Made by a program: the position numbers and the translations under genes. Positions 1-64,000 of a stretch of DNA of 64,000 nucleotides are shown here, in pieces. The notes below the pieces were generated by a model. That model was given only the letters and a program-made list of their open reading frames with translations, made no database searches and was not told the origin of the DNA. The DNA lies in contig NZ_CP020105.1 in the NCBI RefSeq assembly GCF_002067135.1, positions 4,960,001 to 5,024,000 of the forward strand, written 5' to 3'. Position 1 is the stretch's first letter. Each line of letters starts with the position of its first letter. Source of the DNA: Spirosoma rigui (lineage in GTDB: Bacteria > Bacteroidota > Bacteroidia > Cytophagales > Spirosomataceae).

Positions 1-334
1 CCTGGTAGAATCCGGCCAGACCTACTACAGCATCTCCAAACTCTACGGGTTGACCGTCGACGAGTTACTGACCCTGAATAACCGCACCACCAACGATGTG
101 CTGGCCGCCGGGCAGAAGCTTACCGTAAAAGCTACGCCATCCGCCACCAAGAACGCCGAGCGAAGCAGCCCGACAACGACGGCTTCGGGCGTTTCGTACC
201 ATACCGTTGCCAAGGGGGAGACCATGTTCCGCATTTCAAAAATGTACGACGTTACAATCGAGCAGATCCAGGAGTGGAATAACCTGAAGGACGTAACCGT
301 TAAGGAAGGGCAGAAAATAAAGATCGTCAAATAG
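1..334 (+). CDS. LysM-domain protein, C-terminal part (gene begins before the window)
   Basis: The reading frame is open from base 2 and carries two LysM repeats. One starts at the window edge (QTYYSISKLYG ... LAAGQKLTV) and one is C-terminal (YHTVAKGETMFRISKMYDV ... GQKIKIVK), joined by a Thr/Ser/Ala-rich linker of about 25 residues. LysM modules bind peptidoglycan or chitin-type glycans, so the protein probably acts in the cell envelope. Its N-terminal part, which may carry the enzymatic domain, is outside the window. A strong hairpin follows the stop codon. Confidence 0.85.
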   Translation, partial: LVESGQTYYSISKLYGLTVDELLTLNNRTTNDVLAAGQKLTVKATPSATKNAERSSPTTTASGVSYHTVAKGETMFRISKMYDVTIEQIQEWNNLKDVTVKEGQKIKIVK

Positions 335-352
335 CGATCGACCCGTTTGAAC

Positions 353-389
353 CGCAGAAAGCCGCAGGACACCCCTGCGGCTTTCTGCG
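353..389 (+). terminator. Perfect 16-bp hairpin after the LysM gene
   Basis: Arms 353-368 and 374-389 are perfectly complementary with a 5-nt loop (ACACC). It sits 18 nt after the LysM stop codon. There is no T-run beyond the stem, only TTT inside its right arm, so termination is likely but not textbook. Confidence 0.65.
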
Positions 390-429
390 TAATAAGCTCC
401 GGTGTGGACAACCATTGCCGCTTGATTTG

Positions 430-437
430 TACCTTTG
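430..437 (+). promoter_or_regulatory. -7 box upstream of the DUF3109 gene
   Basis: TACCTTTG matches the Bacteroidota -7 consensus TAnnTTTG exactly, 64 bp before the start codon at 502. No convincing -33 TTTG lies 19-21 bp upstream. Confidence 0.4.
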
Positions 438-501
438 TCGGGCGTATTCACCGGTGGCCGCGGCATTGACTGCCGAGCCGGTTTTCCATCGCACGCTAAC
501 C

Positions 502-1077
502 ATGATTTTATTAGATAACACCTGCATCAGCGACGACGTAGCCGAAAAATTTTTCGTCTGCAATCTGGATAAATGCAAAGGCGCCTGCTGCGTAGAGGGT
601 GACATGGGCGCCCCGCTCGAGGGCGACGAACCAGCCATTCTTGACCGGATCTACGAGGACGTAAAGCCCTACCTTTCGCCCGAGGGCATTCGGGTCATTG
701 AGCAGCAGGGCGGTTACGAATCGGACGGCGACGGGGGATTTGTGACCAGCACCGTTGGCGGTCGCGAATGCGTGTATGCTACCTGGAACGACCGGGGTAT
801 TCTTAAATGTGGGATCGAAGAAGCGTATAACGACGGAAAAGTCGATTGGAAAAAACCCATTTCGTGCCATCTGTACCCCATCCGTATCACTAAATATGAA
901 TCATTTCACGCGCTCAATTACGACCGCTGGCCCATCTGCAGCCCGGCCTGCGGATTTGGCGAACAGTTGAATGTACCCATTTATAAGTTTGTGCGTGAAG
1001 CACTTGTGCGCGCTTACGGCGAAGAATGGTACAGCCGGCTCGCCAAAGCCATTGAAGAAAAAACGCCGACCGACTAG
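502..1077 (+). CDS. DUF3109 family protein (cysteine-rich, function unknown)
   Basis: This 191-residue protein resembles the DUF3109 family, common in Bacteroidota and not functionally characterised. It contains a cysteine cluster near the N-terminus (CNLDKCKGACC, about residues 19-29) and further Cys residues (CVYATW, CGIEEA, CHLYPIR, CSPACGFG). These suggest metal or Fe-S binding, as in YkgJ-like proteins (inference). The frame is open upstream to 415, but ATG 502 starts the typical MILLDNTCISDD-like N-terminus and follows the -7 box at 430. It stands alone between the LysM gene and a small-RNA locus. Confidence 0.8.
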   Translation: MILLDNTCISDDVAEKFFVCNLDKCKGACCVEGDMGAPLEGDEPAILDRIYEDVKPYLSPEGIRVIEQQGGYESDGDGGFVTSTVGGRECVYATWNDRGILKCGIEEAYNDGKVDWKKPISCHLYPIRITKYESFHALNYDRWPICSPACGFGEQLNVPIYKFVREALVRAYGEEWYSRLAKAIEEKTPTD

Positions 1078-1219
1078 TGCGGCTGGAGCCGGGAAATTGC
1101 TGAAATCAATTGTTCATCGATATTTTGCTACGTTTAATAATTTCCAGCCCCATTCTGACGTTTAATACGTAAAGTATCACGAATTTCGTAACGTGATTTT
1201 ATAGACCTGAATAAAACTA

Positions 1220-1252
1220 TTTGTGTCTATAAATAAGAAATTGCTACTTTTA
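1220..1252 (+). promoter_or_regulatory. Promoter of the candidate small RNA
   Basis: TTTG at 1220-1223 is followed after 21 bp by TACTTTTA at 1245-1252, seven of eight matches to TAnnTTTG. The predicted transcription start is about 1259. There is no ORF between here and the terminator at 1342. Confidence 0.6.
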
Positions 1253-1258
1253 GCATAA

Positions 1259-1376
1259 CAATCCTTTACAAAGGGAAGGTTGAACATCAAGGCCTGGTGA
1301 CCATTTGGTTACCCGTCTTGAAATGGTGTGGATAGAAGCGGAAAGCCGCCCCGATATTCGGAGCGGCTTTTTTGTT
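1259..1376 (+). ncRNA. Candidate small structured RNA, about 115 nt
   Basis: The 416-bp gap 1078-1493 contains a promoter (1220-1252) and an intrinsic terminator (1342-1376) with no supported ORF between them. Three structures can be drawn. CCTT 1263-1266 can pair with AAGG 1271-1274. GGTGACC 1296-1302 can pair with GGTTACC 1307-1313 (one G-U pair, 4-nt loop). ACCATTT 1300-1306 can pair with AAATGGT 1321-1327. The last two share 1300-1302 and are mutually exclusive, so the RNA may switch. It lacks the conserved GNAR-loop region of SRP RNA and I do not recognise a family. It could instead be an attenuated leader of the response regulator gene at 1494, although a separate promoter candidate lies after the terminator. 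Confidence 0.5.
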
Positions 1377-1380
1377 TTTT
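1342..1380 (+). terminator. Intrinsic terminator ending the candidate small RNA
   Basis: AAAGCCGC 1342-1349 pairs with GCGGCTTT 1363-1370 around a 13-nt loop. The stem is followed by TTT, G and six more T. It lies 117 bp before the next start codon and 265 bp after the previous stop. Confidence 0.75.
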
Positions 1381-1392
1381 TACGCAGCCGGA

Positions 1393-1424
1393 TTGATAAA
1401 ACCCACCGCCGGGCAAGTAATTTG
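1393..1424 (+). promoter_or_regulatory. Possible promoter of the response regulator operon
   Basis: TTG 1393-1395 is followed after 22 bp by TAATTTG 1418-1424, a -7-like box one base shorter than TAnnTTTG. A similar TAATTTGC occurs before the OmpA-domain gene at 12995. It lies downstream of the small-RNA terminator, which suits independent transcription. Confidence 0.3.
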
Positions 1425-1493
1425 CGGGCAGGGTGTAACTTAAAAATTAAATCCGCGTTTTTAAATGAACGAAGCCCTGTGTATGTTGCCGAT

Positions 1494-2171
1494 ATGAAAA
1501 TTCTAGTAGTGGAAGACGAGCCTAAGCTGGCATCATTCGTAAAGAAAGGACTGGAAGAACAGTCGTGTGAGGTTGATATCGCATTTGATGGACAGGTAGG
1601 CCGTACAATGGCGCTCAACAACGTGTATGATGTGATTGTAATGGATGTTAACCTGCCCAAAATGAACGGGTTCGACATCGTTCAGTCGTTACGGGAGGAA
1701 CGGATCAGAACACCGGTGCTCATGCTCACGGCCATGGGATCCATGGACGATAAGCTCATGGGATTTGAAGCCGGTGCCGACGATTACCTCGTGAAGCCTT
1801 TTGAATTTCGGGAGCTAATGGCGCGCCTAAGGGCCCTGACCAAGCGCAGCAGCGATACGGGTCTTCAGAGTAACGTTCTGAAAGTAGCCGACCTGGAACT
1901 CGACCTGAACGAAAAAGTAGCCCGCCGGGGTGATAAACGCATTGAATTGACGGCCAAAGAATTTGGGCTGCTCGACTTTCTAATGCGGAACCGGGGTCGG
2001 GTAGTTTCGCGCATTGATATTGCCGAGAAAGTCTGGGATATTCATTTCGATACGGGTACGAATGTCATCGACGTGTATGTCAATTTCCTTCGCAAAAAGA
2101 TCGACAAAGATTTTCCCCAGAAACTGATTCATACGGTAATTGGTATGGGGTATATGCTTAAGGAAGAATGA
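1494..2171 (+). CDS. OmpR/PhoB-type response regulator
   Basis: A 225-residue two-domain DNA-binding response regulator. The receiver (about 1-120) has acidic residues E7/D8, phosphoacceptor D51 (VMDVNLP), T79 and K101 (LVKP). The winged-helix output domain (about 130-222) carries IELTAKEFGLLDFLM and GTNVIDVYVNFLRKKID, typical of the OmpR class. The frame is open back to 1305, but the receiver begins at MKILVVEDEP, so ATG 1494 is chosen. Its stop overlaps the start of the kinase gene by 4 bp (ATGA), so the two are a co-translated pair. The CusR/CopR-like style suggests envelope or metal sensing, but the signal is unknown. Confidence 0.93.
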   Translation: MKILVVEDEPKLASFVKKGLEEQSCEVDIAFDGQVGRTMALNNVYDVIVMDVNLPKMNGFDIVQSLREERIRTPVLMLTAMGSMDDKLMGFEAGADDYLVKPFEFRELMARLRALTKRSSDTGLQSNVLKVADLELDLNEKVARRGDKRIELTAKEFGLLDFLMRNRGRVVSRIDIAEKVWDIHFDTGTNVIDVYVNFLRKKIDKDFPQKLIHTVIGMGYMLKEE

Positions 2172-3574
2172 ACATCCGCACTCGCCTGACGTTACTGTTT
2201 GTGCTGCTGGTCGCGTCCATCCTGTTGCTGTTTACGGTCTCGGTTTATTATTTATACGACCAGTTTCGGCAGCAGGAGTTTGAACAGCGTCTCGAAGAGA
2301 AAGCATTCATAACGGTACGCTTGCGCGAAGATGTGGGTGAAGTACCCCGGGCCGATCTGCCCGTGATGGCCAATGAGCAGGTAACGATCTACAATGACCG
2401 GGGCGATGTGTTGTATAGCCAGGGACAACAGCGACCGCGTTTGCCCGTAACCTCCGAATTTCTCAACAGTATTACCGTTCGCCAGTCCCGGTACATCCGG
2501 ATCGGTGAGCTGGAAGCCGTTGGCATTCGGTTTATCAACTCGCGAAAAGAACCCCTCCTGATCATTGCCTCCGGAAACGACCGTTACGGCTTCAGCAAAC
2601 TGGACCGACTGCGGGATATTCTGCTGTCGGGCTGGCTGCTCAGCCTGGTCATCGTGGGCATTGCGGGCTACCTGTTCGCAACCGACGCGCTGCGGCCCGT
2701 TGCCGAACTGATCCAGCAGGTCAATGCCATTTCGGCAACTAATATTCACATGCGGCTGCACGTAGGCCGGCAACGGGACGAACTGGCAGATCTGGCTCGT
2801 ACCTTCAACGATCTCCTCAGCCGGCTTGAAGAAGCTTTTGTTTCCCAAAAAAGCTTTGTTTCGCACGCGTCGCACGAGCTGCGAACGCCCCTGACCGTGA
2901 TGATGGGCCAGATCGAGGTAACCCGTCTGCAGGCTCGCTCTGCCAGCGAATATGAACTGGCGTTCGACGGGCTGCTCGATGAAGTCAAAAGCATGATCCG
3001 GCTCGTTAACAGCCTCCTTGATCTGGCCCATGCCAGTTCCGACGCCACGACGCTCCACTGCCAGCCCACCCGTATTGATGAGCTGCTCTGGCAGGCCCAA
3101 AGTCATATTCTACAGAAGAAACAAAGTTGTCAAATCGACATTGACTTCGAGAGCTTACCCGACAAAGAAGAAGACCTCGTCATTCTGGCCGAAGGATCGC
3201 TGTTGCAGACCGCGTTTCAGAACCTGATGGAGAATGGGTGCAAATACTCGACCAACGGGCGGGTCTCGGTACGGATAGCTCTCGGCGTAGGCCGGGTTCA
3301 GGTAACCGTCAGCGATACGGGTTTCGGCATTCCCCCGGCCGATTTGCCTCACATCTTCGAACCGTTCTACCGCTCCGATAACACAATGACCATCAATGGA
3401 CACGGCATTGGCCTGGCCCTCACCCAGCGTATTATCATGCTCCACCGCGGCCAGATTACGGTTGAGTCGGTCATGGGCAAAGGCACGACGTTTCGCATTA
3501 CCCTTCCGGTTGTTCGCAGCCAGCTCTCCTCCCCCACCAGCCTACTGGATACCGACTCGACCAGGATAGCCTGA
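2168..3574 (+). CDS. Membrane sensor histidine kinase paired with the OmpR-type regulator
   Basis: This 468-residue kinase has an N-terminal membrane segment (about 7-29), a periplasmic sensor of about 125 residues and a second membrane segment (about 158-180). A HAMP linker follows, then HisKA with H236 (SHASHELRTP) and a HATPase_c domain with the N box (NLMENGCKYS), G1 (DTGFGIPP) and G2 (GHGIGLAL). It should autophosphorylate on H236 and pass phosphate to D51 of the preceding regulator. The 4-bp overlap supports a dedicated pair. Confidence 0.93.
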   Translation: MNIRTRLTLLFVLLVASILLLFTVSVYYLYDQFRQQEFEQRLEEKAFITVRLREDVGEVPRADLPVMANEQVTIYNDRGDVLYSQGQQRPRLPVTSEFLNSITVRQSRYIRIGELEAVGIRFINSRKEPLLIIASGNDRYGFSKLDRLRDILLSGWLLSLVIVGIAGYLFATDALRPVAELIQQVNAISATNIHMRLHVGRQRDELADLARTFNDLLSRLEEAFVSQKSFVSHASHELRTPLTVMMGQIEVTRLQARSASEYELAFDGLLDEVKSMIRLVNSLLDLAHASSDATTLHCQPTRIDELLWQAQSHILQKKQSCQIDIDFESLPDKEEDLVILAEGSLLQTAFQNLMENGCKYSTNGRVSVRIALGVGRVQVTVSDTGFGIPPADLPHIFEPFYRSDNTMTINGHGIGLALTQRIIMLHRGQITVESVMGKGTTFRITLPVVRSQLSSPTSLLDTDSTRIA

Positions 3575-3720
3575 AGTCAACCTACTGAAAAGCAGCTGGA
3601 AAATCATAAAAAATCGTTTCCGGCTTCCGCTATTGACCGGTGAGGTACCGGACCGCGCTGGCTGGATTTTCCGGCAAATGATCTACCTTGTCGACACAAT
3701 AACACACCGACCACCTGGCT

Positions 3721-4752
3721 ATGCCTTCAACTAGCAACAACACCCGAATACGGCTGGCCACTCGGCCGGTGGGAAACCCTGCACCGGACAACTTCACGAT
3801 CGAGACCGTTCCGTCACCCACGCCCGCAGCGGGCCAGATCCTTGTCAAGACCATCTACGTTTCGCTCGACCCGGCCATGCGCGGCTGGATGAACGAAGGT
3901 AAATCCTACATTCCTCCCATTCAGATTGGCGACGTTTTCCGGGCCGGAACTGCCGGTCAGGTAATTGCGTCGAACCACGCGGAATTTGCCGTTGGCGAAT
4001 ACGTGACGGGTAGCTGGGGTGTCCAGCAGTACGGCCTTCTGACCGGCCCATCCGAGCAGGGCAAAAGCGATGAGATCCGTAAAGTCGATACGACCATTGC
4101 CCCGCTGGAAACGTACATGGCTACGCTCGGAATGCCCGGCATGACGGCTTATTTCGGCCTGCTTGATACGGGTCAACCGCAGTCCGGCGAAACCGTCGTG
4201 GTCTCGGGAGCGGCTGGTGCGGTAGGCAGCGTTGTGGGACAGATTGCCAAAATTAAAGGGTGCCGGGTGGTGGGCATTGCCGGCGACCAGGAAAAATGCG
4301 ATTACTGCGTTGACGAGTTAGGCTTCGATGCCTGTGTCAACTATAAGACCGACGATCTGCGCAAAGCCCTTAAAGAGGCTTGCCCCGGAGGAATCGATGT
4401 TTACTTCGACAATGTAGGGGGCGATATTCTGGATACGGTACTGACCCAGATTCGCCGGAAAGCCCGCATCGTTATTTGCGGGGCTATATCGCAATACAAC
4501 AACACGACGCCCGTCAAGGGACCATCCAATTACCTGTCGTTACTAACCAACCGCGCCCGGATGGAGGGCATTGTCGTTTTCGACAATGCGGCTAACTACA
4601 CATCGGCGGCCCGGGAAATGGCGGGCTGGATTCAAGCGGGTAAACTAAGGGACAAAGTTCAGATTGAACACGGTATCAAAAATTTCCTGCCAACGATGAT
4701 GATGCTCTTTACCGGCCGAAATTTTGGTAAACTGCTGCTGAAAGTCGATTGA
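3721..4752 (+). CDS. NADP-dependent, zinc-independent oxidoreductase (MDR superfamily, CurA/LTB4DH-like)
   Basis: The 343-residue protein matches the medium-chain reductase subfamily of 2-alkenal, leukotriene B4 dehydrogenase and curcumin reductases. These reduce activated C=C bonds with NADPH. An N-terminal GroES-like domain contains YVSLDPAMRGWM. The Rossmann fold shows VVSGAAGAVGSVVGQIAK and GIAGDQEKC. YFDNVGGDILD and the C-terminal GRNFGKLLLKV are family features. The zinc ligands of alcohol dehydrogenases are absent, as expected. It is a single gene with its own terminator (4811-4844), probably a cytosolic detoxification enzyme. Confidence 0.9.
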   Translation: MPSTSNNTRIRLATRPVGNPAPDNFTIETVPSPTPAAGQILVKTIYVSLDPAMRGWMNEGKSYIPPIQIGDVFRAGTAGQVIASNHAEFAVGEYVTGSWGVQQYGLLTGPSEQGKSDEIRKVDTTIAPLETYMATLGMPGMTAYFGLLDTGQPQSGETVVVSGAAGAVGSVVGQIAKIKGCRVVGIAGDQEKCDYCVDELGFDACVNYKTDDLRKALKEACPGGIDVYFDNVGGDILDTVLTQIRRKARIVICGAISQYNNTTPVKGPSNYLSLLTNRARMEGIVVFDNAANYTSAAREMAGWIQAGKLRDKVQIEHGIKNFLPTMMMLFTGRNFGKLLLKVD

Positions 4753-4810
4753 TGTTAGCTGCCGAACGGCTGGCCGGCCGCACACAACGGCGCAGACATG
4801 GACCAACGAA

Positions 4811-4844
4811 AAAGGCTCGACCAAATCTGGTCGAGCCTTTTTTT
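4811..4844 (+). terminator. Strong intrinsic terminator after the oxidoreductase gene
   Basis: A 13-bp perfect stem (4811-4823 with 4828-4840) and AATC loop are followed by a T7 run. Because the left arm begins with an A-run, it can also serve the convergent gene ending at 4861. Confidence 0.9.
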
Positions 4845-4860
4845 GCACTACTGCAAACCA

Positions 4861-5097
4861 CTATTTGTTGTCTATTTTCTTGGCTTCCTTTTTCATGCTC
4901 TTGTGCATGCTCTTCATATCTTTTGCCGCTTCAGCCTTCGTGTCGTCACCCGCTTTTTTAGCGTCCTTCTTCATTTCCTTGGCCTCATGCTTCATTTCCT
5001 TGTGCGCCATTTTGGCTTCTTTCTTCACATTGTCCTGAGCGAAAGCAGCGCCCGACATCATAACGATGGCAGCGGCTGCGAGAATCATCTTTTTCAT
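4861..5097 (-). CDS. Small secreted Lys/Ala/Met-rich protein
   Basis: A 78-residue protein beginning MKKMILAAAAIVMM with a signal peptide ending about AAFAQ. The mature part of about 57 residues is highly charged, built of K, E, A, M and D in a helical pattern (KKEAKMAHKEMKHEAKEMKKD). Pentapeptide-like repeats of similar composition occur in small periplasmic proteins of Bacteroidota of unknown role. The frame continues upstream to 5172, but only ATG 5097 gives a signal peptide. No function can be assigned. Confidence 0.7.
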   Translation of the reverse strand: MKKMILAAAAIVMMSGAAFAQDNVKKEAKMAHKEMKHEAKEMKKDAKKAGDDTKAEAAKDMKSMHKSMKKEAKKIDNK

Positions 5098-5267
5098 AGT
5101 TGTCTGGTATTTTAGTGATCGGCTAGAACCTGTTTTATAAACGGGCCAGTCCGGAAAATGATTATTAAACATTGGTTAAATCCCGCGTCCCCCATACGCA
5201 GGCAGGGCACAGGCATCAATTGACCCTTTTAAACAGGGCATCGCTGCGGCTGCCGAAAGACCGGCGA

Positions 5268-5720
5268 TTAATTACCCGTATTGTCTTTCTTTTTCTTCAG
5301 CTTCTTGGGTTTCACCGACGTAGCGCCCGTCATGGTGCTGCTGCTGGCATCCGTAGTGGTCGTCATAGACCCGTTATCCGTCGTGCCTGAAGTAACACTA
5401 CCGGCGCTGTTCTGCTCCAGCGTCGTGCCCGTACCCACCGTAGCATTGGTGTTAGCCGTTCCGTTTGCGTTCGTGGTACCCGTTGGATTCTGGTCGGCAG
5501 TATTTGAGCGGCCAACTCCGGTATCACGTGAGCCATTGCTCGTTGTTCCGGACGTTACGCTGCCAGCGCTGTTCTGCTCCAAGGTCGTTCCGGCTCCCGT
5601 CGTGCCAGTCGTGGTTGACGTCGTCGACTGACTGCGGGGGGTATTACTGTTGGTTTGTTGGGCTGCGGCTGTTCCGGCAATGAGCAGAACAGTGGCAAGG
5701 GTGGCGAGTGTATTTTTCAT
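5268..5720 (-). CDS. Secreted Thr/Ser/Asn/Gly-rich protein with an internal duplication
   Basis: The protein has 150 residues and a signal peptide (MKNTLATLATVLLIAGTAAAQ). The rest is low-complexity, dominated by T, S, N and G. The 17-residue segment GTTLEQNSAGSVTSGTT occurs twice, at 44-60 and 98-114, 54 residues apart. The C-terminus switches abruptly to a basic tail (KPKKLKKKKD). No domain is recognised. The gene lies upstream of another small secreted gene on the same strand. An unstructured envelope protein is the most that can be said. Confidence 0.65.
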   Translation of the reverse strand: MKNTLATLATVLLIAGTAAAQQTNSNTPRSQSTTSTTTGTTGAGTTLEQNSAGSVTSGTTSNGSRDTGVGRSNTADQNPTGTTNANGTANTNATVGTGTTLEQNSAGSVTSGTTDNGSMTTTTDASSSTMTGATSVKPKKLKKKKDNTGN

Positions 5721-5727
5721 AGTCGTT

Positions 5728-5751
5728 GAGTTATATGTTGCTATATAACTC
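5728..5751. repeat. 9-bp inverted repeat in the leader of the Thr/Ser-rich gene
   Basis: GAGTTATAT 5728-5736 pairs with ATATAACTC 5743-5751 around GTTGCT. It lies 7 bp upstream of the start codon at 5720, so it could form a leader hairpin or be an operator. Confidence 0.4.
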
Positions 5752-6040
5752 TATAAACCAAGCGGGGTTTCAAAATAGAGATTAAAAAAAGGCCTACCCG
5801 CGGTGCTACGTTGGCGGGATCATTGGCTGATCGGTCAGGCCCGGAGGCACAACGGCTAGTTGACGGGTCGGCCTGGTTAATAGCAGTGTTGCCCCCTTTC
5901 AGCCTATTTTTAACTGTACTTTTACAGGCTTGGTACGCTTTACCACTGAGCAGTTCCCGCACGCGTCAGGTTTAGTACGACGCCGTGGCCAATTAGCACC
6001 CTAAACATCGATTTCTTAGTTTTGGCTGACTCTATATTCT
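5752..6040. other. Intergenic region with no gene seen
   Basis: This forms most of the 320-bp gap between the divergent genes at 5720 and 6041. Only short spurious frames are present. The one recognisable element is the -7 box at 6017-6024. Confidence 0.6.
6017..6024 (+). promoter_or_regulatory. -7 box of the CheB-CheR-kinase gene
   Basis: TAGTTTTG is an exact TAnnTTTG match 16 bp before ATG 6041, implying a very short leader. A weak -33 (TTA at 5993-5995) lies 21 bp upstream. Confidence 0.5.
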
Positions 6041-9000
6041 ATGGCCCGTTCTGAAAAATCCCGGCAGCAACAACCGCCTGCTATTCCTATCGTTGCTATA
6101 GCAGCCTCTATGGGCGGTCTTGAAGCAATAACCGACCTGCTGACCAATCTACCCGATACTACCGGATTTGCCTATATCTACATCCAGTCTACAGATCATT
6201 CACCGGCCATCTTGCAGGATACGTCTACCCCGCAAGAACGGCTGCTGTCAACCCTTGGCCAGGCTACCACCATGCCCGTTGTGGCAGTCAGCGACAGACT
6301 ACCCGTCGAGCCTAACCACGTCTACGTACTCCTGCCCGGTATTGAACACACGGTCGAAATAATAGAGGGTATACTAACCAACGTAGCGCGCCGGCCGGTG
6401 GGTGGTCCTGCCGACACCATGCCCATTGATCGGTTTTTTATGGCCCTGGCCGATCGGCAACGGGACGGCGCCATTGCCGTATTGCTTTCAGGTACTTCGT
6501 CGGATGGTACCCTGGGTCTGCGGGCAATCCGGGCCGCGGGCGGGCTCACGTTTGCCCAGGACGAAACCGCCCGTTTTCACAGTATGCCCCGATCGGCCAT
6601 TACCGACGGTGTTGTCGACAAGGTATTGTCTCCCGTCGACATTGCCCGCGAACTCGAACAACTGAGTCGTCAGTCCGAGACATTTCGGGAAGCAACCGGA
6701 GCCGATGCACTCGAGAAACTAGGGACCGACCCGACCGATACGCCGGACGGACAGGAAGACGGTAACATTGACGGAGCTCCGCCTGCCGTTGATTCGGCGG
6801 ATATACCAGACGAAACGACTGCCGCAGGAACGGCGTCGGGAGCTTGGGAGCAGGCAACCGAAGAAGATATCCTGAGTATTATCAAACTCCTGCGCAAGGC
6901 AACAGGTACTGACTTCAGCCATTACAAAATGACGACCATCCGGCGACGAATCATCCGCCGGATGTTGCTCTTCAAATTTGAAACGCTGAAGGAGTATGCG
7001 ACTTACCTGCGCCAGCAACCGGACGAGACTCGCTTATTATACGATGACCTGCTCATTAACGTAACAACCTTTTTCCGGGATGCCGACACAATGGACTACG
7101 TCCAGAAAGTGCTGTTGCCCCAGTTGATTCGCAGCAAGGCCCCCCACGACTCGCTCCGGATCTGGGTGCCGGCCTGCTCGACCGGTCAGGAAGCATACTC
7201 CATTGCCATTCTGCTGCTGGAATTCCTCGGCGACCGGGTAACAAGTCTGAACATTCAGATCTTTGCTACTGATCTCAGCGAACGGGCCGTGGCCAAAGCC
7301 CGGCTCGGTGCTTATACCCGGGGCGAAGTTATGGACGTATCCCCCTCGCGGTTGAATCGTTTTTTCACGAAAGTAGACGACCACTACCGCATCAACAAAA
7401 CGATAAGGGACCTGTGCGTATTTGCTCCCCATAACCTGCTGAAAGACCCACCCTTTTCGCGACTCGATCTTGTCAGCTGCCGCAATCTGCTCATTTACCT
7501 GGATGGTCAGTTGCAGCGTAAAGCCATTGCAACCTTCCACTACGCCCTCAACCCCACTGGCTACCTGCTACTGGGAAAGTCGGAAACAGTGGGTCCCTCG
7601 TCGCCGTTCTTTTCAACGGTAGAAACGAATTACAAGCTGTACACCCGCAAGAACGACGTGGCCGGACGGGCGCTGTTCGAGATGAACACCCGCGCGGGCC
7701 TGACCCGTAGCACGCTGGGTCAGGCAAGCCAGCCGGCAGCCGGCTGGCCCGACCCGGACCAGCAGACAGCGAGTGGGCCAACCAACCAGGGAGCGACAGG
7801 CCGCGCCCGAATCACCCAAATCGCCCGATCCATGAAGTCTACCCGTCCCGTCAACAACCTGGATAAGGCCGTCGATAGCCTCCTTAACCAGTATATTCCC
7901 TCCAGCGTTGTTGTCAACGAAGATCTGGATATTTTACAGTTTAGGGGATCGACCGGGTTGTTCCTGGAACCGTCACCGGGCCGCGCCAGTCTGAACCTGC
8001 TGAAGATGGCCCGCCCGGCGCTGACCTTCGAGCTTCGCAACATTGTGCATAAAGCGGGCCAGCTGGGGATTCCGGTTCGCCGGAGTGGGCTCGAAATCAA
8101 GATAAAAGATAAGATACAGTATGTAGCCATCGAAGCCGTGCCGTTCAGCACCGACGCTGACGAGCGGCTGTACCTCATTGTTTTTGAAGAGGTAACCGCT
8201 ATCGTTACCGCCGAAAATGATGCTGCCGACGCCCGCAGCCGACGTATCCGGCAGCTGGAAGACGAACTGGCTACCCTCCGCGAAGATATCCGCTCGTTGA
8301 TCGAAGATCAGGAAGCCGCTCACGAAGAACAGCAGTCGGCCAACGAAGAGATCATCAGCTCGAACGAAGAGCTGCAAAGCATCAACGAAGAGCTGGAAAC
8401 CAGCAAGGAAGAAATCGAGTCGACCAATGAGGAACTGCTCACCATCAACCAGGAGCTACAGGTTCGGAACGACCAGTTGTCGGAAGCCAATGCCTTTGCC
8501 GAAGTTATCTTCAGCACTATTCGGGAGGCCACGCTGGTCCTCACGCATGATTTGCGGGTAAAAAGTGCCAACTCCGTTTTCTACACCCTCTTTGGCCTGA
8601 GCGAAGCCGAAACCGAAGGCCGCCTGATCTATGAAATTGCCAACCGACAGTGGGATATTCCTCAACTACGTTCCCTGCTGACCGATGTGGCCATCCGCGA
8701 TCACCACGTCCAGAGCTTTGAACTCATGTACCAGTTTCCGGGGGTGGGTGAGAAAGTCCTTTCCCTCAACGCCCGCCGGGTTGTGCGTCAGCAGGAAGCC
8801 ATTTTGCTGGCTATCGAAGACATCACCGAACACCGCCGGTCGCAGCGGCTCATTGAAGAACGGGAGGCCTGGTTTCATCAGATTGCCGACAACGCCCCCA
8901 CGCTCATCTGGGTGGCGGGCCCCAACGGTCAGTATACCTTCCTGAATAAAGTGTGGCTGGACTATACCGGCTACTCAACAGCCAGCACCAACCCGGAGGG

Positions 9001-10867
9001 CTGGTTGCCCATGATTCACCCCCACGACCGGTCAAACTACGAGCAGACCTACCAGGTCTGTCTGAGGGGCCGTCAGCCGTTCAAGATTGAATACCGGCTG
9101 CGCCGGCACGACGGCGAGTACCACTGGATGCTTGAGAACGCCCAGCCCATCTTTGCCCCCGATGGCCTGTTTACCGGCTTCATTGGTACAGCCGCCGATG
9201 TGCAGGGCCAGAAAGAACTTACCAACGAACTGGATCGACTCGTGGCCGACCGAACCTCCGAGCTGACGCAGGCCAACGCGTGGCTGGAGCAGTCCAAAGA
9301 CCAGTTGCAGAGCGTATTAAACGGTGTACCGGCCTCCATCACGCTCATGGAAGCCGTCTTGCCGGCTGAAGACCCCACCGGAAAGCCGATCGATTTCATG
9401 ACGGCTGCCTTCAACCAGCGGGCTTTGGAACTCATTGGTGAATCACCGGAAGCAGTTCGATCCCGGTCAATACGGGAAACAAACCCGGAATTCTGGGAAA
9501 ACGGGCTCTTCGATACTTTCACTGACGTGTACAAAAGCGGTCAGGCGGCTTATCGGGAAATGCCCTACACAACCCACGGTCAGCAACGGTGCCTCGCTTT
9601 CTACGTTACCCCCCAGGTTGACAGCCGGGGGGTGGTGGTTACGGCCCTCGACATCACCGACCGTAAAGAGGCCGAACAGCAGGTTCAGCAGACGGCCGAT
9701 GTATTGCAGGCGGTCCTGGACAGTTCACCCGCATCGATCGGTATGCTGAAAGCCATTCGCGACGACAACAACGCGATCGTCGACTTCTTTGTGGCGGCCG
9801 GCAACCAGCGTTTCGCCGAACTGGTCAATTATCCCGTGTCCGAATTGCCTGACCTGCCCCTCAACCGTCTGGCCCACGTGCTGTGGCAGGATGACACCCT
9901 GGCCCGCCTGACCCACGTAGTTGAAACTGGCGAGCCTTTTTACATCGAGCAACTATACCCAGCTGTCGGCTGGCTGGCCCTGTCGGTAGCCAGGCAGGAT
10001 GATGGCGTCGTCATCACGGCTCTCGACATTACCGATCTGAAGCAGATGCAGCAACAGCGGGAAGAGTGGCTCAACCAGGTCCGGCAGTCGAGCGACACCG
10101 TGGAGCAACTCGCCACGCTGCAGCAACAGGTGCAGACCCGGGGCGAACTGCTGCGCGCGTCGTCGCACGATTTACGGGGCAGCCTGGCCGTTATTCAGGG
10201 AGCCGCCAACCTGCTGACCTTTACCGATAACGATGAAGAACGGACGCAGATGCTGGAGATGATCCAGCGCAATGCACGGGAGACTACCCGGCTCATTACC
10301 GAGTTGCTGGACTTTTCGCGGCTGGAAGCGGGTCGGCAGCAGATAAAGATTGCCCCTTTCGATGCGGCTGACCTGCTGACTAAACTAGGCGAGAACGTTC
10401 GGCCTATCGTGGAGGGCAAAGGATTGTCTCTGTCCGTAACCGGCGAAGCGTCTCTACCCGTCGAAGGGGACTCACTCAACGTCCTGCGTATGGTCCAGAA
10501 TATTGTGCTCAACGCGCTGAAGTATACCCCCGAGGGTGGCATCATCCTGAGCTGGGGCAGCACCGGGCCCGACGAGTGGTTCTTCAGTGTGCAGGATACG
10601 GGGCCGGGCATGGATGAGGAACAGGTTAACCAGCTGACGGGCTGGACCAGCGAAGCGAAGCCGGGCGGGTCTATAGCTGCCGACCCGGGTATACCACCGA
10701 CCGAATCGACACAGGCCGGTCAACCGTTGCTTGGCTCAACACCCGGCGAAGGCATCGGCCTGTTTATTGTCCGTCAGCTGTGCAAGCTGCTGGCTGGCCA
10801 GTTAGTCATTGACACCCGCCCTGGTCGGGGATCAACGCTTCGGATGGTACTGCCCCGGCGCTACTGA
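6041..10867 (+). CDS. CheB-CheR-PAS hybrid sensor histidine kinase
   Basis: A 1608-residue cytoplasmic signalling protein. Domains in order: CheB methylesterase (about 15-210), CheR methyltransferase (about 275-540, with INVTTFFRD, ACSTGQEAYSIA and SCRNLLIYL), and a linker with a Glu-rich coiled coil (about 730-815). About four PAS domains follow (820-1345), then HisKA with H1376 (SSHDLRGSLA) and HATPase_c (DTGPGMDEE, GEGIGLFIV). In CheB, Ser23 (AASMGG) and Asp155 (SGTSSDGT) of the catalytic triad are kept. The position of the usual QH histidine is Gln49-Ser50, so esterase activity is doubtful. There are no membrane segments. Downstream lies a single-domain response regulator, its likely partner. 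Such proteins are thought to link chemotaxis-type modification to phosphorelay; the role here is unknown. Confidence 0.92.
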   Translation: MARSEKSRQQQPPAIPIVAIAASMGGLEAITDLLTNLPDTTGFAYIYIQSTDHSPAILQDTSTPQERLLSTLGQATTMPVVAVSDRLPVEPNHVYVLLPGIEHTVEIIEGILTNVARRPVGGPADTMPIDRFFMALADRQRDGAIAVLLSGTSSDGTLGLRAIRAAGGLTFAQDETARFHSMPRSAITDGVVDKVLSPVDIARELEQLSRQSETFREATGADALEKLGTDPTDTPDGQEDGNIDGAPPAVDSADIPDETTAAGTASGAWEQATEEDILSIIKLLRKATGTDFSHYKMTTIRRRIIRRMLLFKFETLKEYATYLRQQPDETRLLYDDLLINVTTFFRDADTMDYVQKVLLPQLIRSKAPHDSLRIWVPACSTGQEAYSIAILLLEFLGDRVTSLNIQIFATDLSERAVAKARLGAYTRGEVMDVSPSRLNRFFTKVDDHYRINKTIRDLCVFAPHNLLKDPPFSRLDLVSCRNLLIYLDGQLQRKAIATFHYALNPTGYLLLGKSETVGPSSPFFSTVETNYKLYTRKNDVAGRALFEMNTRAGLTRSTLGQASQPAAGWPDPDQQTASGPTNQGATGRARITQIARSMKSTRPVNNLDKAVDSLLNQYIPSSVVVNEDLDILQFRGSTGLFLEPSPGRASLNLLKMARPALTFELRNIVHKAGQLGIPVRRSGLEIKIKDKIQYVAIEAVPFSTDADERLYLIVFEEVTAIVTAENDAADARSRRIRQLEDELATLREDIRSLIEDQEAAHEEQQSANEEIISSNEELQSINEELETSKEEIESTNEELLTINQELQVRNDQLSEANAFAEVIFSTIREATLVLTHDLRVKSANSVFYTLFGLSEAETEGRLIYEIANRQWDIPQLRSLLTDVAIRDHHVQSFELMYQFPGVGEKVLSLNARRVVRQQEAILLAIEDITEHRRSQRLIEEREAWFHQIADNAPTLIWVAGPNGQYTFLNKVWLDYTGYSTASTNPEGWLPMIHPHDRSNYEQTYQVCLRGRQPFKIEYRLRRHDGEYHWMLENAQPIFAPDGLFTGFIGTAADVQGQKELTNELDRLVADRTSELTQANAWLEQSKDQLQSVLNGVPASITLMEAVLPAEDPTGKPIDFMTAAFNQRALELIGESPEAVRSRSIRETNPEFWENGLFDTFTDVYKSGQAAYREMPYTTHGQQRCLAFYVTPQVDSRGVVVTALDITDRKEAEQQVQQTADVLQAVLDSSPASIGMLKAIRDDNNAIVDFFVAAGNQRFAELVNYPVSELPDLPLNRLAHVLWQDDTLARLTHVVETGEPFYIEQLYPAVGWLALSVARQDDGVVITALDITDLKQMQQQREEWLNQVRQSSDTVEQLATLQQQVQTRGELLRASSHDLRGSLAVIQGAANLLTFTDNDEERTQMLEMIQRNARETTRLITELLDFSRLEAGRQQIKIAPFDAADLLTKLGENVRPIVEGKGLSLSVTGEASLPVEGDSLNVLRMVQNIVLNALKYTPEGGIILSWGSTGPDEWFFSVQDTGPGMDEEQVNQLTGWTSEAKPGGSIAADPGIPPTESTQAGQPLLGSTPGEGIGLFIVRQLCKLLAGQLVIDTRPGRGSTLRMVLPRRY

Positions 10868-11016
10868 GTGGCTCCGGATTTCACAGGGGTCACGTATCCT
10901 CACATTCGGGGAGCCGGATAAAACACCTTGCAGCAGGCAGACGTTACCATACACCGGCTACAAAAATCACCCTTCAGTTGGTATTCATATCAGGGTATTC
11001 ATTCTATTGACACCAT

Positions 11017-11454
11017 ATGAATATGGCCATGGCAGAAACGTTCGATGCATCGATGGTATACATGGTCGATGACGGGGCCGACTATCGGTTTCTGGTACAA
11101 CAAGTATTTACGCGCTTTTTACCCCAATACACCGTCATTATGTTTGCCAATGGCGACGCCTTGATCGACCACCTCGAGACAAGTTCAATCCGGCCGGCAC
11201 TGATCCTGCTCGACCTTCATATGCCGGGTCTGAGCGGCCAGCAGACGTTGACCCTTCTGAAGCAGAACCCGCACTGGAAATCAATTCCGGTTGTCATTGT
11301 AACCAGTTCTTCGTCGGCGCAGGACATCCAGGCGTGTTATGACGCCGGTGCCAACTCGTGCCTCGTTAAACCGCTGGGAATCGACCTGATTCGTCAGCGC
11401 TTAACGTTAATCTGTGATTACTGGATGGACACAAATCGGTCCGTTCCTGTCTGA
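11017..11454 (+). CDS. Single-domain response regulator
   Basis: The protein is 145 residues long, a receiver only, with DD near residue 18-19 (VYMVDDGADY), phosphoacceptor D66 (LILLDLHMPG), T/S at IVTSSSS and K118 (CLVKPL). There is no output domain. It lies 150 bp after the large hybrid kinase and is its probable phosphate acceptor. In-frame ATGs at 11017, 11023 and 11029 are all possible starts. It resembles the two downstream receiver-like sequences, which suggests tandem duplication. Confidence 0.85.
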   Translation: MNMAMAETFDASMVYMVDDGADYRFLVQQVFTRFLPQYTVIMFANGDALIDHLETSSIRPALILLDLHMPGLSGQQTLTLLKQNPHWKSIPVVIVTSSSSAQDIQACYDAGANSCLVKPLGIDLIRQRLTLICDYWMDTNRSVPV

Positions 11455-11460
11455 TTAGAC

Positions 11461-11496
11461 CCCGCCCCACTGACGGAAGTTCGTTGGTGGGGCGGG
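11461..11496. repeat. 10-bp perfect hairpin between regulator genes
   Basis: CCCGCCCCAC 11461-11470 pairs with GTGGGGCGGG 11487-11496 over a 16-nt loop. It has no T-run. It begins 7 nt after the stop codon of the upstream regulator, and the first possible start codons of the next gene fall in or beside its right arm. Confidence 0.6.
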
Positions 11497-11522
11497 CTTA
11501 CGAACCCAAACCCCAACGTTAC

Positions 11523-12347
11523 GTGCAGTTTATCAGCCAAATTTTAGAACATCCATCGCTATTAGCCTACTTCTCCGGTGCAAATAATTACACCTGGCTC
11601 CAGTTCCGAAATGGCGACCGGCGGCTGCTGGCCAAGCCACTAACCTATTTTGAAGACCGGTTACCGGAGTTTATCCGTATCCATAAGACGGCACTGATCA
11701 ACCCGGCCTGCGTGGCGAGTGTCCATTACCCCCCCCGCCCCAAAATGCCGGGTACGGTACAAATGCAGGATGGGCAGGTGCTGCCCGTAAGCCGTCGGCG
11801 CTGGAATGAGGTGGCTCAACTACTACAAAATCAGTCGATTGACGCCCCTTCTTCGGACGCCATAGTAATCATGGACAATGGGAAGCAAACGGACGAAAAA
11901 TCCCTTGACGATTCCCGTTATACGTCTCTCCCGCTGATTATTCAGGCGGTGATGACGGGCGACGCGCTGTTGCTTACGCGGGAATGCATCGAATCGGCCA
12001 GGATTTCGTGTGCGCTCAGGCACAGCGAATCGGGCAACGCGCTGGCCAATCTGCTGATCATGCATCCGGCGAAAGAACGGCCCGCCCTGATTCTGCTGGA
12101 TGCCCGCACGAACCGAACCGACCGGATGCTAGCCCTACGATCCCTGAAAGGCCACCCCCGTCTGCGATCTATACCCGTAGTATGGCTGGCCGCACCCGGC
12201 GACGACACCATGCAGGTCTATTCACTGGACGCTAATTCGGTGGTAGTCGTGCCGGATGGAGCCGCATCCTTCTCCCGCATTATTGAACAGCTATGCCGTT
12301 ACTGGTTGCTGACGGTTCAGCTTCCGCCGGAGGTCAACCCTGTATGA
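11523..12347 (+). CDS. LytTR-type DNA-binding protein with a degenerate C-terminal receiver
   Basis: About 274 residues from GTG 11523. The frame contains no early ATG: TTG 11484 and GTG 11487 are also in frame but lie in a hairpin. The N-terminal 95 residues fit a LytTR DNA-binding domain (YFSGANNYTWL, FIRIHKTALINP, LPVSRRRW). The C-terminal about 130 residues follow a receiver pattern, with LILLDARTNR for the phosphoacceptor strand and SIPVVWLAAPG for the next strand. The lysine strand is replaced (SVVVVPDG) and the acidic pocket is missing, so phosphorylation is unlikely. The order LytTR then receiver is the reverse of the usual one. It may act as a phosphorylation-independent regulator, or may be decaying. 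Confidence 0.7.
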   Translation: MQFISQILEHPSLLAYFSGANNYTWLQFRNGDRRLLAKPLTYFEDRLPEFIRIHKTALINPACVASVHYPPRPKMPGTVQMQDGQVLPVSRRRWNEVAQLLQNQSIDAPSSDAIVIMDNGKQTDEKSLDDSRYTSLPLIIQAVMTGDALLLTRECIESARISCALRHSESGNALANLLIMHPAKERPALILLDARTNRTDRMLALRSLKGHPRLRSIPVVWLAAPGDDTMQVYSLDANSVVVVPDGAASFSRIIEQLCRYWLLTVQLPPEVNPV

Positions 12348-12359
12348 TCGGATAACCAC

Positions 12360-12740
12360 TCAGACGACAGGGTCATTCGCTTTAGGAAGCGTTATCGTTC
12401 CCCACCAGCAGAAACGCAGCATTCTGAAGTAGTTGACCCATTCCTCAACCGGCTTGGCCAGATACGAGGCACAGTCCCGATCGAATGCCTCGACGATGCC
12501 GGCGGGGTTATTAGAACCGCGCAACGTAACAACCGGTTCAGGTCCAGCAGAATCAGCCTGGGCAACTCCCACTCTTCTCTTCAGCCACTGTACCGGCAAG
12601 CCCGTGCGGCCTCTTCCGAGGGCAGCACAATCGATTTCACGTCGGGCAAACAGTGCTGAACCGCGTTACTGATCACGACGTTATGATCGGCGTTTTCCCC
12701 ACTAATCAGCCGTTTGGCTTGTCTGAAATTGTCACAATTT
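12360..12740 (-). pseudogene. Remnant of a single-domain response regulator
   Basis: Three frames on the minus strand give consecutive pieces of one receiver domain. Bases 12725-12581 read LISGENADHNVVISNAVQHC up to a TGA. Bases 12559-12536 read RLILLDLN in another frame. Bases about 12535-12360 read VVTLRGSNNPAG, then SYLAKPVEEW to a stop in a third. The segment between the phosphoacceptor aspartate and the VVTL strand is shorter than in intact receivers, so about 20-25 residues are deleted. No start codon remains in frame. The pieces resemble the intact regulator at 11017 (DDGADYRFLVQQ, LILLDLHMPG, CLVKP). The gene is therefore broken by frameshifts and a deletion. Confidence 0.75.
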
Positions 12741-12745
12741 GCCGA

Positions 12746-12994
12746 TTAAATACCTGTGGATCTGGCCATTCAGGTACGAATAAAAAGGGGTGCAACAATT
12801 ATAATATCCAGTCACTATATAGAGAATAAAGCCGTCGATCAATAGCGTGTTTTTTTACTTTCCCGGAATCCGCATCCGTTCCCTCACTCATGGTTATGCT
12901 TACCCTGTATATCCGTTCCGTCCTGTTTCAACGCGAGTCCGGCATCTAATTTGCACCGGTGGGAATAACGACCTTGTACTTCCTACCCGCCACC
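12746..12994. other. Intergenic region upstream of the OmpA-domain gene
   Basis: No gene is seen in these 249 bp. AT-richer sequence around 12780-12840 precedes the promoter candidate at 12925-12953. Confidence 0.5.
12925..12953 (+). promoter_or_regulatory. Possible promoter of the OmpA-domain gene
   Basis: TTTC 12925-12928 and TAATTTG 12947-12953 are separated by 18 bp. The -7-like box is one base shorter than TAnnTTTG. The start codon is 42 bp downstream. Confidence 0.3.
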
Positions 12995-13738
12995 ATGCGT
13001 TTTGCCCTGACGCTTCTATTTCTCCTATTCTTACTGCATCCGGCTTTCGGCCAGAATACACTGTCCAGCAAGCCCACCCGTACTCTTTTTTCCATCCGGG
13101 CTGTCGATGACCGGACATCCGCAGAGTTACCCACGCAGTTTACCATCAACGCCCACCTGGCCAGGAAACGCTTTGCGGGCAAGAGCCAAACCGGCCGGGG
13201 GTTCGATTTTATCCTGACCCGTACTGATACCCTCACCGTAATTGCCAGCGCTCCCGGCTATTACGAAGCCGAAGAGCTTATGGTTGTCTCCTGCGATACC
13301 TGCGCCGACTACCAGTATGTGGTACGACTGGAAAAAGAAGCCCCCAAACCCGCCCGGATCGAAACCGATACGGTGTTCAGAAATCTCGCCGTTAACCAGG
13401 CGTTCCGGCTCGATAACGTATACTTTGATCAAAGCAGCTACGTGCTCCGGCCGGAATCCTACCCACAACTCAACAAGCTGGCTAAAACCCTGCTTACAGT
13501 GCCTAAACTGGTGATTGAGATTGCCGGCCATACCGACAATGTTGGCGACCGGCGACTGAACCAGACATTGTCGGAGAACCGGGCAAAAATCATTCGGGCT
13601 TACCTCATCCGGAGCGGAATCGACGAGCGACGGCTGCAGCACAACGGATATGGCGACACGCATCCGGCCGCCCCGAATGATTCGGAGGAGAACAAACGAA
13701 AGAACCGGCGGGTCGAATTCGTTGTAGTAGCACTGTAG
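12995..13738 (+). CDS. OmpA-family outer-membrane/peptidoglycan-anchoring protein
   Basis: A 247-residue protein with a signal peptide (MRFALTLLFLLFLLHPAFGQ). Residues about 20-120 form a carboxypeptidase-regulatory or PEGA-like beta domain. The C-terminal OmpA domain (about 140-247) has VYFDQSSYVL, IEIAGHTDNVGD, LSENRAKII and NRRVEFVV, the motif set that binds diaminopimelate in peptidoglycan. ATG 12995 is preferred over GTG 12959 because it opens the signal peptide. It is probably periplasmic or outer-membrane associated and stabilises the envelope. Confidence 0.88.
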   Translation: MRFALTLLFLLFLLHPAFGQNTLSSKPTRTLFSIRAVDDRTSAELPTQFTINAHLARKRFAGKSQTGRGFDFILTRTDTLTVIASAPGYYEAEELMVVSCDTCADYQYVVRLEKEAPKPARIETDTVFRNLAVNQAFRLDNVYFDQSSYVLRPESYPQLNKLAKTLLTVPKLVIEIAGHTDNVGDRRLNQTLSENRAKIIRAYLIRSGIDERRLQHNGYGDTHPAAPNDSEENKRKNRRVEFVVVAL

Positions 13739-13812
13739 GTGTACACGCCGGACCGGTACCCGTAGGCTCCCTCCCCGGCGTTGGTGTGCACAACATAAGG
13801 CTAGCTGCATCC

Positions 13813-14574
13813 ATGAGGTATTTCGTTAATCCCCACTCCATCGTTCGTCAGATCTGGGGCGACGCCGATGTCATTTTACTGGTCTTCGCCGGGTCGGCTG
13901 CGGAGTTTGCGCTCAACCGTGCCGTCGACTGGCTGTTTTTTACCGGCAAGCTCCCCGCAGACCCTATCGCCCGGCTGTTTTCTACCGTTCGCTACGCTCA
14001 GGAAATTGTGTTTGCGCCCGAGGAACAGGCTAACAAAGCCATTGCCCGGATGGGCGCTATTCATGCCGGTGTGGAAGGCAAACGGGGGTATCAGATTCCT
14101 GACTGGGCGTACCGTGACGTGCTCTACATGCTTATCGACTACTCCGAACGAGCCTTTGAAACCCTGCACCGGCCCCTGACTCATGCGGAGCGCGACGAGC
14201 TGTTTCGAACCTTCCGGGCCGTGGGCGCTGGTATGCACGTACCCGACCTGCCAACTTCCTATGCCGACTGGAAAATTGACCGCCAGGCCCACCTGGAACG
14301 GGATCTGCTACGGAGCGACTATACCGACAAGCTATTTCGGCGCTACCGGGAGCAACTGGGTGGCTGGCGCTACGCAATCCTGCGGCAGGCGCAGGCTGTA
14401 CTGGTCCCCGGCGAGGTGAGCCAGCGCCTTGATCTGCCCAAAAAGCCCCTGCTCGCTTATTCCATCGGCCTTTACAAAATCCTGAACGGACTTAAGCTCC
14501 GTTCGCTGGTGCAACGTATATTGCTACCGACCGAATATCTGGCGCAAATTCGTAGTTTGGACGTTCGATACTAA
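13813..14574 (+). CDS. MpaB-like oxygenase (DUF2236 family)
   Basis: The 253-residue protein matches the DUF2236 / rubber-oxygenase-like family. It has the N-terminal RYFVNPHSIVRQIWGDAD and LLVFAGSAAEFALNRAVDW, and a later MHVPDLPTSYADW. Members such as latex-clearing protein and MpaB are haem-binding oxygenases, and bacterial ones are mostly uncharacterised. ATG 13813 fits the family N-terminus better than ATG 13786. The gene lies between the OmpA-domain gene and sdaA with no clear operon link. The substrate is unknown. Confidence 0.82.
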   Translation: MRYFVNPHSIVRQIWGDADVILLVFAGSAAEFALNRAVDWLFFTGKLPADPIARLFSTVRYAQEIVFAPEEQANKAIARMGAIHAGVEGKRGYQIPDWAYRDVLYMLIDYSERAFETLHRPLTHAERDELFRTFRAVGAGMHVPDLPTSYADWKIDRQAHLERDLLRSDYTDKLFRRYREQLGGWRYAILRQAQAVLVPGEVSQRLDLPKKPLLAYSIGLYKILNGLKLRSLVQRILLPTEYLAQIRSLDVRY

Positions 14575-14607
14575 GTGGGCTTGTTACCCGCAACCAGCCA
14601 TTTAGCA

Positions 14608-14615
14608 TACCTTTC
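14608..14615 (+). promoter_or_regulatory. Possible -7 box of sdaA
   Basis: TACCTTTC matches seven of eight bases of TAnnTTTG and lies 9 bp before the sdaA start codon. TTG 14581-14583 is 24 bp upstream, longer than usual. Confidence 0.3.
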
Positions 14616-14624
14616 TTCATCAAC

Positions 14625-16007
14625 ATGCCCGCTTCTCCTATTATCACCTCCGTCTTTGACCTGTTCAAGGTTGGGCCGGGGCCGTCGAGTTCACACACGA
14701 TCGGACCCATGAAAGCGGCTTTCGACTTTCGGGAACGGGTGGCCCGCCTACCCGCCGATGTTCAGCAGCCGGCCGATGGTATTCATGTTCATCTCTACGG
14801 CTCGCTCAGCGCTACGGGCAAAGGCCACGGCACCGACCGCGCCGTAGTAGCCGGGCTGCTGGGCTGGCAGCCGGAAACCACCGATCCCGTCGCGCTACTG
14901 GCGCTGCTCCGCGATCCGGCCGTCACTTACCCCGTCCCTGTTGGCAGCCAGACCCTGTTTGTCGGGCCGCAGCACATCCACTTCGAACGCAAGCGATACG
15001 CGTCGCCCTACGCCAACACCATGGTCCTTCGCCTGACTACGGGGGAGCAGGTATGTTACGAAGAAGAGTATTACTCCATTGGGGGTGGATTCATTATCCG
15101 GAAGGGGGAGCCGGAAACCAATCCGGACACCGTTGCCGTTCCCTACCCCTATGCCAGTATGACGGAACTGAAAGCCCAGTTGGCGCAGCACAGCCTCACC
15201 CTCGATACGCTGATGATGACCAACGAGATGGCCATTACCGGCCGTACCCGCGCCGAGGTCAACACCCGCATTGATCAGTTGCTGGAGTTCATGCACAAGG
15301 CCGTTCGGCGGGGGCTTCGGCAAACGGGCGTGTTACCCGGCACGATCAAACTGAGCCGCAAAGCGCCCATCCTGTTCAAACAGGCGAAAGGTATGAGTCA
15401 CACATCGGATAGTTTTCTGCTGTTTCTGAACGCCTACTGTCTGGCCGCTTCCGAAGAAAATGCTGCTGGCGGTATTGTCGTTACGGCCCCTACCTCGGGC
15501 GCGTCGGGCGTAATTCCGGGACTAACGTATCTGGCCAAGCAGCACTTTCACTACGACCGTGCTACGTTGCGGGCAGGCTTGCTGGCCGCAGCCGCCGTTG
15601 GGTTTCTGGTGAAGCATAACGCCAGCATTTCGGGGGCCGAGATGGGCTGTATGGGTGAGATTGGCACGGCATCGGCCATGGGCGCGGCCTTCCTGACGCG
15701 CTGCGCCCAGCCCACCGGCAACATCAATGCGATCGAAGCAGCCGCCGAGATCGGTATCGAGCATCACCTGGGTATGACCTGCGATCCCATTGGTGGTTAC
15801 GTACAGATTCCGTGTATTGAGCGCAATGCCATGGGAGCCATAAAAGCCTACAATGCCTTCCTGCTAGCCACGTCGGGGGCGGCCTCGTTCCAGAAAATTT
15901 CCCTCGACGCCGTCATTAAAGTCATGAAAGCCACCGGCCGTGACATGTCTACCAAGTACAAAGAGACCTCCGAAGCCGGTTTAGCGCTAAGCGCGACAGA
16001 GTGTTAA
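14625..16007 (+). CDS. sdaA: L-serine ammonia-lyase (L-serine dehydratase), single chain
   Basis: This 460-residue enzyme converts L-serine to pyruvate and ammonia using a [4Fe-4S] cluster. The N-terminal regulatory domain begins SVFDLFKVGPGPSSSHTIGP, a near-invariant motif. The catalytic domain has SHTSDSF, APTSGASGVIPG and NASISGAEMGCMGEIGTA. GMTCDPIGGYVQIPCIERN supplies further cluster cysteines. The length equals single-polypeptide SdaA/SdaB of proteobacteria, not the split alpha/beta form. It stands alone and is followed by a strong hairpin. A role in serine catabolism feeding pyruvate is expected. Confidence 0.96.
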   Translation: MPASPIITSVFDLFKVGPGPSSSHTIGPMKAAFDFRERVARLPADVQQPADGIHVHLYGSLSATGKGHGTDRAVVAGLLGWQPETTDPVALLALLRDPAVTYPVPVGSQTLFVGPQHIHFERKRYASPYANTMVLRLTTGEQVCYEEEYYSIGGGFIIRKGEPETNPDTVAVPYPYASMTELKAQLAQHSLTLDTLMMTNEMAITGRTRAEVNTRIDQLLEFMHKAVRRGLRQTGVLPGTIKLSRKAPILFKQAKGMSHTSDSFLLFLNAYCLAASEENAAGGIVVTAPTSGASGVIPGLTYLAKQHFHYDRATLRAGLLAAAAVGFLVKHNASISGAEMGCMGEIGTASAMGAAFLTRCAQPTGNINAIEAAAEIGIEHHLGMTCDPIGGYVQIPCIERNAMGAIKAYNAFLLATSGAASFQKISLDAVIKVMKATGRDMSTKYKETSEAGLALSATEC

Positions 16008-16013
16008 CTTTTC

Positions 16014-16073
16014 AGGGAGGGAGGGAGAACGGGGCTGGCATCAGCCATACCCCGTTCTCCCTCCCTCCCTTTT
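16014..16073 (+). terminator. 21-bp perfect terminator hairpin after sdaA
   Basis: Arms 16014-16034 and 16050-16070 are perfectly complementary, purine-rich on the left. The 15-nt loop has its own TGGC-ATCA-GCCA mini-stem. T4 follows (16070-16073). It begins 7 nt after the stop codon. Confidence 0.85.
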
Positions 16074-16193
16074 CTTACTCCTTCGTCTCTTCCCGCCCCC
16101 TCCTGCCTCCCTTTCAAACATTTCCCGTCTTGTGAGGTATTTATGACGTAGTGTTTATACTCAACACAGTAGTTGATTAATTTTTTTGGACGA

Positions 16194-17261
16194 ATGGCAA
16201 CAATTTACACACCGAAGCAACAGCGGGTCCTGCTCATTACGAGCCTGATCATTATTGCAGGCTTCATCATCGCCGGGCTGCGTGGCTACGCGTCGGCTTT
16301 TCTGGGTGCGGGTATTCTTTACGTTATTTTCAAGCCCTGGTTTACGGCCCTGGTGCATAAGCACAACTGGAACCGAACGCTGGTAACCACCCTGCTGATC
16401 ATTTTCGCGTTTGTGGTTATCATCCTGCCGTTCCTGACGCTGAGTCTGATGCTTGCCGGCCGCATCCAGTATTACAGCCAGCATACCGACGACATCCTGG
16501 ATCTGATCAAAAAAGCCGAAGATCTGACCGGCTTCAAGATTACCAGCCCACAAAACATCCGCTCCATTACCCAGCAGGGAGCCAGCTACGCCAGCCGCCT
16601 GCTCCCATCGCTGGCGGGTGGTGCGCTTGATTTCATCGTGATCATCGGCCTGATGTTCTTCACGTTCTATTTCATGTTCGTGCAGCAGGAAGCGTTTCAG
16701 GACGGGCTGAAAAAATACCTGCCGTTCAAACGCGACACCCAGCGGGAACTGGGCGAATCGCTGAAAAACAACGTCAACGCCAACGTATTGGGACAGGCGC
16801 TGGTGAGCTTTGTACAGGGGTTGCTCACTGGCCTTACGTTGTGGATTTTCGGGGTGCCGGATGCGCCTTTCTGGGGTACGGTTGCCTTTTTTATGGCGTT
16901 CATTCCCGTGCTCGGAACGCCCCTGGTGTGGGGACCCGCCGGCCTGATTCAGCTCTCGCAGGGCAACACCGGACAGGGTGCCGGCATATTAATTGTCGGG
17001 ATCGTCGTCATCATCAACATCGATAACCTGCTCCGCATTGCCCTCGCCAAACGCATGGGTGATATTCACCCACTGGTAACGCTGGCCGGAATTGTGCTCG
17101 GTGTTCCCATCTTCGGCATCCTGGGGCTCGTGATCGGGCCGCTACTGCTCTCCTACTTCATTGTACTGATCCAGGTTTTCGAACGCGAAAACCGCAAACA
17201 GGAGCAGGAAGTAGCCATTGAGAAAGCCAAAGTCGAGGAACGAGCGGAAAAAGAGGTCTAA
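16194..17261 (+). CDS. AI-2E family transporter (TqsA/PerM-like permease)
   Basis: A 355-residue integral membrane protein of the AI-2E transporter family. Paired helices lie at about 15-60 and 65-95. A soluble loop runs from about 100 to 145. The conserved membrane core includes FIPVLGTPLVWGPAG and a glycine-rich C-terminal part (GVPIFGILGLVIGPLLL). The C-terminal tail is charged (ENRKQEQEVAIEKAKVEE). Known members export AI-2 or act as Na+/H+ antiporters, and the substrate cannot be read here. ATG 16194 is chosen; the frame extends to a TTG at 16173. Confidence 0.88.
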   Translation: MATIYTPKQQRVLLITSLIIIAGFIIAGLRGYASAFLGAGILYVIFKPWFTALVHKHNWNRTLVTTLLIIFAFVVIILPFLTLSLMLAGRIQYYSQHTDDILDLIKKAEDLTGFKITSPQNIRSITQQGASYASRLLPSLAGGALDFIVIIGLMFFTFYFMFVQQEAFQDGLKKYLPFKRDTQRELGESLKNNVNANVLGQALVSFVQGLLTGLTLWIFGVPDAPFWGTVAFFMAFIPVLGTPLVWGPAGLIQLSQGNTGQGAGILIVGIVVIINIDNLLRIALAKRMGDIHPLVTLAGIVLGVPIFGILGLVIGPLLLSYFIVLIQVFERENRKQEQEVAIEKAKVEERAEKEV

Positions 17262-17262
17262 A

Positions 17263-17352
17263 AAAGAAAAGTGCGAAGGAAAAAAAGGCCAAAGGGGAGG
17301 CTGGCGTATGCTGCTCTCCCCTTTGGCCTTTTTTTCCTTCGCACTTTTCTTT
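17263..17352. terminator. 37-bp perfect inverted repeat between convergent genes
   Basis: Arms 17263-17299 and 17316-17352 are perfectly complementary with a 16-nt loop. The left arm starts one base after the stop of the AI-2E gene and the right arm runs into the stop codon of the PspC gene (17351-17353). A7/T7 blocks inside the arms can give U-tracts to a shorter inner stem in either direction. It is therefore read as a bidirectional terminator, far longer than needed. Confidence 0.8.
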
Positions 17353-19891
17353 ATTGTCTGGTTACTTTGCTGGCGCCGGAGGTTTCGGAGTCGAGCGTAC
17401 CTACCTGACCAAGATTGGCATGGCTGGCTCCGCTGGCGTCAACTCCTGCTTTATCGACAGACAGGCTGGTGGCTTCTATTTTGCTGGCCCCGCTGAGGTC
17501 GGCATCCAATTGATCGGCATGACCGCGCAGAATGGCGTTTGACGCCCCTGATAGTCCAACGGTCAGTTTCTTCACCTGACCGTCGAACACCGTCCGGCAG
17601 GCACCGCTCATGTCGATGTTCAGGTTGTCGAAGGTACCAAACCCGGCCAGGCTCGCTTTCGAAGCCCCCGATAGTTTCAGGTCGTTGATGGCAGGAACGG
17701 TGATCGTCAGGCCAATGCGTTTGCGGTTGCTCCAGTCGAACAACCCGTTGCGCTCCATCGACACTTCCAGCGTATTGCCGTCCACGTCGACTTTCACATC
17801 GTCCAGGTCTTTCTCCCGACCATCGGCCACTACTTTGTACGTTTCGCCCTTCCGGAAGCGGACCACAAACGCGCCTGATACGTCTACTTTTGAGAAATTG
17901 CCGACCGTGAACTGGCGGGTATGATCGCCCATCTCATCAAAATCCTCGCCCAGTTCGCTCGCAACGGCGCTTTGTACGTCGTCTGTGAGATCCGTCACGT
18001 CATTGTCGCGGTCATAATCGCGATCTTTTTCGCGGGGGAAGTTGATGCACACCAGCCCATCGTTGGCCGTAAATTTCCAGATACTGGCCGTCATACGGTC
18101 GATCTCTTTTTCGCCGAACTCATTCCGGATATGGCGGGCAAAGGAGGGCGTCATACGGAACGGTTTTTCGTAGGGAATCTTCAGGTACATCTCCATGTCC
18201 TGCATTCGAAAGCGAGCTTTGGGCATCAACTCGATGCTGTTATCGAAGCGGATCACCGAATCCTGCTGCACGAACCGGTACTTGATGGTGCGGGCATTGG
18301 CCTGGGCGTCAGCCCGGTTCCGGCCCTGCGCTTCAAATTTCTGTTCCAGGTTGATATCGACACCTTCGTAGCCCTGTAGTTCAATATCAGTCCCTTTATC
18401 GTAGTCACTGTTGATATCGACCAGATCGAAGGTTGGAGTACCCGTTACCCGTATCACTTTCGTCTCTTCGACTACCCCCTTCCGCTGGAAACTGTTGATA
18501 AGGGGCGACGCCGTACCGGCGAAGACAACCATACTAACCAGCCATACACCCGCTGCGGTCAGCGCCATGCGGCTGCTGATGACATTGCGGGTCGTGATGA
18601 GCATGACCCCCAGAATAGCCAGCCCGAAGGCCGGAATGATCCCCGTCAAGAAAGCGGATACGATCATAGGCAGCGTAATATCTGCCCGGAGCAGGTTAAC
18701 CGCTACGTCACCGTCGCCGAAGTGCATGCCCGATTCCAGACCGATGGCAGCGCCCAGCATGGCCAGACAAGCAATCATGAAAGCAAACGCCACCACCAGC
18801 ATCAGGATACCGGCAAACACCCGGATTATCGAGACGACACCGTTCAGCAAGGGACCCAGCGCACTACCCAGACCACCAATGATGGTGGCAATGGCCCGGA
18901 AGGGAAATAGCAGGATACGGGTCAGGCTACTTTCGTTATTGGGCGACTCGTTGATGTTCAGGTTCTGCTTGATGCTGCTCTCGATGTTTGAAAGCGTAAT
19001 GGGCCGACCCTGCATTTCCATTTTCTCGGTGAGTGTATTGGCCGCGGGGGCAATCATCCACAGCACAATATACAGCAGAAAACCAACGCCGAAGAACACA
19101 ATACCCAGCACAAACAGCAGCCGGACAACCCCCGTGTCGATGCCAAAATAAGCCGCAATACCCGACGCTACGCCACCCAGTACTTTGTCTTCAGGATTCC
19201 GGAAGAACTTCTTGATCGTTTTATCTTCCTCAATAGTCCCTACACCGGGCAGGGCAATCCACATGGCAATGTAGGTGATAACCGTGAAGCCACTGAGGCC
19301 ACCGAAGAAATCGCCCGAGTTACCATGCGAAGCTCCTACCAGCGCAGGCAGTCCCACCACCAGGGCCACGAAGATCAACCGTACCCAGACAACGTCCATG
19401 TTGAAATAGTGGGCCAGACCGGCGGCAACACCACCCAGCGTTTTCCGGCGCAAATCCCGCACAAGCCGACGGGGCGTTACTGCCGCACCGGTGTTGCCCG
19501 GCTGCGCTGATCCGTAGGTACCGGTTGCTGCGCCGGGGCCCGTAGGCTGACCACCGGGTCGGGTGTTACCGTTGCCCGTTGCCGAGTTACGGCCTCCACT
19601 CGTTACCAGTACTTCTTCCTCTTCGACGGCTTCAAAATCGGCAACGGTACCCATGGCGGCTACCAGTTCGTTGACATCCTCGAGCGAAACAGCCTGCCGG
19701 TCGGCAGATTTGAGTTTGGCAAGGAGTTTTTCGGCGATCCGGTTCTCGATGTCGGTTACAATCTCCTGACTGTCTTCATAGGTCGAGAAGTACTGCTGAA
19801 CGCTTGTCAGGTAGTTTTTTAATTTATCGTAGCCGTCTTCCTCAATGTGGAAAATGACCCCACTGATGTTGATGCTGATTGTCTTTTTCAT
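17351..19891 (-). CDS. PspC-domain membrane protein with C-terminal DUF2807 adhesin-like domain
   Basis: The protein has 846 residues. The N-terminus (about 1-95) is a conserved cytosolic domain starting MKKTISINISGVIFHIEEDG. Two PspC modules follow (about 140-205, KTLGGVAAGLAHYFNMD; about 228-290, KVLGGVASGIAAYFGID). Several membrane segments span about 325-475. The C-terminal half ends in a DUF2807 / GIN beta-helix (about 660-846) with repeated SGAS turns. PspC proteins sense membrane stress with the phage-shock system; DUF2807 domains are probably extracytoplasmic. It is downstream of, and 25 bp from, the padR gene, so the two form an operon. The 3' end is inside the 37-bp inverted repeat. 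Confidence 0.88.
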   Translation of the reverse strand: MKKTISINISGVIFHIEEDGYDKLKNYLTSVQQYFSTYEDSQEIVTDIENRIAEKLLAKLKSADRQAVSLEDVNELVAAMGTVADFEAVEEEEVLVTSGGRNSATGNGNTRPGGQPTGPGAATGTYGSAQPGNTGAAVTPRRLVRDLRRKTLGGVAAGLAHYFNMDVVWVRLIFVALVVGLPALVGASHGNSGDFFGGLSGFTVITYIAMWIALPGVGTIEEDKTIKKFFRNPEDKVLGGVASGIAAYFGIDTGVVRLLFVLGIVFFGVGFLLYIVLWMIAPAANTLTEKMEMQGRPITLSNIESSIKQNLNINESPNNESSLTRILLFPFRAIATIIGGLGSALGPLLNGVVSIIRVFAGILMLVVAFAFMIACLAMLGAAIGLESGMHFGDGDVAVNLLRADITLPMIVSAFLTGIIPAFGLAILGVMLITTRNVISSRMALTAAGVWLVSMVVFAGTASPLINSFQRKGVVEETKVIRVTGTPTFDLVDINSDYDKGTDIELQGYEGVDINLEQKFEAQGRNRADAQANARTIKYRFVQQDSVIRFDNSIELMPKARFRMQDMEMYLKIPYEKPFRMTPSFARHIRNEFGEKEIDRMTASIWKFTANDGLVCINFPREKDRDYDRDNDVTDLTDDVQSAVASELGEDFDEMGDHTRQFTVGNFSKVDVSGAFVVRFRKGETYKVVADGREKDLDDVKVDVDGNTLEVSMERNGLFDWSNRKRIGLTITVPAINDLKLSGASKASLAGFGTFDNLNIDMSGACRTVFDGQVKKLTVGLSGASNAILRGHADQLDADLSGASKIEATSLSVDKAGVDASGASHANLGQVGTLDSETSGASKVTRQ

Positions 19892-19916
19892 GGCTTTAGA
19901 TAGAAAAGAGAATAGG

Positions 19917-20324
19917 TTAAGCGTTGGTTGATGAACTGGATTGATCGGTCATGGTCATGGGCGCATCGGTACCATTGGTGGGTTTCTTATGCTGCTCCGT
20001 CCGACCGATGATGTGATTGACCGATTCGGCCAGTTCCTGCCAGGTCTCCGTCAGCGCTTCGAGCGAGTTACGCCCCAGATCGGTCAGGATATAGTACTTG
20101 CGCGGTGGCCCTGACGTAGATTCAACCCATTTATAATCCAGCAAACCGGCATTTTTCAGCCGCGTTAACAGCGGGTAGAGCGTGCCTTCAACAACCATAA
20201 TACGGGCAGAGGTGAGTTCATCAAGCATATCGGACGCGTAAATCTCGCCCCGCGATATTATGTGCAGAATGCAGAACTCTAATATGCCCTTTCGCATCTG
20301 CACCTGAGCGTTTTCGATATTCAT
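19917..20324 (-). CDS. PadR-family transcriptional regulator
   Basis: A 135-residue protein with the PadR winged helix (about 5-100): QMRKGILEFCILHIIS, ASDMLDELTSARIMVVEGTLYPLLTRL and YKWVESTSGPPRKYYILT. A Thr/Ser-rich tail follows. In Bacteroidota this regulator is regularly encoded next to PspC/DUF2807 membrane proteins. The promoter region has three AAGGTAC repeats, one inside the -7 box, suggesting autoregulation (inference). Confidence 0.92.
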   Translation of the reverse strand: MNIENAQVQMRKGILEFCILHIISRGEIYASDMLDELTSARIMVVEGTLYPLLTRLKNAGLLDYKWVESTSGPPRKYYILTDLGRNSLEALTETWQELAESVNHIIGRTEQHKKPTNGTDAPMTMTDQSSSSTNA

Positions 20325-20355
20325 TGGTGTAGCCGTGTTTCGTAAAGTGATGAAT

Positions 20356-20391
20356 CAAAGGTACCAAAAGGTACTATGCAATGCAAGGTAC
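20356..20391 (-). promoter_or_regulatory. padR-pspC promoter with three AAGGTAC repeats
   Basis: On the minus strand TTG (20386-20384) is followed after 20 bp by TACCTTTG (20363-20356), an exact -7 box. On the plus strand AAGGTAC occurs at 20358-20364, 20368-20374 and 20385-20391. The first two are 10 bp apart, one helical turn. The repeats cover the promoter, as expected for a repressor site, and PadR is the obvious candidate. Confidence 0.6.
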
Positions 20392-20562
20392 TTTATAATT
20401 ATATTTCGTTTGCCGGGATCAGTGGTATAAAAAAAAGGATGAACGGTAGCCTGTATCCATGATTAGAAAGCACGATTACTTACGTAGATTTACTAACCAA
20501 TTATCCACGCCATAATCAGTATGATTACCTTCATTGGTGACATACAACGTATCGTCTCAGAC

Positions 20563-21381
20563 ATGCCCCGCACCATTAAAGGAATATACTGTGTGACGGT
20601 TGTGCTATTACTGGGTGCCTGTTGCCCGGCTAACGAGCATCCGGGTCAGCAGGCAGGGCTACGACCGGGCTTTGCTCTGTCATTCGATGATCGCTTCATT
20701 GATGAATGGTTCTCGCTACGTGTACTTTTTAAACAATACGGCGCTAAAGCTACCTTCTACCTTACCCAGCCAGACAGCCTTTCTGCATCAGATATCAGCA
20801 AGCTACGGCAACTGGTTGCTGAAGGGCACGAAATAGGATGCCACGGTGCCCTTCATCTCAACGCAACGAGGTACCTGCTAACCCATTCCCGAGCTACTTA
20901 CATCGACGTTGAAATCGAGTCGGCACAACGTTCACTGGGTCGGTTAGGATTCGCTGCGCCAACGTTTGCCTACCCGTTTGGAGCCGATAACTGGTACATC
21001 AATCAGGTATTACGGCAGCGGTTCACGCTATTGCGCGATACCTATTCGCTGGCTCGCTCACTAACTGGCCTCCACGGTGAACAGTCTATTGTAGACGCTG
21101 ACCCTGTCTATTTTCGAATGAGCCAGGGCCCCCGTGTGCAGGCCTTGGGGATTGATGCTGATCGAATGTTAAGCGGGCATGACCTCAAAAAGGGTCTGCT
21201 GCGTGCCAAAGCGCGGGGAGAAGTTCTATTGCTTTATGCTCACTGCCCTGTACGCAATCTTGGTCCCAACCGGACAAACAAGATGAAGGTACGAATTGAG
21301 TTACTTACCTTCTTGCTAAAAACAGCTCACGAATTAGGTCTTAAGTCCTATACGATGAGCCAGTTAACCACTATCCACTAA
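20563..21381 (+). CDS. Polysaccharide deacetylase (NodB-like) lipoprotein
   Basis: About 272 residues from ATG 20563, which opens a lipoprotein signal peptide with lipobox LLGAC. ATG 20521 is also in frame but would hide that signal. The NodB fold shows ALSFDDRF (the metal-binding DD pair), KATFYLTQ, EIGCHGALH (metal His residues), PTFAYPFG and LLLYAHCP. Such enzymes remove N- or O-acetyl groups from glycans. The stop is 4 bp before the C25 peptidase gene, and an acyltransferase gene follows, so a surface-glycan role is plausible. Confidence 0.85.
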   Translation: MPRTIKGIYCVTVVLLLGACCPANEHPGQQAGLRPGFALSFDDRFIDEWFSLRVLFKQYGAKATFYLTQPDSLSASDISKLRQLVAEGHEIGCHGALHLNATRYLLTHSRATYIDVEIESAQRSLGRLGFAAPTFAYPFGADNWYINQVLRQRFTLLRDTYSLARSLTGLHGEQSIVDADPVYFRMSQGPRVQALGIDADRMLSGHDLKKGLLRAKARGEVLLLYAHCPVRNLGPNRTNKMKVRIELLTFLLKTAHELGLKSYTMSQLTTIH

Positions 21382-21385
21382 CTTT

Positions 21386-24300
21386 ATGCGTCAGTTTTTT
21401 ACTTGTTTGCTGTTACTCAGCTTGCTCATAGATACGGTATGGGCCCAGACCCAACCCCCTGGTAATGAATGGATTAACTACCAGCAGACCTATTTCAAGA
21501 TTCCGATCGTACAGGCCGGCCTCTACCGCATCACCCAGGCAGAGCTGCAAAAGGCGGGCATACCCGCAACCGTTGACCCCACCACCCTCCAGCTTTTTCA
21601 CCGGGGAGTTGAGCAGGCTATCTTTGTCGAAGGTGAATCCGACAAACGCATTGACCCGTCAGATTATCTGGAATTTTACGGCCGGGCAAACGACGGTGCC
21701 CCCGACTCGCTGCTTTACCGGACCGAAAACAACCGGCGCGTTCAGCCACACACGTATTACAGCCTCTTCAGCGACACAACGGCGTATTTCGTGACCTGGC
21801 GTCTCGACGGGAAAGCGGGCAAACGCATGGCGTCCTACACCGACACCGACCGCACCGGCCTGACCGCTGACGTGTACCATTGGCAGGAAGACCTGCGCGT
21901 TTTTACCGAAACGTATCCGGGATACGCAGCCGGTATTCCGCCAAAAGTTGAATACAGTGATTATGAAAGTGGGGAGGGGCATACGGGGCTCATTCAGAAA
22001 AAGGATACGCCCTATCCTATCGCCTTCACTCTGGTCAATGCCGTTCGGAACGGGCCCGCCCCCCAACTCGATCTGCTACTGACCGGCCGTGAGTTTACCA
22101 GCCACCGGGTTGAGTGCCTGGTTGGAGCAACCCCCAGCACGCAGCGGCAAACGGCTGCGGTTGACTTTTTCCTTTACGACAATGCCCGTATCCAGCCCGG
22201 CATTGACTGGACCGATGTGGGCCCGGGGGGGCAGCTCGTTGTTTCAACCGTGTCGCGGAGCGATAACGGCTCCGTTGGCGATCTGTATTCGGTGTCGTAC
22301 ATCCGGCTACGCTACCCGCAAAAAATCACGGTCGATGGTCGGTCGCTGCAAACGTATCAGCTGGCACCCAGCCAGGGAGGCCGATCGCTGGTCGACGTGG
22401 GCGCTGTATCATCCGACACCCGAATCTGGGACATCACCGATCCTACAGCCCCTATCCAGATTGGGTACACGGTAGCAGCAACCGGGTCGGCCCAGTTCGT
22501 ACTACGGGGTACCGCCACCGCCCGAACCATTCTAATCCGATCCGGAACCGCAGCAGCAACGCCAAAAGCAGTTCCGGCCATTAAACCGGTAACGTTTACC
22601 AACTGGGCCAACCGGCGGCCAACCTACCTCATTATCAGTCACGAAGCGCTGATGAAACCGGCAGCCGGCACGGCCAACGCCGTTCGGTCGTATGCCGCCT
22701 ACCGGGCATCGGCAGTGGGCGGGAGCCACGATACGCTCACAGTGACCATGCAACAGCTGATCGACCAGTTCAGCTACGGCGAACGACATCCGCTGTCCGT
22801 TCGGCGGTTCATTGACCACTTGATCCGGCAAAGCAGCGACTCCCCAAAAAAGCCAACGTTTCTGCTGTTGCTGGGACGGGGGCGCAGTGCACCCGGCGTT
22901 CGGCGCGATCCGCAGCAATCGAACCTGGACATGGTCATGACCTATGGCTTTCCGTCGTCTGACCTGTTGTTTTCGAGTGGGTTAAATGGGTTTCCGGCCA
23001 ATGTACCCGCGCTCATGACGGCGCGTATTAATGCAGGTACCCCACAAGAGGTAATCGACTACCTGAACAAAGTGATCGACTACGAACAGCCGCAGGCAGA
23101 CCGGCAATGGCGCAAAAAAATACTGCACCTGAGCGGAGGTAAAACACCGGCTGAAGTGAGTCTCCTGCGGCAACTCGTCGACGGGTTTCGGGATCAGGTC
23201 AGTCCCTCATCGCTGGGCGCACAGGTAACAACGATCAGCAAACAAACCGACAATCCTACCGAACAAATCAACGTCGTAAGGCCCGTTAACGAAGGTACCG
23301 GTATCGTTACGTTCTTCGGTCATTCGGGTATCGATGTCACCGACCTCGACATTGGCTTTTGCTCCAATGACGCGCTGGGGTATAAAAACAAAGGCCGGTA
23401 CCCCTTCCTGCTCGTCAACGGCTGTGCCATTGGCAATATCTTTTACGGACGCCCAACGCTCAGCGCCGACTGGGTTCTTACGGCCAACCGGGGTGCCATT
23501 GCGTCTCTGGCCCATACCCACCTGGGCTATATAAGCTACCTGAACGTTTACAGCTCAACATTTTACAGTCTCTTGTCGGACAGCCTGACGCTGAATAAGC
23601 CCATCGGCTACCTGCAGCAGGAAACCATCCGGCGTATTCTGAAGGATACAGACGATGGACTAACCATCACGAACTGCCAGCAGATGTCCTTACAGGGTGA
23701 TCCGGCCGTCCGGTTGTTTCCTTTTGATACGCCCGATTATGTCGTTACGGCGGGTGGACTCAGCGTAGGGGGAGCCGACGGGCAGGCCCTAAGTACACTC
23801 AGCGACTCGGTACGTGTCCGGGCTGTAATTCAGAACGCGGGACAATACCGACCCGGTAAACTGCCAATTCGGGTGCGTCGGTCGGTCAATGGCCGCGAGC
23901 TGGGTATCACCAATCTGGTCTTGCCCATGAGTATTGCCTACAGTGATACCGTTTCGGTAACGATCCTGAATGAACGGGACGCAGATGGCCTGAACCAGTT
24001 TGAGTTGACGGTCAACCCAACGGGTCTGGTTCCCGAAACGAACCGATCCAATAACTCGGCCAGCGTAGATGTGACCGTTACCCAGCAGCGCCCGGTACTG
24101 ATTTACCCCCCCGGACAGGGCGTTGTTCGCACCCGGTCGGTATCGCTGACGGCTAAGTCGTTTAACAGCGCCCCCCGCCAGTTCGACCTCCAGCTGGATA
24201 CGACAGGACGGTTTACAAGCCCGGCCCTGCTTACGAAACGGATATTGGCCGATGGGTTGATCACGTATGCCGCAACCCTGACTGGCCCGGTCAACACGAT

Positions 24301-25405
24301 GTTCTACTGGCGGGTGCGCGCCGTAGGCGACAGCCTGTGGTCGAGCGCTTCGTTTTCGTTCAACCCCGGCAGTACGGCGTCGGGCTTACCCGAAGGACAG
24401 ATCCTGCTGGCAACCCCTGTACCAGCAGACATCCGGCAGGGTGACCTGGTGAAAATACCAGTGACGTTTACCAACATCAGCCCCTACGCCTTCGCCGACT
24501 CGCTCGTTGTCCGCCAAACCCTCTACGCGGCCGGGCTAACCAACCCACTCACGACACAATGGAAGCAAAAGGCTCCCGCTTCCGGTGATACACTCCGGTT
24601 TTCGACCCAGCTGGACACCAAGGTGGCGCCGGGCCTCAACCGGATCGTGCTGACGGTAAATCCGCAGTTGCAACCTGAATATTCCTACCTGAACAACACC
24701 CTCGATCTGCTGATACCCGTGCTGCCCGATGTGCTGGGACCCGTACTCGAAGTAGCCGTTGACGGTATACGTATAACAGAAGGTGCCGTTGTTTCGGCCC
24801 GTCCCACCCTTGACGTACTCGTAGCTGACGATAACCGGTCACTGATCAGACGCGACACCACAGGAATCGACGTATACCTGCAGCGCCCCGGCCAGACCCA
24901 GCCCGTTGAGCGGATTCGCTGGCGCGACGTAACGGCACAACCTGCCGGAGCCGATAACGTGTTCCGGGCCCGGCTGACGCTGGCCGAGCTGGTTGAAGGT
25001 GATTACCGGCTGCTGGTTACCGCACGCGACGCCATTGGCAACGCAGCCAACCCATATCAGGTAGGTTTTCGCGTCGTGAACGAACGAAGCCTGACCAACC
25101 TGACGGTATACCCGAACCCCTTCCGGGACCGGGTTCTCTTTGCCGCACAGCTCACCGGTCGGCAAGCCCCCAACACGCTGACCTTTACCATCCGGGATCT
25201 GACCGGACGTGTTGTGCGCCGGATGCAGGTAGCCGTCCGTATTGGCCGCAACGAGTGGGCATGGAATGGGCAGTCGGATGCCGGTGCAGCCCTGCCGTCG
25301 GGCGTTTATCTCTACAGCCTGATGGTAGATACGGATGAACAGGCCTGGCCTATCGGTAACGATGTTATTAACAAGCTGCAGGGCCGACTACTTCTGGCGC
25401 GCTGA
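21386..25405 (+). CDS. Secreted C25 (gingipain-like) cysteine peptidase with type IX sorting domain; PorU2-like
   Basis: A 1339-residue protein with a signal peptide (MRQFFTCLLLLSLLIDTVWAQ). The N-terminal domain (about 30-150) resembles the PorU N-terminus (YFKIPIVQAGLYRIT). A peptidase C25 domain spans about 405-765, with catalytic His646 (TFFGHSG) and Cys680 (VNGCAIGN). CARDB/Ig-like beta domains fill about 790-1230. The type IX secretion C-terminal domain occupies about 1250-1339 (NLTVYPNPFRDRVLF, RVVRRM, LPSGVYLYSL). The sorting domain argues for a secreted, surface-attached peptidase rather than the PorU sortase itself, although a second sortase (PorU2) is possible. It is the middle gene of a three-gene operon. 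Confidence 0.9.
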   Translation: MRQFFTCLLLLSLLIDTVWAQTQPPGNEWINYQQTYFKIPIVQAGLYRITQAELQKAGIPATVDPTTLQLFHRGVEQAIFVEGESDKRIDPSDYLEFYGRANDGAPDSLLYRTENNRRVQPHTYYSLFSDTTAYFVTWRLDGKAGKRMASYTDTDRTGLTADVYHWQEDLRVFTETYPGYAAGIPPKVEYSDYESGEGHTGLIQKKDTPYPIAFTLVNAVRNGPAPQLDLLLTGREFTSHRVECLVGATPSTQRQTAAVDFFLYDNARIQPGIDWTDVGPGGQLVVSTVSRSDNGSVGDLYSVSYIRLRYPQKITVDGRSLQTYQLAPSQGGRSLVDVGAVSSDTRIWDITDPTAPIQIGYTVAATGSAQFVLRGTATARTILIRSGTAAATPKAVPAIKPVTFTNWANRRPTYLIISHEALMKPAAGTANAVRSYAAYRASAVGGSHDTLTVTMQQLIDQFSYGERHPLSVRRFIDHLIRQSSDSPKKPTFLLLLGRGRSAPGVRRDPQQSNLDMVMTYGFPSSDLLFSSGLNGFPANVPALMTARINAGTPQEVIDYLNKVIDYEQPQADRQWRKKILHLSGGKTPAEVSLLRQLVDGFRDQVSPSSLGAQVTTISKQTDNPTEQINVVRPVNEGTGIVTFFGHSGIDVTDLDIGFCSNDALGYKNKGRYPFLLVNGCAIGNIFYGRPTLSADWVLTANRGAIASLAHTHLGYISYLNVYSSTFYSLLSDSLTLNKPIGYLQQETIRRILKDTDDGLTITNCQQMSLQGDPAVRLFPFDTPDYVVTAGGLSVGGADGQALSTLSDSVRVRAVIQNAGQYRPGKLPIRVRRSVNGRELGITNLVLPMSIAYSDTVSVTILNERDADGLNQFELTVNPTGLVPETNRSNNSASVDVTVTQQRPVLIYPPGQGVVRTRSVSLTAKSFNSAPRQFDLQLDTTGRFTSPALLTKRILADGLITYAATLTGPVNTMFYWRVRAVGDSLWSSASFSFNPGSTASGLPEGQILLATPVPADIRQGDLVKIPVTFTNISPYAFADSLVVRQTLYAAGLTNPLTTQWKQKAPASGDTLRFSTQLDTKVAPGLNRIVLTVNPQLQPEYSYLNNTLDLLIPVLPDVLGPVLEVAVDGIRITEGAVVSARPTLDVLVADDNRSLIRRDTTGIDVYLQRPGQTQPVERIRWRDVTAQPAGADNVFRARLTLAELVEGDYRLLVTARDAIGNAANPYQVGFRVVNERSLTNLTVYPNPFRDRVLFAAQLTGRQAPNTLTFTIRDLTGRVVRRMQVAVRIGRNEWAWNGQSDAGAALPSGVYLYSLMVDTDEQAWPIGNDVINKLQGRLLLAR

Positions 25406-26481
25406 TGGGCAGTGACGGGTTACGAGACAACCGAATCATCCCGGCACTGACGGGCGTGCGGGCTATAGCGGCCTATGCCGTTTTCGTGCATCATTATAAC
25501 CCGGCTCCGGCAGGAACCTTTCTGAACCGGCTTTTCGACCAAGGCTATACAGGTGTTTCACTCTTTTTCGTACTCAGTGGCTTTCTCATTCATCACCGGT
25601 ATGCCGACCATGTGCTGACCAATCAGACTTGTTCATGGCGGTCCTACGCCCGCAATCGATTTGACCGGATCTACCCCCTGTATGCTGTTGTGCTGGCAGG
25701 TACGGCGGTTGGCCTCTGGCTTGCGGGCCGACCGATGGATGGAGGTATCTTTGGGCTTGACATGCTCCTGCTCCAGGGATTCTTCAACGAGTATAAATTC
25801 AGTGGTGTTCAGCAGAGCTGGACCCTGACGGTCGAGGCCTGTTTCTACGTATCGGCCCCGTTGCTGATTGTTGCGGGACAGCGCTGGGGATGGCTCTTGC
25901 TGGCGACCGGACTTACAGGATTGGGAATACTGCTCTGGGCGGGGCTGTGTTACGCAGGCTGGTCTCTACACGGCTTTTTGGGTACCCTTCCCTTCGTCCT
26001 GTTTTACACTTTTTTTGGCCGGGCATTCGAGTTTATCATCGGCATGGCGCTTGCCCAACGCTGGTCGCGGGGGACGTTCGTACGAGCCCACTATCGCACC
26101 GCGCTTGGGTTGCTGATAATGGGAGGCTGTATTTTCTGGCAAGCCTACGTTCCGGGCGCCCTCACCGGCGTAAACGCGCTGATCTGGTGCGAAGTACTCG
26201 TATACAATTACCTGTTACCCCTTGGCATTGCCGTATTTTTCGCCGGACTTCTGCAGGAAAAAACACATATCCGTCGACTACTGGCGCAGCCGTTCATGCA
26301 GGCACTTGGCCACAGTTCCTACGCCTTCTACCTGATTCATATCGGCGTTTTGAGCAAATTAGTACAAAAAACCGGGTTCGTCAATTCATCGGGATTACTG
26401 TTTGTCGTATTACTCCCAGTTGCGCACGGGCTTTACGTATGGGTTGAGAAGCCGTTGCAAAAGTACGCAAGGAGCCGGTAG
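25405..26481 (+). CDS. Acyltransferase 3 family membrane protein
   Basis: The protein has 358 residues and about ten membrane helices. The N-terminus has the family pattern ALTGVRAIAAYAVFVHHYNP, with the putative catalytic His. GVSLFFVLSGFLIHHRY, RFDRIYPLY and QSWTLTVEACFYVSAPL are also typical of OatA/NodX-type O-acyltransferases. These transfer acetyl or other acyl groups to cell-surface glycans. The start ATG overlaps the TGA of the C25 gene by one base, so translation is coupled. Together with the deacetylase it suggests surface polysaccharide modification linked to the secreted peptidase. Confidence 0.9.
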   Translation: MGSDGLRDNRIIPALTGVRAIAAYAVFVHHYNPAPAGTFLNRLFDQGYTGVSLFFVLSGFLIHHRYADHVLTNQTCSWRSYARNRFDRIYPLYAVVLAGTAVGLWLAGRPMDGGIFGLDMLLLQGFFNEYKFSGVQQSWTLTVEACFYVSAPLLIVAGQRWGWLLLATGLTGLGILLWAGLCYAGWSLHGFLGTLPFVLFYTFFGRAFEFIIGMALAQRWSRGTFVRAHYRTALGLLIMGGCIFWQAYVPGALTGVNALIWCEVLVYNYLLPLGIAVFFAGLLQEKTHIRRLLAQPFMQALGHSSYAFYLIHIGVLSKLVQKTGFVNSSGLLFVVLLPVAHGLYVWVEKPLQKYARSR

Positions 26482-26579
26482 CAGGCAGGTTTAATTAGAA
26501 CGCTGACACGAGCAAACAGCCAATATTCGACAGAAACAACCATTACCAGGGTCTTACAGACTACTGGCAGGGTTGTGGT

Positions 26580-27242
26580 TCAATCCCAGCATTCCATGAT
26601 CAGCAGGTCGCCGGTTTGGGCTTCGATGCGGACGAAGCCATCCCGGGCCGCTTCATTACTGCTGCCGGTGCGGTAGCCCAGCGTCAGGGTTTCGTCGTGC
26701 AGGTTATACTTCAGTCCGTCGGTTTTGATACCCGATACGGTTCCGATGGGAATCAGTGACAGGGGTGTACCCGCTTCGTACCATTTCTCGTACCGGCCCA
26801 CGAGTGGAAAAATCCGGGAATAATCGTCGAGCATCACAATCCGGATCTGGTCTTTGTACCGAACGATGTTCGTCATGTTCGTCAGGCTGTGATCGGCCCG
26901 CCGACCCGTTGCCCAGATGATATTCACCGCCGGAAAGCCGCGCCCGATCAGGTATTCTATTCCCTTATCGAGATCGGTTTTGTCCTGATCGGGGGTATGA
27001 ATAATCTCCAGCGGGTACTGCTGCGCCCGGATAGTATCCAGATCGAGTGACCGGTCGAAGTCGCCGAGCAGCACGTCTATTTTAATACCGAGGTCCAGCA
27101 CCCGCCAGATCGCGCTATCGAGCACTACCACGATGGGGCTCCATTCCAGCAACTGCCCGAGGAGTTCGGGCTGGCAGGCGTCGCCATTGGCAATCAGGAG
27201 CGCCGGTTCCTGCTCGTCGCGTACAATGTGGTGAGAGGACAT
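26580..27242 (-). CDS. thiN: Thiamine pyrophosphokinase
   Basis: A 220-residue enzyme that makes thiamine diphosphate from thiamine and ATP. Recognisable motifs are LLIANGDA, VVLDSAIWRVLDLGIKIDVL, LLGDFDRSLD, DQDKTDLDKGIEYL and ATGRRADHSLTNM, all of the catalytic domain. The C-terminal beta domain has DGLKYNL and GSSNEA. The frame is open far upstream, but residues before MSSHHIVRDE are out-of-frame readings, so ATG 27242 is used. It lies downstream of guaD on the same strand. Its start codon falls in one arm of an imperfect hairpin. Confidence 0.9.
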   Translation of the reverse strand: MSSHHIVRDEQEPALLIANGDACQPELLGQLLEWSPIVVVLDSAIWRVLDLGIKIDVLLGDFDRSLDLDTIRAQQYPLEIIHTPDQDKTDLDKGIEYLIGRGFPAVNIIWATGRRADHSLTNMTNIVRYKDQIRIVMLDDYSRIFPLVGRYEKWYEAGTPLSLIPIGTVSGIKTDGLKYNLHDETLTLGYRTGSSNEAARDGFVRIEAQTGDLLIMECWD

Positions 27243-27340
27243 AGAAAGGAATGAAGTAAAGGGATGAGGGGGAAAGAAAGGGAGGATAGAAGTGCAGGCG
27301 TCAGCAATCTTCCCTTCCCCCATCCTTCCCTTCCTATGTC
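27238..27340. repeat. Imperfect purine/pyrimidine hairpin between guaD and thiN
   Basis: GACATAG 27238-27244 pairs with CTATGTC 27334-27340, and the purine-rich left half (GGGATGAGGGGGAA) partly pairs with the pyrimidine-rich right half (TTCCCCCATCC). The left arm contains the thiN start codon, so in the mRNA the start could be occluded. Confidence 0.45.
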
Positions 27341-27348
27341 CACCTTTT

Positions 27349-27822
27349 TTAGTATTTCTTTTTGTTCTCCAGTACGTTCCACTCCTGAAAGACGGCGTCG
27401 GCTTCGTCGCGCAGGAGTTGCTGCATGGGAATGTGGCGCTGCTCGCGGGGTTTATCCAGCTCTTCGTAAATAAACTGATCGTCGAAGCCGGCACCAGCCG
27501 CGTCGGAGTGAAACGCGCCGTACACGATCCGGCTCGGCCGCGCCCAGTAAATGGCCCCCAGACACATAGGGCAGGGTTCGCAGGAGGCATACAGGGTGCA
27601 ACCTTCCAGCTGAAATGTGTTTAACGTCCGACAGGCGTCGCGGATGGCAACGACTTCGGCGTGAGCAGTCGGATCGTTGGTCGACGTAACCTGGTTACAG
27701 CCACGGCCTACCACCTGTCCATCTTTGACAATGATCGAGCCAAACGGCCCGCCCTGTCCGGTGGTCATCCCTTCGCGCGCCAGTTGAATGGCTTCGCGCA
27801 AAAATTCTTCGTCCTGATTCAT
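27349..27822 (-). CDS. guaD: Guanine deaminase (cytidine-deaminase fold)
   Basis: The 157-residue protein closely follows the Bacillus GuaD pattern. The zinc site is HAEVVAIRDA with CEPCPMCLGAIYWARP. NDPTAHAE, FDDQFIYEELDKP and the C-terminal NKKKY ending are characteristic of GuaD rather than tRNA deaminase TadA. It converts guanine to xanthine and ammonia in purine salvage or catabolism. It is probably co-transcribed with thiN downstream. Confidence 0.9.
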   Translation of the reverse strand: MNQDEEFLREAIQLAREGMTTGQGGPFGSIIVKDGQVVGRGCNQVTSTNDPTAHAEVVAIRDACRTLNTFQLEGCTLYASCEPCPMCLGAIYWARPSRIVYGAFHSDAAGAGFDDQFIYEELDKPREQRHIPMQQLLRDEADAVFQEWNVLENKKKY

Positions 27823-27867
27823 GTACTGTACTAACTAATTAATTAATTATCTATTGATGAGTTGTCT

Positions 27868-27920
27868 CCCGTTCCGGCTCTTGATCAGCGTTTTAAGCGC
27901 TGACCAAGAGCCGGAACGGG
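27868..27920. repeat. 23-bp hairpin (one mismatch) after the DUF6992-like gene
   Basis: Arms 27868-27890 and 27898-27920 pair with a single mismatch over a 7-nt loop. It starts 1 bp after the stop codon of the minus-strand gene (27922). No T-run follows on the minus strand, so it is not a standard terminator. Confidence 0.7.
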
Positions 27921-27921
27921 T

Positions 27922-28530
27922 TTACTTAATCGATACGGCCATACCAACACCCATCGGGCCGGCCGATAGGAGCCGGAGTTGCTGTTTATCGCCCCGGTTC
28001 TTAAAAATTAAATAATTAACAGCATCGAAGGCCAGCAGAAAACCGCCCTGTAGCATCACCGATTTACCGTAACCCCGTAGCTGATCGCCTTTGTCGGGAT
28101 GACTAACGGCCCGCTCGCGCAGGTACGCCCCGCCTACAATGTAGGCAACATCCAGACCGGCGTTGAACAGCAACACCTGCTTCATAGTCTGGTGCTGGCG
28201 AATGGCTTCCGCTAGGGTCTCCCCGTCGCCCGTTTTCTTTCGCGAACCTAGCAAACCGACTCCGGCAATACCCAGGTTGAACAGGTTCCAGTAGACGTTC
28301 ATCTGGTGGAAATATTTTGTTTCGCCGGTTGTCTGCCCAGCGGCAATGCTGCCGACGGCAATATTCGCCAAGGCATAGCTACCGAGCGCGAGACCGAGCG
28401 TTTTCTGATGCCGGATACGTTGCTCGCTAAAGTCACGTAGTTCGGTGGAGGGCGTTGCCCGCTGGGCCGAAGCCGAAGTCCCCAGCAGCAGAGAACCGGC
28501 CGCGTAGAGCAGTTTATGGAATGGATGCAT
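27922..28530 (-). CDS. Secretory/membrane protein, DUF6992-like
   Basis: A 202-residue protein with an N-terminal signal (MHPFHKLLYAAGSLLLGTSASAQ) and about four hydrophobic segments (about 45-65, 78-96, 118-135 and 160-175). Sequences of this type (QKTLGLALGSYALANIAVG, YFHQMNVYWNLFNLGIAG, NAGLDVAYIVGGAYL) are found in Bacteroidota without known function. I matched it to DUF6992 from memory only. It lies 33 bp downstream of mobA on the same strand but has no obvious link to molybdenum cofactor synthesis. Confidence 0.7.
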   Translation of the reverse strand: MHPFHKLLYAAGSLLLGTSASAQRATPSTELRDFSEQRIRHQKTLGLALGSYALANIAVGSIAAGQTTGETKYFHQMNVYWNLFNLGIAGVGLLGSRKKTGDGETLAEAIRQHQTMKQVLLFNAGLDVAYIVGGAYLRERAVSHPDKGDQLRGYGKSVMLQGGFLLAFDAVNYLIFKNRGDKQQLRLLSAGPMGVGMAVSIK

Positions 28531-28563
28531 ACACCGTCAAACCGGCACAACCGGTGCTATGTT

Positions 28564-29136
28564 TCAGAAACCCAGCCGGGCGCGGGCAGCCGGATCATTC
28601 ACGTTGGTCAGCTCCCGCACGTCAGGCGCGGTCAGGAGTTGAACGGTATTCTGTTGCAGTAGCCGACGGGGCGAAAATTCACCCGCCCGCACGGCCTGTT
28701 CCATAATGGGGCCAAAAGCAGGTTCATAAATACCAAGCAGCGGTTCGGGCAATGCCCCGTCCGAATCGTAAAACACCGTAGCGGGTTTCGCCGGGTCACG
28801 CTCGCTCAACAGCGCATCGAACGACCGGCTCGTCAGTAACGGCATGTCGCAGGCGACCACGAACCAGGCCGCCGTAGGCTGTTGCCGAAACGCCGACAGT
28901 ATCCCGTTCAGCGGCCCCGGCCAGTCGAACGCATCCAGAATTAGCGGCTGTTCCGCATTAAGCAAGCCAACTGCCTGATCGGCGTTGACCGACCAGAACA
29001 CCTGCTGACAATACGGCCGGAGGAGATCGGTGAGGTGATTACGCTGGGGTTTGCCGTGGTATGTGAGCTGCGCCTTATCCTGCCCCATGCGCGTACTGCG
29101 GCCACCCGTGAGAATCAACCCGTTCGGCTTAGGCAC
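28564..29136 (-). CDS. mobA: Molybdenum cofactor guanylyltransferase
   Basis: About 190 residues. The nucleotidyltransferase N-terminus is PNGLILTGGRSTRMGQDKA, with VVACDMPLLT further on (metal-binding Asp). MobA attaches GMP to molybdopterin to form the guanine dinucleotide cofactor. No ATG start fits: GTG 29157 is the longest. GTG 29136 starts at PKPNGLIL and overlaps the moaC stop by 8 bp, and is preferred. It follows moaC in an operon. Confidence 0.87.
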   Translation of the reverse strand: MPKPNGLILTGGRSTRMGQDKAQLTYHGKPQRNHLTDLLRPYCQQVFWSVNADQAVGLLNAEQPLILDAFDWPGPLNGILSAFRQQPTAAWFVVACDMPLLTSRSFDALLSERDPAKPATVFYDSDGALPEPLLGIYEPAFGPIMEQAVRAGEFSPRRLLQQNTVQLLTAPDVRELTNVNDPAARARLGF

Positions 29137-29599
29137 GTTTGAAATCCCGTTTGCCACCCGTTTTCTCCATCAGCTTTGTCTCCCGAATGACGATGTCGTG
29201 CGAGAGCGCTTTGCACATGTCATAAATGGTCAGGGCTGCTACCGATGCGCCCACGAGCGCTTCCATCTCCACGCCCGTTTTCCCTTCTGTCGACACCAGG
29301 CAGTCGATGACCGCATCGCTGCCCTGGGCCGTGATCGTGATCTGGCAGTTGTCCAGCCCCAGCGAATGGCAGAGCGGAATTAAATCGTCGGTACGTTTGG
29401 CGGCCATCGTACCGGCAATGATGGCGGTCTGAAAAACGGGGCCTTTACGGGTCTGGATATCAGCTCCGGTCAGGTGCTGCATAATATCAGGGCCAAGGGC
29501 AACAACAGAACGGGCCAGCGCCGTCCGGCGGCTGATGGCTTTAGCGCCAACGTCGACCATGGCGGGATTTCCGTTGGGATCTATATGGGATAAACTCAT
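29129..29599 (-). CDS. moaC: Cyclic pyranopterin monophosphate synthase
   Basis: The protein has 156 residues with the full MoaC motif set: MVDVGAKAISRRTALA, AGTMAAKRTDDLIPLCHSLG, TEGKTGVEMEALVGASVAAL and DMCKALSHDIVI. MoaC turns the MoaA product into cyclic pyranopterin monophosphate in molybdenum cofactor synthesis. It is the first gene of a minus-strand unit with mobA and is divergent from moeA. moaA, moaD and moaE are not in the window. A 30-bp inverted repeat lies 7 bp upstream of its start. Confidence 0.95.
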   Translation of the reverse strand: MSLSHIDPNGNPAMVDVGAKAISRRTALARSVVALGPDIMQHLTGADIQTRKGPVFQTAIIAGTMAAKRTDDLIPLCHSLGLDNCQITITAQGSDAVIDCLVSTEGKTGVEMEALVGASVAALTIYDMCKALSHDIVIRETKLMEKTGGKRDFKRA

Positions 29600-29606
29600 T
29601 GAAATT

Positions 29607-29687
29607 AATAACGAATAATGAGGTTTGACGAGCGAATATCGGCGTTTCGGCGCGTACTTCGCTCGTCAAACCTCATTATTCGTTATT
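29607..29687. repeat. 30-bp perfect inverted repeat between divergent moaC and moeA
   Basis: Arms 29607-29636 and 29658-29687 are perfectly complementary with a 21-nt spacer. The 102-bp region separates start codons on opposite strands, so a terminator role makes no sense. Each arm contains TAATGAGGTTTGAC, so both divergent leaders carry the same sequence. It could be an operator or a leader hairpin. Confidence 0.75.
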
Positions 29688-29701
29688 CTCCCATTACTCG
29701 T

Positions 29702-30901
29702 ATGCTCTCCGTCTCCAACGCTTTCGACATTACGCAGCGCCATACACTGACCCTTCCAACCGAACGTGTTTCGCTCGATACCGCACTGGGACGTGTGCTG
29801 CGCGAACCCGTCTACGCCGACCGTGACTTCCCCCCCTTCGACCGGGTAGCGATGGATGGTATCGGTATTCGCTTTGCCGACCTAACGTCTGCTACGTCTT
29901 CGTTTCGTATTACGGGTATGCAACGGGCGGGGCAACCCCAGCAAACGCTCACCGGGTCTGGTAACTGCCTGGAAGTGATGACCGGTGCTATGCTGCCGAT
30001 AGGAGCCGACACGGTTATCCGGTACGAAGACATTACCGTAGCAGATGGCCTGGCCAGGATCACGATCGACGACATCCAGCCCGGCCAGCATATCCACCAT
30101 CGCGCCACCGACCGCCGGGCAGGTGACGAATTGTTGCCGGTTGGTACCCGACTGGGACCGGGTGAACTGGCCGTAGCGGCTTCGGTAGGTCAAACGCAGC
30201 TTACCGTAACCGCCCTCCCCCGTGTTGCGCTGATCTCAACGGGCGATGAACTGGTCGACGTGGGTGAGACGCCCCTGCCGCATCAGATTCGCCGGTCGAA
30301 CACCTACATGTTGCGGGCCGCCCTGATGACGCTGGGCATCGAGGCTACACTGCACCATATCATCGACGATGAAGCCATCCTCGCCGAGCGCCTGTCGGCT
30401 CTGCTGGCCGATAACGACGTACTGATCCTCAGCGGGGGCGTTTCGGCGGGAAAAGCCGACTTCGTACCCGAGGTGCTGGCGGGGCTTGGTGTGCAAAAAC
30501 AGTTTCATAAGGTAGAGCAGCGGCCGGGCAAACCGCTCTGGTTTGGCACAAGGCCGAACAAAACGGTTTTTGCCCTGCCGGGCAATCCGGTTTCTACGGT
30601 CCTGTGTGCGCATCGATACGTACTGCCCTATTTGCGCAGTTCGCTGGGTCTGGCCCCCGTTCCGCCAACCTATGCCCAACTGGCAGAACCACTTACGTTC
30701 CGCCCCGCCATTACCTATTTTCTGCCCGTTCGGCTCAGCTCGGCATCCGACGGACGTATGCTAGCCCATCCCCTGCCTGGCTCGGGTTCGGCCGACTTTG
30801 CCAATCTACTCGATACCAGTGGGTTCATGGAACTCCCCGCCGACCAGTCCGATTTTAAGGCAGGAGACGCTTTCCCGGTCTGGTTATCGCGGACTCTGTA
30901 G
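29702..30901 (+). CDS. moeA: Molybdopterin molybdenumtransferase
   Basis: A 399-residue enzyme inserting molybdenum into adenylated molybdopterin. Motifs include PPFDRVAMDGIGIRF, EVMTGAMLPIGADTVIRYED, LISTGDELVDVGE, RRSNTYMLRAAL, ILSGGVSAGKADFVPEVL and VFALPGNPVST. The domain IV tail (about 330-399) is present. The frame is open to 29618, but that part is the inverted repeat; ATG 29702 gives the usual N-terminus. It is divergent from moaC-mobA. Confidence 0.94.
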   Translation: MLSVSNAFDITQRHTLTLPTERVSLDTALGRVLREPVYADRDFPPFDRVAMDGIGIRFADLTSATSSFRITGMQRAGQPQQTLTGSGNCLEVMTGAMLPIGADTVIRYEDITVADGLARITIDDIQPGQHIHHRATDRRAGDELLPVGTRLGPGELAVAASVGQTQLTVTALPRVALISTGDELVDVGETPLPHQIRRSNTYMLRAALMTLGIEATLHHIIDDEAILAERLSALLADNDVLILSGGVSAGKADFVPEVLAGLGVQKQFHKVEQRPGKPLWFGTRPNKTVFALPGNPVSTVLCAHRYVLPYLRSSLGLAPVPPTYAQLAEPLTFRPAITYFLPVRLSSASDGRMLAHPLPGSGSADFANLLDTSGFMELPADQSDFKAGDAFPVWLSRTL

Positions 30902-31013
30902 CGAACGTTCTGCCCATAGACGTCAAGTCCCGCTGGCGCGAATCGTGGAACTAATACCCCCCAAAACCGTTTATGTCTGTGAAACAAGTTCAACTAATAA
31001 ACAGATTTCACTC

Positions 31014-31358
31014 ATGGCAGCAGGATCACATGCCGTTGAAGCAACCGACGCTAATTTCGAAGCATTAATTCAATCAGATAAGCCGGTTTTAGTCGATTTC
31101 TGGGCCGAATGGTGCGGTCCATGTAAGATGATTGGCCCCGTTGTGGAGCAACTCGCTGGCGAATACGAAGGCAAAGCCATCGTCGCTAAAATGGACGTTG
31201 ACCAGAATGCACAGGTACCTGCCAAATTCGGCATCCGCAGCATCCCAACCCTGATGGTTTTCAAAAATGGTCAGCTGGTCGATAAAGTTATCGGCGCTGT
31301 TCCCAAGAACGTACTGGAGCAAAAGCTGCAGGCCGCTATGGAACCAGCTGTATTGTAA
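31014..31358 (+). CDS. trxA: Thioredoxin
   Basis: The 114-residue protein has the classical fold and active site VDFWAEWCGPCKM (Cys34, Cys37), KMDVDQNAQVPAKFGIRSIPTL with the cis-Pro, and FKNGQLVDKVIGA. It reduces protein disulfides in the cytosol. ATG 31014 is chosen over upstream in-frame codons because the family N-terminus starts a few residues later. There is no signal peptide. It has its own long terminator hairpin. Confidence 0.95.
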   Translation: MAAGSHAVEATDANFEALIQSDKPVLVDFWAEWCGPCKMIGPVVEQLAGEYEGKAIVAKMDVDQNAQVPAKFGIRSIPTLMVFKNGQLVDKVIGAVPKNVLEQKLQAAMEPAVL

Positions 31359-31364
31359 TACGAA

Positions 31365-31423
31365 TACGACCCATAAAAAAAGCCGGTCCTGATAATTCAG
31401 GACCGGCTTTTTTATGGGTCGTA
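31365..31423. terminator. Long hairpin (27 bp, one bulge) between convergent trxA and E2 genes
   Basis: Arms 31365-31392 and 31397-31423 pair with one bulged A and a TAAT loop. The inner GC-rich part (GCCGGTCCTGA) is followed by T6 on the plus strand and preceded by A7, so each orientation has a U-tract. It can terminate trxA and probably the facing gene at 31476. Confidence 0.85.
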
Positions 31424-31475
31424 GTGTCGGGTTTGACCGGGCTGGCGCTCCGGAACCCGACACCACACAGCTTAT

Positions 31476-33230
31476 TTATACCAGCATCCGCATTGGATTT
31501 TCCAGCAACTCTTTCACCGTTTGCAGGAAAGCGGCACCCGTTGCGCCGTCAACGGCGCGGTGGTCGCAGGAGAGCGTCACTTTCATGACGTTGGTTGGCT
31601 TCACCTCACCGCCTTCTACCTTCACCGTCTGCTTGATAGCACCAACGGCCAGGATACAGGCATCGGGTGGGTTGATGATGGCGGTGAACTCGTCGATACC
31701 AAACATACCCAGGTTCGAGATCGAGAAGGTGCTACCCTCCCAGTCTTTCGGCTGGAGCTTTTTATCTTTTGCCTTACCCGCCAGATCTTTCACCTCGCCC
31801 GAAATCGTCGACAGCGTTTTCTGATCGGCATTGCGGACGACCGGCACCAGCAGGCCATCTTCAACCGCTACAGCTACACCGATATTGACATATTTATACC
31901 GGCGAATCCGGTCGCCAAGCCACGATGCATTGACGTTCGGGTGTTGTTTGAGCGCCAGGGCACAGGCTTTGAGTACGAAATCGTTGAACGAAATTTTAAC
32001 CGGGCTAACGCCATTGACCGTTCCGCGCAGCTCCATAGCCTTGTCCATGTTTATTTCCATGGTCAGGTAGAAATGCGGAGCGGAGAACATGCTCTCGCCC
32101 AACCGGCGCGCGATGGTTTTGCGCATCTGGCTTACCGGGATGTCCTCGAACTCGCCGGAGGCCGCAGGAGCCGGTGACGGCGCGGGAGTAGCCGCCGGGG
32201 CGGGCTGGGCAGCGGGTGCCGGAGCAGCAGGCTGAGCAGCCGGTTGCGCAGGTTTGGCTTGGGGAGCCGCCGTACCGGGAACAAACGATTCGACATCGCT
32301 CTTCACGATGCGGCCCTCGGGACCGGTACCGTGTACCTGCGCCAGATTGATTCCTTTTTCTTCGGCGATTCGTTTCGCCAGGGGCGACGCTTTAACACGG
32401 CCGTTCGATTCGGCGTTGTCGCCTTCGCCACCACCGTACGACAGATCCGTAGCGGCATTGGCCGGTACGTTTGCTTCGGGATTTTGTTCGGCAGTGCTGT
32501 TACCGCTGTCGGCCGGAGCAGCTGCGGCACCCGTAGAACCACCCCCATCGACGAGTACTTTGAAGTTGGCTCCTTTTTCACCAACAACGGCAATGATCTC
32601 ATCGACGGCAACGACGGAACCTTCTTTGACACCGATATACAGCAGCGTGCCTTCTTCGTAGGCTTCGAGGTCCATGGTCGCTTTGTCGGTTTCGACTTCG
32701 GCCAGCACATCCCCCGCTTTTACGGTATCGCCTTCTTTCTTGTGCCAGGTCACCAGCGTACCCTCGGTCATGGTATCGCTCATCTTCGGCATCCGGATAA
32801 CGGACGCGTTGACATTCTCCGCCGGCGCGGCCGATACGGCTTTCTGGTCGGGCAGATTCGTAGATACCTCAGCTTTGTTGGCGTCACCGCTCGGAGCAGG
32901 CGCATCGGCCGGGGCGGGCTTTGGCGTTTCGGCAGCCGGGGCTTCCTGGCTACCGCCACTTGTCCCGTTCAGCAACGCCTTATAATCTTCGCCATCGGCA
33001 CCAATGACGGCCAGAACACCGTCGACGGGTACCGACGAGCCTTTTTCAACGCCGATGTAGAGCAACGTACCTTCCTCATACGCTTCGAGGTCCATGGTCG
33101 CTTTGTCGGTTTCGACCTCGGCCAGTACGTCGCCGGATTTTACTTTGTCGCCCACTTTCTTGTGCCACTCCGCAATGACCCCTTCGGTCATGGTGTCGCT
33201 CATCTTGGGCATTCGAATCAATTCTGCCAT
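31476..33230 (-). CDS. pdhC: Pyruvate dehydrogenase complex dihydrolipoamide acetyltransferase (E2), two lipoyl domains
   Basis: A 584-residue E2 core subunit that transfers acetyl groups from lipoamide to CoA. Two near-identical lipoyl domains (about 1-85 and 143-225) carry lipoyl Lys43 and Lys183 in VETDKATMDLEAYEEG. Ala/Pro-rich linkers separate them. The E1/E3-binding domain is at about 283-320 (KASPLAKRIAEEKGINL, GTGPEGRIVKSDV). The catalytic domain (about 355-584) ends with DHRAVDGATGA, His557 being catalytic. The sequence style is that of the mitochondrial-type PDH E2, not a branched-chain E2. The E1 and E3 genes are not adjacent. Confidence 0.93.
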   Translation of the reverse strand: MAELIRMPKMSDTMTEGVIAEWHKKVGDKVKSGDVLAEVETDKATMDLEAYEEGTLLYIGVEKGSSVPVDGVLAVIGADGEDYKALLNGTSGGSQEAPAAETPKPAPADAPAPSGDANKAEVSTNLPDQKAVSAAPAENVNASVIRMPKMSDTMTEGTLVTWHKKEGDTVKAGDVLAEVETDKATMDLEAYEEGTLLYIGVKEGSVVAVDEIIAVVGEKGANFKVLVDGGGSTGAAAAPADSGNSTAEQNPEANVPANAATDLSYGGGEGDNAESNGRVKASPLAKRIAEEKGINLAQVHGTGPEGRIVKSDVESFVPGTAAPQAKPAQPAAQPAAPAPAAQPAPAATPAPSPAPAASGEFEDIPVSQMRKTIARRLGESMFSAPHFYLTMEINMDKAMELRGTVNGVSPVKISFNDFVLKACALALKQHPNVNASWLGDRIRRYKYVNIGVAVAVEDGLLVPVVRNADQKTLSTISGEVKDLAGKAKDKKLQPKDWEGSTFSISNLGMFGIDEFTAIINPPDACILAVGAIKQTVKVEGGEVKPTNVMKVTLSCDHRAVDGATGAAFLQTVKELLENPMRMLV

Positions 33231-33257
33231 ATCCAGCTATATGTGTATCGGGTTATA

Positions 33258-33265
33258 CAAAGAGA
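33258..33265 (-). promoter_or_regulatory. Possible -7 box of the E2 gene
   Basis: TCTCTTTG on the minus strand matches TAnnTTTG except for the second base, 27 bp upstream of the start codon at 33230. Confidence 0.3.
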
Positions 33266-33468
33266 CAGGTTTGAAGCATGTTGTCGCTGAATGACGTCAA
33301 CGTATCCAGCGACTGCCCGAGAACCGGCCCAAAATTAGCGCAAAGCCACTAAGGTTGTATCTTTTCTACGTAAAAAGGAGAACGCAGCAAAAGCAGGAAC
33401 AAGGGAAGGAAAGACAGCGAAGGGGGATGACGCAGGTATTTTTGCTTCCATCCCTTTCCGCTACCCGT

Positions 33469-34674
33469 TTATTCCACCCACAACACCAGCCCTTTCAGGT
33501 AACCGCCTTCGGGATGGAACAGGCTGACGGGATGATCGGCGGGCTGGCTCAGGTGATGCAGCACCCGTACCTGTCGGCCGGCTTCAATGGCGGCCGCTAC
33601 AATCGTGTTGTAAAACAACTCCCGGTCCACCACCTGCGAACACGAGAATGTAAACAGGATTCCCCCCTTGGCAACCCGGCGCAGGCCCTCAGCGTTCAGG
33701 CGTTTGTAGCCCTGTACCGCCCGGTGGCGGGCCGACAGGCTCTTGGCGTAGGCCGGTGGATCGAGCACTACGACATCGTACTGATGATCGTGCTTTTTCA
33801 GGAACGCCATCACGTCGTCGGTATAGGCTTCATGACGCCCGGCAAGCTGCTCCTCCGTAAAGTTGGCCGATACGTTGCGGTTGGTCAGGTCGATGGCTTT
33901 CTGCGACGAGTCGACGGAGTGAACCAGACTGGCGCCCGCCTGCAGTGCGTAGACCGAAAAGCCGCCCGAATAACAGAATGCATTCAGCACCCGCTTATCC
34001 CGGGCGTACTTGGCCAGCAGGTCGCGGTTGTCGCGCTGGTCGAGGAAGAACCCCGTTTTCTGCCCCGTGATCCAGTCGATCATAAACGTATGTCCGTTCT
34101 CGAGTACAGCATGGGGTACCGTTGTGCGGCCAAACAGGTATCCATTCGTGACCGTGTTACCGTACTGATCGGGCAGGGTCTCGGCGCTCTTGTCGTAGAC
34201 CGCCGTCAACTCGTTGCCGAATACGTTTTTAAGTGCTTCAGTAATCAGGTCACGCTCACGGTGCATGCCAATCGAGTGGGCCTGCAAAACAGCTACGCCA
34301 TTATACATATCGATGATGAGCCCCGTACAGCCATCCCCTTCGCCGTGAACGAGTCGGTAGCAATTGGTTTGGCTGGTGGCGATAATGGCCTTCCGCAACG
34401 TACGAATACGCTCCAGTTTCGCAGTCCAGTACGGCACATCGGGGGTTACGGGGCCGCCCGCATTCGCGTTGAACGAGAACAGCCGTACGGCAATGCTACC
34501 GTCGTGGTAGTGGCCCGTAGCCAAGTACTTCTTCTTGCTATCGAAGACCTCCACCACATCCCCGTCGTCCAGATTACCTTCGTAGCGACTGATGGCCCGC
34601 GAAAAAACCCAGGGGTGAAACCGCCGGACGGCTTCGTCACGTCCGGCTTGCAGATATATCTTCGAAAATGTCAT
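33469..34674 (-). CDS. rlmI: 23S rRNA (cytosine-C5) methyltransferase, RlmI family
   Basis: A 401-residue class I SAM-dependent methyltransferase. A PUA-like domain is N-terminal (RRFHPWVFSRAISRYEG, GHYHDGSIAVRLF). The central domain has YRLVHGEGDGCTGLIIDMYNG. The Rossmann part has DQRDNRDLL, LNAFCYSGGFSVYALQAGA, VVLDPPAYAKS and FTFSCSQ. It probably methylates a cytosine of 23S rRNA. The frame is open to 34722, but an exact -7 box ends at 34694, so ATG 34674 is right. Confidence 0.9.
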   Translation of the reverse strand: MTFSKIYLQAGRDEAVRRFHPWVFSRAISRYEGNLDDGDVVEVFDSKKKYLATGHYHDGSIAVRLFSFNANAGGPVTPDVPYWTAKLERIRTLRKAIIATSQTNCYRLVHGEGDGCTGLIIDMYNGVAVLQAHSIGMHRERDLITEALKNVFGNELTAVYDKSAETLPDQYGNTVTNGYLFGRTTVPHAVLENGHTFMIDWITGQKTGFFLDQRDNRDLLAKYARDKRVLNAFCYSGGFSVYALQAGASLVHSVDSSQKAIDLTNRNVSANFTEEQLAGRHEAYTDDVMAFLKKHDHQYDVVVLDPPAYAKSLSARHRAVQGYKRLNAEGLRRVAKGGILFTFSCSQVVDRELFYNTIVAAAIEAGRQVRVLHHLSQPADHPVSLFHPEGGYLKGLVLWVE

Positions 34675-34693
34675 TCGTATCAGGGAAAGGCGA

Positions 34694-34701
34694 CAAAGAT
34701 A
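34694..34701 (-). promoter_or_regulatory. -7 box of rlmI
   Basis: TATCTTTG on the minus strand is an exact match, 20 bp upstream of ATG 34674. It excludes the longer reading frame start at 34722. Confidence 0.55.
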
Positions 34702-34724
34702 CGGTTTATCGTCCGGAAACATTT

Positions 34725-34758
34725 TTTGCCCCCTGTGCGTAGAACCACCCTACCTTTA
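34725..34758 (+). promoter_or_regulatory. Promoter of the isomerase gene at 34801
   Basis: TTTG 34725-34728 is followed after 22 bp by TACCTTTA 34751-34758 (seven of eight matches). It faces away from the rlmI promoter. Confidence 0.45.
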
Positions 34759-34800
34759 CGTTTTAGGTACGGAAACCTTTTTTTCTTACTCATTTCACCT

Positions 34801-35652
34801 ATGCAACGACGCAGTTTTTTAAAGCAATCAGGTCTGTTAACAGCCGGTGCCCTTTCGCTCAGCCAGCTCGACGTGTTTGCCAGTGCCCCTCAAAAAGCCA
34901 TCAACCCGTTCGGCGTACAGCTGTATAGCACGCGCGATATTCTGCCCAAAGATCCCAAAGGGGTCATGAAACAGCTGGCTCAGATGGGTTATAAGCAGTT
35001 TGAAAGCTACAGCGGTCCCCAGGGATTTCTGTGGGGTATGCAACCGAAGGAAATGAAGTCGTTCCTGGGCGATATGGGGGTGAAGATGATCAGCACCCAC
35101 TTCGACATGAATAAGGATCTCGACAAGAGCATCGACATGGCCAACGGCGCTGGTCTGAGCTACCTGCTGTGCCCCTACATCGGGCCCCAGAAGACGTTTG
35201 ACGACTGGAAGAAAATCGCCGATAAGTTTAACACCGTTGGGGAGCAGGTTTCGAAAGGCGGATTGAAGTTCGGATACCACAACCACGACTACTCGTTCAA
35301 GCCGCTGGATGGCAAAATTCCGCAGGAGTACCTGCTGGCCAACACCGATCCAAAACACGTAATGTTCGAACTGGACCTCTGCTGGATCGACGTAGCGGGG
35401 CAGGACCCCGTTGCTCACCTCAAGAAGTATGGCAAGCGCTATGAACTCTGCCACATTAAAGATTACAAGAAAGAGAACGGCAAGCCGGTACAAAACGACC
35501 TGGGCAAAGGAAACGTCGATTTCAAAAAGACGCTCCGCACTGCCATGGACAACGGCATGAAATACTTCATCGTCGAGCAGGAAGAATACCCGGAATCAGT
35601 ACTCGGCAGCATGAAAAACGACGCCGAGTACATGAAAAAGCTGACAGTATAA
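34801..35652 (+). CDS. Exported sugar phosphate isomerase/epimerase-like TIM-barrel protein
   Basis: The 283-residue protein begins MQRRSFLKQSGLLTAGALSL, a twin-arginine-like signal followed by a hydrophobic stretch. The mature part is an AP endonuclease 2-like TIM barrel (NPFGVQLYSTRDIL, STHFDMNKDL, GYHNHDYSFKPL, MFELDLCWIDVAG, ELCHIKDYK, YFIVEQEEYP). Acidic and His residues at barrel strand ends fit a metal-dependent isomerase. Such exported relatives are abundant in Bacteroidota and act on sugars of unknown identity. The frame is open far upstream only because it is antisense to rlmI. Confidence 0.88.
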   Translation: MQRRSFLKQSGLLTAGALSLSQLDVFASAPQKAINPFGVQLYSTRDILPKDPKGVMKQLAQMGYKQFESYSGPQGFLWGMQPKEMKSFLGDMGVKMISTHFDMNKDLDKSIDMANGAGLSYLLCPYIGPQKTFDDWKKIADKFNTVGEQVSKGGLKFGYHNHDYSFKPLDGKIPQEYLLANTDPKHVMFELDLCWIDVAGQDPVAHLKKYGKRYELCHIKDYKKENGKPVQNDLGKGNVDFKKTLRTAMDNGMKYFIVEQEEYPESVLGSMKNDAEYMKKLTV

Positions 35653-35670
35653 GGAATTACATACGTATAG

Positions 35671-35708
35671 AGAAGAGACCGCTTTACCAGCGGTCTCTTC
35701 TTTGTTTT
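35671..35708 (+). terminator. Intrinsic terminator between convergent genes
   Basis: A 13-bp perfect stem (35671-35683 with 35689-35701), loop TTACC, followed by T-rich TTGTTTT. It starts 18 bp after the isomerase stop. Confidence 0.8.
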
Positions 35709-35745
35709 CAAACGGCCTTTAGTCCTCTTATACAACCATAACCCA

Positions 35746-36819
35746 TCATTCTTCGCTACGGGCGGAGAAAAGGCGTTTCAGCCAGCTCTTTTTCTCCTCA
35801 GCTTCTTCGTGCTGCTCCCGTGCGCTGAGCTGGTATCGGGCCAGTGCCCGCAAATCGGGCTGCCCCGCGTCGACCCAGCAGGTGTACCAGAAATTACCCA
35901 CCATCTTCACCGAAGCGCGCATTTGACGCTCGACCTGCCCCCGCAACCGCTCGTGGTATTGTCGCGAGAAATCGGACGAGTATACCTTGGCCGTAACCCC
36001 GTTGCGTTCTTCAAAGCCATATTTCCGTTTATCGCCCAGCTCGTCGGTCAGCACTTTCTCGAACCGCAAGACCGAATCCAGGGCAGCGTGGGCATCGAAC
36101 ACGGCCCGCCAGGCCGCCCGCTGGGGCGATAGTACGTACTCAGCCTGACCCGTCAGAAAATCATAGTCGGTGCTGAACAGCTCCGGCAGGCGCGACTCCC
36201 AGAAGGCATGGATACCCTGCTGATTCGTTAGCTGCCCGTTGTAATTGCGGGTGGTATGCAGCGGCACATTGGCGTCAGCAATATAGTGTCCCAGGTCGGC
36301 GGCTATTCGCAGAATCCGCCGGACATCCCGCTGTTTGAACGCTTCCGTCAGTTGGTACTTCGTCAGTTGAATCTGCCAGGGTACCAGACCATGCAGTGCC
36401 AGCGTATCGTCACCGTAGCGCTCAGCCGCATCCTTATAGAAGCGCGGCAGGGTCGCAGCCGACGTGTCGGCATAGGCATCGAGGTCGATAAAGTGGCGCG
36501 GAGCCTCCCCCACCACGGCATACCGGCGTTTGTCGGGGTTAACGGCATTGTCGGTCAGAAAATCGATGTGTTTCTTGAAGAACGGGATCATCTCGGTGGG
36601 TAAGGTAAACACCGCCAGCCGATTGATCTGCTGATGAGCATAAAACCCCCAAACTGGCTGCCCGTTCTGCGCGTGTTCTCCAACGGCTTTCCTATTTGTC
36701 ACACCCGTGTACCTGACCACTTCCGGATGGCTCGTCAATCCATAGGTCAGGTCACCGCAGAAAAAAAGTTTGCAGGAAACAAACAACCAAATAAAACCGT
36801 TGTACATTTGACACATCAT
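35746..36819 (-). CDS. Zinc-dependent phospholipase C / S1-P1 nuclease-like protein
   Basis: A 357-residue protein whose motifs suit the helical zinc enzymes of the phospholipase C and S1/P1 nuclease superfamily. They are WGFYAHQQINRLAVFTLP near the mature N-terminus, HFIDLDAY, and LGHYIADANVPLHTTRNYNGQ with HAFWESRLPEL. The His and Asp residues would bind three zinc ions. A short hydrophobic N-terminus (NGFIWLFVSCKLFFCG) suggests export. The C-terminus is charged (EEAEEKKSWLKRLFSARSEE). Start codons 36819, 36816 and 36807 are all possible. The substrate (lipid or nucleic acid) is not clear. Confidence 0.82.
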   Translation of the reverse strand: MMCQMYNGFIWLFVSCKLFFCGDLTYGLTSHPEVVRYTGVTNRKAVGEHAQNGQPVWGFYAHQQINRLAVFTLPTEMIPFFKKHIDFLTDNAVNPDKRRYAVVGEAPRHFIDLDAYADTSAATLPRFYKDAAERYGDDTLALHGLVPWQIQLTKYQLTEAFKQRDVRRILRIAADLGHYIADANVPLHTTRNYNGQLTNQQGIHAFWESRLPELFSTDYDFLTGQAEYVLSPQRAAWRAVFDAHAALDSVLRFEKVLTDELGDKRKYGFEERNGVTAKVYSSDFSRQYHERLRGQVERQMRASVKMVGNFWYTCWVDAGQPDLRALARYQLSAREQHEEAEEKKSWLKRLFSARSEE

Positions 36820-36909
36820 GGTACTATTCTAGTAAATAGTTTAACTATTAAGCTAATCTGCCATGCAAATCGAAATAAAATTCTGAAAAAATACTAAAAG
36901 ACCAATAAC

Positions 36910-37308
36910 ATGAATGCCAAGTCAAAAGGTTACACTATCATCGTTGTGCTAATGTGCGCATTTGCTTTAACAATCTACGGTGCTTACTCACCTGCCAGAA
37001 AAGCTCAGAAACAGCAAATTGTGTGCATAAAATTCAAAAAAGGGGTTGAAAACGCAGCTGTTGAGCAGCATATGAATGGTTTTGCGGGCTTAAAGCATGA
37101 AATTCCACAGATAGTCGGTTACACATCGGGTAAGACAATTCGGCCCAATCAGGCGGTTTCAGAGTACGATGTTGTTCATTATCTGACGTTTCAGACCGAA
37201 GCCGACATGCATATTTTTGAACAGAGTGCGGCTTACAAGGAATTTATCGCGCAGAACAAAGGTGTCTGGGAAAACACGTTGACCGTCAACGCCGATATTC
37301 GTCCCTAG
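36910..37308 (+). CDS. Dabb (stress-responsive A/B barrel) domain protein with N-terminal membrane anchor
   Basis: The protein has 132 residues. A hydrophobic N-terminal segment (about 9-25) is followed by a Dabb domain: QQIVCIKFKKGVENAAVEQHMN, FAGLKHEIPQIVGYTSGK, YDVVHYLTFQTEADMHIFEQS and YKEFIAQ. Dabb domains form dimeric ferredoxin-like barrels of mostly unknown function, and exported ones are common in Bacteroidota. Codon usage appears richer in A/T than neighbours and the upstream 90 bp are AT-rich, which may mean recent acquisition (impression, not measured). Confidence 0.82.
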   Translation: MNAKSKGYTIIVVLMCAFALTIYGAYSPARKAQKQQIVCIKFKKGVENAAVEQHMNGFAGLKHEIPQIVGYTSGKTIRPNQAVSEYDVVHYLTFQTEADMHIFEQSAAYKEFIAQNKGVWENTLTVNADIRP

Positions 37309-37321
37309 CTAACCCGAGGTG

Positions 37322-37370
37322 AGTAAGAAATTCCGTTGAAATCATTGCTATTTCAACGGAATTTCTTACT
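37322..37370. repeat. 21-bp perfect hairpin between the Dabb gene and rpsT
   Basis: Arms 37322-37342 and 37350-37370 are perfectly complementary with loop CATTGCT. It starts 14 bp after the Dabb stop and continues into TTTG, so it can terminate the Dabb gene. Its right arm and following T-run form the rpsT -7 box, and its loop holds the -33 TTG. Confidence 0.8.
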
Positions 37371-37374
37371 TTTG
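37345..37374 (+). promoter_or_regulatory. rpsT promoter embedded in a hairpin
   Basis: TTG 37345-37347 is followed after 19 bp by TACTTTTG 37367-37374, an exact -7 box. The start codon lies 40 bp further on. Confidence 0.6.
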
Positions 37375-37413
37375 CGCCTTCATATCGAGACAACGATTTC
37401 CGATTATATACCG

Positions 37414-37680
37414 ATGGCAAACCATAAATCAGCAAAGAAGGCAATCCGGTCGAGCGCGAAAAAGCGCCTGTTGAACCGTTACCAGCATGTAACGACCCGG
37501 AACATGGTGAAAAAACTGCGCTCTACCACCGACCACGCAATGGCCGTTGAACTGTTCAAAACCGTAGCATCGGCGCTGGACAAACTTGCTAAGCGCAACA
37601 TCATCCACAAGAACAAAGCATCCAACAACAAGTCGAAGCTGGCTCGTTTGGTCAATGGCCTGAAGCCTGCCGCTGCTTAG
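37414..37680 (+). CDS. rpsT: 30S ribosomal protein S20
   Basis: An 88-residue basic protein with the S20 pattern: MANHKSAKKAIRSSAKKRLL, then NMVKKLR, FKTVASALDKLAKRNIIHKNKASNNKSRL-like sequence and a C-terminal Ala tail. S20 binds 16S rRNA early in 30S assembly. ATG 37414 gives the universal MANHKSA start. It is monocistronic, with its own promoter and terminator. Confidence 0.97.
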   Translation: MANHKSAKKAIRSSAKKRLLNRYQHVTTRNMVKKLRSTTDHAMAVELFKTVASALDKLAKRNIIHKNKASNNKSKLARLVNGLKPAAA

Positions 37681-37702
37681 TTTTGACTATATAGGTCCTG
37701 AC

Positions 37703-37734
37703 AAACCTTACCTTTTTCGGGGTAAGGTTTTTTT
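37703..37734 (+). terminator. Intrinsic terminator of rpsT
   Basis: A 10-bp stem (37703-37712 with 37721-37730), 8-nt loop, and T7 run 37728-37734. Confidence 0.9.
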
Positions 37735-37819
37735 GTGCGGTAAACGTAGTGATTATTGCTGTCCGACGGCGTTACCAACCCGTTCGGCTCCAGTCTCTAT
37801 AGGACGTTTATCCACCGCC

Positions 37820-38515
37820 ATGACCTACGAAACATCCGGTACCATTCAAAGCTGGGCCGAAGAAGACCGCCCCCGCGAAAAGCTCATGCTCAAGGGCAAA
37901 GCCGCCCTGACAGAGGCTGAACTCATCGCTATCCTCATCAATTCCGGCACCGTCGACCTGACGGCCGTCGACGTCGCCAAGATCATCCTTAAAAGTGTTG
38001 GCAACAACCTCAATGAGCTGGCCCGGCTGAGCATCAAGGACCTCTCCAAATTCCGGGGTATCGGTGAGGCCAAAGCCATCAGCATCATTGCTGCGCTCGA
38101 ACTGGGTCGCCGGCGCAAGGAACAGGACCGGCCGCAACGCGCGCGGGTTACCTGCTCGCGCGACGCCTACAACGAAATGATTCCGCACCTGATCGATAAG
38201 CCGCACGAAGAATTTTGGATTTTGCTCATGAACCGCGCCAACGAAATCCTGCGCCCCGTCCAGATCAGCGCCGGGGGCGTGTCGGGTACGGTAGCCGACC
38301 CAAAGATCATTTTCAAACAGGCGATCGAGTACCTGGCTTCGTCGATGATTCTGTTTCATAATCACCCTTCGGGAAACCTCACGCCTTCACAGGCCGATAA
38401 AGACCTGACCCGTAAACTGAAAGAGGCAGGGAAGTTACTCGACATCCCCGTACTCGATCACTTGATTTTCACCGACAAAGCGTACTATAGCTTCGCCGAC
38501 GAAGGTGTCCTTTAA
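37820..38515 (+). CDS. radC: RadC family protein (JAMM/MPN+ domain)
   Basis: A 231-residue protein. The N-terminal helix-hairpin-helix part (about 10-85) contains WAEEDRPREKLMLKG, ALTEAELIAILINSG and FRGIGEAKAISIIAALELG. The RadC JAMM domain (about 108-231) has SSMILFHNHPSGNLTPSQAD with metal ligands, and LDHLIFTD. RadC was historically linked to repair, but its biochemical role is still unclear. ATG 37820 starts the usual N-terminus; the longer frame is not supported. Confidence 0.93.
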   Translation: MTYETSGTIQSWAEEDRPREKLMLKGKAALTEAELIAILINSGTVDLTAVDVAKIILKSVGNNLNELARLSIKDLSKFRGIGEAKAISIIAALELGRRRKEQDRPQRARVTCSRDAYNEMIPHLIDKPHEEFWILLMNRANEILRPVQISAGGVSGTVADPKIIFKQAIEYLASSMILFHNHPSGNLTPSQADKDLTRKLKEAGKLLDIPVLDHLIFTDKAYYSFADEGVL

Positions 38516-38539
38516 AGGCGTTCGGGTAGTTATTTGATC

Positions 38540-39127
38540 CTACGCTCCCAGTCGCAACCCCTTCATTAACGCTGCCCGGCTTACTTCGCGGACTTCACCG
38601 GATACCATACCCTCGGCAGTGAAGTCTTCGATAGCCCAACGTACCAACCGCAGGGTAGGAAAGCCCACGGCCGCCGTCATCTTGCGTACCTGCCGGTTTT
38701 TCCCTTCGTGCAGGGCGATCGACAGCCAGGACGTGGGAATGTTAGCGCGGTACCGAATGGGCGGATTACGGGCGGGCAGGGCAGGGTCGGGTACCAGTGG
38801 TCGAGCTACGGCCGGCAGCGAGTGGTACGGTTTGCCATCGACCGAGATCGTAACGCCCTGCGCCAGTTTCTGACAGGCGTCATCGGTCAACGCCCCGTCG
38901 ACCTGCACGTAGTACGTGCGGTTGTGGCGGAACTTAGGGTTTAGCAGGCGATGGTTCAACTGCTTGTCGTTCGTGAGCAACAAAAGTCCTTCGCTATCGG
39001 CATCGAGCCGCCCCACGGGATAAACGTCGCCGGGAAAGTCGAAACCCAGGTCCGCCAGCGTGGGCTTATCCCCCTCCCGCGAAAACTGGGAGAGCATCAG
39101 ATAAGGTTTGTAGATGAGAAAATACAT
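38540..39127 (-). CDS. rluE: Pseudouridine synthase, RluE/RsuA family
   Basis: The 195-residue protein lacks the S4 domain and has the RsuA/RluB/RluE catalytic core. The active-site Asp is Asp42 in PVGRLDADSEGLLLLTND. YYVQVDGALTDDACQKL, HEGKNRQVRKMTAAVGFPTLRLVR and the N-terminal YFLIYKPYLMLSQFS are typical. RluE-like enzymes modify U2457 of 23S rRNA; the precise target here is inferred only from size and lack of S4. It is convergent with radC. Confidence 0.85.
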   Translation of the reverse strand: MYFLIYKPYLMLSQFSREGDKPTLADLGFDFPGDVYPVGRLDADSEGLLLLTNDKQLNHRLLNPKFRHNRTYYVQVDGALTDDACQKLAQGVTISVDGKPYHSLPAVARPLVPDPALPARNPPIRYRANIPTSWLSIALHEGKNRQVRKMTAAVGFPTLRLVRWAIEDFTAEGMVSGEVREVSRAALMKGLRLGA

Positions 39128-39161
39128 TGAGCAATGAGTAATTGAGCGACCTGGCGACTAG

Positions 39162-39220
39162 TGGATCATTGATTGAGTGAACAACGTATTGCTGCCCGTA
39201 TTCGCTCAATCACAGATCCA
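39162..39220. repeat. 19-bp imperfect inverted repeat between xth and the pseudouridine synthase gene
   Basis: Arms 39162-39180 and 39202-39220 pair with three mismatches over a 21-nt loop, ending 1 bp before the xth stop codon. No T-run follows on the minus strand. Confidence 0.45.
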
Positions 39221-39221
39221 T

Positions 39222-39986
39222 TCATTCACTCAATGAAAGAAAGACCGGGCAATGGTCGGCGTGAACAGCGTCGGGCAGCATCCGGCAGTCGACAATACGG
39301 TCGCGGAGGGTATCGGAGACGGATGCGTAGTCGATGCGCCAGCCCTTGTTGCTGGTGCGGGCACCGGCGCGGTAGCTCCACCAGCTATACCCTACTTCGT
39401 CGGGATGTTTGTAGCGGAACCCATCGATCATGCCGCTGGCAAACCAGCGGTCCATCCAGGCCCGCTCTTCGGGCAAAAAACCAGTCGTGTTCTTGTTGCG
39501 GACAGGATCGTGGATGTCGATGGGCGTGTGCGCAATGTTGTAGTCGCCCACTACGATCAGGTTTGGGCGGGTCTGACGCAGCTTATCGACGTAGTCGTAG
39601 AAATCGCGCAGAAACTCCATTTTCACCCCCTGCCTCACCTCCCCCGTTGTGCCCGAGGGAAAATAGCAGTTGAGCAGTGTCAGATCGTCGAAATCGGTGC
39701 GCAGGATACGGCCTTCGCAGTCATAAACGGCCAGTCCGCAACCCATCACGATGTTGGTTGGAGCCACGCGCGAGAAAGTCGCGACGCCGGAGTATCCTTT
39801 CTTTTCGGCCGCGTGCCAGTGATACGTATAGCCTAACTCCTCGAAGGGTTTCAGGTCCACTACGTCATGGGTGGCTTTGACTTCCTGAAAGCACAGGATG
39901 TCGAAGTCGTTTTGGGCTAGCCAGTCGGCCAGACCGTTGCGGAGAGCCGCCCGAATACCGTTGATATTATAGGAAATGAGTTTCAT
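39222..39986 (-). CDS. xth: Exodeoxyribonuclease III
   Basis: A 254-residue AP endonuclease/3'-5' exonuclease of base excision repair. Motifs are MKLISYNINGIRAALRNG, ILCFQEVKA (catalytic Glu), GYSGVATFSR, VVGDYNIAHTPIDIHD, GFLPEERAWMDRW, WRIDYASVSD and HADHCPVFL with the catalytic Asp-His. All key residues of the ExoIII/APE1 family are present. It is downstream of the MFS gene on the same strand but separated by a long hairpin. Confidence 0.95.
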   Translation of the reverse strand: MKLISYNINGIRAALRNGLADWLAQNDFDILCFQEVKATHDVVDLKPFEELGYTYHWHAAEKKGYSGVATFSRVAPTNIVMGCGLAVYDCEGRILRTDFDDLTLLNCYFPSGTTGEVRQGVKMEFLRDFYDYVDKLRQTRPNLIVVGDYNIAHTPIDIHDPVRNKNTTGFLPEERAWMDRWFASGMIDGFRYKHPDEVGYSWWSYRAGARTSNKGWRIDYASVSDTLRDRIVDCRMLPDAVHADHCPVFLSLSE

Positions 39987-40007
39987 CAGAAAAAAAAGAG
40001 GACAGAC

Positions 40008-40082
40008 GGGAAGGGGGGACGAACGAAAGGGGCTGGCGCGATTTCCTGTTGCCTCAGCCCCTTTCGTTCGTCCCCCCTTCCC
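40008..40082. repeat. 28-bp perfect hairpin after the MFS gene
   Basis: Arms 40008-40035 and 40055-40082 are perfectly complementary with a 19-nt loop, purine-rich on the left. It begins 8 bp after the stop codon of the minus-strand MFS gene. On that strand T8 follows, but about 10 nt beyond the stem, so it may work as a terminator. Confidence 0.75.
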
Positions 40083-40090
40083 ATATCTTC

Positions 40091-41305
40091 TTACACGACC
40101 AACTCCCCTTCGTTGGGGATGGATTTCTTTTTGTCGGTGAAAAGCAGCACGAACAGTACCAGGACGATAGCGGCAATGGCGGCCGGAACCAGCCAGACCG
40201 ATAGCCAGTCTTTGGTGCCGTCGGGATTCGTGTACATGTCCAGTACGATACCCGAGAGTTTGGAACCAATACCCATGCCGATGCCGTAGGTAGCCAGCGA
40301 AATAAGCCCCTGTGCCGACGACTTAATCTTGTCCCCTGCTTTATTGTCGGTATAGATCTGACCCGTTACGAAGAAGAAATCGTAGCAAACGCCGTGCAGA
40401 ATAATCGCCAGATACAGCATCCACTCACCCGAACCACCGTCGCCGTAGCCGAAGCAGATGAACCGCACGATCCAGGCGATGAGGCCCACGATGAGCATTT
40501 TCTTTACCCCCAGCCGTGTGTAAGCCAGTGGGATGAGCAGCATAAAGATAACCTCGGAAGCCTGCCCCAGCGACATCTTGTTCTCCACGTTCTGCATCCC
40601 CCCATCCGTCAGCGATGGGTTGGCCATGGCGTAATAGAACGAAAGAGGAATGCAGATCAGCACCGACGACAGGAAGAAAATGGCAAATGATCGATCTTTG
40701 AAGAGCTTGAAGGCATCCAGGCCCAGAATCTGCGAGAACGAGGTCGAGGTCGATGGCTTGGGTGGGGTGTCGGGCAGGAAAAACGCGAACACGCCCAGAA
40801 CGACGGCCGAATACATCGACAGTTGGAAGATGGTCACTTTATCGCCAAACCCGTAATAGCCAACGATATTGGTCACAATGATCCAGGCCACCGTACCCAG
40901 TACCCGAATGGCCGGAAACTCTTTCTCAGGCGTCTTCATCTGCTGCATGGCAATGGAGGCCGTCAGCGCCAGCGTTGGCGCGAAGGTGAGGCAGTAGGCC
41001 AGGATGAGGAGAAAGAAATTATCCGGATTGGTATTTTGCGTAATAAAGTACAGGACGACGGCACCCAGCAGATTGAGCACCCCGAGGACTTTCTGAGCGG
41101 CAAAGTAGCGGTCGGCAATCATCCCCACGAAGAAAGGGGCAATCATCATAGCCAGTGAAAAAGCGGCATAGGCGTTTCCCACCTGATCGCCCGACGCCTT
41201 CAGGTCGGTCAACAGGTATTTACTCATTTGGCCGTACCAGGCGCCCCAGACAAAGAATTGCAGGAACATCATGGCCGACAGTTTCACACGGGTTGAAGTC
41301 AGCAT
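40091..41305 (-). CDS. MFS transporter, nucleoside:H+ symporter (NupG/XapB-like) family
   Basis: A 404-residue protein with twelve predicted membrane helices. The N-terminus (LSAMMFLQFFVWGAWYGQMSKYL), MIAPFFVGMIADRYFAAQKVL and ILHGVCYDFFFVTGQIYTDN follow the nucleoside:H+ symporter family of the major facilitator superfamily. NAYAAFSLAMM replaces the more usual GxxxS motif. In Bacteroidota these are often found in sugar or nucleoside catabolic loci, so the substrate could be a nucleoside or a related glycoside. There is no catabolic partner gene next to it. Confidence 0.87.
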   Translation of the reverse strand: MLTSTRVKLSAMMFLQFFVWGAWYGQMSKYLLTDLKASGDQVGNAYAAFSLAMMIAPFFVGMIADRYFAAQKVLGVLNLLGAVVLYFITQNTNPDNFFLLILAYCLTFAPTLALTASIAMQQMKTPEKEFPAIRVLGTVAWIIVTNIVGYYGFGDKVTIFQLSMYSAVVLGVFAFFLPDTPPKPSTSTSFSQILGLDAFKLFKDRSFAIFFLSSVLICIPLSFYYAMANPSLTDGGMQNVENKMSLGQASEVIFMLLIPLAYTRLGVKKMLIVGLIAWIVRFICFGYGDGGSGEWMLYLAIILHGVCYDFFFVTGQIYTDNKAGDKIKSSAQGLISLATYGIGMGIGSKLSGIVLDMYTNPDGTKDWLSVWLVPAAIAAIVLVLFVLLFTDKKKSIPNEGELVV

Positions 41306-41462
41306 TCGGAAAAAGGTGATTAAAAACGTTTCTATGGATGAAGGTATAAAACGCCCGTCAGCCGTGCAAGCCAGTAATCGCTAAACATGACCACAGGTGT
41401 ATATTCCAGCCCCGTACCTCAGAATTGCCCGACGTTTGTATGGTGATCCCTACCCCATTCGT

Positions 41463-41470
41463 TAACTTTG
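41463..41470 (+). promoter_or_regulatory. -7 box of the LolA-like gene
   Basis: TAACTTTG is an exact TAnnTTTG match 24 bp before ATG 41495. TTTG 41435-41438 lies 24 bp upstream, slightly long. Confidence 0.5.
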
Positions 41471-41494
41471 GTAGGAGACTGACTAACATCTTTT

Positions 41495-42214
41495 ATGAAA
41501 AAACAACTCATCGCGCTCGTAGCTCTCGTAGCCATACCAGCGTTCTCGTTTGCCCAGACAGCCGACGAAGTATTAGACAAGCACGTGGCGGCTTTAGGCG
41601 GTGCCGATAAGATTGCTGCCATCAAAACGATGGAGTATGAGCAGACGATGTCGATTCAGGGGATGGATCTGACCGCCAAAGCGGCTTATGTAGTGGGCAA
41701 ATCCGTCCGGAGCGACATCTCCGTCATGGGTCAGCAGATCACGAACGTAATCGACGGCGAGAAAGGCTGGATGATCAACCCGATGGCGGGCGGTACCACC
41801 GCGCAGGATATTCCCGCCGACGCGATGAAGCAGGCCAAAGGCACCACAGAACCCAACATGTTTCAGCTGGCCTACCTCAAAGCCAACAAGTACCCGTATG
41901 AGCTGGTAGGCAAGGAAAAGCAGAAAGGCAAAGACGTGTATAACCTGAAAGTGACGCGCCCCGAAGGTCTGTTCAACTACTACCTCGATGCCGCTACGTA
42001 TCAGTTGCTGGGCTACAAAGGCTCCGTAGAGGTGCAGGGCCAAAAGGGCGAAACGACCGGCAGCTATTCTGACTACAAGCAGGTCGAAGGACTGACGGTG
42101 CCGTTCACCAGCGACATCACCGCGCCTGGTATGCCCGGCACGATCACGGCGAAAATGACCAAGCTGACGCTGAACCCGACGGTCGACCCGAAGATCTTCG
42201 CGAAACCGAACTGA
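41495..42214 (+). CDS. Periplasmic LolA/outer-membrane lipoprotein-sorting-like protein
   Basis: The 239-residue protein has a signal peptide (MKKQLIALVALVAIPAFSFAQ). The mature part begins ADEVLDKHVAALGGADKIAAI, a form common to Bacteroidota LolA-fold proteins, and continues with beta strands (TMEYEQTMSIQGMDLTAK, NVIDGEKGWMINP). LolA-fold proteins carry lipids or lipoproteins across the periplasm; whether this one does is unknown. It is a single gene between a promoter and a terminator. Confidence 0.82.
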   Translation: MKKQLIALVALVAIPAFSFAQTADEVLDKHVAALGGADKIAAIKTMEYEQTMSIQGMDLTAKAAYVVGKSVRSDISVMGQQITNVIDGEKGWMINPMAGGTTAQDIPADAMKQAKGTTEPNMFQLAYLKANKYPYELVGKEKQKGKDVYNLKVTRPEGLFNYYLDAATYQLLGYKGSVEVQGQKGETTGSYSDYKQVEGLTVPFTSDITAPGMPGTITAKMTKLTLNPTVDPKIFAKPN

Positions 42215-42235
42215 GCAGACTACATTCAGTCGAGT

Positions 42236-42267
42236 AAAAGAGACGCTTCATCGGCGTCTCTTTTTTT
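42236..42267 (+). terminator. Intrinsic terminator after the LolA-like gene
   Basis: An 11-bp stem (42236-42246 with 42254-42264), 7-nt loop and a T7 run to 42267. Confidence 0.9.
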
Positions 42268-42339
42268 GTGGCTATCCGGATCGAGCTTCGGTTTTCTGGC
42301 TATCTTACCCTGTCATTTACCAGCAACATCCTGAATACC

Positions 42340-44538
42340 ATGAAGAACCATTCCTTACTAGGTACGGCTATTGGCGTAGCCGTGGGCCTGACTGTGGCTC
42401 ACGCCCAGTCGACACCGGCCCCCACGCTCACCGGCTTTATCCCCGCCCGGCAGGCCGCGCAGGTCAAACTCGAAACCGACTTCAAGACCAAACAATCGTC
42501 GGCCGCTTTCAAGAACCACCTCGAACGGCTTAGCAGCGTCCCCCACATTACAGGCTCGAAAGAAAATGAGCAAGTGCGCGACTACATCGCCGAAACGATG
42601 CGCAAAGCAGGCTGGCAGGTCGACATCTATCCCCACGATGTGCTGCTGCCCAAAGGTCCCGGCGACATTGCCGTAGAAGTCGTCGAGCCGGTGCGACAGC
42701 CGCTCAATATCAAGGAGTTCATGTACAAGGAAGACAAGTATGCCAGCGATCCGCGCCTGACACCCGGTTACAATGCCTGGTCGGGTTCGGGCGATGTAAC
42801 GGCCGAAGTTGTCTACGCCAATTACGGCCGGAAGGAGGATTTCGAGAAGCTGTTGGCCATGGGCATTTCGGTAAAGGGAAAGATCGTCATTGCCCGCTAC
42901 GGGGGTAACTTCCGGGGCTACAAGGCCCAGTTTGCGCAGGCGGCCGGTGCGGCAGGGGTGATCATCTACACCGATCCCACCGATTCGGGGTACATGCGGG
43001 GCCTGACGTTCCCCGAGGGACCCTTTTACAGCGAGAGCACCATTCAGCGGGGTTCCCTGCTGACGGTGCCCTACACCGGCGATCCGCTCACGCCCGGCGA
43101 AGCCGCCCTCCCGATGGATGCCAAAGGCTCGCCCAAACGGCTCGACCAGAAAGACGTAGCCCTCCACAAAATTCCGGTGACGCCCCTCCCCTACGGTTCA
43201 GCGACCGAGATCCTGAAGCGTATGACCGGTGCAAAAGCAGTACCGGCCGGCTGGCAGGGCGGCTTACCGTATACCTACCGGCTCGAAGGCGGACCGACGC
43301 TGAAAGTCCGGCTCATGGTCAAGCAGGAACTGGCGATCCAGCGGATTTATCAGGTCGTTGGTACGCTGACAGGCAGCGAATTTCCCGACGAGTGGATCAT
43401 TGCCGGTTGCCACTACGATGCCTGGTCCTACGGCGCTACCGATCCTAACTCCGGTACGGCGATGCTGCTTAGTATGACGGAGTCGATGGGGAAACTGGCC
43501 AAAGCGGGACAGCGGCCCCGGCGTACGATCAAGGTAGCCCACTGGGATGCCGAAGAGCCGGGCGTTATCGGCTCGGCCGAATGGAGTGAACAGTTTCGCG
43601 ATGAGCTGACCCAAAAAGCTGTCGCCTACATGAATTACGACGCGGCCGTATCGGGCCGGACGTTCGGCGCGTCGGCGTCGCCCAGTATGAAACGGCTCAT
43701 CATCGAAGCCACGCAGTCAGTACAGTACCCGGACTCCAACAAAACGGTGTATCAGCATTGGATGGGGCATAAAGCAGGCGGCAATCCAACCCGCGTTACG
43801 GGTTCATCGGCACCGGCCGTTATGCAGGGCGAACCCACCATTGGCAACCTCGGCGGGGGCTCGGACCATATTGCGCCTTACATGCACATCGGCATTCCGG
43901 CGCTCAGTGCGGGTATGGAAGGACCAACGCTCTACCACTCGCAATATGATGACCTGTATTTCTACGACAAGTTTGCCGATCCGACCTACAAGATGGGGCC
44001 GATGATGGAACAGGTCGTGGGCACAATGACCCTCCGGCTCGCCAACGCCGACCTCGTTCCCTACGACGTGGCCCGGTACCCCGCCGACCTCGCCGTTCAC
44101 CTGAAAGCCGCCGAAAAAGCCATTCAGACCTACGCGCCAACGTATTCCATTGCGCCCCTGCTCGATGCCGTTGCGGAACTGAAAACCAACGCCGACGCCT
44201 GCGAAACGGCCCGGCAAATGTACCTTAAAACGGGTCGTACGGATAAACTGGTTGACTTGAACCGCGAGTTACGGCTGCTGGAGCGTTCGTTTATTGACCC
44301 AAAAGGCAACGCATTTGGCGCGTGGTACCGGTCGCTCTATGCCTCGTCGGACCCCAACAGCGGCTATGCATCCTGGATGCTGCCGGGTCTGCTCTATGAA
44401 GCCTCGCTAAAATCAACGGCTAACCTGCCCGATCTGGAAACCCGCTACAAGAAAGCGATCACGACGCTGAGCGACAAAATGCGCGCACTAGCGCAGGGCA
44501 TGGAATCACCGGCAGCCGTTGGTGGCGGAAAGAGGTAG
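42340..44538 (+). CDS. M28 family zinc metallopeptidase, glutamate carboxypeptidase II-like
   Basis: The 732-residue protein begins with a signal peptide (ATG 42340, ending about AHAQ). The PA domain is inserted at about 145-310. The M28 catalytic core has GCHYDAWSYGATDPNSGTAM (His and bridging Asp), HWDAEEPGVIGSAEW (catalytic Glu and Zn Glu), YMNYDAAVSG (Zn Asp) and LYHSQYDDLYFY (Zn His). A transferrin-receptor-like dimerisation domain forms the C-terminus (about 580-732). This architecture equals human GCPII/NAALADase. It should be a periplasmic or secreted peptidase releasing C-terminal acidic or other residues. ATG 42268 in the track frame would bury the signal peptide. Confidence 0.92.
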   Translation: MKNHSLLGTAIGVAVGLTVAHAQSTPAPTLTGFIPARQAAQVKLETDFKTKQSSAAFKNHLERLSSVPHITGSKENEQVRDYIAETMRKAGWQVDIYPHDVLLPKGPGDIAVEVVEPVRQPLNIKEFMYKEDKYASDPRLTPGYNAWSGSGDVTAEVVYANYGRKEDFEKLLAMGISVKGKIVIARYGGNFRGYKAQFAQAAGAAGVIIYTDPTDSGYMRGLTFPEGPFYSESTIQRGSLLTVPYTGDPLTPGEAALPMDAKGSPKRLDQKDVALHKIPVTPLPYGSATEILKRMTGAKAVPAGWQGGLPYTYRLEGGPTLKVRLMVKQELAIQRIYQVVGTLTGSEFPDEWIIAGCHYDAWSYGATDPNSGTAMLLSMTESMGKLAKAGQRPRRTIKVAHWDAEEPGVIGSAEWSEQFRDELTQKAVAYMNYDAAVSGRTFGASASPSMKRLIIEATQSVQYPDSNKTVYQHWMGHKAGGNPTRVTGSSAPAVMQGEPTIGNLGGGSDHIAPYMHIGIPALSAGMEGPTLYHSQYDDLYFYDKFADPTYKMGPMMEQVVGTMTLRLANADLVPYDVARYPADLAVHLKAAEKAIQTYAPTYSIAPLLDAVAELKTNADACETARQMYLKTGRTDKLVDLNRELRLLERSFIDPKGNAFGAWYRSLYASSDPNSGYASWMLPGLLYEASLKSTANLPDLETRYKKAITTLSDKMRALAQGMESPAAVGGGKR

Positions 44539-44738
44539 TGCAGTAGCCGGCACCCTGGCAGTGGCTACCGTAACCAGCAGATCGTATGCCGAATCGCTTG
44601 CTCTACCGGTTCTGTTGAGGCACGCATAGACAGATGTTACGAGTGACGCCGTCACTCGGTCGTTACCATTGTAAACGGAGTAGCTCGTACCAGAGCCGGA
44701 GTCCATCGCCGAATGCTGCACATCCCCAGTCGAATTCT
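44539..44738. other. Intergenic region with no gene seen
   Basis: These 200 bp between the M28 gene and the hairpin before copA hold no convincing ORF. A short GAGTGAC-GCC-GTCACTC palindrome lies near 44640-44660. Confidence 0.5.
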
Positions 44739-44772
44739 GTAACGCCGTTGCACCCCAACGGCGTTACTTTTG
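44739..44772 (+). promoter_or_regulatory. Hairpin overlapping the copA -7 box
   Basis: Arms 44739-44750 and 44756-44767 form a 12-bp perfect stem with loop CACCC. The right arm ends in TTAC and runs into TTTTG, so TACTTTTG (44765-44772), an exact -7 box, is half in the stem. The stem plus T4 also resembles a short terminator. The ATPase start is 42 bp downstream. Confidence 0.55.
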
Positions 44773-44814
44773 TTTAGGATACAGAGGCCAGTATACAGCC
44801 TTGGTCTGTAGCGT

Positions 44815-47094
44815 ATGGAAGCAACAAAAACAGCTCAGGAAGCCCGAAAAAACACCAGAGCAACCATCATAAAGAAGACCTTTCCCGTATTGGAAATGAG
44901 CTGTGCGGCCTGTGCCGTCAGCGTTGAGTCGATGCTCAAAGAGACAGCGGGCGTGCAGGATGCGGGTGTCAACTACGCCAACCAGTCGGCCTGGGTAGCC
45001 TACGATCCGGCTGTGACCAAACCCGAACTACTCCGCCAGACAGTGCAGTCCATCGGGTACGATCTGGTGATTGAAGACGAGGAAGAAGCGCGTCGGCAGC
45101 AGGAGGCCTCGCAGCAGCGACGCTACGAGACACTGAAACGCCAGACCATTGGTGCGTCCATTCTGGCCGGTATTGTCGTGCTGCTCGGCATGGTTGTCAT
45201 GGAACTGTTTCCGGTTAACCATACCGTATTGAACTGGGCCATGCTGCTCCTGTCGGCACCGGTCGTCTTCGGTTTTGGGAGTCAGTTTTTTGTCAATGCC
45301 TATAAACAGGGCAGGCATGGCCGCGCCAACATGGATACGCTCGTGGCCCTCTCAACAGGCATTGCGTTTCTCTTCAGCACCTTCAACACAATCTACCCCG
45401 ACTACTGGACCCGGCAGGGACTCGACGCGCACGTGTATTTCGAAGCGTCGGCCGTTGTCATTGCCTTCATCCTACTGGGCAAATTCCTCGAAGAGCGGGC
45501 AAAAACGAATACGGGCTCGGCCATCAGAAAACTAATTGGTCTACAGCCCAAACTCGTACGGGTGCTGGTCGACGGCATCGAACAGGATATTCCCGCCAGC
45601 CAGGTCACCATTGGCCAAACCATTGTTGTAAGGCCCGGCGAACGTGTTCCGGTAGATGGTCGGGTGCTGAACGGGCAATCGTTCGTGGACGAAAGCATGA
45701 TCTCGGGCGAACCCGTAGCCGTTGGCAAGCAAGCCGGCGACCGCGTGTTTGCGGGTACGGTCAACCAGAAGGGTAGTTTTCAGTTTACCGCCGAGCAGGT
45801 AGGTAGTCAGACCGTGCTGGCGCAGATTATCCGGCGGGTTCAGGAAGCGCAGGGCAGCAAAGCCCCCATTCAGAAACTGGTCGACCGTATTGCCGGTGTA
45901 TTTGTGCCGGTGGTGCTGGGCATCGCGGTTCTAACCATGATCGTCTGGCTCATTGCCGGGGGTGACAATGCTTTTTCGCAGGGCCTGCTGGCGGCCGTTA
46001 CCGTACTGGTTATTGCCTGCCCCTGCGCCCTTGGCTTGGCTACGCCAACGGCCATTATGGTGGGCGTGGGGAAGGGGGCCGAAAATAATATACTCATCAA
46101 AGATGCCGAAAGCCTGGAGCGCGGCCGACAGGTAACGGCGGTCGTTCTCGACAAAACGGGCACCATCACCGAAGGAAAACCAGACGTTACCGACTGGTTC
46201 TGGGCGGCTCAGCCTGCTCAGATAACCCTGTATCGGTCGGTGCTGTTCTCCATGGAAGCGCAGTCGGAACACCCGCTGGCCGAAGCCGTTGTTCGTTCGC
46301 TCTCAGCGCAACCCATCGATCGTGTTCCACTCAGCGCGTTCGACAGTCTGACCGGGCAGGGAATTACGGCGGTAGTCAATGGCGAACGGTTCTGGGTAGG
46401 CAACAAAACGGCGGTGACAGCGCGTGGACTGGTCATCCCGGCGCAGTTGAACACGCAGGTGGACAACTGGCAGTCGGAAGCGAAAACGGTCATTTACTTC
46501 CTGAACGAAACGCATGTGCTGGCGGCACTGGCCATTGCCGACCGGGTTAAGGACACCTCCCGGCAGGCGGTTGCTACGTTGCAGAAACAGGGCATTACCG
46601 TGCACATGCTTACCGGCGATAACACCTATACGGCGCAGGCCATTGCCCGGCAGGTGGGCATCACGAGTGTAAAATCCGATGTGCTACCGGCCGACAAAGC
46701 CGAGTTTATAAAGCAATTACAGGCCAGCGGCCAGATCGTTGCCATGGTGGGCGATGGCATCAACGATGCCCAGGCACTGGCCCAGGCCGACCTGAGCATC
46801 GCGATGGGTCGTGGTTCCGATATTGCCATCGATGTGGCTCAGCTGACGCTGATCACGTCGGATCTGACGGCCGTTCCGCGCGCATTCGACTTGTCGCGCC
46901 GGACGGTGCAGACCATTCGGCAGAACTTGTTCTGGGCGTTTATTTACAACCTGATCGGCATTCCCATTGCGGCCGGGGTACTCTATCCCGCTTTTGGTTT
47001 CATGCTCAGCCCCATGATTGCGGGAGGGGCTATGGCGCTCAGCTCCGTGTCGGTCGTGACCAACAGTTTGCGGCTGCGATCGGTTATACTGTAA
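44815..47094 (+). CDS. copA: Copper-translocating P-type ATPase
   Basis: A 759-residue P1B-type ATPase for export of Cu(I). One N-terminal HMA domain (about 20-90) has MSCAAC (Cys30, Cys33). Membrane helices follow, including the Cys402-Pro-Cys404 ion site ([11 protein letters not shown]). The actuator motif is [12 protein letters not shown]. The phosphorylated Asp446 is in [11 protein letters not shown], then [16 protein letters not shown] and [20 protein letters not shown]. The N-terminus has about 20 extra charged residues before the HMA domain. It is followed 67 bp later by a copper chaperone gene with a shared terminator. Confidence 0.95.
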
Positions 47095-47161
47095 AGGATA
47101 ATCCGTTACCCCGGCGGGGTCACAGCTTTCAATTCACTCCAACTAGTAAAAGCTATTTTAT

Positions 47162-47371
47162 ATGAGTACGCTCAAATTCAAAACCAACATAAAGTGCGGC
47201 AACTGTGTGGCTACCGTAACCCCCCATCTCAACGCTGTTTCAGGCATTGATAGCTGGATCGTTGACCTGAAAGATCCCAATCGCACCCTGACCGTGCAGA
47301 CGGAAGAAACCGATGCCGAAACCGTAAAAAAAGCCGTCGAGACGGCTGGCTACAAAGCAGAGGCAGTATAA
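47162..47371 (+). CDS. Heavy-metal-associated (HMA) domain copper chaperone
   Basis: The 69-residue protein is a single HMA domain with the metal site KCGNC, then TPHLNAVSGIDSWIVDL and ETVKKAVETAGYKAEAV. It probably carries Cu(I) to the preceding ATPase. The motif is CGNC, not the MxCxxC start (IKCGNC), as often seen in Bacteroidota CopZ-like proteins. It is co-transcribed with copA by position. Confidence 0.88.
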   Translation: MSTLKFKTNIKCGNCVATVTPHLNAVSGIDSWIVDLKDPNRTLTVQTEETDAETVKKAVETAGYKAEAV

Positions 47372-47375
47372 GTTT

Positions 47376-47413
47376 AAAACCCTGCCAGCGGCTACGGCCA
47401 CCGGCAGGGTTTT
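47376..47413 (+). terminator. Terminator after the copper chaperone
   Basis: AAAACCCTGCC 47376-47386 pairs with GGCAGGGTTTT 47403-47413, with partial pairing in the 16-nt interior. It is also placed to serve the convergent Rad52-like gene ending at 47417. Confidence 0.8.
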
Positions 47414-47416
47414 CTA

Positions 47417-47920
47417 TTACATGGCTTTGGGAGCTGGTTTGGCGTGTTCGGGCTTCAGCACAACTACATCGCGGACAACACCTCCGGCGTTAATTTTGTC
47501 AACCATTTTGTCCAGTAGTGGCATAGCCCATTCGGGAATGTATTTGTCGGTTGTCTGGACAAACACTTTCGGAAAATCGTAGAGCGCGCGACCCAGCCCG
47601 AACTGCACAGCACACCGTTTCATGGCGTCGCTGATACCGCCCTTCACGGGTTCCACGCTGGTACGGCTGGCGCCGTCGGTCTTCCGGACGATTTCGCCAC
47701 CGGGCAGGACCGCGGTGATGGTGCAAAGGAAGCCCCCCTCAATTTCCTTTATTTCATTTTGCCAGCCCGCCCAGCCAAACTGGTCATCGAAGCGCTGCAT
47801 GACGCTTCGGTTGGTGATGTACGGCACAACGATCATTTTCTGACCATCTTTGGTTTGGCTTTGTACCCGCCACTCAATTTCGTGGGGCGTCAGCGGTGCG
47901 GTTAATGCAGTTAATTCCAT
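47417..47920 (-). CDS. Rad52/Rad22-family single-strand annealing protein
   Basis: The 167-residue protein fits the Rad52/22 double-strand break repair family, which includes phage Sak and Deinococcus DdrA-like proteins. ITNRSVMQRFDDQFGWAGWQNE and GGFLCTITAVLPGGEIVRKTDGAS are followed by VKGGISDAMKRCAVQFGLGRALYDFP, the signature helix of the family. No phage genes surround it. It starts 30 bp after the mutS stop codon on the same strand, so it is probably co-transcribed with mutS. It would anneal complementary single strands in recombination repair. Confidence 0.85.
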   Translation of the reverse strand: MELTALTAPLTPHEIEWRVQSQTKDGQKMIVVPYITNRSVMQRFDDQFGWAGWQNEIKEIEGGFLCTITAVLPGGEIVRKTDGASRTSVEPVKGGISDAMKRCAVQFGLGRALYDFPKVFVQTTDKYIPEWAMPLLDKMVDKINAGGVVRDVVVLKPEHAKPAPKAM

Positions 47921-47950
47921 TAGCTAGTTGTTGTTTATTTATTAGCACGT

Positions 47951-50608
47951 TCACTCCATCATTTTCAATAACTCGTTCAGCTTCAGCAGGGCTTCAATGG
48001 GCGTTAGCCGGTTCACGTCGATGGCCCGTAGTTTCTCTTTGATAGCCTCCGTTTTGGGGTCGCCGGACTCGATAATCCGCAGGGCCAGTTCCGGTACGTC
48101 GTCCCGGCGGTCCGGCACCACCTGCCGGATTTTTTCTTGATTGGCCTCGCGACCGTGCGATGACTCCAGCTGTTTCAGGATCTCTCCCGCCCGCGTCACG
48201 ATCTGAGCGGGCATGCCCGCCATCTGCGCGACGTGAATACCGAAGCTGTGTTCCGAGCCACCCTCTTTCAGCTTGCGCAGGAAAATCACTTTGTTGCCCA
48301 GCTCCTTTACCGATACGTTAAAGTTCTTAATCCGGTGGTTGTCAACGGCCAGGTCATTCAGTTCGTGGTAGTGGGTAGCAAACAGCGTTTTAGGGCGGCA
48401 ATCGGTTTTGTTGTGCAGATACTCAGTAATCGACCAGGCAATCGACACACCATCGTAGGTACTAGTACCCCGTCCGATTTCGTCCATTAGCACGAGGCTC
48501 CGCTCGCTGAGGTTGTTCAGGATACTCGCCGTTTCGGTCATCTCGACCATAAACGTGCTTTCGCCCCGCGACAGGTTATCGCTGGCCCCTACGCGGGTGA
48601 AAATCTTGTCGACCAGCCCGATCTCGGCCGACGTAGCGGGCACGAAACTCCCCGACTGCGCCATCAGCACGATCAGGGCCGTCTGCCGCAGCAAGGCCGA
48701 TTTACCCGCCATGTTAGGCCCGGTAATGATAATGATCTGCTGCGTTTCGTCGTCGAGGAAAATATCATTCGGAATATACGGTTCGCCGGGGGGTAACTGT
48801 TGTTCGATAACCGGGTGCCGTCCGTCTTTAATATTAAGGACTTTGCTCTCGTTGATCTGCGGTCGAACGTACTTATTCTTGACCGCCACCCGCGCAAACG
48901 ACGACAGTACATCCAGTACCGACAGCACACGCGCATTCTGCTGAATAGCGCCGACGTATTCAGCAGCCGCAATGACCATATCGTTGAACATCCGGGATTC
49001 GATCTGGAAGATCTGCTCTTCGGCGTTCAGGATTTTCTCTTCGTACTCTTTCAACTCGGGCGTGATATACCGCTCGGCGTTCACCAGTGTCTGTTTGCGG
49101 ATCCAGTCCTCGGGCACGCGATTTTTGTGCGCGTGGGTCACCTCCAGGTAGTAGCCGAACACTTTATTGTAGGCCACCTTCAGCGACGTAATGCCCGTCC
49201 GCTGCACCTCCCGTTCCTGCAACTGAACCAGGTAATCCTTACCCGAATAGGCAATGGCCGTGAGTTCGTCCAGCTCGGCGTCGATGCCGGCTTTGATCAT
49301 GCCCCCCTGGTTGGATAGCGCCGGGGCATCTTCGCGCAGTTCCGCTTCGATCCGGTCAATCAAAAACGAAACCGGGTTCAGCTGATCGGCGTATTTTTTC
49401 AGTGATGGCGACTCCGTCTGACTCAGAGCCGTAATCAGCGACTCTTTGATCGGTAAGATCGGCTGTAGCGACCGCTTCAGCTGTAACAGTTCGCGGGGAC
49501 TGATTCGGCGAACGGCCACTTTGGAAACCAGCCGTTCGAGATCGCCAATCTGGCGCAGGTGACCTACCATGGCCTCGGCCAGGTCGGCATCTGCCGTGAG
49601 CAGGCTCACCATATTGAGCCGCTCATCGATCAGCGCTTTTTCTTTGAGTGGCAGACTCAACCACTTGCGCAGCAACCGCGCGCCCATGGGGGTTACCGTC
49701 TGGTCCAGAATCTGGATCAGCGGCACGCCACCCTCCTGCTGAGCCGCCGTCAGTTCGAGGTTCCGGATCGTGAACCGGTCGAGCCATACGTAGCGGTCCT
49801 CTTCGAGCCGCGTTACGCGGGTTATGTGCTGCAGGTCTTTGTGCTCGGTTTCGTTGAGGTAGTGCAGAATAACACCGGCGGCAATGATGCCATCGGGCAT
49901 CCCGTCAATACCAAAGCCCTTGAGCGACGTCGTCTGGAAATGTTGCTTCAGAAAGTTATACCCGAAATCATAAGTAAACGCCCAGTCTTCGAGGGTGTAG
50001 GTATGAAACTTATCACCGAAGAGCGCGCCAAACTCCTGCCGGTTGCGCTTGCAGTACAGCACTTCCGATGGGTTGAAGCTCTGTAGCAGTTTGTCGACAT
50101 AAGCCCCGTTCCCCTGCGATGCCAGAAACTCGCCCGTCGAAATGTCGAGGAACGATATCCCGAACGTATCGTCGGTTTTACCAAAATGAACAGCCGCCAG
50201 GTAGTTGTTACGCCGGGTGTCGAGCACGTTGTCGTTGAATGAAACGCCGGGCGTAACCAGCTCCGTTACCCCCCGCCGAACAATGCCTTTGGCCAGCGCC
50301 GGGTCTTCAAGCTGATCGCAGATAGCGACGCGTTCGCCCGCCCGGACGAGCTTAGGCAGGTGGGTGTCGAGGGAGTGATGCGGAAAACCAGCCAGTTCTT
50401 CGTTCGACCCGCCGTTGTTGCGCTTGGTAAGCGTGATACCCAGGATCTTACTGGCCCGTACGGCATCTTCGCCGAACGTTTCGTAGAAATCACCGACGCG
50501 GAAAAGCAGCAACGCACCCGGATATTTGGCCTTTATCTGATTGTATTGGCGGTTGAGGGGCGTTTCAGTTCTCTTGGGTTGAGGTTTCGCTGCGGTGACT
50601 GTCTTCAC
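47951..50608 (-). CDS. mutS: DNA mismatch repair protein MutS
   Basis: About 885 residues. The mismatch-binding N-terminus has PLNRQYNQIKAKYPGALLLF and RVGDFYETFGEDA (the Phe-x-Glu mismatch wedge region). Connector, lever and clamp domains follow. The ATPase domain has ITGPNMAGKSALLRQ (Walker A), RGESTFMVEM, LVLMDEIGRGTSTYDG (Walker B) and FATHYHEL. The frame extends to a TTG at 50635, but that codon lies inside the -7 box. GTG 50608 (KTVTAAK...) is therefore preferred as start. A short mutL-less operon with the Rad52-like gene follows. Confidence 0.94.
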   Translation of the reverse strand: MKTVTAAKPQPKRTETPLNRQYNQIKAKYPGALLLFRVGDFYETFGEDAVRASKILGITLTKRNNGGSNEELAGFPHHSLDTHLPKLVRAGERVAICDQLEDPALAKGIVRRGVTELVTPGVSFNDNVLDTRRNNYLAAVHFGKTDDTFGISFLDISTGEFLASQGNGAYVDKLLQSFNPSEVLYCKRNRQEFGALFGDKFHTYTLEDWAFTYDFGYNFLKQHFQTTSLKGFGIDGMPDGIIAAGVILHYLNETEHKDLQHITRVTRLEEDRYVWLDRFTIRNLELTAAQQEGGVPLIQILDQTVTPMGARLLRKWLSLPLKEKALIDERLNMVSLLTADADLAEAMVGHLRQIGDLERLVSKVAVRRISPRELLQLKRSLQPILPIKESLITALSQTESPSLKKYADQLNPVSFLIDRIEAELREDAPALSNQGGMIKAGIDAELDELTAIAYSGKDYLVQLQEREVQRTGITSLKVAYNKVFGYYLEVTHAHKNRVPEDWIRKQTLVNAERYITPELKEYEEKILNAEEQIFQIESRMFNDMVIAAAEYVGAIQQNARVLSVLDVLSSFARVAVKNKYVRPQINESKVLNIKDGRHPVIEQQLPPGEPYIPNDIFLDDETQQIIIITGPNMAGKSALLRQTALIVLMAQSGSFVPATSAEIGLVDKIFTRVGASDNLSRGESTFMVEMTETASILNNLSERSLVLMDEIGRGTSTYDGVSIAWSITEYLHNKTDCRPKTLFATHYHELNDLAVDNHRIKNFNVSVKELGNKVIFLRKLKEGGSEHSFGIHVAQMAGMPAQIVTRAGEILKQLESSHGREANQEKIRQVVPDRRDDVPELALRIIESGDPKTEAIKEKLRAIDVNRLTPIEALLKLNELLKMME

Positions 50609-50632
50609 TGTGTATTGGCGGATTGTACTAAA

Positions 50633-50640
50633 CAAAAATA
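50633..50640 (-). promoter_or_regulatory. -7 box of mutS
   Basis: TATTTTTG on the minus strand is an exact match. Transcription would start near 50626, downstream of the TTG 50635 codon, which supports GTG 50608 as the real start. Confidence 0.5.
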
Positions 50641-50790
50641 GTCATTTTCCGGCGTAAAACCGCGTTTTTCAAACCCTAAAGTGAAGGAGTATACCCACCT
50701 GGCGAAGCCCTACGACGGTATGCTCCATTCTTTTTCGTGGATTACCAACCCATCGGACTGTTGAAGGGTCATTGTCGCTATCAGGTGTGG

Positions 50791-50798
50791 TATCTTTG
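50791..50798 (+). promoter_or_regulatory. -7 box of the lipoprotein gene
   Basis: TATCTTTG is an exact match, 22 bp before ATG 50821. TTG 50772-50774 is 16 bp upstream, shorter than usual. Confidence 0.45.
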
Positions 50799-50820
50799 GT
50801 CTACTAAACGCTCAATGTCT

Positions 50821-51858
50821 ATGAAATCTGCGCTCCGGTATGCGCTTCTCCTTGGCCTCGTCAGTCTGTTGTATTCCTGTAGACTGAGCGACTTCATCGA
50901 CCCAATCGATTACCCGCCGGCCGACCGGTCACTGCTGAAGGGCCCGGCGGCTCAGACGCTGTCATCCGCCAATTTTACCCTGACGGAACGGGCTACTTTC
51001 CCGTTTCCGGGCGAGTTACGCCGTTCCAACTCGCACTACTTACTGTCGAACTATCAGGCGCTAACGATGCAGTTTGCCCGCATCCTGCCCGACTCAGCGT
51101 CAAGTATTTTACTGGGAACCAAATCCCTTACGGAGGTTTTCCTCGACAGCGCCGGCACAGCTTGGGGAATAGCGTACACCGCCAATCAACAATACAGCCT
51201 TTTCCGCTCCGAGAACGGTACCTGGACACCCTACGCAACCTTACCCGCGATGGGGTATCACTACCAAACCCTGCGCGCGTCGCCCACCGAGTTTCGGTTC
51301 GCTACGTCCACCGGCCTGATCATCTACGACGTTCAGCAGAAGACGATTCGTCGGCAGATCACTACCGCCAAAGGGCAGGTTTTCCTGACTGACTACTCAC
51401 TGGCCGTCAATGACCGGACCTTAACGATATACCGGGCAGACGGCACAACTGCGCTAAAGTCCGTTGATCTGACGCAGTACATCAACGCAAAAAAAGGCAT
51501 CAGCCATGCCCTGTGGGGTGCCTGCCAGGATGCGCAACAGGCAATCTGGCTGGTTGTCAAAGATGGAAACTGGGACGGTGTATTGCTGCGATTTGACGCA
51601 AAAGGACTGCAGAAGCTGGCCCTAATCCCTTACGATACGTTCGATTCGGGTCGGTCAGCCCACCTGTCGGCAGTCGACAAAAAGGGTAACCTGTGGGTAC
51701 AGGTCGATTCCGAGTACTACGTCTACACAGCCGATGGTCGGTGGGTAATTCCCTCCTTCCCGGCTTCAGTCGACAAACGGTATATACAGGTGTTACCGGA
51801 TGCAGCCGGTAACCTGCTCGTGGCGGATGGCAAAAAACTTTACGCCCTACAGTTGTAG
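50821..51858 (+). CDS. Lipoprotein with a probable beta-propeller fold
   Basis: About 345 residues from ATG 50821 (ATG 50815 is also possible). The signal peptide ends with lipobox LLYSC. The mature part has repeated beta segments of propeller style (LTEVFLDSAGTAWGIAYT, RFATSTGLIIYDVQQK, LSAVDKKGNLWVQVDSEYYVYT, VLPDAAGNLLVADGKKLYAL), like ligand-binding propellers of two-component sensors. No enzyme motif is seen. It is probably anchored to the outer membrane or periplasmic face. Function is unknown. Confidence 0.72.
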   Translation: MKSALRYALLLGLVSLLYSCRLSDFIDPIDYPPADRSLLKGPAAQTLSSANFTLTERATFPFPGELRRSNSHYLLSNYQALTMQFARILPDSASSILLGTKSLTEVFLDSAGTAWGIAYTANQQYSLFRSENGTWTPYATLPAMGYHYQTLRASPTEFRFATSTGLIIYDVQQKTIRRQITTAKGQVFLTDYSLAVNDRTLTIYRADGTTALKSVDLTQYINAKKGISHALWGACQDAQQAIWLVVKDGNWDGVLLRFDAKGLQKLALIPYDTFDSGRSAHLSAVDKKGNLWVQVDSEYYVYTADGRWVIPSFPASVDKRYIQVLPDAAGNLLVADGKKLYALQL

Positions 51859-51883
51859 ACCCGGGATACATCCTGAATTTTGC

Positions 51884-51919
51884 AGCTCGCCCGCACCGAT
51901 TGCGGACGAGCTTTTTTTT
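51884..51919 (+). terminator. Intrinsic terminator 9 bp before the next start codon
   Basis: A 12-bp stem with one mismatch (51884-51895 with 51901-51912), 5-nt loop and T8 run 51912-51919. The methyltransferase ATG at 51929 follows after 9 bp, so that gene must be transcribed from a promoter upstream of or inside this hairpin. Confidence 0.75.
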
Positions 51920-51928
51920 ATCGTCAAC

Positions 51929-52459
51929 ATGCCACCCCGCAAACTTGCCCTCGACGAACTCAACCGACTGTCGGTCGATGATTTCAAAGACGCCGAAAAA
52001 TTTCCCTATTGTCTGATTCTGGACGATATCCGCAGCCTGAACAATGTAGGCTCCGTGTTCCGCACCGCCGATGCCTTCCGGGCCGAACGCCTGTATCTGG
52101 GGGGTATTACAGGGACTCCCCCCCACCGCGATATTACGAAGACAGCGCTGGGCGCTACCGAGTCCGTAGCGTGGGAACACGTACCGGATGTCGTAGCGCT
52201 GGTCAGGCAGCTCCAGGCAGAAGGCTGGCTCGTGGCCGCGGTTGAACAGGCCGCCGGTAGCACCCTGCTGAGTAATTTCCGGCCGGAGCCAAACAAACGG
52301 TACGCGTTCGTGTTGGGTAACGAGGTGAGTGGTGTCCGGGATGAGGTCGTTCAACTAGCCGATCTGGTTCTTGAAATACCCCAGTACGGCACTAAACACT
52401 CCCTCAACATTGCCGTCACAACGGGCATTGTTTGCTGGGATTTCATCCAAAAAAAATAA
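51929..52459 (+). CDS. TrmH (SpoU) family RNA methyltransferase
   Basis: The 176-residue protein is a SPOUT methyltransferase. LILDDIRSLNNVGSVFRTADAF (motif 1), AFVLGNEVSGVRDEVVQLAD (motif 2) and EIPQYGTKHSLNIAVTTGIV (motif 3) form the SAM knot. These enzymes 2'-O-methylate ribose in tRNA or rRNA. The frame is open upstream to 51800, but ATG 51929 gives the family N-terminus. A weak promoter (TTG 51853-51855, 19 bp, GAATTTTG 51875-51882) would put the terminator hairpin in its leader. Confidence 0.9.
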   Translation: MPPRKLALDELNRLSVDDFKDAEKFPYCLILDDIRSLNNVGSVFRTADAFRAERLYLGGITGTPPHRDITKTALGATESVAWEHVPDVVALVRQLQAEGWLVAAVEQAAGSTLLSNFRPEPNKRYAFVLGNEVSGVRDEVVQLADLVLEIPQYGTKHSLNIAVTTGIVCWDFIQKK

Positions 52460-52503
52460 CAAAAACATAACATTGGACTTGTAATTATCCCAAATAATTC
52501 GTA

Positions 52504-52511
52504 TTCCTTTG
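52504..52511 (+). promoter_or_regulatory. Probable -7 box of the histone H1-like gene
   Basis: TTCCTTTG differs from TAnnTTTG only at the second base. TTG 52479-52481 lies 22 bp upstream. The start codon is 25 bp downstream. Confidence 0.35.
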
Positions 52512-52536
52512 TAGATTTTTTTATTCAAAAATTCCA

Positions 52537-53010
52537 ATGGCAAACAAGACTATCAAAACAAAACAGAAATCGCTGGCGACGGACATCGTTGCTTCGATTC
52601 AGACTAAATTGGGCGAAGCTGGTCAGGCAACGAAAAAAATGCAGAAGTCCATCGAAAAGTCGGCGGAAAAGCTGGCGAAGAAGCTGACGAAGCTGATGGC
52701 TAAAAGCGAGAAGAAGAAAGACAAGCCCGCTAAATCGTCTGACAAGAAAGCGAAGAAGCAGGAAGCCAAAGCAAAAAAAAACGCAGCCAAAGCCGAAAAG
52801 AACGCCAAACGGACGGCAAATAAAAAAATAGCCCAGGTGGCGCTTGAAGTCGCTGACACCAGCAAACCCGCCCCCCGCCCCGTAGCACCCCGCTCCAAAG
52901 CCGCTACCCCCGCACCCGCCACGAAACCCTCATCGACCCGCAAAACCCGTTCGACAGCGCCCGTTACGTCGCCAGCCGATACCACCAGCCCGACCAGCGT
53001 AGAAGACTAA
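52537..53010 (+). CDS. Histone H1-like Lys/Ala/Pro-rich DNA-binding protein
   Basis: A 157-residue very basic protein with no signal peptide. Residues 1-60 contain helix-forming sequence (SLATDIVASIQTKLGEAGQA). Residues about 45-100 are dominated by Lys and Ala (KKAKKQEAKAKKNAAKAEKN). The C-terminus is a Pro/Ala/Thr/Ser tail. The composition resembles bacterial histone H1-like (Hc1/HctA-type) proteins, which coat DNA. This is inferred from composition, not a motif. It is monocistronic with its own terminator, suggesting good expression. Confidence 0.7.
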   Translation: MANKTIKTKQKSLATDIVASIQTKLGEAGQATKKMQKSIEKSAEKLAKKLTKLMAKSEKKKDKPAKSSDKKAKKQEAKAKKNAAKAEKNAKRTANKKIAQVALEVADTSKPAPRPVAPRSKAATPAPATKPSSTRKTRSTAPVTSPADTTSPTSVED

Positions 53011-53036
53011 CCCGACAGACAAAATATAGCTTAATT

Positions 53037-53065
53037 AAATGCCCGTCAAAAACGGGCATTTTTTG
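53037..53065 (+). terminator. Terminator of the H1-like gene, sharing bases with the next promoter
   Basis: A 10-bp stem (53037-53046 with 53052-53061), CAAAA loop and T-run 53059-53064. The end of the T-run (TTTG 53062-53065) is also the -33 box of the kinase promoter. Confidence 0.85.
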
Positions 53066-53094
53066 TTGTCACTTTTTGATATTTGTTAATTTTG
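53062..53094 (+). promoter_or_regulatory. Promoter of the orphan kinase gene
   Basis: TTTG 53062-53065 is followed after 21 bp by TAATTTTG 53087-53094, both exact matches. Transcription would begin about 53101, giving an 84-nt leader. Confidence 0.65.
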
Positions 53095-53184
53095 TACTGA
53101 TATTTACATACGCCTTCTCTTTTTTACTTATACTGTTAACCACGAAAAATACCTATTCGTCTTGTAACCCGTAACGGATGGCTC

Positions 53185-54102
53185 ATGGCCGAACGCTCTA
53201 TTACCCTACGTTTAATCGCAATAGCACTTTTACTATCCCTGCTGGCTGCCCTGCTCTATGCAAATCAGCCATCGGTAGCGGGTATTCCCTCACCGGTTCA
53301 GTGGTTCGTCTTAATATCCTTCGCCCTAACGTCCCAGATCGTTGTAGGGCTGGCTCTATGGGGACTGCTTAACCGGCGGCAGCAAAAGCTTGTCCAAACG
53401 GAAGCTCTGCATTCCATTGTCCACGAGTTTCAAACGCCCATTGCGGCTATCCGCATGGCAGTCGATATTCTGGATTCGCCCATTGCCCGCAACCAACCTA
53501 CTCGTACCGAAAAATACGTTCGCATCATCCGCGAGGAAACCGAACGTTTACAGCACCAGGTCGAAACTATGCTCACGCTGGCCCGGGCCGACCGCAATAC
53601 GCTTATCCTGAACCCGGAGCCTGTTCCCATCCACCAGCTGCTTCACTCTGTAGCGGAACGGCACGGCGATTACCTCTGCCTCCGCCTGTCCGGCTCCGAG
53701 CCCATGCTCCTTGCCGACCGGCTTCACCTGACCAACGTGTTGCATAACCTCCTCGACAACGCGGTCAAGTACAGTGCCGACCAACCCGTTATAACCGTCA
53801 ATGCCGATTTGCATGACAGTGGCTTTTCGATAGCTGTTCGTGATCAGGGCGTTGGCATACCCAACCACCTGTTACCGCAAATATTTCAGCCATTCTTTCG
53901 GGTCCATGACCGCAATCAGCCTAGTGTGAAAGGCTTCGGATTGGGACTGAGCTACGTACAACGCATTGTTCAGGCCCACAAATGGACTATTGAAGTAACG
54001 AGCCAGCTTGGGCAGGGCAGCGAGTTTACGATCCATGTGCCCGCAACGGCGCTCTTGCCCCTGCAACCCGAAGTATTCAGCAGCAGTCAGCAAATTGCCT
54101 GA
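53185..54102 (+). CDS. Orphan membrane sensor histidine kinase
   Basis: A 305-residue kinase with two membrane helices (about 8-26 and 38-60) and almost no periplasmic loop. HisKA has His80 in IVHEFQTPIAAIRMAVDIL; the Ser of the usual H-E-L-R motif is replaced by F-Q. HATPase_c has NVLHNLLDNAVKYS, VRDQGVGIP and GFGLGLSYVQ. No response regulator is adjacent, so its partner is elsewhere. The short loop suggests sensing within the membrane. A 31-bp inverted repeat starts inside its stop codon. Confidence 0.9.
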   Translation: MAERSITLRLIAIALLLSLLAALLYANQPSVAGIPSPVQWFVLISFALTSQIVVGLALWGLLNRRQQKLVQTEALHSIVHEFQTPIAAIRMAVDILDSPIARNQPTRTEKYVRIIREETERLQHQVETMLTLARADRNTLILNPEPVPIHQLLHSVAERHGDYLCLRLSGSEPMLLADRLHLTNVLHNLLDNAVKYSADQPVITVNADLHDSGFSIAVRDQGVGIPNHLLPQIFQPFFRVHDRNQPSVKGFGLGLSYVQRIVQAHKWTIEVTSQLGQGSEFTIHVPATALLPLQPEVFSSSQQIA

Positions 54103-54175
54103 CTCGTGGTAAACGAATAAGCCGGTTGACTGCACAGCATGTGTAGTCAACCGGCTTATTCGTTTACCACGAGTC
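54101..54175. repeat. 31-bp perfect inverted repeat between convergent genes
   Basis: Arms 54101-54131 and 54145-54175 are perfectly complementary and the stem can extend to 35 bp with one G-U pair, leaving a 5-nt loop. It begins inside the kinase stop codon. No T-run follows on either strand, so it is not a standard terminator. Confidence 0.8.
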
Positions 54176-54209
54176 GTTGCGCCGGCGTCAGTGGCGCAGC
54201 CACCGCATC

Positions 54210-57200
54210 TTATTTGGCACTTACGGGCGTACTGGCCTTCACAACTTTCATGACGCCATTCATAATGCGCCAGTGACCGGGGAAGGTACACACGAACGGA
54301 TAATCGCCGGGCGTAGCGGGTGCTGTGAACGTTAGCCGATACGTCTGATCCGGATTGACCAGCGGAGTAGCGGCAATAACCTGAGGAATCGAGGGGACGT
54401 ACCCTTTATCAGCACCATCCTTGGCGGTGATCAGTTTGTCGGCAGCCGCGCCGATAACGTCCATCGTCTTGGGTTTGCCAATAACCAGGTTATGCTGCAT
54501 GGCATCGGGATTGCTCAGAACGATCTGCACCGATTTGCCGGCGGTAACGGTGAATTCTTTTTTATCGTATCGCATCTCTTCCCGCACCGTTTTCAGCTGC
54601 ACCACTTCCACGTTGGGATCAACGGGTTGCTCACTCACCAGCCCCCAGGCTTCATAGAGTCGGTTCAGGCGCTCACGGTTGTCGGCCGATACGGAACCCG
54701 TCAGGCTGGCCAGGAAGGTTTTGTCGGCCTGGCTCAGGGTCGGCTTCTGTTTCAGATTCCACCCTTCCGATACGCCTTTCACGATGGCGGCACTCTGGGC
54801 TGCATCCATGTTCTTCGACTGCCGCAGCAAGGCTACCACCGAGTCGGCGGGCGCAACGGATGCGTAGCTCCGGATTGCCCGTTCCAGCACGTAAGCACTC
54901 ATGCTTTGCGGAGCACGGTACGTGAGCTTGTGCGTCTTGTTATTGTTCTGCTCGTTGGATTCAGCGATCTTATTGTCACGGTCCAGCATAGCGGTTATGG
55001 TATACTCACCAGCCCGCTCGAAGTTAACGTTGAAATCGGTGCTCCACGGGCCGTTGTTTCCCTTGCTGATCGTAACCGTTTCCCCGGGTTTGATACCCGT
55101 GTTGTGGGCCACACTAACGTAATCAAGCTTGGCCCGGTCCGATACGTTGTTCGGACCTTCGATCCGGACGCTGAGCGGAATGGGTGTTCCAGCCGGGATA
55201 GCCTCGCCACCGGCGTTCGTAACGTCGATGTAGATACGGGCTCCTTCCCGAACGGCGGGTGACTCCGGCGTTGTGCGGATGGCGGCAATCAGCAGATCGG
55301 GCTGGGTACCGGCGGTTACCACCACCGCTGGTTTAGCGGCCTGGCTCGTGGGTGTCTGGGCCGGGTAAGCAGCAGGCTGGGGCTCGGCCGGGTTAGGGCC
55401 ACCCTTACCCGTTTTCGAGGGTTTGTGTTTGCTCATGTCATGGGGCTCCTGGCCGGTGTTCTGACCGGGAGCCGGTGCCATCGATACCTTCTTCATGTAG
55501 GCTTTCATCAGCTGTCCGTCCTGACCAGCCAGGGCACAGGCAAACGCTTCCGGCAACCAGCGGTCGTTGACTTCCGTACCCTGTGCGGCACCCGTTTCTG
55601 CCAGCCGGCTCAGGATAGCCTGCTGAATGGCTGCGCTCTGGGGCATCTCGGAGAATGCCAGCAACGTGTTCATAACAACCAGCGGCTCTTTATCGGCGAG
55701 CATGTTAGCCTGCAGCAGCATATCGGCCGATTGCTGATTGCGGGTCAGCACCTGCACTACCGTTTTGCGAACGTGCGCATCGGGATGGCGTAGTGAAGCC
55801 TGCAATACGGGCATCACCGTTGGGTCGGTCAGCGCGTTCAGTCCCTCGATTACCCGTAGGGCATGAATGGCCGCCGGATTGATTCCCAGTTTGTCGGGAG
55901 TGGTGTTATTCACCAGTTGCAGCAGCTGCGGGATCACGTCTTTGTTGCCCCGCTCAACGAGTAACCGGTGCGCGGTCATGCGCCAGAACATGTTGTCGTT
56001 TTTAAGCGCGGCTACCAGCTCAGTCGGCCGGTCTTTGCTCAGTGCCATCGGCGTATAGGCCGGCGCTTTGCTGTAGCCAACGCGGTAGATACGACCGTGG
56101 GTAAAATCACGCAGGGGCGTATCGTAGGCGTTACCCGATCCGTTGGTAGCTCCCGCCGGCGTTGGGTTGTGCTGAATGATGAAGCTGTACCAGTCAACGA
56201 CCCAGACGGCGCCATCCGGTCCTACTTCAGCAAAAACGGGTGCAAACCATTCATCGGCTCCCGCCATCAGGTTGAAACCCGTTCCCATGGCTTCAGTATC
56301 TTCGTAGTCGGTTCCTTTCTTCTGCATCAGGTTCTGGTGCACAATGTGACCCGTAGGTTCGGACACAAAAGCGATCTTGTTCCAGTAAGCAGACGGGAAC
56401 GCGCGGGCGGTGTAGAAGTTATGCCCGGCAGCGGCCGTGAAGCCCCCGAAGACATCGACCTGCCGAACGCGCTCGGTAATGGGCTTCATGTCTTTGTGCG
56501 TATCGGTGCCGCGGCTACCGTTCTCGCGCAGGTGAGCGCCCCCGTGAAAGTAGCGGTTCGGAATGGCCAGGTACCAGCCGTGGGAGTTGTTGGCGGTGCT
56601 GCCAAACACATCCCCCGTTTCGTTGAAAGCCATTCCCCAGGTGTTGTTGGAGGTGTTGGTCACATGCTCCAGCTTGGAACCGTCCATCTTGAACCGGAAA
56701 AAGCCCTGCCCGAACTTCACGCTGTCGGCACCGACTTTGCCTTTGAAACCCGAATACCCGACGCTACCCCAGATCCAGTTATCGAACCCGTAGTGCAGGT
56801 TGCTGGGACCGGCGTGGGTATCGTAGGTCCCGAAACCGGTAAAGACAATTTTCTTGACATCAGCCTTGTCATCGCCGTTGGTATCCTGCAGGAACAGCAT
56901 GTGCGGGGCCTGCGATACGTACAGTCCACCGTTGGCGAAGACCATACCCGTTGGGATGCTCAGTCCTTCGGCAAAGTTGGTGAACTTGTCGGCCTTACCG
57001 TCGTTGTTGGTGTCTTCGCAGATCACGATGTAATCCGAGCCACCTTCGGGCTTCCGCTCGTTTGGATAATCTTTCGTGATGAGCGCGTATAGGCGACCCC
57101 GTTCGTCCCAGGCCATAGCGATGGGGTGCATCACGTTGGGTTCATGGGCGAACAGATCGAGGGTGAAATCGACGGGTACCTGGATGTGCTTGATCGACTC

Positions 57201-58079
57201 CTCGGGTGAGAGTGGCTCCTGCTGAAGTTGCGCACCGGGGCGTTTTTCGTAGTTAGGCAGGTTGGCTTCGTGGTAGGCAAACGGCTGCGGATTCAGCGCG
57301 TCATGCTTTTTCTTCACGTCGTCGCCCACGGCCCACAGGATACCGCGTTCCAGTAGCTGCTGAAAGCCGGGCTGGCTCCAGGTCCGCTCGTCGTGGCCGT
57401 AGGCGGTGTAGAATACCCGTCCCTTACCGTACTGGCGGGTCCAGGTATAAGGCTCTTCCTTAACGCCCGGCTTGTCGGTAGCCTGATCGGCTTTGATGTC
57501 CCGTACCGCCAGCACGTTGTTATCGGCCTGCAGGTGCGAGTGCAGGTAGGTTTCGTCGTACGCCTTGAACGAAGGAAGCCCGGCCGTCAGGGGGTTGTTA
57601 GGCTGCGTGAACCGCGTCTGAATGGTATCCATCCGGTGCCGCCAGAATTGCCCGCCCACGACTTTATCGACGTACTCGGGTGAGTTGCGGAAGCAGTACG
57701 ACGCACAGTGTACCGGAATGATACCTTTCCCCGACGCTACGTAGTCGAGCAGCGCTTTTTCCTGCGGCTTGGGAATGCTGTCCCAGTTGGCAAAAATCAG
57801 CAGCCCGTCATACTTATTGAGGTTCTCGGGATTGAGATCCTCCAGTTTGTCGGTGTAGGTGATGTTGATTCCCTTGTTGCCGAGGGCAGCCATCAGTTGC
57901 GGCACCCGTTCAGCGGGTTTATGATGGCCGTTGTCGCCCAGGAACAGGATTTCAGTCCGTCGGCCGTTGCCCGCCCCCGGCTTACTTACCTGCGATGACA
58001 TGTCGCGCGGGCTCTGGGCCGGTTGGCGGGCGCATTGGGTGAGCAGGCCCACCAAGGCGAGTAATACGATCCTTTTCAT
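54210..58079 (-). CDS. ThuA / PVC-type propeller / HEAT / CARDB / azurin fusion lipoprotein
   Basis: A 1289-residue lipoprotein (lipobox LLTQC). Domains in order: ThuA-like fold (about 40-260, with VHCASYCF); PVC-type propeller (about 300-680; VDFTLDLFAHEP, MAWDERGRLYALI, CEDTNNDGKADKF); HEAT-like helical repeats (about 690-860); and a Pro-rich linker. A CARDB domain follows (about 935-1050), then a C-terminal cupredoxin (about 1155-1289). Type 1 copper ligands are His1196 (MQHNLVIG), Cys1264, His1269 and Met1273 (CTFPGHWRIM), an azurin signature. Related PVC-type proteins usually end in a haem CxxCH domain, and no CxxCH is present here. The first gene products of this unit (isomerase, Gfo/Idh) suggest glycoside metabolism. 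Confidence 0.85.
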   Translation of the reverse strand: MKRIVLLALVGLLTQCARQPAQSPRDMSSQVSKPGAGNGRRTEILFLGDNGHHKPAERVPQLMAALGNKGINITYTDKLEDLNPENLNKYDGLLIFANWDSIPKPQEKALLDYVASGKGIIPVHCASYCFRNSPEYVDKVVGGQFWRHRMDTIQTRFTQPNNPLTAGLPSFKAYDETYLHSHLQADNNVLAVRDIKADQATDKPGVKEEPYTWTRQYGKGRVFYTAYGHDERTWSQPGFQQLLERGILWAVGDDVKKKHDALNPQPFAYHEANLPNYEKRPGAQLQQEPLSPEESIKHIQVPVDFTLDLFAHEPNVMHPIAMAWDERGRLYALITKDYPNERKPEGGSDYIVICEDTNNDGKADKFTNFAEGLSIPTGMVFANGGLYVSQAPHMLFLQDTNGDDKADVKKIVFTGFGTYDTHAGPSNLHYGFDNWIWGSVGYSGFKGKVGADSVKFGQGFFRFKMDGSKLEHVTNTSNNTWGMAFNETGDVFGSTANNSHGWYLAIPNRYFHGGAHLRENGSRGTDTHKDMKPITERVRQVDVFGGFTAAAGHNFYTARAFPSAYWNKIAFVSEPTGHIVHQNLMQKKGTDYEDTEAMGTGFNLMAGADEWFAPVFAEVGPDGAVWVVDWYSFIIQHNPTPAGATNGSGNAYDTPLRDFTHGRIYRVGYSKAPAYTPMALSKDRPTELVAALKNDNMFWRMTAHRLLVERGNKDVIPQLLQLVNNTTPDKLGINPAAIHALRVIEGLNALTDPTVMPVLQASLRHPDAHVRKTVVQVLTRNQQSADMLLQANMLADKEPLVVMNTLLAFSEMPQSAAIQQAILSRLAETGAAQGTEVNDRWLPEAFACALAGQDGQLMKAYMKKVSMAPAPGQNTGQEPHDMSKHKPSKTGKGGPNPAEPQPAAYPAQTPTSQAAKPAVVVTAGTQPDLLIAAIRTTPESPAVREGARIYIDVTNAGGEAIPAGTPIPLSVRIEGPNNVSDRAKLDYVSVAHNTGIKPGETVTISKGNNGPWSTDFNVNFERAGEYTITAMLDRDNKIAESNEQNNNKTHKLTYRAPQSMSAYVLERAIRSYASVAPADSVVALLRQSKNMDAAQSAAIVKGVSEGWNLKQKPTLSQADKTFLASLTGSVSADNRERLNRLYEAWGLVSEQPVDPNVEVVQLKTVREEMRYDKKEFTVTAGKSVQIVLSNPDAMQHNLVIGKPKTMDVIGAAADKLITAKDGADKGYVPSIPQVIAATPLVNPDQTYRLTFTAPATPGDYPFVCTFPGHWRIMNGVMKVVKASTPVSAK

Positions 58080-58081
58080 AC

Positions 58082-59197
58082 TTATTCGGCTTTAAAATCA
58101 GGCAACTTCATAATTTCTCCCCCCCGCAGGGCCGACTCGTGGGCCAGGATACCCACACTCGTCCAGTTCGCCGATTGAGCCGCATTCGGGAAGGGATCAC
58201 GGTCTTCGACAATAGCACTCACAAATTCGTGAACCATGTGCGGGTGGGAGCCACCGTGGCCGCCCCCCTGCGTAAAGGACAAGTGTTGCTGCTCATCGGC
58301 ATCATACACACCTTTGGTCGTGAACCGCTGAATAGGCTCGGGCAGGTAGTGCGCGTAGTCAGGCACGGTCACTTTCTCCGGGATTTCCGGCTCCGGCTTC
58401 TTGGCGGTGTGAATTACCGGCTGCTCATCTTCGATTAACTGCCACTCGAACGACTTCTTGTCGCCATACACCTCGAAACTCTCGCGGTACTGCCGCGCTA
58501 CGTCGAACAGCGACCGGTATACGAGGGCCGACAGGTCACTGTTCTTGAACTTGATATGAGCCGACTCAACGGCGAACGGCGAATTATGAATTGACGCCAG
58601 TTCTTCCCGGATCGTACCCGATCCGAAGCACGAGACATAGTCGGCTTCAAGTTTGAGCAGCCCTGCCACCGGTCCAACGCAGTGGGTGGCGTAGTGCATG
58701 GGAGGCAAACCCGGCCAGTAGTCCGGCCATCCATCCATGTCCTGCTGGTGAGACGCTTTCAGAAACTGAACTTTCCCCAGCTCGCCGGTTTCATATAACT
58801 CCTTGACGAACAGAAACTCGCGGCTGTAAACTACCGTTTCCATCATCATGTATTTCTTACCGCTCTCCCGGCAGGCCTGCACAATTGCCTGACACTCGGC
58901 AACGGTCGTTGCCATCGGTACGGTACAAGCAACGTGCTTACCCGCCCGCAGCGCTTTCAGGCTCTGCTCGGCATGGTTGGGAATGGGGGAGTTGATATGA
59001 ACAGCGTCAACGGCCGGATCTTCCAGCAGTTCGTCGTAGCTGGTGTAGCGCTTCTCGATACCATAGGCGTCACCGATCTGGTTCAGTTTTTCGGCATTGC
59101 GCTGGCAGATGGCATACATATTGGCATCGGGATGCCGCTGGTAGATCGGGATGAATTCAGCCCCGAATCCGAGGCCGACGATAGCGATATTAATCAT
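58082..59197 (-). CDS. Gfo/Idh/MocA family oxidoreductase
   Basis: The 371-residue protein has an N-terminal Rossmann fold (INIAIVGLGFGAEF), the conserved HINSPIPNHAEQSLKALRAGKHVACTVPM segment in place of the usual E-K-P, and METVVYSREFLFVK. A GFO/IDH/MocA C-terminal domain follows. The Lys of the typical EKP motif appears replaced (CTVPM), so catalysis should be checked. It stops 2 bp before the ThuA-fusion gene starts, which shows one operon. Such enzymes oxidise sugars or inositols with NAD(P). Confidence 0.88.
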   Translation of the reverse strand: MINIAIVGLGFGAEFIPIYQRHPDANMYAICQRNAEKLNQIGDAYGIEKRYTSYDELLEDPAVDAVHINSPIPNHAEQSLKALRAGKHVACTVPMATTVAECQAIVQACRESGKKYMMMETVVYSREFLFVKELYETGELGKVQFLKASHQQDMDGWPDYWPGLPPMHYATHCVGPVAGLLKLEADYVSCFGSGTIREELASIHNSPFAVESAHIKFKNSDLSALVYRSLFDVARQYRESFEVYGDKKSFEWQLIEDEQPVIHTAKKPEPEIPEKVTVPDYAHYLPEPIQRFTTKGVYDADEQQHLSFTQGGGHGGSHPHMVHEFVSAIVEDRDPFPNAAQSANWTSVGILAHESALRGGEIMKLPDFKAE

Positions 59198-59236
59198 ACT
59201 ATATTGAGTATATTCAGGTAGTTAAAGGCTATTTGT

Positions 59237-60109
59237 TCAGGCACCTACCCGAAGGCTGAGGCTCTGTTTAATAAAGTCGAGTCCTTCCACGGCCAGCCGC
59301 TCGGGCGACTCGAACATGGGCCGGAATATATGGGTGGCCGCTGCCAGCGAGGGAGGGTTCAGGCCAAAGGCTTCGATTGCAATTGGTCCCGTATACCCTG
59401 CGTCAGCCAGCGCGTCGAACACTTCGGTAAAATTGATATGGCCGCTGCCGGGGGTGGAGCGGTCGTTCTCCGAAATCTGCACATGTACCAGATAGGGCGC
59501 TACGGTCTGGATGGCTTTACTAATGCTTTTTTCTTCCATGTTGGCATGGAACGTATCAAAAGCAGCGCGGCAGTTGGGATGATCAACCGCTTCGACGTAG
59601 CGAACCAGTTCATCGGCGCAGGTGAGCAGGTAGATCTCGAACCGGTTCAGGTATTCGATGGCCAACGTAACGCCTTGTGTCTGGGCATGTTGGGCCACTT
59701 CCCGCATCGCTTCCACCGACCAGTCCCATTCCTGCTGCGTAGCGGGCTTACCGGTAAAGGCTTTGAATCCCGCGAAGATGGGGCCCATTAATATGGAGGA
59801 GCCCACGGCAGCCGAGCAGTCGACTACGTGCTTCAGATACTCAATACCCGCCCGGCGAATAGTGTCGTCGGGGCTGATCAGGCTGTATTCCGGACCACAG
59901 ATCGTGCAGGTCTGAACACCCAGGTCCAGTGCGCGCAGTTGCTGCCCGATGCGCTCCCATTTAGCCAGGTTAGCCCGATTGGTGTTTGGCTCATTGATGG
60001 GTATTTCAACGAAGTCGAACCCGCTTGATTTCAGGAACGACAGCGTATCAGACATGTCTTCTTCCATGTCCGTTGTCCAGACGAACAGGTTCATTCCCAG
60101 CTTAGTCAT
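59237..60109 (-). CDS. Sugar phosphate isomerase/epimerase (TIM barrel)
   Basis: A 290-residue AP endonuclease 2-like TIM barrel: KLGMNLFVWTTDMEEDM, FDFVEIPINEPN, VTLAIEYLNRFEIYL, NCRAAFDTFHANMEE, VHVQISENDRSTPGSG and YTGPIAIEAFGL. The Glu, Asp, His and Glu residues that bind the divalent metal in xylose isomerase-like epimerases are visible. It most resembles D-psicose/tagatose 3-epimerase-type enzymes, but the sugar is unknown. ATG 60109 is used; the frame extends to TTG 60178 across the -7 box. It is first in an operon with Gfo/Idh and the fusion lipoprotein. Confidence 0.9.
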   Translation of the reverse strand: MTKLGMNLFVWTTDMEEDMSDTLSFLKSSGFDFVEIPINEPNTNRANLAKWERIGQQLRALDLGVQTCTICGPEYSLISPDDTIRRAGIEYLKHVVDCSAAVGSSILMGPIFAGFKAFTGKPATQQEWDWSVEAMREVAQHAQTQGVTLAIEYLNRFEIYLLTCADELVRYVEAVDHPNCRAAFDTFHANMEEKSISKAIQTVAPYLVHVQISENDRSTPGSGHINFTEVFDALADAGYTGPIAIEAFGLNPPSLAAATHIFRPMFESPERLAVEGLDFIKQSLSLRVGA

Positions 60110-60131
60110 ACTTAGTCCATAAAAAATTAAA

Positions 60132-60139
60132 CAAAAATA
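60132..60139 (-). promoter_or_regulatory. -7 box of the isomerase operon
   Basis: TATTTTTG on the minus strand is an exact match 22 bp before the ATG at 60109. No clear -33 box is seen. Confidence 0.45.
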
Positions 60140-60187
60140 AAGAGTAGTCAAGTTAATTATACGGCTTTTCTTGGTCAATACTGACTT

Positions 60188-60195
60188 TATTTTTG
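60188..60195 (+). promoter_or_regulatory. -7 box of the AraC-type regulator gene
   Basis: TATTTTTG is an exact match 48 bp before ATG 60244. It faces away from the identical box at 60132-60139, and the two are 48 bp apart, leaving room for regulator binding between them. Confidence 0.5.
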
Positions 60196-60243
60196 CACAA
60201 ATATTAACTATGACGCATTTATCACGTTAAAAAGCAGTAACCA

Positions 60244-61203
60244 ATGAAGCAACCCCTCCGTAAAGACCTTGAGCCGGTGGCGGCATCGTTTATCGTAAAG
60301 GAGTTGATAGAGCCCCATTTTGACCCGAACTGGCACTTCCACCCGCACTACCAGCTCTTCCTGGTTGTGGAGGGCACGGGTACCCGGTTTATCGGCGACT
60401 CCATAAAACCATTTGGACCGGGTGATCTGGTATTTCTGGGGCCTAATTTACCCCATCTCTGGCGTAGTGATCAGGCTTATTTTGCTAAATCGGATAAACT
60501 GACGAACCCACCCGACGAGTCACCGTCGGCTAGCCCGCCCCTGGTGGCCCGGGGTATTGTGGTTTATTTTTCGGAGAATTTTTTAGGCGAAGCGTTCTTT
60601 GCCAAGCAGGAGATGATGGCGCTGCGCCACCTGCTCGAACTGGCCCGGCAAGGGCTGGAATGGACAGGGACTATCCGCGATCAGGCCGAAGCCAGCTTGA
60701 AAAAAATGGCTGGCCAGCCCGTTGGATTTGGTCGTATTCTCAGCCTGCTGAACCTGCTCAACGATCTTTCGAACACCTCTTCGTTCCGGCTTCTGACCAG
60801 CCCTGGTTATACCAACACCATGAAGGCGGCTGACACCGACGAACCGGGAAGCACCACCACCGAACGACCGGAACGCGCTTATCGCCGGATGCAGTTAGTG
60901 CACGATTATGTCCTGAGTCACTTCACCGACGACCTCAGCCTGGATACGGTCGCCGATCTGGCCGGGATGACAGCCCCTGCCTTCTGTCGTTATTTTAAAG
61001 CGCATGCCAACAAAACGTTTTCCTGCTTCGTATCAGAAGTACGTATTGGTCATGCCTGTAAACTGCTGATGAACGGTTCATTGAGCATTACCCAGATCAG
61101 TTTTGACAGTGGCTTTCGCACGCTTTCCAATTTTAACCGGCAGTTCAAGGAGATTACGGGGCAGACTCCCTCAAAATATGTAAAAACATACCGGCACCTT
61201 TGA
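60244..61203 (+). CDS. AraC-family transcriptional regulator
   Basis: The 319-residue protein has an N-terminal cupin sensor (about 15-110; HFHPHYQLFLVVEGTGTRFIG, GDLVFLGPNLPHLW). The C-terminal HTH_18 domain is at about 215-319 (LSLDTVADLAGMTAPAFCRYFKAHANKTF and ITQISFDSGFRTLSNFNRQFKEITGQTPSKY). It is divergent from the isomerase/Gfo/fusion operon with a 134-bp spacer, so it probably controls that operon in response to a sugar-like ligand. The insert between sensor and HTH is longer than usual (about 110 residues). Confidence 0.92.
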   Translation: MKQPLRKDLEPVAASFIVKELIEPHFDPNWHFHPHYQLFLVVEGTGTRFIGDSIKPFGPGDLVFLGPNLPHLWRSDQAYFAKSDKLTNPPDESPSASPPLVARGIVVYFSENFLGEAFFAKQEMMALRHLLELARQGLEWTGTIRDQAEASLKKMAGQPVGFGRILSLLNLLNDLSNTSSFRLLTSPGYTNTMKAADTDEPGSTTTERPERAYRRMQLVHDYVLSHFTDDLSLDTVADLAGMTAPAFCRYFKAHANKTFSCFVSEVRIGHACKLLMNGSLSITQISFDSGFRTLSNFNRQFKEITGQTPSKYVKTYRHL

Positions 61204-61214
61204 TCATTAACGAC

Positions 61215-61244
61215 AAAAGCCAGCCCCTTTCAAGACTGGCTTTT
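61215..61244. terminator. Hairpin between convergent regulator and hydrolase genes
   Basis: AAAAGCCAG 61215-61223 pairs with CTGGCTTTT 61236-61244 (9 bp, 12-nt loop). A4/T4 at the outer edges give short U-tracts in both directions. Confidence 0.6.
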
Positions 61245-61265
61245 ATCATCAGATAGCGTATCTTC

Positions 61266-62141
61266 TTAATAAGCCGTAGCGGCCGATGAGTTCGTTACCA
61301 GCGTTCCTTCACCAATAAACGTCAGAAGATCATCGTTCAGCCGGTCTTTCTCAGTGACGAACAAACCGTGTGGCGCACCGTCATAAACGAGGTACTGTGC
61401 GTTTGGCAGGGCATTGGCCGTCAGTTCGCCCGACGACTCAATGGGCACCGTTTTATCAGCATCGCCGTGAATAACGAGTACCGGTACGTGAATCTGGGTC
61501 AGGTCACTGCGGAAGTCGGTTTCCGAGAACGAACGGGCGCAGGCTACCGTAGCGCGGTGCGAAGCAACGTAAGCGCGGGCAAAATCACCATCGAGGTGAG
61601 CCTGGCTAACGGGGTGGCTGATCATGCTCACTCCGTAAAACTGCTTGCTGAACGTCTGAAGGAAGTCGGCCCGGTCTTTGTCAATATTCTCGACCATAGT
61701 GTCGAACGTGTCTTTATCAACACCATCCGGGTTGTCGTCGGTCTTGAGCAGGTAAGGCGTTACGGCGCTCACAAAAGCAACCTTCGCCACCCGGGCTCCA
61801 CCATGACGGCTCATGTAGCGGGCTACTTCGCCCCCACCCATCGAGAAACCGACCAGCGTTACGTTGTTCAGATTCAGGGTATCGAGCACGGCTTTAAGGT
61901 CATCGGCCAGCGTATCGTAGTCGTAACCATCCCAGGTTTGCGACGACTTGCCGAAACCGCGACGGTCATACGCAATCACCCGGATGTTGTGCTTGGGTAG
62001 CTCGGCCAGTTGGTAGTCCCACATTTCGTGGCTTAGTGGCCAACCGTGAATCAGGACTACGGGGTTGCCGGTACCCTGATCCGTGTAAAATAATTTGATG
62101 TCTTCGCCGGACGTATCCGTGCCTGCTTTAATGTAGCTCAT
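61266..62141 (-). CDS. Alpha/beta hydrolase (non-haem chloroperoxidase/esterase-like)
   Basis: A 291-residue alpha/beta hydrolase: PVVLIHGWPLSHEMWDYQL (oxyanion hole), YDRRGFGKSSQ, LVGFSMGGGEVARYMSRHG (nucleophile Ser), VIHGDADKTVP (acid Asp) and GAPHGLFVTEKDR (His). The pattern is that of arylesterase/haloperoxidase enzymes such as EstF or CPO. There is no signal peptide. The substrate is unknown. Its gene is preceded by two tandem long hairpins in the 266-bp spacer to radA. Confidence 0.9.
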   Translation of the reverse strand: MSYIKAGTDTSGEDIKLFYTDQGTGNPVVLIHGWPLSHEMWDYQLAELPKHNIRVIAYDRRGFGKSSQTWDGYDYDTLADDLKAVLDTLNLNNVTLVGFSMGGGEVARYMSRHGGARVAKVAFVSAVTPYLLKTDDNPDGVDKDTFDTMVENIDKDRADFLQTFSKQFYGVSMISHPVSQAHLDGDFARAYVASHRATVACARSFSETDFRSDLTQIHVPVLVIHGDADKTVPIESSGELTANALPNAQYLVYDGAPHGLFVTEKDRLNDDLLTFIGEGTLVTNSSAATAY

Positions 62142-62275
62142 AACGAAAGAATTGTAAATGCGTTGAGTTTTTTTTCTATCAATTAACTGTATGTACGTAT
62201 AATAGTTTGCCAGCGATTTCCTTTACGCGTTAATTGATATACTTATCCCGTACGGGATTGCTCTTTTCCTTTTAA

Positions 62276-62321
62276 GCGGACAGAATTTTGTCTGTAAGCT
62301 TCTGAACAAAATTCGGTCCGC
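62276..62321. repeat. 16-bp inverted repeat (one mismatch) between radA and the hydrolase gene
   Basis: Arms 62276-62291 and 62306-62321 pair with one mismatch around a 14-nt loop. It abuts the next hairpin at 62321. Confidence 0.65.
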
Positions 62322-62398
62322 GTAAGACCAACAAAGGAGGGTCAGGACGATAGGCAACAGTTCGCCTTTCATCCTGACCCTCCTTTGTTGGCCTTATG
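62321..62398. repeat. 27-bp inverted repeat (one mismatch) after radA
   Basis: Arms 62321-62347 and 62372-62398 pair with one A-C mismatch and one G-U over a 24-nt loop that contains AGGC...GCCT. It lies 9 bp after the radA stop codon (minus strand). There is no T-run on the minus strand. Confidence 0.7.
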
Positions 62399-62407
62399 TT
62401 AATACCC

Positions 62408-63793
62408 CTACATCAGTACACCCTGAAAGACTTCGTCGAGCCGCGACACGGGCCGGATATTGATCCTGTAGTTTTTCGTGTCCAGCCCTTTCAGGTTATA
62501 CTTCGAGATGAACATTTGCTTGAAACCCAGCTTTTCCGCTTCGGCAATGCGCGACTCAATCCGGCTCACGGCCCGTACTTCGCCCCCCAGCCCCACCTCG
62601 GCGGCAAAAGCGACCGACGGCGGAATGGCAATATCTTCGTAGCTCGACACAACAGCCGCGCAAACCGCCAGATCGATGGCCGGATCTTCGACCCGCAGGC
62701 CACCCGCGATGTTCAGGAAAACGTCCTGCTGACCCAGCCGAAAACCGCCACGTTTTTCCAGCACGGCCAGCAGCATGTTCAGCCGTTTGGCGTCGAAGCC
62801 GGTACTGCTCCGCTGGGGAGTGCCATAAGTAGCCACGCTTACCAGCGCCTGCGATTCAATGAGCAGCGGGCGGTTTCCCTCCAGCATTGACCCAATGGTT
62901 ACGCCACTCAGGGCTTCGTCGCGCTGTGAGATCAGGATTTCGGAGGGGTTGGTGACCTGCCGCAGGCCGGAACCGAGCATCTCGTAGATACCCAGCTCGT
63001 CGGTACTGCCGAAGCGATTTTTGTTGGTCCGTAAAATCCGGTAGGTCGTATGCCGGTCGCCCTCAAACGTCAGCACGGTATCGACCATGTGTTCGAGGAC
63101 CTTAGGGCCAGCCAGCGTTCCTTCCTTCGTGATGTGACCGATCATAAAGACAGGAACGCCCGACTCTTTGGCGTACTTCATGAACTCAGCCGTGCACTCC
63201 CGTACCTGCGATACACTGCCTGCCCCCGACTCTACCAGCGAGGACTGCATAGTCTGGATGGAGTCAATGATCAGGATTTCGGGCTCAAAATGCTCTACCA
63301 CCCGGAATATATTCTGGGTCGACGTTTCGGTCATAACGTGGCAATCGCTGGTGGGCGCGTCCAGCCGTTCAGCCCGCATCTTAATCTGCTGCTCGCTTTC
63401 TTCACCCGATACGTACAGGACGCGCAACCCCGCCAGACTAAGGGCAATCTGGAGCATGAGCGTCGATTTGCCAATGCCGGGTTCCCCACCGATCAGCACC
63501 AGTGAACCGGCTACGATGCCCCCGCCCAGCACGCGGTTCAGTTCACCATCGGTAGTGTGAATACGCGGTTGTTCTTCGTAGTTAATAGCGTGGAGCGCTT
63601 TGGGCTTGGCAGCGATCTTGAGGTTGCCCGGCCCGGCCGATGGGCTACGCCAGCCACCTTTTTCGGGTTCGTCTTTCTGGACAACTTCCTCAACGATGGT
63701 GTTCCACTCGCCACAGGTAGGACACCGGCCCATCCACTTGGCCGTCTGCTGGCCACAACTCTGACAGAAATACGTAGTTTTTAATTTGGCCAT
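62408..63793 (-). CDS. radA: DNA repair protein RadA (Sms)
   Basis: A 461-residue branch-migration ATPase of recombination repair. The N-terminal zinc finger is CQSCGQQTAKWMGRCPTCGEW. Walker A is GGEPGIGKSTL, followed by YVSGEESEQQ and IIDSIQTM. The RadA-specific KNRFG motif is present (RTNKNRFGSTDELG). The C-terminal Lon-protease-like domain (about 290-461) has the usual VEDPAIDLAV sequence. Length and motif order match the family. It is a single gene on the minus strand with two long hairpins downstream. Confidence 0.96.
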   Translation of the reverse strand: MAKLKTTYFCQSCGQQTAKWMGRCPTCGEWNTIVEEVVQKDEPEKGGWRSPSAGPGNLKIAAKPKALHAINYEEQPRIHTTDGELNRVLGGGIVAGSLVLIGGEPGIGKSTLMLQIALSLAGLRVLYVSGEESEQQIKMRAERLDAPTSDCHVMTETSTQNIFRVVEHFEPEILIIDSIQTMQSSLVESGAGSVSQVRECTAEFMKYAKESGVPVFMIGHITKEGTLAGPKVLEHMVDTVLTFEGDRHTTYRILRTNKNRFGSTDELGIYEMLGSGLRQVTNPSEILISQRDEALSGVTIGSMLEGNRPLLIESQALVSVATYGTPQRSSTGFDAKRLNMLLAVLEKRGGFRLGQQDVFLNIAGGLRVEDPAIDLAVCAAVVSSYEDIAIPPSVAFAAEVGLGGEVRAVSRIESRIAEAEKLGFKQMFISKYNLKGLDTKNYRINIRPVSRLDEVFQGVLM

Positions 63794-64000
63794 TCGATAT
63801 GAGGAGATAATGGCTGCTGTAGAACAAATAAATAGGGGTAACTAAACCTTCGGCTGTCTGTAGTATCAAACCGGCAGATTACCACCATTCACCTACACAT
63901 TACTCATTATTTAAACGCCGTTTCCTCGAAATAAGTTGACCCGGGGCAACGCTAACTCCGACTGAACGTTTAACTACTAATCTAATTAATACAACTATGA
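63794..64000. other. End region; possible start of a gene leaving the window
   Basis: No complete gene is seen in these 207 bp. The window ends with ATG at 63997-63999 after an AT-rich stretch, which could be a start codon of a plus-strand gene beyond the edge, but there is not enough sequence to judge. Confidence 0.25.

Follow-up and report, generated by a model that had tools for sequence, protein, structure and literature searches.

We propose that the 1289-residue protein encoded in the window (the whole stretch of 64,000 nucleotides of Spirosoma rigui DNA that was analysed) is an exported sugar enzyme of several domains that carries its own electron acceptor. It would either oxidise its substrate or act on it with redox assistance, and a tethered copper would receive the electrons, a part that a cytochrome c can also play; we give this reading a probability of about 0.58. 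In the mechanism that we envisage, the propeller, perhaps together with the ThuA domain, would act on a periplasmic sugar or glycoside and remove electrons, which would be accepted by the type 1 copper domain joined to it through HEAT and CARDB domains and a flexible linker. The copper domain would in turn feed the respiratory chain, the genome holding a cluster that resembles alternative complex III, followed by oxidase-like genes, and the product would be handled by the epimerase and Gfo/Idh proteins of the same operon. We assign the copper its role as acceptor on the basis of the anatomy of the protein, the exchange of copper with cytochrome c in a relative, and the occurrence of split genes.

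Domain architecture and the copper site

Pfam matches give the domain order ThuA, DUF7133 propeller, HEAT, CARDB, type 1 copper domain (Table 1). This is the combination that the original prediction had read from the sequence, and the ThuA, DUF7133, CARDB and copper domains all score above their Pfam cut-offs. The propeller match to DUF7133 (PF23500) scores 403 bits against a cut-off of 27 and that to TIGR02604, the NCBIfam model for PVC-type haem-binding proteins, scores 235.4 bits against 122.2 over residues 303-669. HEAT_2 is matched in three stretches, of which residues 738-797 are the best, and the corresponding helices have pLDDT values mostly of 90-98 in a model of residues 281-1289, in which the linker that follows them is probably flexible. 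In the ThuA domain, 39 residues are common to at least 95% of 122 aligned domains. The protein had also been called a lipoprotein, which is a weak point. We regard lipoprotein status as uncertain because the putative lipobox is non-canonical and because several orthologues (Emticicia and others), when N-termini are compared, have a signal peptide and lack the lipobox Cys.

Table 1. Features of the propeller-copper protein and its neighbours, in window coordinates.
Feature	Position	Strand	Evidence
Exported protein, 1289 aa	54210..58079	-	ORF and translation; Pfam; NCBIfam
Signal peptide with non-canonical lipobox LTQC	58032..58079	-	sequence; orthologue N-termini compared
ThuA domain, residues 48-249	57333..57938	-	PF06283, 140.9 bits, cut-off 33.4
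DUF7133 / TIGR02604 beta-propeller, residues 290-668	56076..57212	-	Pfam, NCBIfam
HEAT-type helical repeats, about residues 685-867	55479..56027	-	HEAT_2 (Pfam); helices in the model of residues 281-1289
Linker, low-confidence, residues 872-922	55314..55466	-	pLDDT <50 at model residues 592-642
CARDB domain, residues 925-1048	54936..55307	-	PF07705, 38.4 bits, cut-off 22.7
Type 1 copper domain (auracyanin/azurin-like), residues 1160-1278	54246..54602	-	PF00127 Copper-bind, 43.4 bits, cut-off 21.2
Copper ligand His1196	54492..54494	-	sequence position
Copper ligand Cys1264	54288..54290	-	sequence position
Copper ligand His1269	54273..54275	-	sequence position
Copper ligand Met1273	54261..54263	-	sequence position
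Gfo/Idh/MocA protein, C91-TVP instead of EKP	58082..59197	-	PF01408
Xylose-isomerase-like TIM-barrel epimerase/isomerase	59237..60109	-	PF01261
AraC-type regulator with cupin domain, divergent	60244..61203	+	PF12833, PF07883

The four copper ligands sit exactly where they had been placed, in the order and spacing of a type 1 site, and a scan of all 1289 residues found no CxxCH, again as predicted; by propeller score this is a TIGR02604 protein, yet one without the motif that gives the family its name. The motif that holds the Cys, His and Met ligands, CTFPGHW..M or a near variant, recurs in 109 of 110 sampled ORFs, a set that includes the window protein and holds some species twice, from two collections; CxxCH occurs in 0 of the 110. 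The one ORF without the copper motif, L139, is cut at about query residue 935. A chance match to this motif is ruled out by Pfam, by a PDB sequence search and by the 109 ORFs that carry it. The closest solved relatives in that PDB search are 6kol, which we take to be an auracyanin, and auracyanin A (2aan). Auracyanins and azurin have the same His-Cys-His-Met ligand set, but here the copper domain is fused into a larger protein; the azurin equivalog TIGR02695 of NCBIfam is not reached (43.9 bits against a cut-off of 105.1).

A cupredoxin devoted to copper handling (sensing, storage or resistance) and fused by accident to a sugar-utilisation protein is very unlikely. A match to the copper-resistance cuproprotein CopI points in this direction and is very weak (17.2 bits against an NCBIfam cut-off of 280), whereas the full electron-transfer ligand set, the presence of auracyanin among the closest solved relatives and a sugar-metabolism neighbourhood at almost every testable orthologue locus argue against it. 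A cytochrome c would not replace such a role, yet it does replace the cupredoxin in the relative L249.

Exchange of the electron carrier

To judge from the sequences, cupredoxin and cytochrome c are truly exchanged in one slot. That a cupredoxin stands here where related propeller proteins have a cytochrome c had been predicted, and a census, the gene L249 and the tree all confirm the exchange as genuine. A domain search for it among 126 sampled DUF7133 propellers counted 60 with CxxCH against 55 with a cupredoxin, 11 with neither and 0 with both, where a CxxCH anywhere in the ORF, or a copper HMM score above 50 bits or a copper motif, defines the class and Pfam backs it in selected rows only. 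The sample is not exhaustive, since scoring took in the best 4 or the best 6 candidates of each genome, and the counts come from the matches listed. The tree covers 126 of 202 propeller matches; outside it are 65 of 80 orthologue loci from genome_contigs, matches shorter than 330 residues or below 150 bits, and the cut L278. FastTree gave a long-branch warning for it, and a 60-row repeat under a mixture model ran without one.

Copper is the usual state of the clade to which the window protein belongs (53 of 59 sampled ThuA-bearing propellers), and this copper-bearing clade spans several Bacteroidota families. Loss of a haem domain by the window protein is ruled out, as the trees place it within the copper clade. 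An exchange of copper for cytochrome c is seen in L249, a protein of 966 residues with ThuA, DUF7133, HEAT_2 and Cytochrom_C domains (Pfam). Over residues 7-860 it shares 72.6% identity with the copper protein L251, and beyond that stretch it continues into a cytochrome c. In the 60-row tree the two pair at 100/94 within a group of four, supported at 100/100, whose members other than L249 are copper proteins; the cytochrome-bearing form is a single gene in one assembly of about 140 contigs.

The carrier is also found detached. Seven ThuA-clade propellers are without a fused carrier, and for five of them a stand-alone Copper-bind (cupredoxin) gene follows downstream, at distances of 144 nt (L199), 1185 nt (L202), 49 nt (L205), 45 nt (L206) and 47 nt (L307). 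The copper domain is lost in L163, whose 15-kb locus yielded no cupredoxin; a 119-residue ORF with a CxxCH lies about 2 kb away on the opposite strand. For L218, a broken ORF, no cupredoxin was found nearby, and no carrier was found in the loci of L241, L242 and L243. Carriers are not obligatory for DUF7133 propellers.

The propeller pocket and the direction of electron flow

Modelling supports a relationship of the propeller to sugar dehydrogenases. An AlphaFold2 model of residues 281-676 (mean pLDDT 93) has as its nearest solved folds the PQQ-dependent soluble sugar dehydrogenases and AA12 enzymes (3a9g, 2ism, 3das, 1cq1 and 6h7t among them), which fill ranks 1-16 with 16 entries at Z 24.4-28.4; the next 34 rows lie at Z 22.3-24.0, and the first of these, a lactonase (rank 17, Z 24.0), is level with the lowest-placed dehydrogenases. 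The propeller is probably six-bladed like these closest folds, and a dehydrogenase function is plausible. Proteins of the PF07995 family encoded in the same genome align with the window propeller at an hhalign E of 4e-11, but the window protein itself has no PF07995 match in Pfam at E up to 1 and seems to have two likely PQQ-anchoring arginines of that family replaced.

Conservation of catalytic residues had been set beforehand as a test, and the prediction withstands it at the pocket positions. H422, N478, N479, T548, D609 and W611 are invariant over the copper ThuA rows (25 of 25), and the haem-swapped L249 keeps them too (3 of the 73 alignment rows have no class and are left out of these class counts). 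In sGDH we take the PQQ-anchoring arginines to be R228 and R408 and the catalytic His to be H144. The position of the Arg-Asn pair here reads N478-N479, and position 613, which would correspond to the last-blade Arg, is Ser, Ala or Gly in all 25 copper ThuA rows, whereas it is Arg in 34 of 36 haem-type rows; this correspondence comes from motif and profile alignment, and hhalign itself does not pair 613 with that Arg. H422, the candidate catalytic His, is one column off in hhalign. Two likely PQQ-anchoring arginine positions seem to be replaced in the ThuA clade, and PQQ as the cofactor is weakened by N478 and Ser/Ala/Gly613 at the likely anchor positions. A search for PqqC gave no match, but its control matched nowhere either.

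The seeming absence of PQQ anchors fits a different function, in which glycosides would be cleaved by a propeller that is non-redox or internally redox-neutral, the carrier would be a stabilising, targeting or accessory part, and the sugar set free would pass to the ThuA, Gfo/Idh and epimerase proteins for processing. Some DUF7133 proteins are indeed without a carrier, and one report describes lactose hydrolysis in vitro, with a Km of 1.8 mM, by Lac161_ORF7, a protein annotated with TIGR02604, HEAT_2 and Cytochrom_C domains from a Chthoniobacter-assigned clone (PMC5342196). We nonetheless consider a cleaver unlikely: it leaves unexplained why two unrelated one-electron carriers take each other's place in one slot, with no sampled protein having both, and why a separate cupredoxin gene is present in five of the seven cases without a fused one. 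Lac161_ORF7 resembles the window protein, as do PVC-type CxxCH proteins generally, in joining a propeller and HEAT repeats to a C-terminal one-electron carrier. The window protein differs from them in its ThuA domain in front and its copper carrier.

Anatomy alone cannot tell the direction of electron flow. If electrons ran the other way, the respiratory chain would reduce the copper, and the propeller or the ThuA site would use its electrons for a reductive or redox-assisted step; tethered carriers of copper nitrite reductases work in this manner. In those enzymes a catalytic core, unrelated to the propeller and ThuA domains discussed here, has either carrier built in on the same principle, a cytochrome in RpNiR and PhNiR and a cupredoxin in TsNiR and HdNiR (PMC7201279). 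We think reverse flow improbable for the window protein, given that its nearest folds are oxidising sugar dehydrogenases and that its operon resembles sugar catabolism by NCBIfam, and we retain oxidation towards the copper as the preferred direction.

Genomic setting and wider distribution

In the S. rigui genome all 5 Copper-bind places are within a DUF7133-like propeller or immediately next to one. The same is true of 26 of 30 places in nine relatives, which were chosen by hand out of the family sample, in most cases because they have few contigs; some of the propellers in these counts are recognised solely by our own profile. This is so for 5 of the 22 same-ORF cases in the relatives (L324, L330, L334, L339 and L343), and the profile applied to weak cases had a few such cases among its own input rows, namely L032 and L033, whose Pfam DUF7133 scores (25.5 and 15.8 bits) are under the cut-off of 27. 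The nine relatives have 6 to 19 DUF7133 propellers per genome. It is possible, and we suggest it only tentatively, that across Spirosomataceae and related Bacteroidota type 1 copper serves chiefly as the dedicated, built-in acceptor for a large class of exported propeller sugar enzymes, that the carrier is a swappable module evolving independently of the active site, and that the ThuA-clade propeller works with a cofactor or chemistry other than PQQ and feeds the lysine-less Gfo/Idh protein. The architectures of this class would number at least four: ThuA-propeller-HEAT-CARDB-copper, propeller-copper of about 660-730 residues, a copper gene paired with a propeller gene, and an N-terminal copper domain followed by propeller and HEAT.

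Two paralogues in the same genome (L021 and L022, ThuA-GSDH-PKD-cytochrome c-CBM6) likewise combine ThuA, a propeller and a one-electron carrier, but their propeller is of the PF07995 type and keeps the HxGG and RN motifs, and their carrier is haem instead of copper. No description of the ThuA-propeller-copper architecture was present in the titles and abstracts of the literature matches listed, and none was found for "PVC-type heme-binding CxxCH" or "DUF7133", in searches covering few subscription papers; a single biochemical report on a relative of DUF7133-type propellers was found, the one on Lac161_ORF7 (PMC5342196). These propellers are numerous per genome and are named for a haem motif. 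The copper-wired clade, with its one copper-to-haem swap and several splits, offers a clean test of whether they are redox enzymes, because bleaching, removing or exchanging the carrier leaves the propeller as it is. A testable pathway for the ThuA domain and the lysine-less Gfo/Idh partner would be a further gain.

The epimerase, Gfo/Idh and divergent AraC genes, which had been predicted to belong with the propeller gene, are conserved neighbours across orthologue loci. Of 65 testable loci, 64 have a same-strand Gfo/Idh gene upstream, and in 51 it lies no more than 150 nt away. The lysine of the EKP motif is the usual catalytic lysine of Gfo/Idh/MocA dehydrogenases, but all 93 aligned rows, among which the window protein is counted twice, read CTVP at this point; this is one of the findings that leave the dehydrogenase reading of the propeller protein no more than plausible. 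Neither the epimerase nor the Gfo/Idh protein has a signal peptide. The epimerase is closest to the NCBIfam model for D-psicose 3-epimerase, at a score under its cut-off, and its start is likely the ATG at 60109 and not the TTG at 60178.

Domains and copper site of the window protein

The window protein carries its type 1 copper ligands (H1196, C1264, H1269 and M1273) exactly where the original prediction had placed them, and a scan of its 1289 residues bears out the claim that it lacks CxxCH. The NCBIfam family TIGR02604 ('PVC-type heme-binding CxxCH protein') matches residues 303-669 far over its cut-off. A search against solved structures placed the copper domain nearest to auracyanin A and to the type 1 copper domain protein 6kol, which we take to be the auracyanin of Roseiflexus. 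In a model of residues 281-1289 (pLDDT 84.6, pTM 0.80), the HEAT region and copper domain are well defined and the HEAT-CARDB junction (residues 872-922) is disordered. The best named relative, from S. utsteinense, is 86% identical. Matches at E <= 1e-100 occur in 134 of 150 same-family genomes; among 110 ORFs read (the window protein counted, some species twice), CxxCH occurs in none and the copper motif in 109.

Features of the window protein, its neighbours and related loci in the window's own genome
Feature	Position	Strand	Evidence or description
Window protein ORF	54210-58079	-	translation, 1289 residues; Copper-bind place
ThuA	residues 48-249		Pfam, above cut-off
DUF7133	residues 290-668		Pfam, above cut-off
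HEAT_2			Pfam, above cut-off
CARDB	residues 925-1048		Pfam, above cut-off
Copper-bind	residues 1160-1278		Pfam, above cut-off
Gfo/Idh/MocA protein	58082-59197	-	
Epimerase ORF	59237-60178	-	
L033			Copper-bind place, 692 aa
L032			Copper-bind place, 731 aa
L025	L025:7345-10212		Copper-bind place, 955 aa, N-terminal
L031	L031:4953-7511		Copper-bind place, 358-aa cupredoxin gene adjoining 492-aa propeller
L021	L021:3684-7196		ThuA-GSDH-PKD-cytochrome c-CBM6
L022	L022:4594-8046		ThuA-GSDH-PKD-cytochrome c-CBM6
ACIII-like cluster and oxidase-like genes	L294 (G000:C1:1646000-1664000), 3908-18001		

Copper and haem carriers among DUF7133 propellers

Propellers were sampled from the window's own genome, from family orthologues and paralogues, and from 296 phylum genomes, 36 of which gave a match at E <= 1e-40 (best six or fewer candidates scored per genome). 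The frequency of the cupredoxin-for-cytochrome exchange, named as a check in the original prediction, can be read from the 126 propellers obtained: 60 carry CxxCH, 55 a cupredoxin, 11 neither and none both. With ThuA in the same ORF (n = 59), the fused one-electron carrier is copper in 53, haem in one and absent in five; without ThuA (n = 67), it is haem in 59, copper in two and absent in six. The maximum-likelihood tree built from 60 rows unites the ThuA proteins in a single clade of 33 (100/100), which also takes in L220, a copper protein without ThuA. Because of this grouping and the share of copper among ThuA rows, copper is the usual state of the clade and does not reflect a local loss of haem by the window protein. 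The prediction stands in finding a cupredoxin where related propellers carry a cytochrome. The haem label changes four times on the tree; across 200 bootstrap trees the 5-95% range is likewise four, and none (0/200) gives a single-change history. These counts are independent of the root and cannot alone separate gain from loss.

A carrier exchange is seen within the copper clade at locus L249, whose protein (L249_15849, 966 aa) combines ThuA, DUF7133, HEAT_2 and Cytochrom_C (Pfam). Over residues 7-860 it shares 72.6% identity with the copper protein of L251; beyond these, L249 has cytochrome c and L251 a cupredoxin. The two are sister rows (100/94) in a foursome (100/100) whose remaining members are copper proteins, and the five closest other relatives of L249 (69-73% identical) in the 92 genomes searched of its family are all copper. 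The gene lies in the interior of a 65-kb contig, its frame open and uninterrupted in overlapping stretches of one assembly; the cytochrome-bearing form is represented by this single gene, from an assembly of some 140 contigs. A more distant second case comes from the window's own genome, where the L025 propeller has an N-terminal cupredoxin and groups (100/99) with two haem proteins, L267 and L269, as its sisters. Proteins of 940-975 aa in which a cupredoxin (C[TS]VPGHR.AGM) precedes the DUF7133 propeller at the N-terminus form a conserved family, comprising L025, L333, L338, L340, L341, L344 and L346.

Of the ThuA-clade propellers, seven lack a fused carrier, and five of these are followed 3', on the same strand, by a stand-alone Copper-bind gene (144 nt away at L199, 1185 at L202, 49 at L205, 45 at L206 and 47 at L307). 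These five cupredoxins score 105-109 bits with the same copper profile and exceed the Pfam cut-off. L163 stops after CARDB, and L218 has a propeller ORF broken by an in-frame stop and its ThuA in a separate ORF; a search of each locus found no cupredoxin. Four proteins (L224, L252, L253 and L255) have the order propeller-copper-ThuA. Terminal, internal or separate, the copper domain therefore accompanies the propeller in most of these cases.

All five Copper-bind places in the window's own genome lie within or beside a DUF7133-like propeller, those of L032 and L033 being recognised by a custom profile (25.5 and 15.8 bits, respectively, against the Pfam DUF7133 cut-off of 27). Nine other family genomes hold 30 such places: 22 in the propeller's own ORF (five of these propellers recognised by the custom profile only), four in an adjoining gene and four in neither, three of them azurin-like genes standing alone and the fourth a weak match. 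A 356-384-aa cupredoxin protein and a separate DUF7133-like propeller gene (open frame about 490-585 aa) form a conserved pair at L031, L332, L336, L337 and L342.

Propeller fold and pocket

Residues 281-676 are modelled with a mean pLDDT of 93 (AlphaFold2). Their closest folds (Foldseek, VIA-align) are PQQ-dependent sugar dehydrogenases and AA12, whose 16 entries fill ranks 1-16 (Z 24.4-28.4); the lactonases and other propellers that follow (Z 22.3-24.0) tie with the lower end of this range. Profile comparison with the PF07995 proteins of the same genome gave E 4e-11. Six residues (H422, N478, N479, T548, D609 and W611) are identical in 25/25 copper ThuA rows, in 3/3 classified carrier-less ThuA rows and in L249, so that the putative active-site fingerprint outlasts the carrier swap. 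All six sit immediately before a strand in four blades, positions that by analogy of fold would line the pocket.

Judged from sequence, PQQ is a doubtful cofactor for the ThuA-propeller clade, because its presumed anchors in soluble glucose dehydrogenase, which we take to be R228 and R408 in that enzyme's numbering, are replaced by Asn478 and Ser/Ala/Gly613 (motif alignment), and because H422 adjoins the catalytic-His column one out of register (profile alignment). Haem-type rows have Arg at 613 in 34/36 and at 478 in 17/36. L021 and L022 represent a second ThuA-propeller-carrier architecture, with a haem carrier and PQQ-type motifs, whereas the window protein has a copper carrier.

Proposed function and gene neighbourhood

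The best reading is that the window protein would act as a sugar or glycoside enzyme donating electrons to its own copper domain, which would pass them on to the respiratory chain. The strongest argument for this redox reading is that two unrelated one-electron carriers interchange, never co-occur in the sample, and that one of the two, the cupredoxin, recurs as a separate gene. The strongest counter-argument is functional: a TIGR02604/HEAT/cytochrome protein is reported to have hydrolysed lactose (PMC5342196), and some DUF7133 proteins at the sampled loci have no carrier. A redox-assisted glycosidase would, speculatively, reconcile electron transfer with lactose hydrolysis. As for a possible electron sink, the ACIII-like cluster comprises a multihaem CxxCH protein, a 1037-aa protein, an NrfD protein and a mono-CxxCH protein, followed by genes resembling oxidase subunits; of all these, the NrfD protein alone was assigned by family search, the others by order and motifs. 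These genes could possibly serve periplasmic carriers in that role.

Copper nitrite reductases resemble DUF7133 propellers in that the partner tethered to the catalytic core can be a cytochrome or a cupredoxin (PMC7201279), so that the principle is already known. DUF7133 or ThuA-propeller proteins with a tethered copper domain are not described among the literature matches listed, from a coverage outside which most subscription journals lie. Periplasmic 3-keto-sugar pathways with dehydrogenase, proposed hydrolase and epimerase/reductase genes are described in Caulobacter and Bacteroidetes (PMC9007349); by analogy, such a pathway would be a reasonable, if unproven, frame for the window operon.

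The epimerase, Gfo/Idh and AraC neighbours noted originally proved to be conserved. Of 85 orthologue loci, 65 had 4.5 kb or more upstream and the other 20 were too short; among the 65, a same-strand upstream Gfo/Idh gene occurs at 64 (<= 150 nt away at 51), an epimerase relative at 51, a divergent AraC gene at 48, and all three at 43. The window's Gfo/Idh/MocA protein lacks the catalytic lysine of the EKP motif usual in such proteins, and C-T-V-P stands at 91-94 in 93/93 aligned close rows. This protein is unlikely to act as a classical lysine-dependent dehydrogenase. The epimerase ORF as listed begins with TTG, and translation probably begins at the ATG at position 60109. L213:3082-7479 encodes a 1465-aa version with about 290 additional residues before ThuA.
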